NCBI GenBank assembly: GCA_963924555.1
Contig: OZ004596.1
Location: 3,668,139 to 3,732,138 of the forward strand
From: Crambe crambe
Taxonomy: Eukaryota > Porifera > Demospongiae > Poecilosclerida > Crambeidae
Direction of reading: 5' to 3'
Length of the DNA: 64,000 bases
Below are positions 1 through 64,000 of this stretch, in pieces (the stretch's first letter is position 1; every line of letters starts with the position of its first letter). Made by a program: the position numbers and the translations under genes. The notes under the pieces were generated by a model that saw only the letters and a list, made by a program, of their open reading frames with translations, made no database searches and was not told the origin of the DNA.

Positions 1-910
1 GTTTGAGAGAGTTGAACCACTTCTCATGAAAGGGAGGGAGGGAGTAAGTGGAATTGGATTCACCACCGGTGTCATTCTTTGCTTGGGAGTACACCAATTC
101 ACCATCAGGATGACAGAACCTGCCAATATCATGCATGTGAACAAAGCGGCCATCTTCAACTGAATATAGATAAATAGTCTGCTGTTGTATTGACAGGATA
201 GCCAACATTGATCCACACATGGAAATACCCTGATTGTGAGACAGGTAAATCTTATCGCACTTGAAAGATTTTGAATCCGATACGAAACCTGCTTTGATGT
301 CGATAACGTAAAGAGTGTAGTCCTCTAATTGAAAACGCCCATTTGATGACACTGCTTCATTGTTCCTGTAGATCTCGTACATAGGTGGGTAAGGGTCTTC
401 TTGAACGGCCACGGATGAACCCACTATCACATATTGTCCATCCTCTGTAAATAAGCTGCACTCTCGATTCAGATTTTCATTTGTATACGGAATATTAACA
501 GTGTGCTTCACATGGAAAAACCTTTCAAATATCTGCAGCCTGATAGCCTCAGGCTCTAGTTTGCTCTGATAGAGCTGCTGGCCAGAGCTGGCCCCTAGGT
601 AGTCGTATATCATGACACTTTTCTGATCACTTGAGAAACCCAATAGGAGATTACCATCAGGACTGAACTTTCTGAGGTAGCCTGAAGGGACTTGGACATG
701 AGGTTCAGTGTAGTTAGGCACAACAGACTGATATAATGTTCTTTCTCTGTAGTATGCCTGAGCTGGACTGTCCACAGAGATGGTTCTGAGGAAGAGTTTG
801 GTTACCATACTGTGGTTAGTTACCGGAGAAACTGGGAAACCCTCCAGGTTTGAGCATCCAGTATTCTGTCGAAGGAGAGGAATAGACAACCTTTTGTATA
901 AATGGTCCAT
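1..910 (-). CDS. DET1: DET1 homolog, N-terminal part (runs off window)
   Basis: DET1 is the light-signalling and ubiquitin-ligase component that joins DDB1 and COP1 in CUL4 complexes and acts in the nucleus. The start codon is at 910-908 and the frame stays open to base 1, giving about 303 residues with no intron. Family hallmarks seen in order are FLRKFSPDG-like (here YLRKFSPDG), FSSDQ, ERFF, LNRECSLFTEDGQYVIVGS, EIYRN, LEDYTLYVIDI, FKCDKIYLSHNQG, LAILSVQQQTI and IGRFC. Full-length DET1 is about 550 residues, so roughly the last 45% lies upstream of the window. It is divergently paired with the PIAS gene, with 237 bp between the start codons. The identification is firm; only the extreme N-terminus (first 50 residues) differs from what I know of the family. 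Confidence 0.93.
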   Translation of the reverse strand, partial: MDHLYKRLSIPLLRQNTGCSNLEGFPVSPVTNHSMVTKLFLRTISVDSPAQAYYRERTLYQSVVPNYTEPHVQVPSGYLRKFSPDGNLLLGFSSDQKSVMIYDYLGASSGQQLYQSKLEPEAIRLQIFERFFHVKHTVNIPYTNENLNRECSLFTEDGQYVIVGSSVAVQEDPYPPMYEIYRNNEAVSSNGRFQLEDYTLYVIDIKAGFVSDSKSFKCDKIYLSHNQGISMCGSMLAILSIQQQTIYLYSVEDGRFVHMHDIGRFCHPDGELVYSQAKNDTGGESNSTYSLPPFHEKWFNSLK

Positions 911-1147
911 CTTTGGATTCTAATTAAAGCGCATCAATATATTGCGGTTGCGGAAATGAGCGCAATTTAGAAATCCGTACCCTGTCATTTCAGGCTGGGG
1001 CAGGATTCCCAGGAGTGAACAGGTTTATTCCAGTCCAGTTCAACCCCTATAGTAGTAACTGTAAGTGTGTTACCAGAAGAAAACTTGCTTGCTTGCTTGT
1101 GTTTGACCTCCAGCTATTATAGCTAGTACTAGCCACAAGTGAAAGAA
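911..1147. promoter_or_regulatory. shared promoter region DET1/PIAS
   Basis: This is the whole space between two divergent start codons. It must hold both 5' UTRs and both core promoters, so a bidirectional promoter is inferred. I see no clear TATA box. Confidence 0.5.
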
Positions 1148-2628
1148 ATGGCTAGGTCCGGCGGAGATAGCAGAGCTGAATGCCAGGTATGTGTACCTAG
1201 TTAGGTATATAAATATATTCTGGCACCCTGAGATTGTTTTCCATTCTGTTATTATTGCCATAGTGATGTGCTTTATATAGAGACTGTTTGTAGTTGAAAG
1301 TTGGATACAGGTTTATTCAACTGGATGAATGGTTTATCATAATGTGTACTTGAACAATAGCTAATGAATTTGTGGTTACATTAATCACTTGTGTCAAAAT
1401 CCGAAAGGCAATGTAATGATGTGATGCACTCTTTTGGTAAGCTGTAAATGGAGAATTGGTCCCCACCCCCATGGATACTTATGGAATCTCATTTATTAGT
1501 CTGTATATGGGATTAAATGTTCAGCAAGCATATCATGTGACAGACCCATGGCCCAACCATGTGAATCATGTGTAGTGCACACAGTACAAACAATCAGCTC
1601 ACATCACATGACTACCATATTATGCTGGCAGGTACCACACAGCTTACATTTCTGTGTTTGGCATCATAATCTCATCAATCCTCCTGACTTATCTTCATTC
1701 TTAGAACACTTGCTATTTCCTTATGTATATAAATTTTCAGTGACCCTATGGCTTGGTGACAACCAAGTAACAAGAGTTCAAAGTACAAGTGTCCTCTTCT
1801 TATTGGGTTGTATCCTGTCCATTAATTTATTGAGCAAGAGCCTCTCTAATTATGATTGTACTAATGGTAGGGGCTCGGTCTTGTTGGGTTTATGTCTCCT
1901 AGGTATATATGGCTGTATAGATTACTGATTAGTTGCCAATGGAGAACTATAGAACTCGTTATTGTATCAATTCTATGATAATTCAACATGAGATAACCAT
2001 TACAACAAGTGCCAAAATAGTTTGATTCTAGTGGCATTGCACCTTCTCCCCCCCCTCTCAGAGATACCTGACTGAATTTAGAGTGATAGAACTAAAGGAA
2101 CTGCTCAAGACTGTTGGGCTTTCACAGAAGGGTCGCAAGCCTGACTTATTCCAGCGAGCACAGGACCTCTTAATTCATGGCAGCCCCAAAATCCAACACA
2201 GAATACGAGATATCTATGAGCGGACACACAAAGCCAAGAAAGCCACTAAGTGTGCGCGAATGGGAGTGTACTCTCCCATGAAGGGAATGATGTATCATCA
2301 TCCTCCTAAATCTGAACTGAGTAGTGCTGCTCCCGATGAGATTTCTTATATTCTCCATCCAGATGTGAAGTTCAAGCCCCACCCTTTTTATCAGGTTTTG
2401 GATTCCATTATACGACCTACTGCACTAGGTGAGCTGAATAATAGTGCAGAGAAATAAAGCAGTAACAATAATAATTATCTGTTAATATAAGTTGACTGGA
2501 TGAAAAATTCTACGTCAGGCTGTTGTTTAGGGGACTGGAGTGTGTTCTTTAATCCCATTCCAGTAATACTGTAGCTGTTATTAATCTCATTGGGAAAAAG
2601 GGTACCAGTTGGGCTCTAGTTAATTTTT

Positions 2629-2663
<35 letters not shown>

Positions 2664-5600
2664 AGACCCAAACCCTTTATAATAAGCTATTTTCATGACA
2701 TACATTCTATTTTACCAGTGTCTACAGCAGTGACCTCAAGTGGAAATTGTAGTATGAGGTTGCAGTTTCATCTCACCCCTCAACAAGTACAGGCCATATT
2801 TTCATCAAGGTACAATCCAGATGTAATAACAGGTCTTATTGCTCTTGTGTTCTTTATGAATCTTTAACATAATATTGCAGAACTTCTCAAAATACCTATG
2901 GAATACAAATACTACTAAGGTGAGCACCAGTAAGCATATGTGTGACTGTCAGGCTGTATTGATTACTTCTGTTTGTCCTCAACTTACTCATTTTAAAGTG
3001 ACCTTTATGACAGTCAAAATGACCTTTGAGTCATACAGCTGTACACAATTGTGGACAGCTTGCTTGTGTTTACTACATAGTGTACAGCTGGTCTTGTGAT
3101 AGGGGTGGAAAATACAATCTGTCCAAAGTGCTATGCCATCCTCTGCAGATTTGCTCGCAAGGAGTCCAGTTGTGAACAGGAGGATTTCTACCCCAGAGAG
3201 TGCTATGTCAAGGTCAACAGTTCCCCCTGTGCACTGCCAGTAAGTCACCATTCCTAATTAAAAGTTTATATTGTGACAATTTGATGAATCACAAATAGAG
3301 ATGAACATAGGGCCCTGGAAGTTGTTAGTCAGGGTATGCACATCCTGAAGTAGTCCCGTTTCCCAAGAATCTGAAGTTCTTATTGTGTAGGAATCTGTAT
3401 TGGAATCACTTCCCAAATGGTTGCATGCATAAATTTGTTAGGCCTATAAAAGGCTATACAATGCATGGAGCCCATATTATCAGGACGTGCCTAATTTCGG
3501 CACTTTTCCAAGTACCTGTACTATAAGTATTATCTTGTGTGTAGAAGATTTTGCAACTCTATTAGTAGCTCCTGTAATGTTTATTGTGTGAAGCAATCAA
3601 CTACGAGGAACCTCATTATAAGTAATATTATCAGAGTCTTGCCTACTGTATCCATTGTAACTTCCATTATGATGACAGCTGTATATGCTAGAGGATGTTG
3701 AGAGATGTTGTCAAAACTATGGCACTACCCTGCTTTTCAGCAACCGATCACCCCCCTTATATCCCACACACTGATACAGCAATGCATGATCTCATTATCC
3801 AGCCTACTCTTGGTGCTAACCGATATGAACTCTCTTTCTTTTTTTTTCTTCTTTTTTTTTTTTTTTGCAGGGGTATAACCCTCATCTATCTCACAGACAA
3901 GAATACAAGAGACATGGATCTCCTGTCAGTATCACCAATTACATAAAAAACTCCCCAACCCAGAGCAATGATGTTATAATCTACTGGACCAAAGACTATC
4001 TCCATCCTCAAGTGAGCAATACCTGTTATGCTCAGTACTCAGTCCTTGAGAGACGAAATCAACAATTTCAGGTTCAGCATAATATTGTTGATTCTATGTT
4101 ACTATGAAGAGGTCAATGAGTGTGTTATAGTGACCCTTATGACCTTGTCATATAGGGTCCATTTAGTCCTGGGAACATTGGCTGTAAATATTATTCTTGC
4201 ATGACTATTCACTAAAAGTCTGAGACCTTGGAAGGAAGGATAGGCTTAATATTCCTATCCAGCAAGTAGATATTTATAAAGTTAACATGCTTTGCATGGT
4301 GGTAATGTTACTGCTATCAATCATTGCAGGGATTCTGTATAGCAATTGATATGGTCAAAAGTTTGTCTTCTTCTGATTTATTGCAACAGTTGAAGCTGAA
4401 AGGTGTTAGAAGTCCAGATGTGTCCAGAGCACTAGGTGAGTAGGGGTTTGGGTAAGGATCATCACTGGAAAAAGCTGTCAGCACATGCAGTGTGTGGCTA
4501 TTCTTTCCATGCATTTTCACCCTTTAGATACTAGGCCTTTATTTTTGTGTGTTTCAACAACCCGATTGTTTATCTGTAGTAAGAGAAAAGCTGGCAATTG
4601 ATAGGGATTCGGAAGTCTCTGCTACTTCCCTTCGAGTGTCTCTGTTATGTCCGGTCAGTTCACTGCATGCAACACATACCGTATTAAACACACATCATGT
4701 CTATAATGTCTGACTGCAGCTAGGGAAGATGAGGATGACCCATCCTTGCAGGTAATAGTGTTAAACTAACCTGGTTCCTCATAACGATGAGTTACCCTTA
4801 AATGCAGATCGCATACCTGCACACATCTCCAGTGTTTTGATGCAAGCATATTTCTACAAATGAATGAGAGGTGGGTGGGTGGGTGGGTGACTTGTAATTA
4901 CCATAAAAGGAAATCAAAACAACATGTAGGAAATCCTAGATTGGTATGAGGTGATTTTGTTTCCTTCCAGGAATTCTAGAAAGTAAATTCTCAATAATTT
5001 ATTTATTGTGCAGAAAAGCCAGGTGGGTATGTCCCGTATGTGATAAATCAGCTACAGCAGAAAACTTGGTAATGGATGGGTAAGTGATAGATGAACCTTA
5101 GACCTTTGCTTCATGTTTGCTGATTGGTTGAAACCAGGTTATTTAAGGAGATTTGTATGGAATCCACTTCTAATGATATTGAATTTTTCTCTGATGGAAG
5201 TTGGCATCCTATTTCAACCAAAGATGGTAAGTTTGGATGACGTATGTAGTACTGATCCAGATGGTACCTTATGGAGTGTTGCATGCTGATATTGCAGATC
5301 AAAGCATGTTTGTGGTTTTCCTGCATTCCATTGACCACATTAAAGATGTATAGTACCTTTTAGATACTTGTGGTATATAAGGGAGGTTAGTGTGGCTATG
5401 TCCATATTTTTAACGACTCCAAAAGGTCATTGTTGCTAGGAAGTTTTTGTGTGCATACACAGTCTTAAGTGTACAGTATATTTATTATGGGATATGAGCT
5501 ATTGGATACGAGTGAAGATATCTTTTCCACGTGATTAGCATGCATATTTGCAACATTAGTGTGTCCCTGTATGTGAAATGTATTTCATCTAATGATGCAA

Positions 5601-7077
5601 TGTTTACTATAGGTCCCACTCATAGACTGACTCCTGACCGGAGACCCCTGACTGTGGAGGATGGTCCCTCTCCAGTCACCATCACAGACAGTTCTGATAA
5701 TGGCAGTAGAGGTGTGTTCATCATTTTCCAGGCAGAAGCGACTTATTAAGTATAAAATAAGCAGGGGTTTCCCTTTTTCAAGGGTTGCAACAATAATTAG
5801 TGTATCTCAGTGCTTTCAGATGTTTAGTTATGACTAACAGGATTTGTAATAGCAATGAGCTCATTGATTATTTCAGTCCCTAATTCTTAGAAACCAAGGG
5901 AGGTGAATCCCTCTTTCACAAATTGTTTATCCCAGGAATACAGGATGCTTTTGATTTCCTAATTACTATCACAGGTGAGGGTACCAAGCATGACCCTATT
6001 GTTATTGACCTAACAAGTGATGATGAAGAAGAGGGACCACTTAACCTCACTTCCACTGTCTCCTACTCTTCCTCTGTGACTTCATCCTCCTCGTCCTGTT
6101 CTTCCTCCTCTTCCATATTCCCCTTCACTAACGACATGATCTCCAGTGCCTCCTCCTCTTCATCATCTTCCTCCTATCCTTCCAATTGGCTTCGTGATGA
6201 AGTCTGCAGAGACGGAATATCACGGACGTCTGTATCTGTCAAACGAAGGTGCTCATCTACTGATGGTGGACTTAGCACTAATGAACTGACACTGCCCAAC
6301 ACTGTGGTGTCCAATGGCATGGCTACAACCACTACCCACCTCACAACAGCTCTGCCTGTGCCAGTGATCACAGAATATGCTCCTTCATTGCCCTACTATA
6401 ATCATTTCTTAACCCAACCTTCAATACAAACTGTTTTAGCTTCATCTGACAATTCTGGTACTGGTGGAGCTGTTAATTTAGATGACATGCAACATTTATC
6501 CTCACTCAATTGTGAGTTCTGGTGATTTATAGTTGTAGCTGCCGACTGAACAAACAGAGAGATTCTATATGTAGAATAGAAATTTAGCTCAATCCTGATT
6601 TGCTGTGGCTGTGATTTCTGGTCCAATGCATGGTGTGTATTCATACTGTATGTGTGGGCAGTACCAATGAATCGGTAATGATATAAATTGTCTAATTGAA
6701 AAAGATTGTATAATCTTTATTAGACTGAGCATTTTAAATGAACTGATTCTCTCTGCTTGTGATGTGTGTATGTATGTTATAGTCGGACATTTTCCAATCA
6801 AATGGAAGTACTTGGCTGTTAAAAAAGAGTGTTCTAACTGGAAAATGTCCTTGATATTAGATCTCCATGACGATATTGATGTAGCATAATTATTTATGAT
6901 TTATGGACTGTTTTATCCCTTGGGAATTGCTCGAGTGATCCTAGGTGAATACATAATATTTTGCCCCTCCCACACACTATTCCTGTAATGCTCCATGATG
7001 TTGCTTATGCCATAAGAAAATAATTATATTTTGCAGTTGATGATCCTCTATTTTCATTCAACCAAGCAGAAATGTAA
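1148..7077 (+). CDS. PIAS: PIAS-family E3 SUMO ligase
   Basis: PIAS proteins pass SUMO from UBC9 to nuclear substrates. Exons: 1148-1186, 2062-2428, 2719-2809, 2881-2919, 3149-3239, 3871-4011, 4330-4435, 4580-4653, 4720-4751, 4808-4870, 5014-5079, 5138-5226, 5613-5711, 5975-6511, 7037-7077. Phases close to 624 residues. A SAP domain (about 14-60, ELKELLKTVGLSQKGRKPDL) is followed by PINIT (about 105-290), then an SP-RING with VSLLCP, the zinc ligands in CTHLQCFD and WVCPVCDK, and FFSDGSWHP. A SUMO-interacting motif, IVIDLTSDDEEE, sits near residue 440 and precedes a Ser-rich tail. The last intron is chosen for its GTGAGT donor and TTTTGCAG acceptor. Without it, the protein would end at 6525 as SLNCEFW. 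The long first intron (1187-2061) holds nothing recognisable. Confidence 0.93.
2632..2662. repeat. (GA)n microsatellite
   Basis: A pure GA run in a PIAS intron, just upstream of the PINIT exon at 2719. Confidence 0.95.
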
Positions 7078-7331
7078 AGTCTGGCTACAACAGTTACTAA
7101 TCAATCTGTAATCTTGTCTTGTCTTTGCAGGGAGACCCCAGTACTACTATCTTAAAGACTGATCAATCACTTAGTCAATGTTCCTTTCTTTATGTTATGT
7201 TTATTTATTATACAAATTCAATCCTGATAAGTGTCTATCAAATTGTGTGTTGAAAGATGTGCATAGTCGGCAAAATTTATTAAAAATCAGCAGTGCTGAT
7301 TCAGCAAATATTTGTTTTGAAGGGTCGAGAA

Positions 7332-9325
7332 ATGGCGGGTGCAAATAGTTCACCTTTCTCGTTGTCGGCTGAGCCCAAGGACGGATTAAGTAATGGTAAA
7401 GACGTGGATTTGAACTCTAGCGGTTATCTTGATGATTTGAGCACGAATGATTCTCCAGAGTTCATCGATTTAACAGCCTTTGCTGATGGAAATCCTCTGA
7501 CTGGGTAAGATAATTAATCGTGTGCATGTTGAATGTTGCTCAGCTAGCAACTTTGCCCCTTGCTAATTGGTGGGAAGGAGAGTACTGGTGTATGCTAGGT
7601 GATTGTTGGTCTGTGCAGCTGTACTTTATGGTCTATGATATATTATCATAGTGAGCAAGAGCGAGGTTGCATGTTTGCCCTTTGAGAGCACTGATTGGAG
7701 GGAAGCTACTGAGAGTAGTGTGCTACTCATTCCAAATTGTGCACATGTATAGAATCTGGTAAGAAGTACCAAGGTGGGGTGACTTGGTGCTCCAACTAGT
7801 GTACTTCCTGCTCCAATGTTATGACACCTATATATGCGGTTACCAGTCTCCTCACCTTAACCTATCTATCTTCATCAATAGGTCAAAATCCAGCCAATCG
7901 TCCATTCTGAAAACCCCAACTCTCAAGCTTACCACATCCCAGATGCCCATCATCCCCATGGCAACTCCAACAACTTCCCCCTCTCCCCCTGCTTTCTCCC
8001 CCTCCTCCCCCCCTGCTTCCTCCCCTTTCTCCCCCTCCTCCCCCCCTGGTTCCTCAGTCATCTCCAGCACCTCTCGCCAACATCCCATAGCTTCTTCCAA
8101 CATCGTTCCTTACCACTTAGTGGATGTAGAGGTCCACCTCAAGCCAGGCTGCCACGATATGCTGCTGCAAGGCAAAGTAGGTGTGGTCAGCAAAATATCC
8201 GGAAAGATTGCTACAGTTCGCATCAAGGAGAACTCGTCTGATATCAGCATTCCTCATCAATCTCTCCAACCTGTACCCCCGCAGCTCTCTGATACTGTCA
8301 AGGTGATCGGAGGGAGTGAAACAGTGTTAGGGCTAATAGGCAACCTAGTGAGCAAATTGGGAATTTATGGCATTGTCCAGTTCATCTCGTGGAACAGGCA
8401 ACGGAGAAAAAACCCAGCACAAATTCCCCTCTCTCATCTCGGACGCTACTCACCAAAGAGTAAATTCTCTTCTTCAAGTTTTCCGTCAGGTGTGAGCATG
8501 AATGGGATTAGAGTGGTAAGCAGCACAACGGCTGCTGAACCGGCCCAATTTATTTACCCCGTGCAATTTTTGGCAGTGCCAACACAAGGCTCTTCCTTTG
8601 GACTCCCTGTCTTCCGTAATCACTCATCTTTCCCTTTCTTATCAACTTCCTCTTCATCATCATCTTCTTCATCTTCTTCTTCTTCTATCTTTACATCTTC
8701 ATCATCTTCTTCTTCTTCTTCTTCTTCTTCGTCCTTCAATGAAAATGTGGAGCGGGATTCTTCATTGTCTGCCTTAAAGCTTCCTTCATCATTCTCAAGT
8801 TCAAGACTGAATCCATTTACTGGCTCTTCGTCCTTCAATGAAAATGTGGAGCGGGATTCTTCATTGTCTGCCTTAAAGCTTCCTTCATTCTCTAGTTCAA
8901 GACTGAATCCATTTACTGGCTCTTCGTCCTTCAATAAAAATGTGGAGCGGGATTCAGCTATTTCTCGCAGAACAACAAACTGTCCCTCAGCTTCCCTCAT
9001 GAGTTCTGCTGTTATCTCTAGCATTTCTAGTGCAATCAGAACACAAGACCCCAGAGCACTGCAGTTCAACAGCAGGATTCATAAACAGCAGCGCATTGAC
9101 AGGCCCACAGGACAGCTTCTTACCTATCCCATAACGTCCAATGTGATAGGGACTGCAGGATTCAAGATGATGATGGAGCAGCTGAAGACTTCAAAAGGAC
9201 GTACTAGTCGAGGAGGAGGAGATGGCACTAATGGGTACGACATTAATGAAGTGTTGGAGAAGTTGGTTAGAAATCAGCGGGATTACACTGCTGAGCTCAG
9301 CAGTCCGACAACACCAGGTAAGGGG

Positions 9326-9372
<47 letters not shown>

Positions 9373-11052
9373 ATTCATATCCAGTTTTCATACTCATTCA
9401 GGGAACAGCAATCATGACATCAGGACATCATGTGTACGCGTATCTTTAGTGTGTCCTGTAAGTCCATGTGTGCATGTATCATCGGTGTGTCCTATAAGTC
9501 CATGTGTGTAGTCCATGTGTGCATGTATCATTAACTAGTGTGTCTTCAGGGTTTCTAGGTAGCTCCTTAAGATGTGTTGGGAGAACCCTGGTGTCCTGTA
9601 AGTCAATGTTAATCGTTAGTTTATCCTGTAAGCACAAAATATAAATTGTACTGTATTGTGCGAACCTTTCATTAATTATTTCAGCTGAGTCAGCAAAGAA
9701 TGAAGTATCCTTCCAGGTAAGCTTCCATATGCCTACAATAAATCATTCTTTAACCACATCAAAGGGGAAATGGGATGGGGAAGTTTCCTTTCTTTGATGG
9801 GGAATCAACCCTAATCTATTTCACTTTCAGTATTACTACATATTTGGATTTGATCTAGACCACACATGGAACCACATGAGCAAAACATGATCACCGCATG
9901 CCAAACACATGCTAATAATCACATTACCATCACCATAATTAATCATAGGAGGTTAGTATGTGGTCAGAAATCTTCTGTTAATTATCTTGATTATATAAGG
10001 CTGGACAATCATCAATCTTGAATTTTTAGAAGTCGATGACATGAGATTTATCAATTTCTGTATATACTTTTCAGGGGCAAGTTTTGCAAGCATCTGCAGT
10101 GTTTCGATGCCGAGAGCTACATCACTTTCCACGAGAAACGAATGTATGATGAAGGGACACTCTGAAAGAGCTAGAGCAAAACCTCTATATTTATAATACC
10201 TTACTGCTAATGACCTTCTAAGATCAAGGACTATACAGTTGAACTCCCTCCCTCTAATCAGGACCCCTGAAATGAGGCCACCCATGTATTCAAAAAAAAA
10301 AAAAGTCCCTATAATATAAATCCACCCTGAAATAAGGCCACCCCTCTAATCAGGACACTTCTGCTGGCCCCAAAGGTGGCCGGATTAGAGGGAGTCCACT
10401 GTAGTTACCTTTCTACAAAGGATAGGTCCCAGTGTGTTTGTTGTTTGCACCTACAAAGCTAGATCATTTTAGCAGTATAATACAAACACTGGTTCAGTGT
10501 AGTCGTATTCTTGCACCACTTTATAGGGTTAAGAGGAAAATAAAGCAAATTGGTGGATGCTATGTGAAGCAGTCATCTGATAAGAAGTGGAATTGTCCGA
10601 TATGCGACAAGATCACTCACATACCTCACCTTTATATTGACAAGTATGTCCATCTATTTACCATGTGAACGAGCTAGAGATTACAAGACAGTAAAATAGA
10701 AAACTGCTATGTGTATTGAACTGGGAATAAGCTATTCTAGTCCTAGTTCTGCTGTTCTGTAATAGACATCAAGCAAGGCCTAGCTGGTTGTGTCCACACA
10801 CTTTGCAGGGTCCAACTGGTTGTGTCCAATATGTCCACACACTTTGTCATTTATCACTCTATTATAGAGCACTGATGAAGGTGCTGAAGGAATCCAGTGC
10901 TACTGAAGTCGAGCTGAAGAGAAATGGTTCTTGGGCTCCCATTAACAGTAAGTCTGAGCATCAAACATTTCTTTCTTTTCATATTGTATAGCAACTTGTT
11001 TCTTCTTTCAGAAAATGCTCAAGTTGAGGTTATTGACTTGACAGATGATTAG
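7332..11052 (+). CDS. PIAS-like SP-RING protein with SPT5-type KOW region
   Basis: Proposed exons: 7332-7504, 7882-9317, 9685-9716, (9881-9951), 10075-10143, 10527-10643, 10868-10947, 11012-11052, about 672 residues. Order of parts: a SUMO-interacting motif EFIDLT (44-48); a Ser/Pro-rich stretch; a segment at about 134-248 (DNA 8110-8450) that matches the SPT5 C-terminal KOW domains in spacing and residues (VDVEVHLK, GKVGVVSKISG, SLQPVPP, DTVKVIGG, LSHLGRY); poly-Ser; a 31-residue repeat (SSFNENVERDSSLSALKLP) in three copies; the SP-RING with FCKHLQCFD and WNCPICDK; GSWAPIN; and a C-terminal VEVIDLTDD. SAP and PINIT are missing. Exon 9881-9951 is weak: it keeps phase but has no pyrimidine tract. 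It is likely a tandem copy of the neighbouring PIAS RING half fused to an SPT5-derived segment. Confidence 0.75.
9328..9369. repeat. (CT)n microsatellite
   Basis: A pure CT run that begins 10 bases after the donor of the large KOW exon of the PIAS-like gene. Confidence 0.95.
10234..10403. mobile_element. Tc1/mariner-like MITE (TA-CAGT ends)
   Basis: A 170-bp element with inverted ends: TACAGTTGAACTCCCTC on the left and the complement GAGGGAGTCCACTGTA on the right, framed by TA. Internal repeats of the type CCTCTAATCAGGAC recur at 43131-43310 and near 46860. It lies in an intron of the PIAS-like gene. No coding capacity is visible. Confidence 0.7.
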
Positions 11053-11255
11053 TTGTTTTTCTTGTTTTTGTTGTTGTTGTTGTTATTTTTTACTTATTGA
11101 GTGTTTTTCATACACTTTAATATCTCCTTGATCTCTCTTTTGATTTATGTGGGTGGATGTCATGTGCATCTATCACTATAGTAACCATTAATAAAAATTA
11201 GTTTTTTTTTTACTAGTAATAACTGAGCATTGCCAAGTATGAGAACTGATATGAA

Positions 11256-13052
11256 CTAAATGTCTCCCTCGTAGCCAGGGACAGCAGCCATGTCAGGGTG
11301 CAGCAAATCACAGTAGAAACAGACTGTTCCTCCCAATCCCTCCATGAGACTATAAGGGAAATCAGGAACACCCACTGTGTAGCGTTGTGGATCTACAAAA
11401 ACTTCCACTTCTTTTCTGATCTCTCTGCTCCTGATTGCCTCTGCCATCTTGAATGCTCTGTAAAGGTGTTCCTGAGCACCAGTGTAGCGATACATCATTA
11501 AGAAAGCATAGCCACTCCCTGCAGTTCCATGACACACCCCGTAACCTTTCTTCAAAATGCCTCTCTCCCAGATGCACTTAAGTGTCTGATCAAGCGAGCG
11601 TAAGATAGTCTTATCCTCACTGAGAACCTTGTGTGCTTGATAGAGGGTGTAGATCACACCTGGAGCGCCGTGACACCAGTGCACCAACTTGTCCTCACCT
11701 TTCCCAAACAGGGATGGGAAGTTTCCAGAGGGGAATTGCGAGCTGAGTATGCCCTCAAGAGTCTCCAAGATCCATGGTTTGTTGGAAGGTTCTTGACACC
11801 ATTCTGGGAATTGGAGGAGGATGTAAAGGATTCCTGTCACCCCATGAGCAGCTCCTATGTAGTTGGACCCATGGAAGAAGTACTGCAGGGCTCTGTATAC
11901 ATGTAATATAGTAGCACAAGGACATCATTAACCTGTTGGAAGAAGTTTTCAACCTTGAAGGCAGCATTATTACACCTATGATAGGTCTACTGTCTGAAAG
12001 TTCTATTTAAAGGTAAAGGGTCATCAGTATTAGGTACTAGCTTAGTCACACCATGGTTAAATTATTTACCCAGTGCCTGGATGCTTTATTCCACTATTCT
12101 CTTTCCCAGATTTAATGATGGCATCAAAGACCTGTCTAGCAGCTGCTTTGAGTCCCATCCTCTCACAAACCTCCTTGGAGACATGCTTCTTTACAAAGAG
12201 GAGACAAAATAAGAAGCCTGCTCTCCCAAATAAGATCTCATCCTCGGCTTCTTTACTTAGGCTGGAGGAGAGAAAGGTCATGAGTTTACGAAAGTGCTCT
12301 TCAGTCCTCGAGAGCTGTCCCGACGTCCAGAAAATAACTGTTGCAAGAGCATGAATTCCTACAGTGCAAAAAGAACAGGAATTCTGCTGATCATCATAGC
12401 AATAGCAAGATCTGCTACACTACATAAATATAATTACAGATAGTCCTCCCCTCCCCCCTTTATGTTTGTCAGGTATATCAATACATGTGTCCATAGCACA
12501 CAGACATGACGTACCTGCACTCCCTATGTAGAATGCAATGTCATCTCCTGCATGAATTCGTCTTCTAGGTGTTAGCAAACTCAAAGCCACTTCAATGGCT
12601 GAAACTGCACACTTGCGATGAAATTCGGCCTTATCTTTTTCTCCTTCAGCTCCGAAAAATTTTGTCAGTTTCCAGTGGAGGTATGCATTCCCTCCACTAC
12701 CTACATAGATGGAGCTGTCTTGCTTTGAACACTCTCTCACACTTGCAGGAGATACATCACTTTGTGGAGGGCATGCCTTCATTATCAGTTCTATGTGTTT
12801 TAAAATCCATGCCCTTGTCTCTTGCTGGAGTCTCATGTACTCAGGGGATGTCTCAAAGGTGGAAATGTTGCCAGGAGTGCTGGAATCAACAGAGCTAATG
12901 CTGGTTTGTGACTGGAAAGAATTCAGTCTACTCAAGAAAACATCATAATCTGGCATTGTATTTGGAATGTGCCGTGACCTATATATCAAGAATGAACTCA
13001 TAACATATAATCTCATGCATTACAGAGTTTGTGTATAAACTTGCCTGGACAT
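11256..13052 (-). CDS. LANCL: LanC-like protein
   Basis: LANCL proteins are zinc-binding glutathione transferase-like homologs of bacterial lanthionine cyclases. Exons (minus): 13052-13045, 12978-12515, 12358-12070, a 22-nt candidate 11975-11954, and 11882-11256. The first exon encodes only MSR (third codon split) and uses a GC donor (GCAAGT). The 22-nt exon is inferred because the phases of exons 3 and 5 do not join without it; the total is then 469 residues. The expected motifs are present: GSGGNAYLHWKL, IGSAGGIHALA, GRAGFLFCLLF, IGAAHGVTGILY, the zinc site HWCHGAPGVIY and the second Cys-His in GVCHGTAGSGYAF, and SLMEGLGGTVCFYCDLL. It is convergent with the PIAS-like gene (203 bp apart) and divergent from TFIP11 (155 bp). 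I cannot say which vertebrate paralog it is closest to. Confidence 0.9.
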
Positions 13053-13207
13053 TTTCTCGCTGCTGCTGGCTAGCCAGGCCCCTCATGGGACGGGTAAAGA
13101 TCGTCAATAGGCGCCCAAAGCCTAGCGCGTAAGGAGTTAAAGTTAGAATCCATGTGTTCAATTCAATGTCTCTATCTAGCTAGCTTTTCCCTGAAGTATC
13201 GATCATA
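13053..13207. promoter_or_regulatory. shared promoter region LANCL/TFIP11
   Basis: Only 155 bp separate the two divergent start codons, so the promoters must overlap. No TATA box is evident. Confidence 0.5.
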
Positions 13208-16200
13208 ATGGCGGATTCAGACGAGGAATTGGAGCCTTTTCAAATGACGGGAGAGGAATTTATTCCCAGGAAGAGACGGTTCACCAAGGAGGACAGGATA
13301 TACGGTATGTGGGCGGAGCATGACTCTGATGATGAATACAGCAGGTAAATTATCACTCACTCACTCAGCATGTGATTTTAGTGGATACTTCCATCCTTTG
13401 CTGGGAAATGTGTACTTAATGTGGAATTATTAAATCCCTTTGATACTGATTATTAAGGCTCTCTATTGATTGCCCTTGAACATCATCCATGCAGGCAAAA
13501 GGACTACACACGACCTGTAAACTTTGTGAGCTCAGGAAGGACAGGAGAGGAGGGGGATGGAACAGGGGACGAAGATTCGGATTATGGGGAAGAGGTGAGA
13601 TTGACCACTCCCATTTCTTGTACAGTCGAGTCATCCTTGATTTTCTTACCCACCCTGTTTGGTACATATGAGAATGGACTAATACTGGATGTTATGTGTA
13701 ACGCTATGTACCAGGAACTGGATGAGGAGGCCAAGCGTATTTTGGAGCAGTTGGAGCAACAGAAGCTGGACCGTGGAGGCCAGAAGGCTGGTATAGGCAA
13801 GTTCACACATGCCTCCTTGGAGAAAAATAAGAAACTCTCCATGTTCAAAACTCAGGAGCAGAAAAGTAAGCAACACACCCTCAAGAAAGAGGGTATCGAT
13901 ATCATAAAGAAAAAAAATTTAGTTTGGAGATCGAGTACAAAAAAAAAAATTAAAACGGTGATTTCCCTAAAATTAATTTTCCTTCTCCCCCCCCCCCCCC
14001 CCCCCCCCTTTCTTTTTTCTTTCTTTAGTAAATGATGACAAGAAAACCAGCTCTTCTCTCAAATCATCTCTGAAGAAGAAGAAGCAGCCGTTGTTTTCTC
14101 AGTCCAAGCCCGTGGACAAGGACTTTGGCCGCTGGGAAAGATACACCACAGGTTTTGGCAGCAAGATGCTGTCCAAGATGGGGTGGAAGCAGGGGACAGG
14201 GTTGGGCTCTGGAGGAGAGGGGATAGTCAACCCTGTCAGAGCCACTAGTCACAAGGAGTTTGGAAAAGGGTTGGCTCACATGCAAGTCAGTAAGGTAAGG
14301 AAATCAATTTATTCTTGTAGCTATTAGAGGAGGTAGTATAATAACAAGATTGGCACTCTAGGGGGTGGAATATTCCTTTGATTAAGGGTGCCCCCAAATG
14401 GTATCATGTTAAGGTGTTTAACACCATAAACTTCCTAAGGATATCAGCATTACATCCAGGATTCCTTTCCTTTAAGTAATATAACCTAGATGGGACTGTT
14501 TACCATAACTTATATCCATGGTATCCCTAAAGGGATATTAGCATGGTGTCCCCAAAGGATATTAGCATGGTGTCCCTAAAGGGATATTAGCATGGTATCC
14601 CTAAAGGGATATTAGCATGGTGTCCCTAAAGGGATATTAGCATGGTATCCTCAAAGGATATTAGTGTGATTTCCATGTAATAGTTAGAACACGGTAGTCT
14701 GGTGATTATGGCCAATAAACAACCTTATCCTCGGGCTGCACCCTCGGATTCGGTTGTTTATTTGGCCATAATCACCAGGACTACCGTGTTCTAACTGTTA
14801 TATATCCCCAGGGTGCACGATTTCATTGGTCGGTCTGTAGTTTTAGCTAGCTAGCTAGATAGCTACCCCTTAGTTACGAAATAAAACGAAAATTCCTGCC
14901 ATGGCTTGTCCCTGTCCTGGGATGTGCGGTTATTCAGACGCCAACTCCACAGAGCCTCGTGCTCTTGAGCCCGTTTGCGAAGACCACGACGACTATACGA
15001 GGCTCAACTCGAACTCCTCCCATGCTCACCACACCCAGCTATTAACGAGTTCCTCCACCCACTTTTTGTTTTTGCTAGCGACAGTGAACTAGCTAAGCTA
15101 GCGGAAGGTATGACGCCAAAAAATACTGAACTAATACCAAATGTGCCTTAGACAATAATTTCTTCCAGTGGAAAATTGCTATGAAGTTTCCTTGTGACCC
15201 AGCCAGATGACTTCTTCATTTTCCAACAATCACCCAGAGACAGAAATAGATTCTTTAGTAATAGTTAATGACAATGTCATTATCTTCGTAATCATCTTCC
15301 AACAGTCATCTTCCAACAGTCAGCTATAAACTACCAACATAATACAGAGACAGAAATAGACTATAACTAGTTAATGGCAATATTATCTGATGGTTATCTT
15401 CATTATTATCATCTTCCGAAGTCAGCTTCAGAAAACCTAAAACTGTTGTTATTCATAGCCTGGGGAACAGTGCGTTTATGAGTCATAAACGCACTTTACC
15501 CTAAGGGAGGGAATTTATGACAGTAAGAGCACTTTTCTCTATGGGAACAAATGTATTAGGTGGGATATAATATAGTTAAATAAGATATAAAAGGATGATC
15601 ATATGTCATGCAGCCGACAGAATCACTGGTTGATGTGTCAGACTCTGATGAAGAACAAAAAGACACAGAGGAAAGCCACCAATGGAGGAGAGGAAAAGTA
15701 AGTGATCAAAACTTTGTCCCTTAGATTATGTACGTATAGTAGGCCTGAGGGCACTGGTGCCAGTGAGGGGTAGGTGCGGGCACCTGGTGCCAGGCCTGAG
15801 GGCTCTGGTGCCAGTGAGGAGTAGGTGCTAGGTCAAGGATAAATGGCAGTTTGGGTTACTATCGACCCTTGGGACAAATTCCAGTGTCGCTGGTTAGCTA
15901 AATTGGATTCTATGTTGGGATCCAGTGGTCTGACTATACATCTTTGAATCCTAGATACAGCCCTGATGGCTCCTAGATCTATAGTATTTAGAAACCCTTA
16001 AAGTAATTTCCCCCTTTGTTAGGGACCAGCGAAGCCGAAATACATTTACAAGACAGTGGAAGAATTGATGGAGTCCAGTGAGCCTTATCACAGCCGATCA
16101 GGCAAGTCCCGAGGAGGAGGAGGAGGGGTGGGGCAGTCGTCTGTCAAGGTGATCGATATGACTGGTCCTCAGAAGAGAGTGTTGTCCAGTTATGAGGAAA

Positions 16201-17721
16201 TGCACGAGTCCCATGCCCTTCCAGATCAAATGGCACAAAAAGGTGAAGAAGTTAGTATTTGAAATAGCATGGGTCTAATTTTCCTAACATTATAATATGT
16301 ATAATTGGGCAGTACGCACTGTGCAAAGGGGTCTTTCATGGATTACCCAAGTTTCCATTTAAAGTGCACCATATTATTTTATAGTGCACATTCAAGCTAG
16401 CACACCATAATTCAATGATCACAGTGGATACCCAGACTTCCATTTAAAGCACACCAGGCCAATGCATATTGACAATAGGCTTCCATATAAGCATGTACGT
16501 GCACCGTATTATCCAAGCCAATACAATGATCCCTTTGACACTGTTTCAATGATTACAGCCAGCTCTAGAGGTGTCCATTATTTCATTCCATCCAGGCACT
16601 GAGCAGAAGTTGTTTCTTTCGGAACTGTTGTACAATGTGAACTTACTGGTGGAGAAGACTGAACATGACATCATGGAAACGGACAGGAAGCTAAAGTACA
16701 ATCGTGACCTGATTATAAACTTGCAGCATGAGAAAGAGGAAAGGGAACTTCAGCGAGAGGATGAGGAGAAGCAGATAGAAAAACTCACAGAGATTCTGAA
16801 TACTGTTGAAGTGTGAGTCTTTGTGTCCTTTGTTTAATGGTTTTGGTGAGGGTCCTCTCCCATCTGTATGGTGTGAAGCAAGCCTTTCATGGAATGGCTT
16901 TTGTCAGTGTGGGGCTCCTGTCACAGGTTTGACACTCTTTTAACAGCAGAATTAGGGCCTTAATCCAATGCCCTTTAATGGTTAGGTGTAGACACTTTCA
17001 TCTTTTCCAGGGTTATCCCAAAGAAAGAATGAATGAAAGAAAGAAAGAAAGAGAAAAAAAAAACTCTATATCCAGGGGGCCTAACTCTGTCTCTGATTTG
17101 AGAATAGAAGTAGTACTGGGAGTACACCAATATCTGTGCAGGAAAAGAACTTTTTTCTAAATATGAGCTCCTGCAACTCAGCTCTCTGTCAGAAGCAATT
17201 ATTGGTCATTTTTATATTGAAGTCACCCAGTAGAAGGCATAAGGGAGACTTCACTGTTAGTAGCTACAGTTATAGCATGCCACACTCCATTTGTGCCACA
17301 TGCATGTCACATGCATATCACATTCTGGTCGGTGGACTTGAGAGGATAAGAGATAGGTTAAGAGTGTTCTTTTTCTTTCTGTAGATTTGAGAAGCGTTTG
17401 AAGTGTGAGGACCAGACGCCATTGACACTGACCGAATGCGAGGACTTGATGATTGACCTTCAGAAGGAGTATCCTGTGGAGTATGCAGCATACAACCTCT
17501 CCTCTGTGGCTGTTGCCATTGTCTTCCCTCTCATAAAGAAGCATCTTGATGTACGTAAGCAGCCAACCTCATCTAATCTCATGTCATGTCTGTGCATATC
17601 CACACCAAGTTTCTCATGTCTGTGTCCACACCAAGTTTTTCATTCGGCACAAGAGTTTGCCAATGTGGCAATCTTCTAGCTGTAATGTTTCCACATTGAA
17701 TTTCAGCTTCAAGCCTACTAG

Positions 17722-17752
<31 letters not shown>

Positions 17753-20700
17753 CCTGTTCATAATACATATTTATCCTTTTAGCCTTCCTAAATTACTGTT
17801 GCCATAAAAATCTATGATTTACCATCCATTGTTGTTGGTATATTCCTACATGGCATCATAGGATTGGGACATGCTTGCATCGCCTAGTGAGCCCGTGGGA
17901 GTGTTTCAGAGATGGAAGTCTCTCCTCAGAGAACAGAAGTCAGACCACACCATGCCATCCTCTGAAAAGTGAGAACCTATACCTGCAAGATGTCTCTAAT
18001 CACACCACCCTCTATTGAGACCATCTCTCTATTAATTGAGGCATCTATTCCAGCTGCAGTCTAATCAGACCCCAACAGCACCTATTCCAGCTGCAGTGAA
18101 GCAGGTCACCCTATAATGGTCCCAACAGCACCTGACCACCCTGTAATGAGACCCATTCAATTGGGTCACCCTGTAATGAGATGTCCCAACAGCACCCATT
18201 GACCTGTCTAATCAGACCACCCTGTAATGAGACCCAACAGCACCTATTTCAGCTGCAGTGAAACCTGTCTAATCTGTAATGAGATCACCTTTCTATTGAG
18301 ACCCTGACTGGGGAGAAAGGAGGTCACTGTATACTGTAATGAGATCACCTTTCTGTTGAGGCCCTGCGGTTATTGTATGTCCTGAGGTCATTGTTGGCCC
18401 TGAGGTCACTGTATACTGTACAAAGTTCACTGGGGAAGCTTCCACCTCTATTGGTACATACATTTTTTTTTCTTTTCTTTTTTTTTCCCTTTGTGTTTCA
18501 GTATGGATCCATACGATAGATTAGTTTGGGAGGTGTGGATGCCCAAATTTAGGAAACTGATTCTCTCATGGTCTCCTCGTGTGTGCAACCCCATTGTTGA
18601 CCTACTGGAGTGCTGGCGACCTCTCCTGCCCTACTGGGTCCTGGAGAACATCCTGGACCAGCTGGTGCTGCCCAAGCTCCAGACAGAGCAGGAGAACTGG
18701 GACCCCACAACTGACATTGTCCCCATTCACAAATGGATCCATCCATGGCTCCCTTTCATGAGTAAGTCAATTAACACCCCCAACAGGTGTTGAGGTCACC
18801 TGAGAAAGACTTGTAACAATGTACAATGGCCAGAGATCTCCTGAGGATTTTAAAAATACAGACAGCTATGAATTTTTGCATTTCAGTTAGAGGATAAACT
18901 TCAGTATGCTACTCCAGTATTCTTATCCATGACCTGCACACACCTCCTGTGAATATAGATAAGAAATTAGAGGTCCTGTATCCTTCCATTCGTTACAAGA
19001 TGGCATCTGCCCTGGCTAACTGGCATCCCTCCGATAAATCAGCACACAAGATACTGGAACCTTGGGTGCAGGTATGTACATATATGCATACCTCTATGTC
19101 TGTTTACCTACAGTGCACTCAATCCTGTACAGATAGCCCATCATTATTAGATATGAACTCCAAACCGTACCGCTGATACAAATTGAACCTCTAAAGAGTG
19201 GAAACCTCTTATTTTAAAGGAAAATATACCTGGTCCCAAAGATAGAGATTCCATTGTATTTGAGAGAGTGACCGAGCCAATAAGTTACCTAGTGCTATCA
19301 CTCTGTGATAAATTTAAGTTACCTAGTGTTATCACTCTGTGATAAATTTAAGTTACCTAGTGTTATCACTCTGTGATTAATTTAAGTTACCTAGTGCTAT
19401 CACTCTGTAGTTACCTAGCGCTATCACTCTGTGATAAACTCTGTGGTAAATTTAAGTTACCTAAGTGCTATCACTCTGTGATAAATTTACTGCATGCTGC
19501 ATGCTTATATTTAAAGGTTTTTACTCCTCAAGTGATGGAAACCTTTGTGGTCAGGACCATCTTGCCCAAACTAGTTACAAGTCTGCAGATGGAACTACGC
19601 ATTAACCCTCACAAACAGAATATAGGTGAGTCAAGGGCCATTCACTATGTAAATCCAATATCTGTGATACTTGATATGTGTAGAGTAAGCTTAATTATGA
19701 TGATCTTCTGGCATATACAGCTCCATTTGAGTGGGTTAGAGCATGGAGAGACATGGTTGGACCAGGAAACTATGCGAGTATCTTAGAGACAAACTTTTTC
19801 CCCAAATGGATCCAGGTGCTATCTTCCTGGCTGGCCAACAATCCCAATTTTGATGAAGTTACCAGATGGTATGTAATTAGCAAGTGCATTTAATTTTAGT
19901 ATAGAGAGGTTCTTATCTCCCCCACAACAACAAAAGCCACCTTTTAATGAAATGAATGAAATAGCCACTCTAAAACGTTCATCACTATAAAATAGTCACC
20001 TCTCTAATAAAATAGCCACTTCTTTAATTGTCTAAAAGGTCTATCAATCTTTTGTTGTAGGTTTAGTGGTTGGAAGAGCATGTTTGATGTAGAAGTCTTG
20101 AGACAACCTTCTGTCAAGTTTTACTTTGACCATGCTCTGGTTATGATGAATGAGGCTGTAGCAGGCACCTTCCAGCCAGGGGCCAGAGAGAATGTGGCTT
20201 ACTTCATTAGCATGGAAAAGAGGTCAGTGTTAGTTAATCCAGCTAAAGGTCAGTGTTAGTACAACCTTTTGTTCACCCATGTATTGTTGGTCAAAGTGAC
20301 AAAGGTCAATTTCTTAATTTGATCAAAATCCTATCAACAGTTATGGGTTAGATCATCAGTTACCTTATTGGAGATACAGACTTTGAGATCAGGAATGACC
20401 TCGTGCATGTTGTGGCCTGGTACTGTGCATGCACTATATGGGACTCAGATTGTTTTACGATTTGATAATGATGATTGTGATTACACAGGAGACAGCAACC
20501 CTCTCAGAAAGTTGCACCAACTCTTCTTCGAGAACTTGTCGAGAAAAAGGTATGTATAGTGGTGGGCACTAATTAGAAAAAAATGTTTTAAGAGCACTCT
20601 TTGATTTTTGTTGTGTTTAGGCAGAGGAACTGGGGATTATCTTTATGCCCGTGCCTGGACACAAGCAGCATGATGGAAAACCATTGTACAATTTTGGACG

Positions 20701-20797
20701 TGCCACTGTGTACATGGAGAGACAGGTTTTGTTCGTGATGAACTCTCCTGGACAGTTCAGGCCAATTTCACTGGACGATCTATTAAGACTGGCCTAG
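13208..20797 (+). CDS. TFIP11: TFIP11 (tuftelin-interacting protein 11), spliceosome disassembly factor
   Basis: TFIP11 (yeast Ntr1) works with the DHX15 helicase to take apart spent spliceosomes. Sixteen exons: 13208-13344, 13495-13594, 13715-13865, 14029-14294, 15614-15697, 16023-16242, 16596-16812, 17385-17550, 17862-17968, 18502-18761, 18959-19071, 19517-19625, 19721-19868, 20061-20222, 20489-20549, 20621-20797. All phases close at 825 residues, close to the human length (about 837). Landmarks are an acidic N-terminus, the G-patch (about 150-200; [19 protein letters not shown]), [17 protein letters not shown], a coiled coil (about 340-390), [59 protein letters not shown] and a C-terminal [13 protein letters not shown]. 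The 1.3-kb fourth intron carries several repeats and a foldback. Confidence 0.95.
14521..14662. repeat. 24-25 bp minisatellite, about six copies
   Basis: The unit GTGTCCCTAAAGGGATATTA is followed by GCATG. Copies alternate between GTGTCC and GTATCC starts. CCCTAAAGGG is itself nearly palindromic. It lies in TFIP11 intron 4. Confidence 0.9.
14680..14802. mobile_element. foldback element (long inverted repeat)
   Basis: Arms of about 45-48 bp (left arm includes AACACGGTAGTC, TGATTATGGCC and AAACAACC) pair with the right arm at about 14751-14802, with only three small gaps. The loop of about 26 bases holds two copies of CCTCGG. It lies in TFIP11 intron 4. The structure is typical of a hairpin MITE; no open frame is present. 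Confidence 0.75.
15469..15495. repeat. perfect 27-bp palindrome
   Basis: AGTGCGTTTATGA, one central G, then the exact complement TCATAAACGCACT. It lies in TFIP11 intron 4, about 120 bp upstream of exon 5. It may be the remnant tip of a foldback element. Confidence 0.85.
15741..15828. repeat. tandem duplication of about 50 bp
   Basis: The segment starting AGGCCTGAGGGCACTGGTGC is repeated once at about 15792 with a few changes (GCTCTGG, GAGGAG). It lies in a TFIP11 intron. Confidence 0.85.
17721..17749. repeat. (AG)n microsatellite
   Basis: A short AG run in TFIP11 intron 8. The intron between 17969 and 18501 also holds diverged copies of a phrase like CACCCTGTAATGAGA. Confidence 0.9.
19283..19490. 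repeat. about 36-bp tandem repeat in TFIP11 intron 11
   Basis: About five imperfect copies of a unit containing AAGTTACCTAGTGTTATCAC and TCTGTGATAAATTT. The array ends about 30 bp before the acceptor of the next exon (19517). Confidence 0.9.
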
Positions 20798-21275
20798 TAG
20801 CCTTAATATAATGTATCACTTCTAATCTTCTCTCTCTCTCTATGCACTTTCATTATGCACCACCAAAACCAATTCTTTTTCATACCTATGCAACAGTCCC
20901 ATGTAGGTAGAAACTAGCTCCTAAGCCAAATATACAGCCATCGGGACCTAAGCTTTGAGATATGGATATGCCATTAATAATAATTAGGACCTTCATGCTT
21001 CATTTTATCTCGTGATCCTTGGGGTACAGATATACATACATGTAGCTACACCATTAGGACGAATGAAAATGAGCAATGGCCAATGGTACATGGTTTCCCA
21101 AGTAGCTAGAAACCTGTAGCTACAGCTCGATTAAGCTTTGGGGGTGAAATCTTGTATAGAGATACATGTAATGTATTTTTATTATAGAGATAAGACATTT
21201 CTCTCTCCATGCACAGCTACACTCATCATGGTACTACAGCACAAGATATGTAGCTTGCTGTGCAAGATATAGAAA
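20798..21275. other. intergenic, convergent 3' ends
   Basis: The space between the stop codons of TFIP11 (+) and the sulfotransferase (-). It must hold both 3' UTRs. I see no gene and no clear repeat. Confidence 0.6.
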
Positions 21276-22628
21276 TTAATTTGATCTGTAAGTGATGTTG
21301 TATCTTGCTAGCAATGGTATTGCAGGAGAAATGTGTCTGCTGAGTGAGTCACGATTTTCTTTTGAGAATGGGTCAAAGTTCAGATGACGTGACCTCTTGA
21401 AGAGTCCTTCACGGTTCTCTATAGCACATCTGAGCCCTTCCTCAGAAACACTGAAATCTAAGAACTTCAAGATCTTCCTCAACTCCTCTTCAAGATTAGT
21501 CTTCAGCTTTTCATACTGAACCAAATGTATTTCAGTCTCATTTTGAGAAATCCATGTATGTAGCAGATAAGCCCATGAAATTCCCTTGTATTCAACAAAC
21601 CAATCCCACTTGGAATTACCTAGATTGAAATATTGATTATCAAACACTTGCTGTTCATAGCTAGCTAGCTAATATTAATGACTGACAACTACATGTACAG
21701 CCTTTCTGAGATTCATTGGTGCCACCTTATCTTGAAGTGTTCTTATGTTTTTCAGGTGTACTTTCTATACACATTTTGCTGGGTTACTGATGGATACTCC
21801 ACAAAATTCAAAGGTTCCTAGCTATATTATGGCTAGCTAATTGCATCACTTACTGATAAAATTGGTTTCATCAGCTAAACCGACATGCTCATTCAACGAT
21901 CGTTTTGAGTTCCATCTCCTGTTAGCTTCACTGACCAGCGCATCGAATGGATTACGCACCAATATAATAGCCTTATCGTACACTTTTTTCCCTGTAACCA
22001 CTTGCACATCTTTCGGTAGCTCCCTAGTATCTGCATGGTGAGTCTTGATGGCAATAACATTACCAGTGACGACAGATTCTCCAGGAAAAATCATTTTAAG
22101 CACTCCATCACAATATATAGATCCAGTGAACACACCAGTCACTTGCTCCAGTAAATATCTCAGCCAAGTGTTGCCCGAGCCATGGAAACTCACAAGAGCT
22201 ACCAGTGGCAATCGTTGGTCAAGGAATCTTCTTTTGGTGCACCATTTAACTTTTCCATGGACATATGGCTTATCTGAAGCATGACATTGGTAGAACCTAC
22301 TGAGTGAGTTTTGATCCAAATATCGCAAGCCCTCAAAGGAACTCAGGAGGACATTTTTGCGTAGTACAGACATGGGAACCATTTCTTTGACTTTGGATGG
22401 TCCAGGAGCGATGTAAGGACCTCGTACATCAGTATTACTCAAATTCCCACATTCACAAGTAATATTGATACAGGATAAATGAACACTGCTTCTCAAAGTT
22501 AGCATCTTTGTATAAATGGGAACTTGATTTCTGATCAGGTAATTTCCTATGCTGATCATCAGTGAGAGACAAAATACACTTCCAACTACGTAGTTCTTCT
22601 GCATCACTCCCAACCACCTGGTGAACAT
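21276..22628 (-). CDS. WSCD-like Golgi sulfotransferase
   Basis: Two exons (minus), 22628-21854 and 21619-21276, join in phase to give 372 residues. A short cytoplasmic N-terminus and a single membrane anchor (about 13-32, VVGSVFCLSLMISIGNYLI) indicate a type II Golgi protein. The sulfotransferase fold is shown by the 5'-phosphosulfate loop VSFHGSGNTWLRYLLEQ with GVFTGSIYCD, and by the 3'-phosphate site AIILVRNPFDALVSEANRRW. The second exon ends with VQYEKLKTNLEEELRKILKF, as in carbohydrate sulfotransferases. These loops fit the family that includes WSCD1/2, but no WSC domain is present between anchor and catalytic region. The sugar substrate cannot be read from the sequence. It is convergent with TFIP11. 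Confidence 0.85.
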
Positions 22629-23950
22629 GAAGTTATGATTTCATAGATGGTGCTAACATGCTTCCATGACTTATAGCTGGCTACAGGAATGACTGCAGCA
22701 AACTTAAAAGTTTTTCAGTGAGAGGGTGGATCTAGCTACTTGGGTACCAAGGCACGCCCCATGGCTCTGCGCGCGCACGTCCACTTTGCGCAGCTGGTTC
22801 ATGCTGGTCCAATAACAAGAACTTTGGAAGAGGACTGGATCGGTGTCATTGATTGTATTAAAAGCATACTATGCCAGGCTAGTACATTATCTGTCTGGCA
22901 TACTTCGTAAAGCTACCACTTAGCCCCCATACTTAGCGGCTATTATCAGGTTAAGTACTATAAATTTTATGTGGTACAGGGTCTATGTTATGTTTGGATC
23001 TAGCAGAAAGAAGTTGTCATCATATACTGTTAACATGTAGTCATCAGTGGAGTAGAATGGAGCACATTTTAATTAGCTACAAGTACGTTTGTTTTAATTA
23101 ATGATATCCACGATTAAGTATCAGGCCGTCCCATGGTGGGGAAACCTAGGACCATTCTAGACTTGTGCAGCTGCTAATCAGATTCATAGTAAACCAACGA
23201 ATTTATCCATTCTACCGATCCATTCAATTATGTTTGTGATCTGTATACTTTATTTTTGCACAGTCAGTTGTATAGTCTGTGATGTCAGCCCTGATCTCTA
23301 TTTCTTCTCTGACTGTGTAATCTGACTCATCAATCTAAATATGGCAGCATAGTAGTAAGGGTTGCCCATGACTAAGTGTTGACATAAACCTGTATGACTT
23401 GACTGCTGTAACCAGACAAGAGAAATGAGACCTACACATGCCCCTCCTGTCTGTAGCCATTGGGAGCTGTGCACAAGATACACAGGTACACAAGTAAGTG
23501 TATAGTGCCAAGAGAGTACACTTCCAGGTGTAGCTAGTGTAGGGTTGGCTGCTTGGCAAGATCTCATTAGACTGAAATGTTTTTGTGGTAAATTTGTCAG
23601 TGGTAGACTGGCAACAGTAAGTGTGACGTCACTGATGTGCGTATAAGTAAATGATTTGTCTAAAGAAATGGTTTGTCGTCTCTTTTGGCATATATGTCAA
23701 CATTGAGTGGGGGGAGAACGACATGGTATAAGAGATCATTAAACGTATCTTGGAAACAAACTAGGTTCTGGTTGGATACGTATGTAAGTATAGTTGGACC
23801 ATCAGTTCAAGAGTTTTGTTTGCCACTAAAAACCCTATTTTGTGTATTCTGCACTGAAATATTAATTTTTTTTTTCCACTGGGATAATAATAGGTCCTTG
23901 TGTAAATTAAAGTGGATGACTGTGATAAATGTGCTGATAGACAGGACTAC

Positions 23951-24018
<68 letters not shown>
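23951..24018. repeat. (ATT)n microsatellite, about 66 bp
   Basis: An uninterrupted ATT run of about 22 units. It creates a poly-Ile open frame on the plus strand that is not a gene. Confidence 0.97.
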
Positions 24019-24022
<4 letters not shown>

Positions 24023-24591
24023 TTATACTTATCCACTATGAATGATTTTAATGAGCCAACTATAATATGCCTTTCATTATGGCTGCAGCAGTGAGGATTA
24101 TAAATGATCTGAATCTGACAAAATGTCAGACCATGGCAAGAGTTAACAATAAGCAGTGAAAAAGTCCAGATAAATATCCAGCACAGTAAACTGTGAAGGA
24201 GCACAATAGCATTAGAGTTCACACTTAGTGCTTTTCTTTTCTTGTTTGTCCAGATTCTTAAAAGACAGAGTCATTTAATAATACTTTAGGCCTATAAATT
24301 AGTTAAGATTTGGCTATTGGTGATAATAATAGTGTTAATCTTATTGTGTAAACCTGTTATCCTGATCCATAGCAACATTTTCTGGTGGCCAAACTTTCTC
24401 AATAAACAAAACAATAGATTTCTAAACTCTGTTCCTTGATGTGGGAAGGGGGTGTTCATAACTGTATTAGTCCACATGGCAATGATGTAACACATGTAGA
24501 CTCCTATGCAGTTCATTGGCTCCATTATCAATGAAATTTTCTTACCTCTCATGCATAGTAAAGGTTCAGTTGGAAATATGCAGAATTTTTG

Positions 24592-24599
24592 TATAAAAA
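24592..24599 (+). promoter_or_regulatory. possible TATA box of gene A
   Basis: TATAAAAA, 86 bp upstream of the gene A start codon. The distance suits a core promoter with a short 5' UTR. Confidence 0.35.
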
Positions 24600-24684
24600 T
24601 GACACTATTTACGATCATATTTTAACCGTACAACACTGCTCAATTTCGATCCTTGCTTCTCCTCAAGAGTAGTACTGGAGTATC

Positions 24685-27133
24685 ATGCATAAAGTCTTCC
24701 TCCTTCTTCAGTTCTTGCAGGTACTCAATGATCAGTAGTAGAATTTTAGCGTCCTTCCCCACCAAAACTCCATAGGCCCAAAAGAAATAATTTTTGCTAG
24801 GAATACCCCTGATGCATGTCCATTGAGTATGCTTATCTACACTGCATGACCATTATGTAGGTGTTACCATTGATTTGTGGGGGACCTCTGTATGCTGGGA
24901 ATAGTGAGGATGTAGTTCCAGCTAACGTCAACACAAATGATGGAGCAGTGCTACGATCCAAAAGGCAATCGGGCACTAGAGACTGGATAGTTTCTGCCTT
25001 CTCACAGGTCAGTTTCTTTACACAATATAGATTTTAAGAATTTATCCTCATCCTGTAAATTTTTATACATCTTTTTGCAGTGCTCAGTTACTTGTGGTGG
25101 TGGATTAAGGACTCGATCAGTGCGATGTCTTGATGAAGATGGAGTCATTTCCAGTGATTGCAGTCCTAATAGACCTGTCAGTTTTGAATTCTGCAACCAA
25201 ATCGACTGTGTGACAAATAGTAAGCTTTCCACAATAGAACTATAACAATAAGACATGAACTGGTCAATCCCTAACCATTTAAAGGAACAACTGACCAAAT
25301 TTCAGTATTCAAAGCATTACAGAACAACTGAATGTTGACCAAACTCTATAGCTGTTGAACTTTAGCACTCAAGCCTCTTTCCTAGTCGGTTATAATAATT
25401 ATCAAGTATTCTTTACTTGTACAGATCCTGATTCCAGTCTCCTTCCAGCAACTGATAGTTATAACTTTAACAACCCTGATGGCTCTAGGTCCATCATTCA
25501 ATTTGAAAATCAAGGCTCTGGTGACTACAGGATTCAACAAAACACCACAGAATCAGATGGTGTCCTCACTTCCGTCGATCAAGACAGTATGAGTACACAG
25601 ACGAGAATTCAAACTTCTGGAGTCGCTAGCAACATAAATATTCAACCAATCGGTGATGATGACTTTGCCTTATTGGTGGATGGAAATAGCATATTGAACT
25701 TTAATATTGATCGCTTTGTGGAAAGTAACGTTGGGAATGGACAGACAGTCACTTACCAAAACAACACACTTTCTATCCTCAATGGTGATACTGTGAATAA
25801 TATCAGCATGTTCACTTACTATGATGGTTTCCGTTTTTATCAGTTCAATGATACAAAGATAAATCCACTGAGTGGAAATGGAATGCTGTTCTATAGCCCC
25901 GATTCAGGAATGGCTGTCTATTCCATCGACCCTCAGTTCACTTCTTTTCTCAGTACAATGGTCAGTTCACTTCGGAATGAATCATCTACTGAAATGTCTC
26001 CCAGTGTTCCTGTCGTTACTACAGGAATTGTATTTCCAACTGTACCAACAATCACATTCATTATACCGCTAAGCAGTGCTCCTGTGCCAACAGTTACACC
26101 TGCACCTACTACTCCACAACCACCTGGGACTACTGCTGACCCAGTGACTGCCGATCCAGCAACTACTATTCCTCTGCCACCAGCAACTACCGGCCAGCAA
26201 CAACCAGCAACTACCGGCCCGCAACAACCAGCAACTACCGGCCCGCAACAACCAGCAACTACCGGCCCGCAACAACCAGCAACTACCGGCCCGCAACAAC
26301 CAGCAACTACCGGCCCGCAACAACCAGCAACTACCGGCCCGCAACAACCAGCAACTACCGGCCCGCAACAACCAGCAACTACCGGCCCGCAACAACCAGC
26401 AACTACCGGCCCGCAACAACCAGCAACTACTGGCCCACAACAACCAGCAACTACCGCCCCGCAACAACCAGCAACTACTCCAGAACAAGGAGTAAGATCT
26501 ACAGCTGAGCCTACTGATCATCCCTCTATGCCCAGTAGTACTGATGAACCAGATGGATGTGAAACAAGGTCAAAGTCATCCGATCGTTCGAAAACTTCGA
26601 AAACCCATCGTCATTCGAAGAGCCATCGTCATATGAAGAGTCATCGTCATCATCACCATCACTCCAAATATCGAACTCATTCTCATGAAGATAAAACAAA
26701 GGAATGTAGCCCCAAAGTGAGACCACAACCAGTAACCACTGCTGAACAAGCACCGTCCACAGCTGAACCTACTGATAGATGCAAAGTAATGTCAAAATCA
26801 TCCAGGTCTCATGGTCACTCCAAAACTCGTCATTCCAAGCACCGAAGTCGTTCCCGTAGGGATGTCTCAGATGAATGTAGTGAAGAAACTGGTACCGAAG
26901 TAGACACCTCTCCTCACCTTCCTTCTCTCCCCAGTGTTGTTATCACAAGTGCACCAAACGAACGTTCCAGATCACGCTCGCGTGGAAGCCGTGGAAGGAA
27001 GAGTCGTAGAAGGAAGAGTCGTGGAAAGAAGGGTAAGAGAAAGAGCAAGCATCCCAGTTCAAAGAGTAGGACAAGTAAAAAATCTAAAAAGAGTCGCAAG
27101 CCAAAGAAGAAAGGTCGACGCTACTATTGGTGA
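24685..27133 (+). CDS. secreted TSP1 protein with new module, mucin-like repeats and polybasic tail (cluster gene A)
   Basis: Exons 24685-24720, 24861-25007, 25081-25219, 25425-27133 give 676 residues. Signal peptide (MHKVFLLLQFLQVLPLICGG); furin-type site RSKR at 44-47; one TSP1 repeat (about 53-107; W-I-V-S-A-F-S-Q-C, CGGG, six cysteines); an unrecognised module (about 108-310) starting SLLPATDSYNF and closing with NPLSGNGMLFY and MAVYS; about twelve PATTGPQQ repeats (about 360-460); a His-rich stretch (about 490-530) containing HRHHHHHSK; a second Ser/His/Arg segment; and a Lys/Arg/Ser tail ending RKPKKKGRRYYW. Intron phases (0,0,1) equal those of genes B and C, so they are tandem duplicates. 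The function is unknown. The layout suggests a matrix or mineral-binding protein. Confidence 0.85.
26180..26478 (+). repeat. 24-bp coding minisatellite (PATTGPQQ)
   Basis: About twelve nearly identical 24-bp units (CCAGCAACTACCGGCCCGCA then ACAA) inside gene A. Synonymous positions are almost invariant, which points to recent expansion or homogenisation. Thr-rich repeats of this type are usual O-glycosylation sites. Confidence 0.95.
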
Positions 27134-27858
27134 AGTACATACGTATACCAGCTTGATTGCAATTGAGAACATGAACTTATTAAACAGTTAGATTATGTAG
27201 AATAGTTTTAAAAAATTTTCCTGATAGTTTACAAGTTTGGGTTTGCTGATAAGTTCTACCTTGGCTCATGTTTCGTTCTATAACTGCATTTTTTCCCTTG
27301 CTGAACACAAAAAGTTTCCTTATCCAAGGGTATCTTACCCCCCTCCAACTGATACTAGGCTACATTTCTTGTTTGAGGATCTCTGGTGGTGGCTAGAGCA
27401 CATCTCAATCAGGTTCAATCATAGGAAAGAGAGAGAGAAAGAGGTGCCTTGGTGGTTAGTGTGATGGGGGATCATTGTAAGTGTTTTCCTTTTTCAAAAA
27501 TACCTGGTGATGCTATTAATTGGTGAGAGAAAGCTGTGGGGATATTTTAGCACAACCTGCAATTGTCATTTGCTAATTGAACTGGCCTCATGCACTGTAT
27601 GATCTAGGTGCTACTTTATTATAATGCCACCTCATTGTGCAGGCCATACCAAAATTGAACAATACCTTTTTGTTGTAAATTAATCTGAGGACTGCTGTAG
27701 GGCAACTGCTGCTATATAAAGCACTGCACTTTCTTTCCATCAGTTCCAGCTTCGCTGAAGTCTTCCATCCTCCTCTGGATTTTTTTTCGTCCTTCAAAAA
27801 CTAAATTTCATTTGGAATTTTTTCATCCTTCAACTTTCTTCTCCAATCAACCATTATC
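27134..27858. other. intergenic between cluster genes A and B
   Basis: It holds the 3' UTR of A and the promoter of B. A short GA-rich stretch lies near 27425. No coding signal is seen. Confidence 0.6.
27713..27720 (+). promoter_or_regulatory. possible TATA box of gene B
   Basis: TATATAAA, 139 bp upstream of the gene B start codon and followed by GCACTGCACTTTC. Confidence 0.45.
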
Positions 27859-29751
27859 ATGTACAAGGTTCTTCTTCTGCTGTTGGTTCAGGTAAGTAAA
27901 TTGATGCTATTAGTAATGCAAGATTATTAGCAATGCAAGATTATTATTTTTATCTCTGATATAGGTGTTTTCGCTTGGTCTAGGAAGTCCTATTCCAGGC
28001 AAGGATTCTGCAATCTTCAAGAGGCAGGTACCAGACACCAACCTACAATGGACTCTTTCATCATATTCAGAGGTAAGTCAACTTTTTCTTCTTCTTCTTT
28101 GTCGTCGTCGTCTTCTTCTTCTTTTTTCTTTTCTTTTTTACCTGTAAATCTTTTTTTTTTTCTTCTGCAGTGTACGGTATCTTGCGGTGGGGGGTTAAAG
28201 ATCCGCTCTGTGCGTTGCTTGGATGCAGATAATGTCATTTCCCGTGGCTGCAATCGACTCGGTTATATGCCAGCAAGCTACAAATATTGCAACCAGGTTG
28301 ACTGCGTGACCAACAGTAAGTCATATCATAAGATTATCATGATTATAATTAGGAAGTAGTCTTGTAATTTTCTTTGCAAGCAACGAGCTCACTGCATATT
28401 CTGCAGGCTATACCCAAGTTTAAGTTTGCAGGCGATGATGTGACGGATGACTAGTCATTTCACCATTGCATGCAGCTGCATCAGGTGACTAGTCATAATT
28501 TTCACTGTTGCATGCAGCTGCTGCGCTGCTTAGGGTCTTGTTGCTTAGGGTCTTGCATGTTGCGTGCATATGCTTGCTTGCATGAACTTATGTTGCAGCT
28601 GATTAAGCAATTATCTATTACAAGTAAAAGTGTTGAACTTGCTTGTAAGGTGTACTATTATCATTTTGTGACCTTTGGCTATTGTCTTTTGGCAGACCAT
28701 AACTAACTAGCTTGTAACATTGATTTTGGTGACCTTGTACTTGGCGACCTTACTAGTCTTTTGTGTTTGGCCCGCCTGTTGAAACCGCTGTGGTAACACT
28801 TCCTTGTTACATGTAAAGTGTTGATTTTGTACGTCTTACTTAGTCCTTTGTCTCTGGCAGGCTTTGGCGGGCATGCTCTGGGCTGTAATTATTATAATAC
28901 AGCTAAGCACTTCTACTCCTCCCTCTCTTTCCTTCTCGTCCTCCCCTCACTCTTCCTCCTTTACCTCTTCCCCTCTCTTCTTCACTTCACCTTTCCTCAT
29001 CTTCCCTCCTCACCCTCCATCCTCACCCCCACTATTTCTCCATCACCTTTCCAAAGCTTTCTCCTTCACCCCTCACTCACTTTCTAACTTAGGACACTAT
29101 AGGCACTGAATCTAGGCACTGAATCTTTCTTTCCTCACAGATACAGACTCCAATCTCTATCCTTCATCTAGTGTCTACAATTTTGCAAGGACTCCTGCAG
29201 GACTTCATGCTGTCTTCCATTATCAAAATGAGAGCATGTTTCGACTTAACAACACTGAGTTTGATAACACCGTCACTGTCATTGATAAGGCCCTCACTTC
29301 TTCAGGTGAAAGGACCACTCTCATGGTCTATGGAGCCAACAACAGCATCACCTTCAAGACTACCAACAATGTTATTTTTCTTCAGGTGGATGGAGCTAAT
29401 ATGATGAGCCTGAATGGTGCTATACAAGTGAGCATTCTTATCAATCAGACCCTCTCGTATCAAGATAATGTTATCACAATACTTCATGGTGCTGTGCTGA
29501 AAAACATCACTATGCTTGTTTTCTACGACAGCTACAAATTTTATAGCTTCGATGGTGGCAAGATGGTTCCCTTGAAAGGCCCCGGGGCACTCTGCTACAA
29601 TCCTACTACTGGATTAGTGATTTATTCTACCATTACCACCTTCAATATTCGAATCAATGAAGTAATCAATTCGATTTTGGCTGGGTCTGGTGCCGGTGGT
29701 AACAACCCTATGGCTCCCACTGGATCTGGTGACGACATGATGTTGCACTGA
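27859..29751 (+). CDS. secreted TSP1 plus module protein, short form (cluster gene B)
   Basis: Exons 27859-27891, 27965-28072, 28171-28315, 29141-29751 give 298 residues. Signal peptide MYKVLLLLLVQVFSLGLGS; a dibasic site FKR at 29-31 (weaker than in its neighbours, no Arg at P4); one TSP1 repeat (W-T-L-S-S-Y-S-E-C then TVSCGGGLKIRSVRC); then a single copy of the module seen in A and C (SNLYPSSVYNF, ILHGAVLKNITML, FYDSYKFYSFD, PLKGPGALCY, LVIYS). It stops 30 residues after the module, so the Thr/Pro, His and basic tails of A and C are absent. There are several N-glycosylation sites (NES, NNT, NQT, NIT). It could be a tail-less interaction partner of A and C; this is inference. Confidence 0.85.
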
Positions 29752-30594
29752 TCAAGTCTGTATCAGAACAATTTGAAGGAACTGTTGCTTGCAAACTAAG
29801 CTAACTTTTTACACACACACGAAAGATAATTCTCCATGCTTTATGTTGTCTTGTTCATTTTATTGTTATCTGCTAGGAACATACACATGCAGAATACAGG
29901 TATTCTATTATTGAGAAAAACTATATGGGGAGGGGGGAACTGAGGGGAACCTTTAGCTAGTTGTTTGTTGTTGTTGTTTTTTTGTTTGTTTGTTTTTGTT
30001 GTTTTTTTTTTTTTTTAAGGGGATCTTAAACCACTGTATACATTATATTATACTGAGGGGGAAGGGTGGAGTTTTAGTTCCCTTAATAAGAATTGGTCAA
30101 TGGATGCTGATGCATTTATAGCCTTGTTCCCAGGCCTATTTAACATTGGGCCTGGCTAATGCTATACTATTTGGCTTGAGCATTCAAAAGTGTATATACA
30201 TGGTTGAGTCATGAATGAAGGGTGCTTAGAATAGTCGTTAGGCAAGCATTGGCGATATCCTGTGGTTTGCTTAGTCTATTCCAATATCCTGTGGTTTTGA
30301 TTACACTCAAATATTGGAATGTATTCTAGCAACCCCTCCTTTCATGCTGACCACTTCTATTGATTGGTGCTTGGCTACTTTGAGGGAGTCAGCCAAACCA
30401 TATACAGCTGCTAAATGACATAATGCATTGACCTCTTCAGTACTTAAAGGCTGCATTTCTTTGCATTTTCACCGTCAGCCAAAGCTTAACTTATCTGCAA
30501 TTCTCCGATTCTCTCTTTCAGTTAGCTGTTTCATCATTAGTCAGAGATCTTTTTTCTCACCAACTGAATTCATCAAAGAAAGAAACCACTAATC
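29752..30594. other. intergenic between cluster genes B and C
   Basis: It holds a T/G-rich homopolymer-like stretch near 29960-30016. No gene was recognised. Confidence 0.6.
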
Positions 30595-32525
30595 ATGCTC
30601 CAAATCTTCCTACTACTAGGAGTAAGTCAAATTTCCAGTAACTATGTTGGAGTCACCTGCTATAGCTACCAGGCAGACCGATCATTCTTTCATGATAACT
30701 GTAGGTACTAACCCTTGGAAATTGCGGAGTTATATATAGCAGAAGTGTTTCATCACTGGAAAATGTGGCTTCTCTTGATCGATTCAGACGGATGTCAAAT
30801 GGACAGTGGAATATTTCAGATTTTTCAGAAGTAATTAACTTACACTAATGGCATGAAAGCAAGAAGGGTTAAGCTACACGATTCACCTTCCCTTTAATTT
30901 TAGCCACCTCCACAGTTAAAACAGTTCTCTCTGCAATGGCCTGCATGGCTATATGTATTATATCCTTTCAGTGTTCTGCTCCTTGTGATGGTGGATTGAA
31001 GGTTCGTTCAGTTCGGTGTTTGAATGAGGATGGAGTCATCTCTGAAAACTGTACCTATGAGAACAGACCTGCTAGCTATGAATTCTGCAATCAGATTGAC
31101 TGCACAACCAGAAGTAAGCACCACACATGCACAGATTAACTACCAACCCTAACAATACAAGCATGGACTAACTACGTGCAGGACAACAGCATAGAACTGC
31201 ATGTGTTTAATGTGGTAATGTATAATTTGTATGTGTGCAATTGTATAGGTCCTAACTTGAGTCTCCTTCCAGCAACAGGCACTTACAACTTCAATATCAA
31301 CGATGGGTCAACTGCTGAAGCTCAGTTTGAAAATCAAGGTTCCGGGAGCTATAGAGTCGTCCTTAAAAGCACTGAATCAGACAACACCACCACCACTCTG
31401 GATGTCAGAGTCACACCCATGGGCACACAAACTCGTGCTACAATTTCTGCAGCCAGTAATAATATCCGTTTTGCCAAGCATAATGATATCACATCATTAC
31501 TTGTGGATGGAGAAGAGATTTTGAGTTTGAACAATGCTGAATCTGTTAATATACCAAGCATTAAGAGCCTAGAATATAAGGATAAAAAGATATCCCTTGA
31601 TGGTGTTTCTCTGGTTAAAAATATCACCATGCTCTATTACCATGATGGTTTTCGATTTTACAAATTTGAAGGGAGTATTGTAAACCCTTTGAGTGGACCT
31701 GGAACTCTATACTATGATCGTATCAATAACAGGGCTTTGTACTCCATTCTACCTGATCTAAACACACAGCTGGATCGGGAAATCCAGTTACTTCAGAATA
31801 GAGGAGCCACTGATGTTAATCCTGAAAACCCGGGAGGACTAATTTCCACCACACTGCCTTTGCCAGATGTCCCCACTACTGCGCCACCACCGCCAAGTCC
31901 AACCGACTTGACAGCAACATTAATAATAACAAATGCTCCTGTTACTCCAGCTTCAACAAATGCTCCTGTTACTCCAGCTTCAACAAATGCTCCTGTTACT
32001 CCAGCTTCAACAAATGCTCCTGTTACTCCAGCTTCAACAAATGCTCCTGTTACTCCAGCTTCAACAGATGAACCTGACACTGAAGAACCTGAGACTGAAG
32101 AACCTGAGACTGAAGAACCTGATGTCGACTGTAATACTGACAGCTCGAGAACATCAAAGAAGACTCATTCTCATTCCAGGAAGTCACATTCACATTCACA
32201 TCCACATTCACATTCCAAGAGTCGCTCCATGAGTGACGATTCTGTGGAAATGGATGATAAGTGTGAATCTGCTACAAAGAAAAAACACACCTCCAAGACC
32301 ACTTCCAGGAAGAGTCCTAAAAAGAAAGGGAAGAGTCCCAGAATGAGAGGGATGACTCGTGGAAGCAAGAGAGCCACCCCTAGTACTCCAGAGATGTCTC
32401 CACGAGGTTCCCAAACAAGAAGCATGCCAGAAAGATCTCCACATGAGCATAGTCATCGTCACAGGGGGAGACACTCTATGCATCGCGGAGGTGTACGTTC
32501 CAGGAAATCCAGCAGAAGAAATTAG
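30595..32525 (+). CDS. secreted TSP1 plus module protein with His-rich and polybasic tail (cluster gene C)
   Basis: Exons 30595-30621, 30705-30830, 30972-31113, 31249-32525 give 523 residues. Signal peptide MLQIFLLLGVLTLG; furin-type site RFRR at 35-38; one TSP1 repeat (Q-W-N-I-S-D-F-S-E-C, CDGGLKVRSVRC); the module (SLLPATGTYNF, SLVKNITMLYY, GFRFYKFEG, NPLSGPGTLYY, RALYS); five copies of NAPVTPAST; an acidic EEPETEEPETEEP strip; an alternating Ser/His stretch (SHSHSHPHSHSKSRS); and a Lys/Arg/Ser/His tail ending in SRKSSRRN. Module and TSP1 are closest to gene A by eye. The acidic strip beside basic and His-rich blocks gives a strongly zwitterionic tail. Confidence 0.85.
31930..32065 (+). repeat. 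27-bp coding repeat (NAPVTPAST)
   Basis: Five near-perfect 27-bp copies (AATGCTCCTGTTACTCCAGC then TTCAACA) in gene C. The sequence differs from the gene A repeat, so the two Thr/Pro regions expanded independently. Confidence 0.95.
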
Positions 32526-32946
32526 AGCGATATCTGGACTTAGGACCAATTATATAGTGTGATTTCAGTCTTGTATAGCAGACATTTATTATGATTGTAC
32601 TCTTTTGATATTTTGCTGATGATACAACTATAGAAACATTTCACTTTGTGAACCAAGTGTTGAGTGTGTAGTGTGAACCATGTGCTAACATATCTCTGAT
32701 GATCTGAACCATGTGCTAACATATCTCTGATGATCTGAACCATGTGCTAACATATCTCTGATGATCTGAACCATGTGCTAACATATCTCTGATGATCTGA
32801 TAAGGAGACTGATGTTTCTAACATGTTCTCTGAGTGGTTGCATGCGCATTACTGCCTTCAGTAGCTATTTTAAAAGATGTTGCACTTCTATATAGCCATA
32901 AACTGTAACAGAGATATCTCTGGTGGCTATTTGCAATCAGTCAGTC
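32526..32946. other. intergenic between cluster genes C and D
   Basis: It includes the tandem repeat at 32675-32798 and a CTATATAG motif near 32888, about 60 bp upstream of gene D. No gene is seen. Confidence 0.6.
32675..32798. repeat. 31-bp tandem repeat, four copies
   Basis: Four almost identical copies of GAACCATGTGCTAACATATC plus TCTGATGATCT, placed just after gene C. Confidence 0.95.
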
Positions 32947-34626
32947 ATGATCAAAATACTAATTATTGTGTTGCAGCTACTACAGGTAATTATAGAGCCA
33001 GTTAAATAAAATTTCAAAGCTATATATTATACAGCTGGTTGTATTATCATGTTTTCAGGTGCAGAATTATGGTGGACCTTTTAAACAATGTGCTGCTGAG
33101 AAATATCCAGGCATGTTATTAACATTAGCTATAAATGAACACTATATAACTAGCTATAAATGAATCTCATTGCTATATAGATTTATATATGACCTATGGC
33201 ATTGCTTCTTTCTCTTCTTACAGTACCTACTACTGCTAGCAACAAAAATCAGTTCGACAAGCAGAAAATGAGAAACATGACAGAACCAGAAATGCATACT
33301 ACTCCTGCGGGCAAAGGGAATCACCATATGAATCATCTGAGTTCTGTGATGGGAGAATTTGATACCCAAATCAAGGAAGATGAAATCAAAGGCAACAATC
33401 ATCGTCGTTATCATAGAACTAAACGATCCGATCCTCTCAGTGAGAGATTAACATTTCAAGTGACCCCCCACACAATTGCACAAAAGTTCACACTACATAT
33501 CAATAATGGTCATGTGTTCCTCCTTCACAAAGAGAAGTGGATCATAGACCTGACAGATCCTGAAAAAATCGAACTCACAATTGGTGATACTGTGTGGTAC
33601 ACAAACAGGGTTATCTCCATTTCTTTTGGTGTCAAGGAAGTGAAATATTTTCCAGGAATCAGTACAATAACCGTCTACAATGGAACTCATGTTTATACAC
33701 TGACACCAGAAGCCTATCTTGTTGCAGTGGATGGAGAGCTTTTTGTGAGTGGGGGGAAAGCCTTCTACTCTAATAGTTCTCAATTCAATGAGCTGCTTAA
33801 CTATAAACTTAGGGGATTGTATTCAGCTGTAAACCAAAAGGATCCGATAGAGTTTAGAACTATTATAGGAGGAAGCAAGAAGCTTTGGATTGACAGTGTT
33901 CCTGTCATCATTCTCACCAATGCTGAGTTCAGAAAAATCTCCGACCATCAAAATTTAGTGTACAGAAGCAATATCTTACAGATCCAGGATGTCCTGGACA
34001 GTGCAACAAGAGAACTATTTCCAGGGATAGAACAGATTTTTCTTCTGAACAGATTAATGGAAGGACTTAAAAAGCACACACATATGAGAGTGAATGAGAT
34101 TACTGGAGGGGGACATCTGTATATTCACAAGGCAACTAACAATGCTTTTTATTCACAGGATCCAAGGGTTAACAGAAGGATTGTTGAATTCCTTGCATAC
34201 CTAATGCTACCATCTGACTACATTGTCTTTTCACTACAATATGAGCTGAGGAATAGAAAAATACCAAGCATAGCCATATTGGCTAATGGAAAGAAGGTAT
34301 TACGACTGTACCCAAATGAAGTTATCGGTCGAAGCATATCACCTAAACATTTTATAGCATATGGCAATAATACATTGTATGTTATGGAAAGTGACAAGAT
34401 ATTAGGTCTTATCAAGACTGTTTATGAGATTCTCTTCTATGATGAAAGAAATCTAGTTTCCTTCAGAGCTTCTTCACGAGAAATTCCAGGTGGTGGTCAG
34501 TTATTCATCAGTCGAGGCTTAGGAATCTATTCTCTTGATGCTCACCTTAATGATAGGATAGGGAGTGCCCTTGTCACCGCTGGGGACTCTGCACCTCCAA
34601 TTCATCCACCAACCAAAAAAGAATAG
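32947..34626 (+). CDS. secreted multi-module protein without TSP1 (cluster gene D)
   Basis: Exons 32947-32985, 33059-33110, 33224-34626 give 497 residues. The second intron uses a GC donor (GCATGT); this is the only choice that keeps phase. Signal peptide MIKILIIVLQLLQ; a furin-type site RTKR at 95-98 after a His/Met-rich propeptide (MHTTPAGKGNHHMNHLSS); then about three diverged copies of the cluster module, each closing with a Gly/tyrosine motif: LFVSGGKAFYS, GGGHLYIHKATNNAFYS and GGGQLFISRGLGIYS. There is no TSP1, no Thr/Pro repeat and no basic tail. It links the single-module genes A-C to the large gene E. The module copies are too diverged to call with certainty from reading alone. Confidence 0.8.
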
Positions 34627-35095
34627 CGGTTTCTTGGTGTTGCATTTATTTTAGTTAATGTGTATAACAACAACAACAACAACGATAATAACAATAAAGT
34701 CAAAACAATTATTATCTTAATATCTTTTGTGGTTATCAACGTAGCAAACAATAAAGACAAAGAGCTGGCAACCATACAATCATATTTTGACCAAAATACT
34801 GAAATTTACTAGTATAAAGTGACTGAAATGAGGGCAAATCAAAGTTGACAGGTTGGAGGCACTGGTATAATAAAGCTAGAGCTAACATCATGGGGCAGAC
34901 TGAGAGCTATACTGCTTACTGATTTGTGTCGTGGATGGAGCGACAAGCGCGGAGTTGGCCGGCTAAAATGCGCATGCGTAGAAATTATCATCAAACCATT
35001 CACGAGCTAAACAATGGTGAAGGCGGGCGCCCCTCCGGCAGCTATACTCGCGTCCTAGCGCCTTGCTAACCAGATGCAGCTACGCCGCAGCTGCA
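34627..35095. other. intergenic between cluster genes D and E
   Basis: It contains a short (AAC)n run at about 34665-34682 and an unusually GC- and CpG-rich stretch at about 34935-35090 just before the gene E start, which may be its promoter. Confidence 0.55.
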
Positions 35096-38000
35096 ATGAC
35101 CCTTGCTAAGATGCTGTGTTGCGACGTCTTGATCGTAAGTTTTATTAGATATCATAATATTATGGGTGGTAATAATTACTGCATACAGGTCCTCGTATTG
35201 ATTGCCAATGTTCACGCATTTCATGTCGAACCTGTTGAGGTGGAGGCTGAAGGCAGAGTGAGTTAGTAATAATACAACAATAATAATTGGTGGAGGAATT
35301 CATTATAACATGTGGTCATGGTGAATATTAATTGTAACTGGCTGCATTACAAAAACCTATTATACTGGAATACGTTTATTGGGGACTATAGATGTGCTAG
35401 CCAGCATATTTGATATAATGATTTGGCAAATTGGCACCTTTCTCAAATTTAATTATCCACAGCAAGTCAGGTTGCACAACCTTCACATGCACCTTTCCAT
35501 ACTAATTGGTAAAGGATCACGAAATGCCCCACTCTAGGGCTTTAAATATAGAAGAGCCAAACCAGAAAGCATTTAAATATTGAAGACCCTTACCCAATAC
35601 ATGTATTGAGTGACAGCAGTGATAATCATTACCAAAATACAGTGGCGTGGCCGGGATTTAAGGTAAGGGGGTATATCTGGGTGCAAAGTGCCCGGAAAAT
35701 TTTTTGTGTGCCACACCCCCTAAAACTGTATGTGGCTACGCCCACTAATGTCGACCTTAGACCTTTTTACGAATGTTGCATCGAAGTTAGTGATCAATCT
35801 AGCTTAGTCTCGCAGGCCCGCTAGCTAGTGACTGACAGATTAGATACATGTAGTGCAGTTCAGCTAACAAAGGGGATGCTCGAGCACCCTGTCTGGCTAC
35901 GCCACTGCTATTACTAGGTTAGCATCTTGAATCTACAAGGTTTTCTACTTATAATGATAGTGGCAAAGTTACGAAGCTAAAATGGCAGGATTTAGCTATT
36001 CTAGCTAGCTTCACTGTATGCATAAATCGTGTGTTAAAACATACAATGCATGGGTGAATCCAAGTCTATGGTGCACTGAGTTGAAATCAAGATAATTAAC
36101 ACAGTTGGACTGCTTTTGAGAACATGCAATTCACAGTAGATCTACATATGTATGGTGGTGGAACTTCTGAAGATAAAGGACACACTGATATGAGGGACAC
36201 CAGTTTGGGAAAATGAACATTTGGGACCTTCTTTTATCGGAGGTTCCACTATATTGGTATAGGCCACATGGAAGGTTACAGCCTTGTACTCAAGGATCAC
36301 CCTGACCACCCACCACCACTGTAACTGCTATGTCTCTCTAAGTAATTGAAGAATGGCAAATTATTTATTGCATCATAATTATAAGTACTACGATCATGGT
36401 GCATGGCAGGCTCTCTTTTCCATCTGCCTGAATTCATAATGAGGCTACACAACAACAGCATGTTGCTTATCCAATAAGAATTCATATTTGAGTATGCTAG
36501 TTAGTTTATATTTGCAAGCATCTGGCCTACCTTACACTACTCTCTGCTCTTGGATTTTCCGTACAAAGCTTTCATATCTGACTAGCTAACTTTAGTACTA
36601 CATTTGAAGCCTTTCTAAGCTCACTGAACTATCTCTGCACAGCAATGGCTGATCGATCATGCTTGTATTGGGTAAGGGTCACTGCTATTAAGAAATTACA
36701 TAGTCCGTATGTACGTGACGTCTAATTACGTATCTAAGGGGGGGGGGGAAATGGCATTCCGTTTCGTTGAACTCTCAGTGTTTGCTGGGCAATGGCTCTG
36801 TTATGACACTAGTAAGCATTGAGATGGGAAGAATGAAGCTCTAGAATTCGAGTGCATGTAAGAGCAGAAACACTACACATTACATTATTTAGTTTTTCTA
36901 CTTGGTTTTTTTTTTTTTGAAAATTTAGGAAAAGAGGCAAACAGTAACAATACAACTTCGTTTTCCAGTCCGTGGACCTGAAAAAGCAACCTTCCTCGTC
37001 TATAATGATCGAGAGCTTGTACAGCTTACTGGTCGGAATACAGATAGAATTGATGTCACGTTTAATCAAACAGTCAGCTGTGATCTTGATGGTGCGAATC
37101 CTGGGGATCGAAGTGTGACAATAGTACCAGATGGTATGTCATTTCCTGGTATCAGCGAGTGCAGTAGGATAGAAGGATTTCAAGCTGAAATATTCACACG
37201 TGATCAAATGTTTTCTGGCCCTGGAGTTCTATACAGGGGTCCAAATCGTGCTCTATTCATTGCAGCTAATAGCGATCGAGTATCTGCACTTATTGAAGCA
37301 AATAGACCAAACTTCCCTACACCTATTGAACCAGTTGAATCCATTTTTCATACGGTAATGAATATGTATTTAGTCTTGAACAATGACAATACAGATGCTC
37401 CTGATGGAGTACCCGACTCAGGAGATAGTAGCATTGTCTTGACAGGCTCTAATTGCATGAACTTGCAAGCTGGTGACGCAGTGATTTATCTTGGTGGTAC
37501 AATCAGTATTCGTCGTGGATCAACCCAGCTTGACAGTCAATGTCCTGCCAGTGGTATTGGAACTCTGGACGCTATAGAAACCACTCGAGTTTTCGGAGTA
37601 GAGTGCCAAGTTCTAACAAGGGTTGAGAATTCGTTATCTCGTGCTCTCTCTGGACCAGGCTTACTTTGTTGTGGTGATCGGGCTACTAGTGGTGGTCAAA
37701 CAGCTTTTTTTACAAACTATGGTAATCTGGTCAACCAAATTAACCAGCGTGTCGTTCAGGACCAGCTTTCAGCCAGTACAGATGCAGGTGGCACTGTCAC
37801 CATTAATAGAGTCCTCGAACCCAATGCTGGTACACGACTCGTCACTCTAAATGGTGCGCAATCTTTGAACTTTCCTACAGCAACTCAGGTGATACAGAGC
37901 AGTGGTGTCGTGCAGATACAAAATTCAAATGGTGACATCATCCAGGTGTTCATGTGTTTTGGAGTTGGTGTTTCTTTAGCTGCTTTTACTTCCAATCAGG

Positions 38001-40527
38001 TATCTTTCTCTGCAAGTGGCAACTTAGGACCTTTAAATATTCCTGGAGGTGGTCTCAGCATGGAGTACAATCCGTCCAATTGCAGCGTGTTTGTGTACCC
38101 AACACAGCAATCCAATGTCGGTCAATTTGTCTCACGTGCTAAATCAAATGTAACAGTTCCTTCTGCTATCAGTTTTGGTGCTATGCCAGACGGATTTGGC
38201 GGTGTCATTCTAACTGCCAATGGCAATGCTGTCTTTGGGGCTTCCACGAGTAGATCGTTTCCAGTCGGAGAATTCCAGACTCTGATTTATCAAGGGATGA
38301 ATTTAAACATCCAGAACATCAGAATGGGTGATGTGACACCAACTATGTCGTTTAGTGGGGTCCAAATGTTCACAACGAATACAGGTTCCAATCGGCTGGA
38401 AATGTTTATGGAATCTGCCGTACCGTCCACAAGTGGTCCGGGCACACTCTATGTTGATGATCGGAATAGAGCATTTTTCACCAACTCTGCGAGCCTCATG
38501 ATGTTCATCCAGGATTCCATCAGTAGCAGCATAGGAGTGCCTATTAACATAGGGGGACAAGATACAATAGAATTGAGCATTGGTGGTAATAACCTATTCA
38601 CTTTTGATGATAGTTCTACCTTACGGCCTTTTATTAGAGATCAAGGCTTCGCATACCAATCCAATACCATAGCTAGATACAATGGTTTCTCTACTCCGTC
38701 TGGATCTACTATCCAATATTTTAGTGACCCTGGCTTGCTACGAGTTATTGACAGTGGGGGTAATTTAATCAGGGAAGAAAGTAATGTTAATTCTTTGCTG
38801 AGGCATGATGGTAGAGGAATGTTCCCACCAGTTTCAGTGAACTCCACTTTTTCTGGTGGAGGCACGTTCATGAATGGATCAATGTCGCTTATTTTTCTAC
38901 CGAATAACTTAGTTGGACCTGGATTTCAAAGACTGACTATGCTTGGTGCCCTTACATCTATAGCCAGTGGTGTTGGCACACTTGTCGCCAACATTGGTGG
39001 TCGCACTCAAACCTTTATGGGAGGAAGTCCAACTGGTGTCTTTAATGGTCCTGGTTCACTCTTCAGTTCAAATGAAAGCTACTTCTTCACTACTGATGAT
39101 GAGTTTATCACTAGAATCATGCAAGCTGTTTCAAATTTGAGACCAGTAACTACTTTCTTCAATCGTACGACTGGCTTAATTCAGGTCATTTCTGGAGGTC
39201 GGGAGATTATAGCGATCAATCCCTCATCTTCTCGTACGATTTCTACATCAGACAGTAGCACAGTTACGATAACTGGTGGCATTAATGGTGGGAATATCTC
39301 CATCGATGGAAATTTCATATCTGGTGGGATCAGGAATTTCGTGTTCAATGATGGCATTACATACAGGACTATTGACTTTACCGTGCCAGGTGAGATGTTC
39401 AGCTTTAGAGGAGGTGGTGGAATGATAATTTTAAGCAATGGAATGGGATTTTTTTCATCTGTCCCCTCCATCACCCAACGTATAATGTTTGGAATAAATG
39501 AAGCTGGCAACGCCGTAGTCCCTCCTGTGATCCCCACGCCTTTTCCTGCGTCTTTTGTTTCGAAGGAAAACCTGGTCGATACTAGGATTGGACAGAGTGC
39601 GATTGTATACCAAGGAGCCGATGTCAACATTGATTGCAGTGCTGGGGCTGCTTTGCCCCCTGCTTCCTTTGCTTTCTCTGTTCGGCCGGCTGTTCCAAAC
39701 AATACATTTCCATTTGTTCCCCTGAACGAGTCAAGTGATGTCATATTCACGAGTAGAGTTAATGGTCTCACAGTAGGACTGCAGAATCTGAGAACAAGTG
39801 ATATGTGTGCTGATATCCAACGTATGCCTAGTAGAGAATACAGGTGTACAGCGGCCAATTCTGCTGGCAGTGCATCTGGATCTACATTTATCACAGTTCG
39901 ATGCAGAGGTATGATCACCTGACTAGTACTATTACGATAACTTATTGCTTTTTTTTTCTTTTCCATTCAGACAATTTTACAGTAATCAGCAACTTCCTTA
40001 TTCCCCGACGATATCCAGGGGAACCAGTGGTAGTAGCTCGTACAACCGATCCACAAAAGATCCGTCCAATTTTGCCTCCTATTAGTGGTACAATTGCTGA
40101 CACGTCCCTTATCACTACCAACTTTTCTGTGGGGTGTGCCACTGCTGGGGGAAGGCCCAAGGCCAGTTTCAATTGGTTCGAAACAGTGGACACAGGAATG
40201 CGTGTGCCAGTCAATTTCTCAAACCCAAGATATACCATGACTTCAGGGTCGCGGCAAAGTATTTTGCATGTGAGCCTGACCAATAGGACGACAGATGTTT
40301 ACACATACACATGCGAAGCCAGTAATGGTGGAGTAGCACAACTTGCAACAGCAAGTGTGTGCCCTGAACGTAAGTTCTGCAAACAAGCAAACAAGAGCAA
40401 GGTATACATATTATATCTGTTGCTGTTGTTGGTGTGTAGGTTACGACGTAGAAAGTGATATGTTTACTCCTGTTGGAGGTTGTTCAACCACCTGTGGATT
40501 AGGTAAGTTGATACCAATAATCTAATT

Positions 40528-40596
<69 letters not shown>

Positions 40597-43500
40597 CCTA
40601 TAATATGTGCTGTTATAACTTTGAAAGCAGTAGCACATAATATACACTGCAAATACTTGAAACTCACTACAGAAGTATAGCCAGTTAGCTGAAATAGTCC
40701 TAAGAGAGTACTCAATGGTACCTCATAGGTGGTGGAACAGGTCAGGCCAGTCAGGCCCAGGCCTGACCAATATTTTTGGGGGGAAAATTATTTTAAAATC
40801 AGTAGCTATCGATCAATAACAAGAGAAAGTATCCTATGATGCCCAAATATAGCAAATTGTTGAACTGGGGGATTACAGGCCTGACCAATCAAATCTTGCT
40901 TCCAACACCTCTGTACCTGGTAATAATTATGTCAATGGTGTGTTTGCAACCTTTCCTTCTTCTTCTGTGTCACAAACAAACAAACAAACAAACAAACAAA
41001 CAAACAAACAAACAAACAAATATGTTGGTTCTGGTAGAGTTATTAGCTATGTGAACTTATTGTGCAGGTCTTCAACAGCTAATTCCCAATGTTCAAGTGA
41101 CGAGAGCAGGGGCCACTATGCCTATAGCACCCATGGATTTCTTCAATTTAGTTCCTGCAGGACTATACAAGACAAGAGTAATTTTTTGTGAAGGTGGATC
41201 TGCTCCATGGTCAGTGGAATAGCTAGAATGTTGGCATGTACAACAGAGCATTTTGTGGTCCTCATTTGAAAAAATAATGGTATGGAAGAACAAAGCTCTA
41301 GAGAGCAGTTAACATTATTTACTGATTTTTTCTACTTGGTATGTATGTAATGTTTGGCAAGATCATGACATTTTCTGCTGTACATTCCCACAGTATTGAA
41401 GATTCCTTTCAATTTGTGACAGGAGAATTTGGTAATTGCTCTCAACCATGCGATGGAGGAGTCAGAAACAGGAACGTTTCTTGTGTCCTTTTCAACGAAG
41501 GGATGCAATCTAACCAGACTGTGGAGGAGGCTAGGTGCACCATGCCCAAACCATCAACTTTTGAGGCTTGTAATGAGATCCCATGTCCAATATATTCTGT
41601 TACTGGGAACTTTGGTGAGGTGAGTAGAACTATTATTTTGGGTGAGTGAAGCGAGTCCACACACCAATCAAAGTACCGCAATGTCACAGGATGTGTACAT
41701 CCATGCTTTGTGGAATGATCATGTATGTATGTACAATTCAAAATAATGGCCAGGATACAAAGTTCAATCAGTAATTCTCTCCCTTCTCACCACACCACCT
41801 GGTACCACCAGCAGCAGAACCTGACTCTCTTCTAGGAAGCAGTACATAGGTTGTAGACTACGGTTGAGAAAGCAGCTTCTGAAATTTTAAGCTATTGGCT
41901 AGCTATCATTCTTCTTTGGCTTGAGTGTAGAAACTTGTGAAGACTTAGAGATCTGGGCATGGAGTACAAGAAATGCTTTGCTATGCTAATGCTAAGTGAA
42001 CATAACCCCAGTGTTATTTGTGTGAGAACTCTGAGATATAATCAATGGCAATTTGTTAGTTCTTGCTATTGAATGATCTTGCTCATTGGAAATCTCTTAT
42101 GACTATACAAGTTGTGTCACAGTAAAGAGCACAATGGACATCCCACTCACATGAAATTAATTATCAAACTTCTGACACACTTGGGTCCCAGCATTTTGTC
42201 CTTCATATACAGAGAGGTTGCCCTATTTATTTGTATAAGTTTGTTGAGAGGTTTGTCCTCTTTCAGAGTGTCCTTTAACAGAGGTTCACTGTTAGTACTT
42301 GTTAATGCTATTTTTATCAGTGAACTTATTGTTAGTGTTCTCGAACCTGTGGAAATGGAATTAGGAGTCGCAACGTTATCTGCATCCAACCTATAGTCAA
42401 TGAGACAACAGGAGATTTAGAATTCGACACTGAAATGGATATCGATTTCTGTACCAACTTCAGTAGGTCTCGATCTCCTGACACTACTGAGCCTTGCAAG
42501 ATTAGAGATTGTCCAGTCAGATACCAACCTGGAGCTTATGGTCCTGTAAGTTTAACTGATAAGAGTACATAACTTGCCCAACCTCTTTACTGTTCTTTCT
42601 GTAACACTCCTTTTACAGTAATGTATGCATGTGTGTAAGCATTGAATTGAAATGACAGATCATTTCACGGGCTATAAATGATCCAGTGACAATATTGCTA
42701 GTATCATTCTTTTTTATTTCCCTGTACAGTGTGGCATTGATAGATGTCAGGAGAGAAGCGTCTCCTGTAGATTCTTTGATGAACACTTCCCTGCGGAAGA
42801 TTGGCCAGCACCTATGGAACTCTGTGTTGAGAGGGGTCTTGGTCTCCCTAATTTAGTGAGGAGTTGTGACGGCGGTGTCTGCTCCCGTGGCCAATGGAAT
42901 GCAGTGCCAATGGGGGTGAGTTTAGTAGGTGAAACCTCTCTTATCTAGTTGGTACAGGATCAGAGGGTTCCTGTACTTGGGATAATGCCTGTAGCTAAAC
43001 ATTTTTCATTAAAAGTAGCAAGTGAAGAGGGTCTACGTAATACTTGGACCATCTCAGAGTTATGTCTGGCTAGAGAATCTCATTGGCTGCAACATACTGC
43101 TGCTTACCTTCCATATGGCCACCACTGTAATACAGTGGAACCTCTAAATGCGGACACCTTTGGGACCAGTGAAAAGTGTCCTGATTAGAGAGGTGTCCCT
43201 ATTTCAGGGGTTAAATTATACACATTTATATTGTGTTGGGAAAAGAAAAAGTGTCCTGATTAGAGAGGTTTTTGCATTTCAGGGAGTCCACATTTAGGGT
43301 TTCCACTGTATACCTCTGCAACAATCCTTTTCGAGAGGGAATAACTTTTCACTTTCTGCTGTGGTGACCAGCGTAACAAGATAGGGTTCAAAGGTCATGC
43401 AACAATGAAAGGTGCCCATATAAGAGGTTCCACTCTACATAGCACCATTACTAAAATAGCCAGCTACCATTCATTAATTTGCACAAATAAATTATTTAGC

Positions 43501-43533
<33 letters not shown>

Positions 43534-44063
43534 GTCCTGCAGTGCAGCATGTGGCTTCGGACTTCAACAACAAATTGTGACTTGTTATTTAAGTAATGTT
43601 ACCAACATCATAAATGATGGATTCTGTGATTCAAGAACTAGACCAAGTACAATGACCAGATGTTTCCTACGGAATTGCCCAGGCGAGTTATTAAGGTGGG
43701 ATACAAATGCAGAATCTTAAAATTCATGGTTTTTAGGTATACCACCACCTTAAGTTATTGTTTTGTTTGTTTGTTTGTTATTAATTTTGTTCTCTGTGTG
43801 TGCCAATAAGGTAGTCTAGCTGGGTTTCATGTATGTAATACAAGAAATCCAGTTAACCTTTTGACCTTAATAATAACAATTATTATAGCCTACAAAACCT
43901 GGATGAGATTTTTGCATTTATTCCCCTAGGCCGTTGTGACTTTGAGCCAGGTGCGTGTCCGGTCATAAGAGCAATGGGATGTAAGAATTTTCCCATCATT
44001 GCAACGGGTTGCTGCAAGAGCTGCCCCTTACAAGCCACACCCATCCCACCACTTGTAGTTTGA
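35096..44063 (+). CDS. large secreted protein: about seven modules, two Ig-like domains, TSP1-like repeats (cluster gene E)
   Basis: Exons 35096-35134, 35189-35257, 36929-39908, 39971-40369, 40440-40502, 41068-41193, 41423-41619, 42336-42545, 42730-42915, 43535-43682, 43930-44063 close in phase at 1516 residues. Signal peptide (MTLAKMLCCDVLIVLVLIANVH); furin-type REKR at 36-39, across an exon junction. One 2980-bp exon carries about seven module copies (about 40-900), marked by SGPGVLYRGPNRALF, SGPGLLCCG, GGGLSMEY, SGPGTLYVDDRNRAFF, FSGGGTF, NGPGSLFSSNESYFF and GGGGMIIL. Two Ig-like domains follow (about 905-1160; YRCTAANSAGS, YTYTCEASNGG). Next come four or five TSP1-like repeats (CSTTCGLG, CSQPCDGGV, CSRTCGNGIRSRNV, CSAACGFGL) and a short Cys-rich end (CDFEPGACPV, GCCKSCPL). 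Intron 10 has a GC donor (GCGAGT). Intron 1 spans four bases to no codon loss: it is a 54-bp, in-frame intron. Confidence 0.85.
35640..35907. mobile_element. hAT-like MITE copy 1
   Basis: 268 bp with inverted ends CAGTGGCGTGGCCGG on the left and CTGGCTACGCCACTG on the right. It shares the internal GGAAAATTTTTTGT and an ACGCCCAC block with the element at 60230-60494. No open frame for a transposase. It lies in the large second intron of gene E. Confidence 0.7.
40531..40591. repeat. (GA)n microsatellite, 60 bp
   Basis: A pure GA run in a gene E intron, 28 bp after the exon 5 donor. Confidence 0.97.
40727..40910. mobile_element. short inverted-repeat element, copy 1
   Basis: The ends AGGTGGTGGAACAGGTCAGG and CCAACACCT (complement AGGTGTTGG) form a terminal inverted repeat. 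An internal pair, GGCCTGACCAAT, occurs twice. A second copy lies at 63596-63769. It is in a gene E intron and is non-coding. Confidence 0.75.
40971..41020. repeat. (CAAA)n microsatellite
   Basis: About twelve CAAA units in gene E intron 5, ending 48 bp before exon 6. Confidence 0.95.
43131..43310. mobile_element. Tc1/mariner-like MITE
   Basis: 180 bp bounded by TACAGTGGAACCTC on the left and TTTCCACTGTA on the right. Inside, AAAGTGTCCTGATTAGAGAG is repeated. The ends match those at 10234-10403 and 45474-45606. It lies in gene E intron 9. Confidence 0.75.
43500..43532. repeat. (ATT)n beside an acceptor
   Basis: The ATT run leads directly into the acceptor TTAAG at 43534 of gene E exon 10, so the splice site has an unusual purine-interrupted tract. 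Confidence 0.9.
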
Positions 44064-44213
44064 GGAGAGTCGAATGCATATCTTTACACACTTTTGTCTA
44101 TAATAGTTAAAGAAATATTGTGCATGAAAGTTCCATGCAGATATGTACAACTTTGTTATTGGATTTTTGTGGTATATTATATAATTAATTTGTGTGGCAG
44201 GTATTTCTAAATA

Positions 44214-48183
<3,970 letters not shown>

Positions 48184-48429
48184 TATCTGGAAAGTATCGT
48201 CGAAAGTATAAGCGATTAGCGCGCGCTATTGAGTTAGTAGTAGCTAGCTAGCTAGCTTATCGATCTACCGCAAAAATACATTATAACACCTTGTACTTGT
48301 AATTGTGTGACCGGTGACCACGTGCAACCGGAAATGAGTCGAGTCAGCAAAATATCGCTCACGGATCAAAGGGCGCGGTCCAGAGAGAAGCGATTGGCTG
48401 TGCAACTGCCAGCATCTTGACGAATATTG

Positions 48430-48504
48430 GAACTTAAAGAAGAGGAGAATCACTGCTAAAGGAATCTGTAATCAAGGCGGTCTAGATCTGGGAAGCTATT
48501 TCAG
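48430..48504 (+). other. candidate untranslated first exon of the Ras gene
   Basis: GAAGCTATTTCAG is followed by a consensus donor GTGAGT at 48505. The Ras start codon at 53207 is preceded by an acceptor (CCCCAAATAG, AG at 53203-53204), so a 4.7-kb 5' UTR intron would fit. The 5' limit given is arbitrary. Confidence 0.35.
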
Positions 48505-51234
48505 GTGAGTTAGCTAGTGGAATGTTCTAGTAGTCTCGCAGGTCAATCTATGCAAGAAGTTATGAGTGTGTGCTGCTAGTTAGCTGACTATGTGCATGGA
48601 ATGAAGTGGTTGTGTGATTGATGTGGGGTAAAGGTGTCCATATTAAAGCGATGGGGCTTACTACCCAAGGACAAGTGTGTTTGTAGACAACCACTTATAA
48701 ATATGAACGTGTACACCTCATGGTTTCATGAGATTGCAAATAGTACTACAATTCCAATTCTGTATGTCCACTTACTTGCAAATCACTTAAGTAATTAGCA
48801 ACCAATGGTGAATTTTTTTTTTGGCATTGTGAAGTCCAGCTAGGCTGCAGCTGCCCTGACCCTAGCCTTGACCCTAGCCCTATGAGTAGTAAATGGTTCT
48901 GCAATTCAGTGGGGCTATTTTGATGGAACTGAGACCAGTAGAACCTAAGCTCATTGGGGCCCCCATCAATTGAGGTGTCCAAGGTAACTATTTACACCAA
49001 CAAAAGAGATCACTATGTGCAGAAAAGCCTTGGAGCTGCCAATATTGTCTAACAGTGACTGGCTTAGACGGTGTGAACTGTTTTTTTTTTTACCCATCAT
49101 AATTAAATGACCCATATTAATTGTCCTATATGATGGGAGTCTGTCCTAATAATAATTGTCCTAGATGATGGGAGTCTAAGTAAGTGGTTCCTCTGTACAC
49201 AAAAGTGACAATTGGCTTGAGTTGCCAGCAAGGTGGCACTTCTGCACTAGAGTTGCACTATTTTCACTCAATTGGTAAGAAAGATGGGGCATGATGCAAA
49301 CATAATTATCATAAGAAAGTCAGGTAGCTAAGCCCAAGCGCCAGTCTGGTTATTCAGTTAGTGTTATGCTTCAGTGGCTGTTTTGTATACAACCAGGTGG
49401 GGAAGCAGCTGATTCTGTTTCCTTTAATTCTAACCTGAAATAGGTGAACCTGGTAAGACATCTTGAGCACAAATAATTGAGATCATTAGTGATTGAATCT
49501 TTAGGAGTGGCATAACTGGTATATATCACGAGGCAAGATTTTTCCTCCTTGTAATGGCTTGAAAATTGAGCATTGGCCAGATATCAGGTATCCACACTTG
49601 GTGCAAGGGGATTGATCCCATGTTTACCATTAAGGTACGTAGGTATGAAGGATGTTTTGCAGCATGGGAGGAATGAAGGGATACTTTACAGTATGGTAAA
49701 CTATGAAGGGACGGTATGAGCGAGTAATTCAATTTGTCATACCCAATCAGAGTTTGGGTTAGGAAGGTTTGATAGCTAAGGTACTGTACATGTCAATGTA
49801 GATGAGCAAGCTTCCTTTTATTCAAGCTGACCCTGTACAGTACACATCCAGTGTGGAGCAGTGGCTTGGCTTCTGTCTTGATTTACGAGGTCTGTAATAT
49901 CCTTTATGATGTACAAGCACTATTTCTCCAGTCCAGCAGTGATGATGTATTGTGACAATGTATTTCTTAGGGAGGTTTGTAATGTCCTTTAAGATGTACA
50001 AACACAGTCCAACAGTGATGATGTGTTTTTCTTAGTGTCCTTTAAGATGTACAAACACGCTATTTCCCCAACAGTGTGGAGCAGTGGCTCCTGTCGTGAT
50101 ATACTATTTCTCCACTCCACTGTTGATAGGAGAGCTGTGTATAGAGCTCTCTCTCGTTGAATAACACAATGCCTATTTACTGGGCTCTCCTTAAAAGAGA
50201 AGGTGACTGCATAACTCTAAGCAAAGATCAGCACTATGATATGCCAATCCTCATTATGGTGCCCAACAGCCTACATAAAGTCCCTTTGTGTGTACCAATA
50301 TATACCACTCCTTCAAGAACATGAAGTCCTTTCAGTAAGGCTCACACCTAAGTAGGCTAAGAATGAGGTAGCACACTTGGAAACAAAATGGATGGTGCTT
50401 TGTCGCGACAGGATGACAGTTTTGTCAGCCTGTTTGAGAAACAACTTGACTAGCTACAGCTGTGTGTGCTGATTTAGGCTGCACAGTCACTGGTTTGATC
50501 GTGTTTTTTGATGCAAAACTAAAACTAAGGCTATCAAGTCCAAAGTATGTTGTGTTGAGACTGTAATATCTGTGTATAAGGGGGGATCAAATTGGTGGAT
50601 TTTAGGATTCTTAGTGTTTGATTAGTATGTTTGGATGTTTGGATATTTATGACCTCTGCTTAGACTCACTGTATTAATACGTGCATGTGACTTTAATGGA
50701 CTGTATTATAATCACCAGTGAGAGAGTTGCTAAGGAGATGAGCTGAGTGTTAAAAAAAAAATACTTACCACCAATTATATGTACATCTTCTGTGTAGCAA
50801 TGAGGGTTTAAATGCCTCGTCATAGCAACAGATTCTCTGTTGACACCTCCGTAATTGTTTGTATTAAATCTAGGCTCTGCTGATCATGAAATAGTGGGTG
50901 TCAGCTGGCTGGATTGGAAGAAAGTTCAGTCTAGCCCTCCCCATGAACCTTATGGTCTCCTTGATTGTTGGAAGTTTCAGTTTGGCCTTCAGTTTTTGTA
51001 ATTGTCACTTCCGAATGTTACATGTTGTGTGATTGATGTCATTGGCCAGCGTGTATTGTATATGAGTTGTACCTCTAATATTTACACTTCCTCGAAAGAA
51101 ACCCAACTCTTTTTCTCCCAAACATTAATTGTATAAATATGCTAGAAAAATTGGTTGGGAAAGATTGGAAAAACTAGTTATGTATTTTTCTCAAGTGCAG
51201 GTGTTTTTTTGAATAATGGGGTAGGGGTACATGT

Positions 51235-51425
51235 GGACTTTATGGGTACTTGTGGACTTCAGTGGGGTTTGTATGGAGTGTAATGGGTACATGTGGACTT
51301 TAGTGGGGTATGTATATGGAGTGTAATGGGGTACATTTGGAGTGCAATGGGGTAGGGTATATATGGAGTGTAATGGGGTACATGTGAACTTTATGTGGAG
51401 TGTAATGATGTATTAGGTCTGAGTG
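51235..51425. repeat. degenerate minisatellite (GTAATGGGGTACATGTGGA)
   Basis: Five or more irregular copies built from GGGGTACATGTGGACTTTA and TGGAGTGTAATGG. Confidence 0.8.
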
Positions 51426-52163
51426 GGTGGCCAGTACTGTCTCCCTTTGGAGATGACAAGACAAGACAGGCATAATGCATCATAAGCTTAAGCAGTAACC
51501 CTATTACCTTCAGTGCTATTGAACCAGTAGGGATGATTAGTGTATCGATGACTGGACCATTTTGTACTTCCCTAGTGATTCAAGTAGAGCTACAAGTTAA
51601 GCGTACTCTACAATGTCGTCTTGCCTTGTACATCTCAAATTGGATAATGGTAACCTAATTTTAAAATGTGTCTCCATTCTGTGGCAGCAAATGGATCAGA
51701 GTTTCATAGATTAGGCACTAAGTAAAAAGCATGGAGCAGTGTAGGGGAGTGAATATCGGATTGGAATATCTTTTGAAGGAAGCGAGACAGGAGGGACCCA
51801 GTTCCTTTTCCTCTCAACAAAACCCTTTGGAAAAATAAATGTCACTTCACTCCCTCTCCACTTCACTTCCTCTCTCCCTCATTACCTCATAAGAAGGTCA
51901 TATTAGGCAAGAATCCTTTTAAAAGAAGTAACACAGGCAAATTCTGCCCTCTCCTTATCAAGGAGTGAAAGTAACTGTTATGCCCCTTCCCAATGGAAAG
52001 GTGTGGATATGACATATCAATGTGGTGCACATGTGACAATTAAGTATGTATTGTGACTTGTCCAAATGTGTTATGGCTCATGCATGAGTGCAACCTTCTG
52101 TGGCCATTTTCCCCGGACAATACCAGCAGTGAGCTATTTTTTAAATTCGAGTTTTCCTCTCTC

Positions 52164-52330
52164 TCTTTTTTTTTTTTTTTTTTTTTTTTTTGGGACCGGG
52201 TTTCAGTTTTATGTCTGAGGTCTGGAGTTGGGTTGCAGTTGGTACACATGCTCCAGCCGCACTGTCTCTGCCACGGGACAGACATGTGGGGTCTAATGTT
52301 AGGGCTAGGGCCTGTGGTTTCCACCTAGAC
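52164..52330 (-). mobile_element. possible poly(A) retroposon remnant
   Basis: A run of about 26 T (52166-52191) abuts a 140-bp unique block. Read on the minus strand, this looks like a short element with an A tail. I found no tRNA-type internal promoter, so the class is open. Confidence 0.3.
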
Positions 52331-53206
52331 TTAGTCTAGTTCCTCCATCAAGAGAAACTGATGACCATTATGGTCACTTGGTTGGTTTACTAAGCCCCTG
52401 CCTAAGTCCAGCTAGCTAGTTAACTTTTCCCCATCAGGTTAGCTATATCACATTTTGATTTATCAGGAAGTACCTGAGAGTGCTCTGCAAAATTGTGCCC
52501 AATGCAGCTGCCAATTGCTTGTGGTTTACCTGTGGTTTCACTTCTGGCCCACTTCCTTAATGACCCTGATTAGAATAGTGATCAGCTTATTGTATGTTGG
52601 TTGAGGTGTCCAATTACCTCACGGGTCCTAAACCACATTCTTCCTCTTACTTGCAGGTCATGCATGTCTCACTTGATGATCATACCAGTGTTATTTTAAG
52701 TTCAGTACACATTCATGTTGCATGCATGCGCTGACAATGTGATTGGTCATGTGACTCGTATCGTACTACGAAGTTTTCTTATATGCTTCTGTGTGTTCAT
52801 ATGACCTTAAAGTGACCAAACAGCTATGGTACGATCCAGTGGGTTGGTACCATGGGGAGAACCTGATCCTTAATGTTATCAGTTGGAGGCAGTTGGAGGA
52901 AATACAGTTTTCCAGGGTGGTAGCTTTTGGTAGATAAAGTCAGATGGTGTAGGTGTTTAGTTGGCTTTTTTGTTAGCAGCTGATTCTAGCCGACCTGGTA
53001 GCCAACAGCAGGCTATAATTTTGATATCTTTTACTTCTACCTTTGTTGTTTTTTTTTGTTTTTTCTCAAGCTGGTGTATCTTCTTCGGTTTATGATCGCT
53101 GTTGCGCAATCTTTGTGTAATATTGTAGATTTTTGGAATAGTGTTCAGATTTTCGGATGATTAGTAATTTTGGAACACACATTAGTAACTTTGTCCCCAA
53201 ATAGGA

Positions 53207-54917
53207 ATGGTGAATTACAAGCTCGTGGTCCTCGGAGAAGGAGGAGTAGGAAAATCAGGTATGTGTGTGTGTGTGTGTGTGTATGTACCTACATGAAACT
53301 GATACTTAGCCACTATGGGTAGGCTTCCCAGGGCCAGTGGGGTCCCTCCCTGTTTAGATTGTACTCAACTCACTCCTGGGAGTGTCCATAGTGACCTGAG
53401 CCCTTAACACAGTCAAGACCCAAGACAGGTCCTTGTTAGAACAATAGGCCTGGACCACAGCGGTATAGCTCTATCACAACAATTTGAGCACAATGATTCT
53501 GTATCAATTCAAGCTGTATACTAGCATAGACCTGAAGAAATGGAACTGATTACCAAATGTGTGATGGTCAATTAGGTATTCTTAGCATGATTCATACCAA
53601 GTGTGTGAAGAGAATTAGAATAGCATCAACCACATGTAATCTGATAGTATAATCTATACTGTTATATGGTCATCTTAGCATACCTTGAATTTGGGATATG
53701 GATGATCTATACTGTTATGGTCATCCTAGCATACCTTGAATTTGGGATGAGGACTTGCTGTTCCATATTATGAGGTTGTCATACTCAGTGTGTGAAAAAA
53801 AATTCAATAAAAATAGGTAAAGGGTGGTCAGGATACAGCTCACTGCATTCTAGCTAGCTAGCTATATCTACATAATTATGTACATATAGATGAGACTCAG
53901 CTAGCTAATCCAAGGTCAGAGTTATGACATATACAGCACAGTAATAGGAAGTAGCCCCTAGCTATTTCACCCAAAGCTCAACCAGTTGCTAGGAGTGTTG
54001 TTACGTCTAGAGAGCTAGTGTTATTACATCTATACAGAGCCAGCTAGATATATATATCTAGCTAGCTATATAGAGAGCTAGTGTTTTTATTAGTGATGAC
54101 CTTTACCATATTTTCCATACATACAGCAATCACAATTCAATTCACCAGCAGTGTATTTGCAGCAGATTATGATCCGACAATAGGTAAGGAATGTTGATTT
54201 TTTTACTCCATAGAGAGAGAGAGAGATCTTAGTCTGACATCATGACATTTCTTGTATCTTTGCAGTGACTAAGAATTGAGATAGTTGAGGTTATGTAGGA
54301 GGTTACTAACCAACAAGAATTGTGTGTTTTTATTCACCTTATTTGAATTACTTCTTTAGAGGATGCATATCGTATTGATGCGGATATTGATGGAGAGGTA
54401 GTGGGGCTCGACATCCTGGATACAGCAGGTCAGGAAGTGTTCAGTGCAGTCAGGGATCGATACATGAGAGATGGGGAAGGTTTCCTTCTCGTTTACTCAT
54501 TAATTGAGCGGAATACATTCGTAGCCATGCCCAAGATTAGTGAGCAAATCAAGAGAGTTAAAGACACAGAGAAACACGTACCCATCGTCCTTGTAGGAAA
54601 CAAGGTATGTAAATTAATGTAGTGATTAGAGGATTTTAATGTTGTGATTAGATGTATTTTATACGTGTAGACCCTTAATCATAACTCCTTTGTTTTCCCC
54701 TCAGTCTGATATGGCAGACAAGAGAGAAGTATCCAAAGGAGAAGGGGAGATGTTGGCAAGAAACCTGAAATGTCCATTCTTTGAGACGTCGGCTAAGCTA
54801 CGTGTTTACATTGACGAGTGTTTCCATGAGCTGGTCAGAGAAATTAAGAAAGTGCAGCTAGAAAAAACTAGGGAACTCACAGATAAGAAAAAGAAAGGGG
54901 GTTGTGTATTGCTGTAG
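53207..54917 (+). CDS. Ras-family small GTPase
   Basis: Exons 53207-53258, 54127-54183, 54360-54604, 54705-54917 give 188 residues. The P-loop GEGGVGKSA, effector loop YDPTIEDAYR, DTAGQE with the catalytic Gln, NKSD and ETSAK are all intact, so it should bind and hydrolyse GTP. A polybasic stretch (KKKKGG) precedes a C-terminal CVLL box; the final Leu predicts geranylgeranylation and plasma-membrane anchoring. It is close to Ras/R-Ras/Rap; the switch I region is Ras-type, but the rest ([31 protein letters not shown]) does not let me name an ortholog. It pairs with KATNAL2 head-to-head if the upstream exon is real. Confidence 0.93.
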
Positions 54918-55473
54918 ATGACAATCAATCATGTCTGGGTAGCAGGAACTGTTAATTATTGTATAAGTTATTAATATCCACTGAATCTCTCTCTTTTTAT
55001 GACATTAAAGAAAAAGGAAAAAAATCTATGGTAATGCTGTTCACTCACCTGTGCACTAGTGTTATTTGACCGTATATGCATGAAGTCATTATGTATTTTT
55101 TGTTGTTGTTTTTCTTTTCCACATTATCATTGTCTCTCCATTCCCAAATTTGATTATCATTGTTTTTTGTTACTACATACGACTATTCAAATCATTTCCC
55201 TTTTGTACAACCAACCCAAAAAAAAAAATCAAAAAAAAAAAAAAAATCAGTGATGTCTTGCATGCAAATAATACAATTATTGTGCCTGAACCTGGTTGTG
55301 TTCTGTTCTCTGGTGTGGTAGAATGTTGTCAAACATTTCTCTCCTCTCGTTTGGTGTTGACTAATTTCTCAGCCAGTAGGGATACCTGATGACGATGCTG
55401 TAGTATACGTTTGTTCAGTCTGCATGAATGACATAGTAGTGGTACATAGCTAGTCTTCAATGAGGCTATACTT
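54918..55473. other. intergenic, convergent 3' ends
   Basis: It lies between the stops of the Ras gene (+) and FAM227 (-). An ATTAAA near 55003 may be the Ras polyadenylation signal. A-rich homopolymers occur at 55217-55246. No gene was found. Confidence 0.6.
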
Positions 55474-58410
55474 TCATACATACTTCTCAATTGTCCTGGA
55501 ATCAGCTGTTAACTTTTGTTGAGTTGTAAGTACATCCTGCTCACTTTCAGCTAATACACTGGGGAAAAAAAGAAAAGGTGATGATCCTATCTTGTGCATA
55601 ATCTTGTGCATAATTTCTACATGGATTCTAGCAATGCCATAACTTGAGACCAATTCAGTGGAACTTTGAGAGGCAGAGGTATTAACATTTAGGACCTTGA
55701 AGCTTTGCCTTTGTGGAGAGGTTCCTTTATTGGAGGTTCCACTGTAACCCAACAACCACTTTACAATCAATGGTTGCACACCTTTTATACTCCTCGTAAA
55801 GCTTGTGTGTTTTCTTGCTGTGACACTTGAGGACTTGCTCATAGGTGAATCCTGGAGGGGGGATCTCTTTGACCTGTGTACGGGACACAAGAGGCCCTCT
55901 CAGCTCCTCTGACTCAATGAAGTTATGCAAATAGAGATAGTGCTGAAAGAGAGGACTTCGTCCAAAGATTCCAAACTGGACACATTCAAAAATTGGACCT
56001 GGTCCAATGTGGACAGTAGATAGGCTGAAATTCTATAATCATGAAGAGATATGACTGAAATCATTAATATAATTTTATGGCTATAAGCTAGAGCTGGGGC
56101 TATAGTTAATATCACGGCTTGAAAATCCTTACCTCTTCCCTTTTGATTGGTGACATAGTAACAATGGAAGATTTTATTGACCGTGAAAGGTGTGTCACAG
56201 TTCCAGTAGTTGTGTTTTTCTTGAGCTTGGATGATGGTTTAGATGGGGAAGAAATTACTAGACTTGTCACTATTGTTAGGATAAATGAGGAAAGCAGAGA
56301 CGAATGAAATATCTATTGCATAACAGTGTAAATATACCATCTTTCTTGGTTAATGCTAATGTTTGATGTTGACGAGTTTCTTTTTCCTCTAGAAAGTAAG
56401 GATTTAAGAAATGCCTCGGCCAAGATTTCCATTGTTGTGGTTGACTTTTTACTCCTAAATACAGTACAAGTTTCCATAACGAGTTATATCAATAAGGGAA
56501 ATAGCTACAAGCTATCTTATTGCAGGCTAACCTACAATCCACTCTGATGGAATATTGGTAATATAATCAAGGAATTCAGGTTGATCAAAATCCTTGCTTG
56601 AGCTGGGGAAAGCTTGACAGAAAGTGCTGTATAATGCCTGAGCTAAGTATACAGGGTAATTCTGGAAGGGAGAAAATTGGTAGCTGGAACTGTAGAATCT
56701 AAAGTTAGTGATCATACCACAAATATTTCGTCCTTGTACTTATCATCCATCTGTCGTAGAACAGTAGCAAACTCATTAGCAATTTGATCAAAGAGAAGTG
56801 ATTGTAGCTGTTCATCTGGCTATAGGTAATCATAATTATAGCCTACTTGTGGCCACTTGGTTGTAATTCTAGTACAGGCATAACCACAAGGTAATATTGA
56901 TACAACCCAAGAAGTGATACAGTGGATTGCAGTGATCTTGCAACATGAAATTCAGAGCACCAAACCAAAATTTACATAGCTTCCTTTAAGTAGCCCAACT
57001 CTAAAGCCACAATTAAGTCCTTTGAAAGGAGGCTATGTAAATTTTGGTTTGGTGTTCTGAATTTCTTGTTGCAAGATCACTGCAATCTACTGTACCATAT
57101 TTTATGCCAAATAGGTTATACCACAACCACTCAGGCTGCCTTCTGGTTATGAAAATAAGTACCTTGTAATAGTCCATCCATATCCACCAAAATGCACTCT
57201 GCAATCACAATGTGTTCATGAATAACTATAATCAAAACTTCATTTGAGAATACCTGCAGTAGTGAAGCTGATGCATTACAGAAAAAGACCTTTTTCCATG
57301 GTGAAAGAAGGTAATGCTGGGAAAGAAGAAAAAAAAAAAGAAAAAAAATGGGCTTGTCCGGGATTCGAACCCGGGACCTCTCGCACCCAAAGCGAGAATC
57401 ATGCCCCTAGACCAACAAGCCACACATCCAAGTATCCGCTAAAATAAGTTTATAAACGTACTGCCAGATTCGCAGACTTTGTAACTAGACTCAGGATGAC
57501 TAGAGGTTCAAGATTTCCTGGTAGAGATATGCTTAAACGTCTATTACTCAGTCCAGGATAGAGGTAGTCCTGTGTTCATGTATAATAATAAGCTGAAATT
57601 TTTTAGAGGCATTAATTATTACTGCAGCAGTCGTTCTATTTTGATCATTCTTTGTTACCTGAAAATTAACAATACATAGCTTAGTACTTATACATGGTAA
57701 TAAATAAAGCATACTTTTTCTTCCATATTTCTGAACCTCAGTAAGTCATCACTGTCTGTCATAAATGCTAATAGATAAACGGATTGGCAAGTAAACAGCA
57801 GCAATTTGCCCACTAGCTAATAAAAACATGGATTATGTTATTACCTACCTTTTTCACCCACATTACCCAAACCTCCTGCTCCACTTTTCTTGGAGGGCCT
57901 TTGTTTGGTGGACAAAAAAATACCAGCAAGACTGCAGATGTCTTTTTCCAACTGATCCAGTCTCTTCTCAATGTTATCCAAGTGAGTTGTCTCCCAAGCT
58001 TGAGATGTATATTAAATACAAAATTTAGTTTCATATCCAGACTATTATTATAGCAATAATAATAGATGTAACATACGGGATTTTTTCTCTAATTCGGCCT
58101 TAATTTCGTCAAATGTACCCAAAACTGTGTCACCAGGGTTGTCATGCCTCCTGAGCTTGCTGACTTTAGTTTCCTCTCCAGGTGGCAAAGGGGCAGCCAC
58201 CACAAAGTCAAGATAAGGTGGATGATTGGGCCACTTCACAGATCTCTTATCTGCACTGCTGGATGGTAAGTATAAGGTGCCATCCATAGATACTAGCTGT
58301 CCTGCCCCAGAACTGGAATTCAACCATTCATCCCAAGTTTTTGGAGGAGGCTTTGCCTTTGGGCTCTTTTCTCGCTTCACATCAGGAGCAAGATCAAATT
58401 GGAAATTCAT
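55474..58410 (-). CDS. FAM227: FAM227 family protein (FWWh domain)
   Basis: Eleven exons (minus): 58410-58077, 57998-57849, 57812-57715, 57658-57623, 57198-57163, 56819-56718, 56661-56532, 56454-56338, 56269-56133, 56032-55782, 55543-55474. The phases close at 486 residues. The family marker is the FWW motif, here SAFWWIWMDYY (about 207-217), followed by FDQIANEFATVLRQMDD, YPVYLAQALYSTFCQAFPSS and WIVG, then a basic linker and FGRSPLFQHYLYLHNF. The biochemical role of FAM227 is unknown to me; vertebrate members are mainly associated with ciliated and testis tissues. It is divergently paired with HVCN1 (238 bp). Two introns are notable: one carries a tRNA gene, another a long foldback. Confidence 0.82.
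56920..57093. mobile_element. long foldback in a FAM227 intron
   Basis: Arms of about 70 bp pair almost completely: AGTGATCTTGCAACATGAAA and AACCAAAATTTACATAGC on the left, GCTATGTAAATTTTGGTT and TTGTTGCAAGATCACTGC on the right, around a loop of about 30 bases. No coding frame; probably a hairpin MITE. Confidence 0.8.
57341..57348 (-). terminator. RNA polymerase III terminator (T8)
   Basis: Eight A on the plus strand (T8 on the minus strand) begin two bases after the 3' end of the tRNA gene. Confidence 0.85.
57350..57421 (-). tRNA. tRNA-Pro (anticodon TGG)
   Basis: 72 nt. The acceptor stem GGCTTGT/ACAAGCC pairs fully, with a C discriminator. The A box TGGTCTAGGGG and B box GGTTCGAATCC are exact. 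The anticodon stem CTCGC/GCGAG holds the loop TTTGGGT, anticodon TGG. The T stem is CCGGG/CCCGG. No intron and no encoded CCA. It lies in a 424-bp FAM227 intron, in the same direction as the host gene. Confidence 0.97.
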
Positions 58411-58648
58411 TACGAGTTTTTAGTAGAGGTGCAGCCTCATCTCAAGATTACCACTACACACAGCAAATCTCTTAACGTTATCAGCTGCAGACCATCACCA
58501 GGAAGTCTGCATGCTCAGAACTGGTTACTAAGATACGATGCTCCGCCCAATAATCCGATTGTAGGTGGGGCTCTAAAAGCATCCTCTCTGAAGAAAGTAA
58601 GGGCTGTAGCTACGTATTATAGCTAGTGCTATACTTCCTTTTTATATT
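58411..58648. promoter_or_regulatory. shared promoter region FAM227/HVCN1
   Basis: 238 bp between two divergent start codons. No TATA box is clear. Confidence 0.5.
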
Positions 58649-61600
58649 ATGTCAGATACTGAAAGACGCTTGAAAACTGATAAACTTCGCCAGGACCAAT
58701 CTGAACAAATAGATCCAGAGGAAGCAAGGCGAGTCAAATAATTTTCTTTTAACACATAGCTAGCTAGCTAGAGGTATGATTAGCTGCAATCATCATAGCT
58801 TAGGTTTAGCTACGTTGGTTACAACTGTTCAATCAAGCACGTTAATGAGTAGATTGATTGCTAATTACAATTATTATTATTATTATATCCTTTCACCCTT
58901 CTTATTCTGTAGAATGGATAACTTTGCATCTGATTCAGATTATCGCAACTTTAATGCAGAGGTCGATGGAGCACCCGAGCAGACTGTCCCCCCATCTCGC
59001 TACATAACCAATGATCCTGAAAAGCAAGCTCGGTCTCAGGCTCGAGCTGAAGCCAGGCGGACTCGGAGAACCTTGAGACTGCAGCAGCAACAGCAACAGC
59101 ACGAGCAGAGGAAACTGGAAAACGTGAATGCAGAGACTCACTACAAGATCAGCTATGACGGCGAGTCTTCAGACGGATCAAGCGTTGACGAGAATTATGA
59201 AGTGGATTCCATTGCCGAGTCTATTCCTGAAAATTTGACGTGAGTGGTAATGTCTATAAGGCTGTTTTATGATTTGATAATACTAAAAGTGACCAGAGCA
59301 TCTTTCCCCCCCCCCCCCCCCCCCCCCCCCCCGTCTTTCTCTCTCTATAGTAAAGACACTTCTTTGTGCCACACTGCAGCACAGACATGTCTTTGTTGAT
59401 TTTCACCTCTGAAGTGAGGGCCAGGGGGTCAGGGCTGCGTATAGGATTAGGGAGCAAATAGCTGCTTCAGTATTTCAGGGACATGATTTGATGTGCATAG
59501 GTAACAGGTTATTTCACAAGGGGGGAGGAACAAAGGTACAGCAAGGGGGGGAGAGACATTCCTGAGTGCATACACATCTCCAATTGGAAAACTCCTTTTC
59601 TTAACTTTGCCATATTTGTGCAGCTGCAAAGATTTCAAAATGCACATGATGGGGATGGCTTATTCAGGTGTTAATCCAATGATATAGCATGTTCAGCCAC
59701 TAAGCTTAGTGCCCTGTAGTCCTAATTGTAGTTCACAACTCCCTGATCATGTATGTAACAATTCACTTTCAGAATTTAGCTATTAATTAAGTGGGTATGA
59801 AATGTATGATTGCTCTGGGTTTTTAAGAAGGGATACACGACTTTGTGAGCCAGCCAATAATGTGGTACTCCTTGGCTGCTACACATATCATGCAATAAGT
59901 TCTAGTGCCAGTGAAATGTGGCTTCAATATGTGACAGAATAACTTTAGTGGCTTCAGTAGAGGAACGTGTGTGCCAAATCAGTTGTAATTTATGTCTTTC
60001 AAATTGGGAGATTTCCGGACACCCCTGAAATTGTTGCTAACTTCCTAGTGATGTATCATATGATACAATGCTGTAATTAAATCCTTTCCCTCATGTGTGT
60101 CACCCTTGTGATGCACATTCTTTCTGTCATGTGTGTACATGCACATTGCCTTCCTCTTTCCCTCATGTGTGTACATGCATTATCTTCCCTTTCCCTCATA
60201 TGTGTACATGCACATTGCCTTCCCCCTTTCAGTGGCGGATCTAGAATTTTATAGAGGGGGTTTGTAAGATCCGTGCGCTTGCACGCAGGAAAATTTTTTG
60301 TTAACCACGCCCACTTTAAAAACTATGCAGCTAGTGTGCATGCTTATGTGCCGTACTTTGACCCCACATGTGTACATGGAACTAGCAGCTCGTTATTTAT
60401 AGCGCTAGCTCTGTCTGGCCTGCTGTAACTCTACAATTGTCTATTGAAAGGGGGTTTCAGTGGAAACTTAGAAACCCCTCTAAATCCGCCACTGCCTTTC
60501 CCTCATGTGTGTACATTGTCTTCCCCTTTCCCTCATGTGTGTACATTGTCTTCCCCTTTCCCTCATGTGTGTACATGCACATTGTCTCCCCTTTCCCTCA
60601 CATGTGTACATGCACATTGTCTTCCCCTTTCCCTCATGTGTGTACATGCACATTGTCTCCCCTTTCCCTCACATGTGTACATGCACATATCTTCCCCTTT
60701 CCCTCATGTGTGTACATGCACATTGCCTTCCCCTTTCCCTCATGTGTGTACATGCACATTGCCTTCCCCTTTCCCTCATGTGTGTACATGCACATTGCCT
60801 TCCCCTTTCCCTTATGTGTGTACATGCACATTGCCTTCCCCTTTCCCTTATGTGTGTACATGCACATTGCCTTCCCCTTTCCCTTATGTGTGTACATGCA
60901 CATATCTTCCCCTTTCCCTTATGTGTGTACATGCACATTGCCTCTTATGTATAAAAACATTCACTTTTCCTTCATGTGTAGGTGGCGTGGACGTATGCAA
61001 AATATCCTCCATAACCACTGGTTCCACCTGGCGATAGTCATCCTTGTCTCCCTTGATGCTTTCATCGTCATCTTTGAGCTCCTCCTGGATGTTGGAGCAT
61101 TTAGTAAGCATGGTTAAAACTTAATTATTCAGTTCCTACCATATCCTGACAACCCCAACAAAGCATGGAGGAAGTCAAGTGTGATAGTCATAAACCTTAC
61201 CATGTAAAGCTGTGGATTCACTATCTTTGTTCAAAGCTCTGTACTCAATTTTAAGCATTGTGTATTATTTACACAATGCTGGAAACTGTTTATAGTTTAG
61301 GCTTCACTTGGAATGTAGGTATAGAAACTATCGGAGAGCTTTCACTGCTTGACACAGAACACTGTCTATAGTCCAATACACATTTTTCAAACTTAGGCTT
61401 TTCAGGTTTGGGAAAGAAATAAACAATGTTATACTTTGGCCACCAAAAGTCTATTGTTTTGGATGGATTGATCAATGTTTTCCTTAATGGCAACACTTTA
61501 ATGTAGTTAGCTATTATTAGCATACTGAAACTGCATTCCAATTGACTACGTGATTGGGGTTATCTGTCTCACCTCCCAAAAGTGATGGGCAGGAAAAAAC

Positions 61601-62919
61601 TAAGTGTAGGGGTAATGCAACAACAACAATAACAACAACAACAACAACAACACTAAAGCATCAACTAACTTATATCATTAATCCTCAGATAATGTTCTTT
61701 GTAATGGAGCTGGTTTTCTAGCTCAAGCTGAAAACTGCCATTATCAGGAAAGACTCTCGGGCATGTGTGGTCCTCATGCCAGGATGATCCTCGAACGTGT
61801 CAATCTCACACCCTCCATCCCCTCTGGAAATGGACTTGACAATGAAATTTGTAGGTGTGACTTCCGAGGAGGAAGGAGAGTATGTGTACACCGTAAGTCT
61901 ATTTCATACTTACTCAGTATCAGATAATGGATAGCACTTTTTACATGTGCAATTTGTGAGTATTGCTATTTCATCTATATTATATGAACTTGAGTATTCT
62001 GCTGCTTTTTTCTTCACGTACATCTCTCCCCCCCACAGATGATGATTCAGAACATGGAGTGAACCCTGCTGTTGTTCTTCATGCCTTTTCCATTATTATC
62101 TTATCAACATTTGTAATTGAGGTAATGAAGCATGCCTCTCTTTGTATACCATTAAAGACATTCATGGGGTGAGATTTCAAGGATCAATGCACAAAAATTT
62201 ATATGGTTCATGCTTCCAATTATTTTTGAAACAAGCGCAAAATTTTTACTCCACTGAAATTTCACACTGGTAATAAAATTGTGGTATACATAATGATTGG
62301 CCTAGGACTAGAATTCTAGTAAATGACTCCTGGATGTGCTATGCTTTGTTCATTAGGTGTTATTGAAGCTAATAGCATTTCGTTTGAAGTACTTTACTCA
62401 CAAGTTTGAAGTTTTTGATGGAATAATAGTCATGATCTCATTCATTCTTGATGTGGCCTCAATGTAAGTGGCATGTGCTATACTCTTACATAATTATGTG
62501 TGGCTGAATTTTAGCGTTCAAGAAGAAGCTTTTGAAGCTGCATCTCTGCTTATAATCCTTCGACTCTGGCGTGTGGTTCGTATTGTCAATGGTAAGCAGT
62601 GATTCCAGTTGGCTAGGTAGACATACTGCACTGCAAGTTCTAATACACATAGCATATTATTATACATGTGTTATTCGTGAATAGGTGCTGTGCTCTCTTC
62701 AAAAGCACAGTCTGATCGTGATCTAGAAAAGATTCGTAATGAAGCTCGAAAAATAATCCACGCTTTCCATAAAGCTCAAGATAGAATGGATGACCTGGAG
62801 GTTTGTAGCTTTAACTAAAACAACTGACTCTGTTTGTTTATGTGTTCATATTTATGTTACAATAGGCAGAAAATATTGAACTCAAGAAGGCCAGTTCGCA
62901 CAAGAAGCAATTTCATTAA
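58649..62919 (+). CDS. HVCN1: voltage-gated proton channel Hv1
   Basis: Exons 58649-58728, 58913-59239, 60982-61103, 61689-61892, 62039-62121, 62357-62463, 62515-62591, 62685-62800, 62866-62919 close at 389 residues. Hv1 lets protons leave the cell through a voltage-sensor domain without a separate pore. S1 (about 146-172, HLAIVILVSLDAFIVIFELL) keeps the selectivity Asp in SLDAF. S2 ends FSIIILSTFVIEVLLKLIAF; S3 has KFEVFDGIIVMISFILDV. S4 carries the three-arginine signature LRLWRVVRIVNG. A C-terminal coiled coil (about 340-385) should dimerise the channel. Odd points: intron 1 has a GC donor (GCGAGT), and the S1-S2 loop is extended by about 70 residues with six cysteines (exon 61689-61892). 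The long Gln/Arg-rich cytoplasmic N-terminus (QQQQQQHEQ) is not informative. Confidence 0.95.
59306..59332. repeat. poly(C) run
   Basis: About 27 C in HVCN1 intron 2. A similar poly(C) (about 13986-14008) lies just before a TFIP11 acceptor. Confidence 0.95.
60085..60970. repeat. about 36-bp minisatellite in HVCN1 intron 2
   Basis: More than fifteen copies of CTTTCCCTCATGTGTGTACA plus TGCACATTGCCTTCC, with some shorter 26-bp variants lacking TGCACA. The array is split by the hAT-like insertion at 60230-60494 and runs right up to the exon 3 acceptor at 60981. It produces long false open frames in three phases. Confidence 0.95.
60230..60494. mobile_element. hAT-like MITE copy 2
   Basis: 265 bp with ends CAGTGGCGGATCTAGA and the complement of CAGTGGCGGATTTAGA. 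CCTTT flanks both sides, but because it sits inside the minisatellite the target duplication is ambiguous. It shares GGAAAATTTTTTGT with copy 1 at 35640-35907. Confidence 0.75.
61619..61652. repeat. (AAC)n microsatellite
   Basis: An AAC/AAT run in HVCN1 intron 3, about 40 bp before exon 4. Confidence 0.9.
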
Positions 62920-64000
62920 TGCTAAATGTTATTCTGATGGCTATTCTGAAGAGCACTGTAAACTCTTTGAACTTTTTAAAATAGCTATAGCTTTTTTAAC
63001 ACTGTTTTTATTATTCCATAAGTATAATTAAGATAACTTGTTCATTTTAAGATTTCCCCCACGCAATTGTAGCTAGTTATGCCAGTTGTAGCTACCCATG
63101 TAGCTGTACAACCAAATGAGTGCCAGTGCTAGCTAATATGGTCACATACTATAAGTATTATGTTCTGTAGGTATTAGCTGCTATAGCTTTACAGTGCAGC
63201 TACAGATGAGTTTTGAAAACTGGTACTAATTGCGCACTGATGATGTAGATCACCATTTGTTGACATACATGTTGCTTGTGAGATTTGGGGATTTGATATC
63301 GATGTAGCTAGCTAGCTAGTTGACAGATGGATGATAAAACACAAGTTCAGTGGTCTTCAATTTCTTCCCTTTTTTTTGTAGCACTGTTTTTTTGTCATCT
63401 CTAGCTACATCATTTTCCTCTTACTTGTTTGTGATTGGGCCAGGCAAAGTATACCCACACATACATAGCTATATAATTTCTTTTGTTCTTGTCCTTTGGA
63501 ATCTTCATGAAACCTGGTGGAGCATTAATTCCTGCATTCCAGCAATGACTTGAATGACATTTATGCTCTCCACCACCATCCTACCCTCAATGCATAGGCG
63601 GTGGAACAGGTCAGGATAATCAGGCCCATGCAGGCCTTGACCAATATTATTGCGGGAGAAACATTAAGTAGCTATCAATCAAAAACAAAAGCAAATCGTA
63701 GAGCTTCAGTGGTTTGTGGGATTACATTTCAATTCGGGCCTGACCAATCGAATCTTACTTCCAACACCTCTGCAATGCTAGTGCTGGAATGATGACCAAA
63801 GGAAGTGACAGTAATGAATTCCATGATAGCTAATACCCAGCTAGTGGATTTAATTTGCATGCATGGGGAACCGTCAAAAGAGAAATTGCATGTACATGCA
63901 GGGGCAGAAACACCACAACGAAAGTGGGGGGGGGCTTGTATCTCTGCCACTAACATGTATAATAATGTATATGAGCATGTGCACAGTGGGGCGTTATGTA
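62920..64000. other. intergenic to window end
   Basis: It holds the 3' UTR of HVCN1 and, at 63596-63769, a short inverted-repeat element. No gene was recognised. Confidence 0.6.
63596..63769. mobile_element. short inverted-repeat element, copy 2
   Basis: It begins AGGCGGTGGAACAGGTCAGG and ends TTCCAACACCT. About 75% alike by eye to the copy at 40727-40910, including GGGCCTGACCAATCGAATCT near the right end. Confidence 0.75.

Follow-up and report, generated by a model that had tools for sequence, protein, structure and literature searches.

Background

The published His-rich silica proteins are described as combining a conserved folded part with a variable, sometimes absent, His-rich part (PMC10772126, PMC10282587). 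Perisilin, a silica-associated hexactinellid protein, is secreted as presented in PMC10772126, and its folded N-terminal domain is followed by a variable His-rich C-terminal tail, which some members lack; perisilin-like sequences are reported there in demosponges. Glassin, a silica-directing hexactinellid protein, is according to PMC10282587 encoded by a single-exon gene, and its His-rich repeats, next to a conserved C-terminal part, differ from species to species. In diatom silaffins and in sponge silintaphin-1, the latter described as a PH-domain protein, low-complexity Lys- and hydroxyl-rich stretches are thought to act on silica (PMC3820600). The calcarins of calcareous sponges are described as tandem, duplicated skeleton-matrix genes encoding galaxin-like proteins for calcite (PMC12419799). 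The account in PMC10772126 attributes demosponge skeletal diversity to silicatein isoforms and not to several unrelated silicifying proteins.

Organization of the gene cluster

The window, which is the whole 64,000-nucleotide stretch of Crambe crambe DNA analysed here, contains five consecutive genes (A to E), all on the + strand and spanning 24685-44063. Their models were made by hand:

24685-27133, + strand: gene A, 4 exons, 676 aa; leader, propeptide ending in RSKR, TSP1 repeat, exon-4 beta domain with one module, mucin-like linker and polycationic tail (GT-AG splice sites, Pfam)
27859-29751, + strand: gene B, 4 exons, 298 aa; leader, TSP1 repeat, exon-4 domain with one module, no tail
30595-32525, + strand: gene C, 4 exons, 523 aa; layout as in A
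32947-34626, + strand: gene D, 3 exons, 497 aa; leader, propeptide ending in RTKR, three modules, TSP1 absent; the model of its second intron, as GC-AG, is uncertain
35096-44063, + strand: gene E, 11 exons, 1531 aa; leader, REKR site, about seven modules, Ig-like region, TSP1 repeats and Cys-rich C-terminus (exon model, with GC-AG splicing as in D; Pfam)

The first-pass annotation had read these genes as consecutive, in one direction and each with a signal peptide. The hand-built models bear out the layout, and hydrophobic leaders, judged by eye, are seen on all five; the products are probably secreted. A basic site, weakest in B, follows an intron in the leader. This phase-0 leader intron is common to all five genes (exon 1 measures 36, 33, 27, 39 and 39 nt in A to E), a stronger feature than the first-pass annotation had made of it. 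As independent support, another assembly probably holds counterparts of B, C and E together: the close matches to C (97% across 80% of the query region), to E (100%, rounded, across 94%) and to B (almost identical by eye) all come with the same longest contig, of 1,566,784 bases. Among the top-ranked papers listed (for example 20 of 166, or 10 of 495), no title or abstract start concerns the A-E proteins.

TSP1 repeats and the C-terminus of E

Outside the module, A, B, C and E match PF19030 (TSP1_ADAMTS) over its cut-off of 23.8 bits:

24984-25209, + strand: A TSP1_ADAMTS repeat, across intron 2 (PF19030, 44.8 bits)
28049-28305, + strand: B TSP1_ADAMTS repeat, across intron 2 (PF19030, 36.2 bits)
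30807-31103, + strand: C TSP1_ADAMTS repeat, across intron 2 (PF19030, 45.2 bits)
41394-43682, + strand: E exons 7-10, TSP1_ADAMTS repeats in three stretches (PF19030, 96.8 bits for the whole protein)
43930-44063, + strand: E last exon, six-cysteine C-terminus, PLAC-like by eye

A, B and C have one repeat each, and the earlier claim that these are of the same type holds at the Pfam cut-off in all three. E resembles ADAMTS-like proteins and papilin in its TSP1_ADAMTS repeats, in an Ig-like region whose I-set match (20.4 bits) lies below the cut-off of 23.7, and in its six-cysteine C-terminus, which we take to resemble a PLAC domain given a cysteine spacing similar by eye. However, E has no spacer or Kunitz match in Pfam at E<=10 and its last exon no match at all at that level, PLAC included; it carries about seven of the modules described below instead. 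At the same level, gene D has no Pfam match, and no CAP domain is found in A-E (A and C searched without their tails).

R-spondins and ADAMTS-like proteins dock to sulphated glycans through TSP1 repeats and basic tails. The main rival to the reading we prefer below, and a real possibility, is that A-E are ordinary polyanion-binding matrix or signalling-modulator proteins of this kind, with no mineral role, as the repeats in A, B, C and E, several of them in E together with the sub-cut-off Ig match, would suggest. The module, which has no Pfam match to the ADAMTS spacer, argues against it.

A shared module across the five genes

The module, of about 110 residues, occurs once in A, B and C, three times in D and about seven times in E. 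Beyond the cluster, it was found in a fourth, tailed copy (A'), dispersed on another contig (C10), and in two divergent relatives, P0002 and P0005, the latter sequence beginning inside the module.

25640-25975, + strand: A module; 132 bits against the joint profile, which includes it
29350-29679, + strand: B module; 129 bits against the joint profile, which includes it
31467-31796, + strand: C module; profile match, AlphaFold2 fold
33490-33822, + strand: D module 1; A-B-C profile i-E 2.7e-8
33853-34206, + strand: D module 2; A-B-C profile i-E 8.3e-7
34246-34584, + strand: D module 3; A-B-C profile i-E 8e-7
36986-37285, + strand: E module 1; 8.4 bits, profile without E
37427-37756, + strand: E module 2; 14.5 bits, profile without E
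37829-37936, + strand: E module 3, degenerate; -1.5 bits, profile without E, alone not significant
38180-38533, + strand: E module 4; 30.1 bits for residues 462-569, profile without E
38558-38722, + strand: E module 5, only its first half; 3.8 bits, a score that shuffles also reach
38954-39139, + strand: E module 6, second half; 5.5 bits, a score that shuffles also reach, rising to 13.5 when E module 4 joins the profile
39158-39502, + strand: E module 7; 16.8 bits, profile without E

It had been proposed that a profile of the A, B and C modules should recover those of D and E. Indeed, this profile gave three matches in D (54.5 bits, against 11.7 for the best of 500 shuffles of the D module part) and 14.5 bits in E (best of 500 shuffles of the E module part, 5.4). 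When a profile free of E (members A, B, C, D modules 1-3, P0002 and P0005) was run on E, seven spaced segments totalled 86.4 bits, the best of 1000 shuffles reaching 8.2. Four of these seven segments stand alone, above the best shuffled domain (7.1 bits); those at 5.5, 3.8 and -1.5 bits are weak. Profile-profile comparison of a group formed by P0002, C, A, A' and B gave P=5.2e-9 with D and P=1.3e-9 with six E segments; D against E gave P=1.5e-5. The closing motif, first written as [SGN]G[PNG]G-x-L-x-Y, is real but looser than that: across 11 aligned rows one G is invariant, and the G two residues before it and the L two after are nearly so.

The first-pass annotation could match the module to no domain, and no Pfam family reaches its cut-off there when A-E are searched (A and C without their tails). 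Matches below cut-off were GBD_IRG7_N on C, before the module (17.5 and 16.4 bits, cut-off 27), DUF3060 on B (14 bits, cut-off 23.1) and DUF6383 on E (9.4 bits, cut-off 23.7). Predicting the fold of one module had been suggested as a check; for that of C, AlphaFold2 returned a compact domain of 12 strands and a C-terminal helix (pLDDT 93.5, pTM 0.87), and this predicted fold has no confident PDB match, with a PH-like barrel as a tentative candidate for its core. Because it is confidently folded in prediction and has neither a Pfam family over cut-off nor a confident PDB match, the module is a candidate new domain family.

Duplication history

A, B and C share intron phases (0,0,1 in the hand-built models, as previously read), TSP1 type and exon-4 domain and are therefore duplicates, in agreement with the first-pass annotation. 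Its further proposal, that one module-bearing ancestor expanded here, agrees with the module and leader intron shared across A-E; "here" is incomplete, since A' lies elsewhere. The order of the expansion is not fixed by the module tree, because only one of its nine inner branches, the A/A' pair, is well supported. The first-pass annotation also suggested that the five may act together outside the cell; no shared 8- or 9-mer was seen within 400 bp upstream of the genes, and the absence of such a hint of co-regulation also counts against the reading preferred below. The calcarins are likewise tandem duplicated sponge genes, but galaxin-like and for calcite; we liken the two by description.

The exon-4 domains have diverged to 31% (A-B), 43% (A-C) and 34% (B-C) identity. 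Such tandem duplication and divergence, along with the cationic tails described below, would fit secreted defence or recognition proteins, whose tails act on microbes and whose modules diversify for self/non-self recognition. However, all four parts tested give a dN/dS below 1 between A and A' (0.23 in the module domain, 0.53 in the tail), so no diversifying selection is seen between the closest copies; these substitutions suggest constraint on both module domain and tail, and we regard a defence role as improbable.

Linkers and polycationic tails

The most informative functional clue, absent from the first-pass annotation, is the composition of the tails:

25979-26542, + strand: A P/T-rich linker, tandem GPQQPATT-type repeats (ORF translation)
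26543-27130, + strand: A polycationic tail, 196 aa, 39% K/R/H, pI 11.2; two Cys-flanked basic blocks (by eye)
31797-32114, + strand: C linker, P/T-rich then acidic, with NAPVTPAST and TEEPE repeats (ORF translation)
32115-32522, + strand: C polycationic tail, 136 aa, 36% K/R/H, pI 11.4

The tails of A, C and A' follow mucin-like linkers and have 36-39% K/R/H and pI 11.0-11.4. Among the 133 ORFs of the window, A ranks first (0.44) and C second (0.41) for the most basic 80-aa stretch. By eye, the C linker differs in repeat number from P0001. Module, P/T/E linker and basic tail recur in both relatives: P0002 (42% identity to C) has a tail with 35% K/R/H, and that of P0005 (152 aa) has 30% His, 8% Cys, only 7% Asp and Glu together and, by eye, four HDH motifs. 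No TSP1 was matched by Pfam in P0002 or in P0005, which starts within the module.

Three comparisons with the described systems follow. As in perisilin (PMC10772126), a folded part is joined to a variable tail absent in some members, here B; however, perisilin is described with a CAP/GLIPR1-like domain, whereas TSP1 and an unrecognised module are found here, with more Lys/Arg in the tails. The His-rich segment of glassin recalls, by description, the His-rich P0005 tail, but glassin has a single exon and a C-terminal conserved part, and the genes here are multi-exon. Low-complexity, Lys- and hydroxyl-rich stretches are a feature in common with silaffins and silintaphin-1, but silintaphin-1 has a PH domain, and four of the five tails show no enrichment in silaffin-type K-x-x-K spacing, which speaks against a role in silica: the lysines so spaced (10/29 in A, 4/16 in C, 7/18 in A', 0/10 in P0005) are all within shuffle range, and P0002 (8/14) is borderline, 59 of 1000 shuffles reaching that value.

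The His content is modest in A (9%), C (10%), A' (5%) and P0002 (4%), which also tells against silica, as do the scarce Asp and Glu of the P0005 tail and the lack of a TSP1 match in P0002 and P0005. Lys/Arg exceeds His in these four tails, as would be expected of the polyanion-binding proteins considered above; the P0005 tail, with 30% His, is not typical of heparin-binding segments. Basic tails bind glycosaminoglycans, nucleic acids and membranes as well, a further point against the silica reading. The His clusters in the A and C tails, and the His and Cys of P0005, would also suit metal-binding or cross-linking matrix proteins that take up Zn, Cu or Fe, whether to harden spongin or as a metal store. 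We consider this rather unlikely, since the A' and P0002 tails are so low in His that what is conserved must be basic charge and not the binding of metal.

Silicatein-like exons in the same genome

Silicatein has Ser in place of the papain Cys. Two of the seven regions examined contain a cysteine-peptidase exon with this replacement, and two loci of the same genome thus carry silicatein-like exons, at exon level, in favour of the silica reading; against it, the 13 cathepsin-like loci with a visible active site all have the ordinary Cys. A search of one open-access library for silicatein, thrombospondin and spicule together found no paper, and one may be in print elsewhere.

A possible role in the siliceous skeleton

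The long, strongly basic, His-containing tails recall glass-sponge silica proteins and make A and C candidate skeleton-matrix proteins. We tentatively favour, as short of probable, the reading that A-E are matrix proteins of a demosponge, anchored by their folded parts, with polycationic tails that bind spicule silica or nucleate it, in the manner of the unrelated His-rich silica proteins of glass sponges. The leader would be removed and the product then cleaved at the basic site. The folded part (TSP1 and the beta-rich module, or the module strings of D and E) would bind other matrix molecules or itself, while the mucin-like, partly acidic linker would hold out a presumably disordered Lys/Arg/His/Ser-rich tail. 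This polycationic tail, present in A, A' and C, might bind silicic-acid oligomers and the spicule surface and aid silica deposition; the tail-less B, D and E could be scaffold or spacer partners.

More broadly, siliceous demosponges may, though we hold this with some doubt, add to silicatein a second set of skeleton proteins, which are secreted, combine TSP1 with the candidate new module and template peripheral silica with polycationic, His-bearing tails. Such a set, arisen by convergence, would be the demosponge counterpart to glassin and perisilin, and the view put forward in PMC10772126, that demosponges rely for silicification on silicatein and its isoforms only, would be contradicted. The A-E family would be a concrete exception to that view, and it allows tail composition to be compared across spiculate and spicule-less sponges. 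If the tails do act on silica, demosponges would share the glass-sponge strategy of a folded domain with a basic, His-bearing tail, reached independently.

Gene models of the cluster

Five neighbouring genes encode probably secreted proteins with a common module of about 110 residues. Their models were assembled by hand from splice sites and reading frames:

24685-27133, + strand, gene A, hand-built exon model
27859-29751, + strand, gene B, hand-built exon model
30595-32525, + strand, gene C, hand-built exon model
32947-34626, + strand, gene D, hand-built exon model
35096-44063, + strand, gene E, hand-built exon model

The rebuilt first base of A and last base of E match the cluster limits in the first-pass annotation, and the intron phases (0,0,1) that it had assigned to A, B and C recur in our models. 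All five genes share a phase 0 intron within the leader coding sequence, exon 1 measuring 36 (A), 33 (B), 27 (C), 39 (D) and 39 nt (E). Judged against the furin cleavage consensus, a basic site lies shortly past the leader in A (RSKR), C (RFRR), D (RTKR) and E (REKR), and gene B has only FKR at the corresponding site. Exon 2 of gene D is uncertain in the model, as are two GC-AG introns (D intron 2, 33111-33223; E intron 10, 43683-43929).

Eight neighbouring ORFs were compared with Pfam; three had no match, and no recognised skeletal gene was found among the eight:

2032-2457, 11256-11924, 13460-14035, 19361-19786 and 44217-44474, Pfam-matched neighbour ORFs

The matches were to a SAP domain, a LANC-like protein, tuftelin-interacting and GCFC (these two below cut-off) and an AAA+ lid domain (minus strand). 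Directly upstream of gene A, the stretch 21276-22640 (minus strand) looks sulfotransferase-like by eye; the single piece of it that was searched (21849-22640) gave no Pfam match at E<=0.01. A long tandem repeat at 60386-61117, open in several frames with units FPFPSCVYMHI or PHVCTCTLP, is probably not a gene.

A common module outside the domain libraries searched

In Pfam, A, B and C each carry one TSP1_ADAMTS repeat and E has three such stretches as well as an Ig match under cut-off, while the search with gene D returned no match. In the module itself, no Pfam family attains its cut-off (A and C being searched minus their tails); GBD_IRG7_N, DUF3060 and DUF6383 appear in or beside it below cut-off. 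NCBIfam gave no match to the module in the four sequences searched, namely the C domain and the related predicted proteins P0002, P0003 and P0005. No paper on the module was found among the open-access matches listed, judged by title or abstract start. The module appears to be undescribed in the libraries searched.

A profile of the module-bearing domain that exon 4 encodes in A, B and C recovers three modules in D (54.5 bits; best of 500 shuffles 11.7) and also recovers E (14.5 bits; best of 500 shuffles 5.4), the shuffles being 500 per protein of the module part of D or E, with the best full score taken. A profile without E sequences scores 86.4 bits on E across seven spaced segments, the best of 1000 shuffles reaching 8.2 bits and the reversed sequence 0.2; singly, four of the seven segments exceed the best shuffled domain (7.1 bits) and three fall below it. 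Pairwise hhalign comparisons, made outside any database search, between three groups (P0002, C, A, B and the dispersed gene A'; D; six E segments) gave P values of 5.2e-9, 1.3e-9 and 1.5e-5. Because the profile and hhalign matches tie these modules together, the earlier count of one to about seven copies per protein stands, although three of the E copies are weak singly.

Relatives and a dispersed copy

Database searches recovered five different proteins (P0001 to P0005) from about 5.8 billion predicted proteins, a collection probably poor in sponges; in two of these searches scoring was confined to the 7986 and 7985 candidates with the most words in common. P0001, P0003 and P0004 are the counterparts of C, E and B, and we take them as the same cluster in another assembly because the longest contig listed with each (1,566,784 bases) is common to all three. 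P0002 (342 aa, 640-kb contig; 42% identical to C across 71% of the region used as query) and P0005 (371 aa, 87-kb contig; E 1.5e-9, 28% identity to P0002) are divergent relatives. The linker of C (31797-32114) has five NAPVTPAST repeats versus four in the 97% identical P0001, which suggests a linker length polymorphism.

In the genome that holds the cluster (143 Mb, 119 contigs), query C matched C, A, B and A' plus one row at E 1.82, and P0002 matched the same four plus two rows at E 1.07 and 7.27. Besides its own locus, gene D gave weak hits to the A' module (E 0.03) and the A module (E 0.06); the two queries from gene E, exon 3 and module 4, had no match beyond themselves. A' (L011, G000:C10:5093632-5097183) is complete, with four exons, a structure as in A and 547 aa. 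Its exon-4 domain has 88% amino-acid identity to that of A and its tail is shorter; it is a dispersed copy of the tandem family. Comparison of A with A' gave dN/dS (NG86) values of 0.10 (leader plus propeptide) and 0.23 (module domain). The values for TSP1 (0.56) and for the 98 aligned tail codons (0.53) reflect few changes, and gaps are frequent in the tail alignment.

Basic tails and a proposed role in silica deposition

Past the module, A, A' and C continue with P/T-rich repeats, an acidic spacer (in C) and a basic tail. The tails of A (196 aa, 39% K/R/H, pI 11.2), A' (103 aa, 38%, pI 11.0), C (136 aa, 36%, pI 11.4) and P0002 (35%, pI 10.7) contrast with the modules, where K/R/H is 4% in A, 6% in B and 12% in C. 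Among 133 ORFs of 80 aa or more across the window, A has the most basic 80-aa stretch (0.44) and C the second most basic (0.41); a repetitive minus-strand ORF comes third (0.35). Cysteines flank His/Lys-rich blocks, two in the A tail (26543-27130) and one in the C tail (32115-32522), so these cationic segments may be disulphide-closed loops.

By analogy, the family could act in silica deposition, a proposal we make tentatively because its layout resembles that of perisilin and glassin and because lysine oligomers promote silica precipitation. Perisilin joins a folded domain to a His-rich C-terminus that varies and is absent from some members (PMC10772126), glassin has His, Pro and Ser/Thr repeats that vary by species next to a conserved part (PMC10282587), and lysine oligomers by themselves stimulate the precipitation of silica (PMC3820600). 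The family matches this layout with TSP1 plus module as the folded part. Two observations count against the proposal: all the tails but that of P0005 are low in histidine, and the silaffin lysine code fails, KxxK spacing being not enriched in four of five tails and borderline in that of P0002 (reached by 59 of 1000 shuffles). Ordinary polyanion binding by the family is a somewhat less likely explanation; metal binding or cross-linking is improbable, and a role in defence slightly more so. In the C-terminal tail of P0005 (152 aa), His accounts for 30% of residues, Cys for 8% and Asp plus Glu for 7%. The protein ends in recurring clusters of His together with Asp, Thr/Ser and Cys, and of the family it may come closest to glassin.

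Silicatein was sought among cathepsin-like exons of the same genome. Its signature is a serine replacing the active-site cysteine. Among 30 cathepsin-like loci examined, all 13 with a visible active site carry the ordinary cysteine and none a serine; seven further regions, hand-chosen from hits outside any defined locus, gave serine in two, cysteine in two and no active-site motif in three. The two with serine sit among arrays of cathepsin-like exons:

C15:865300-866600, cysteine-peptidase exon with Ser for the catalytic Cys (L048)
C9:8366600-8372600, cysteine-peptidase exon with Ser for the catalytic Cys (L050)

PMC10282587 also mentions this signature and reports one gene with it from a glass sponge, so that serine alone is no proof of silicatein. 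Both are candidate silicatein-like exons, known here as exons rather than full genes. The organism is taken here to be a siliceous demosponge.

In the family we observed leader-like N-termini, a common module, the predicted fold of one module, duplication and the composition of the tails. The proteins are probably secreted and their propeptide would be cut off; TSP1 and modules may anchor them in the matrix, and a presumably disordered tail would bind silica. As a whole, the sequences point to a matrix protein of a known kind, modular and ending in a polycationic tail, that would here be built on a new module.
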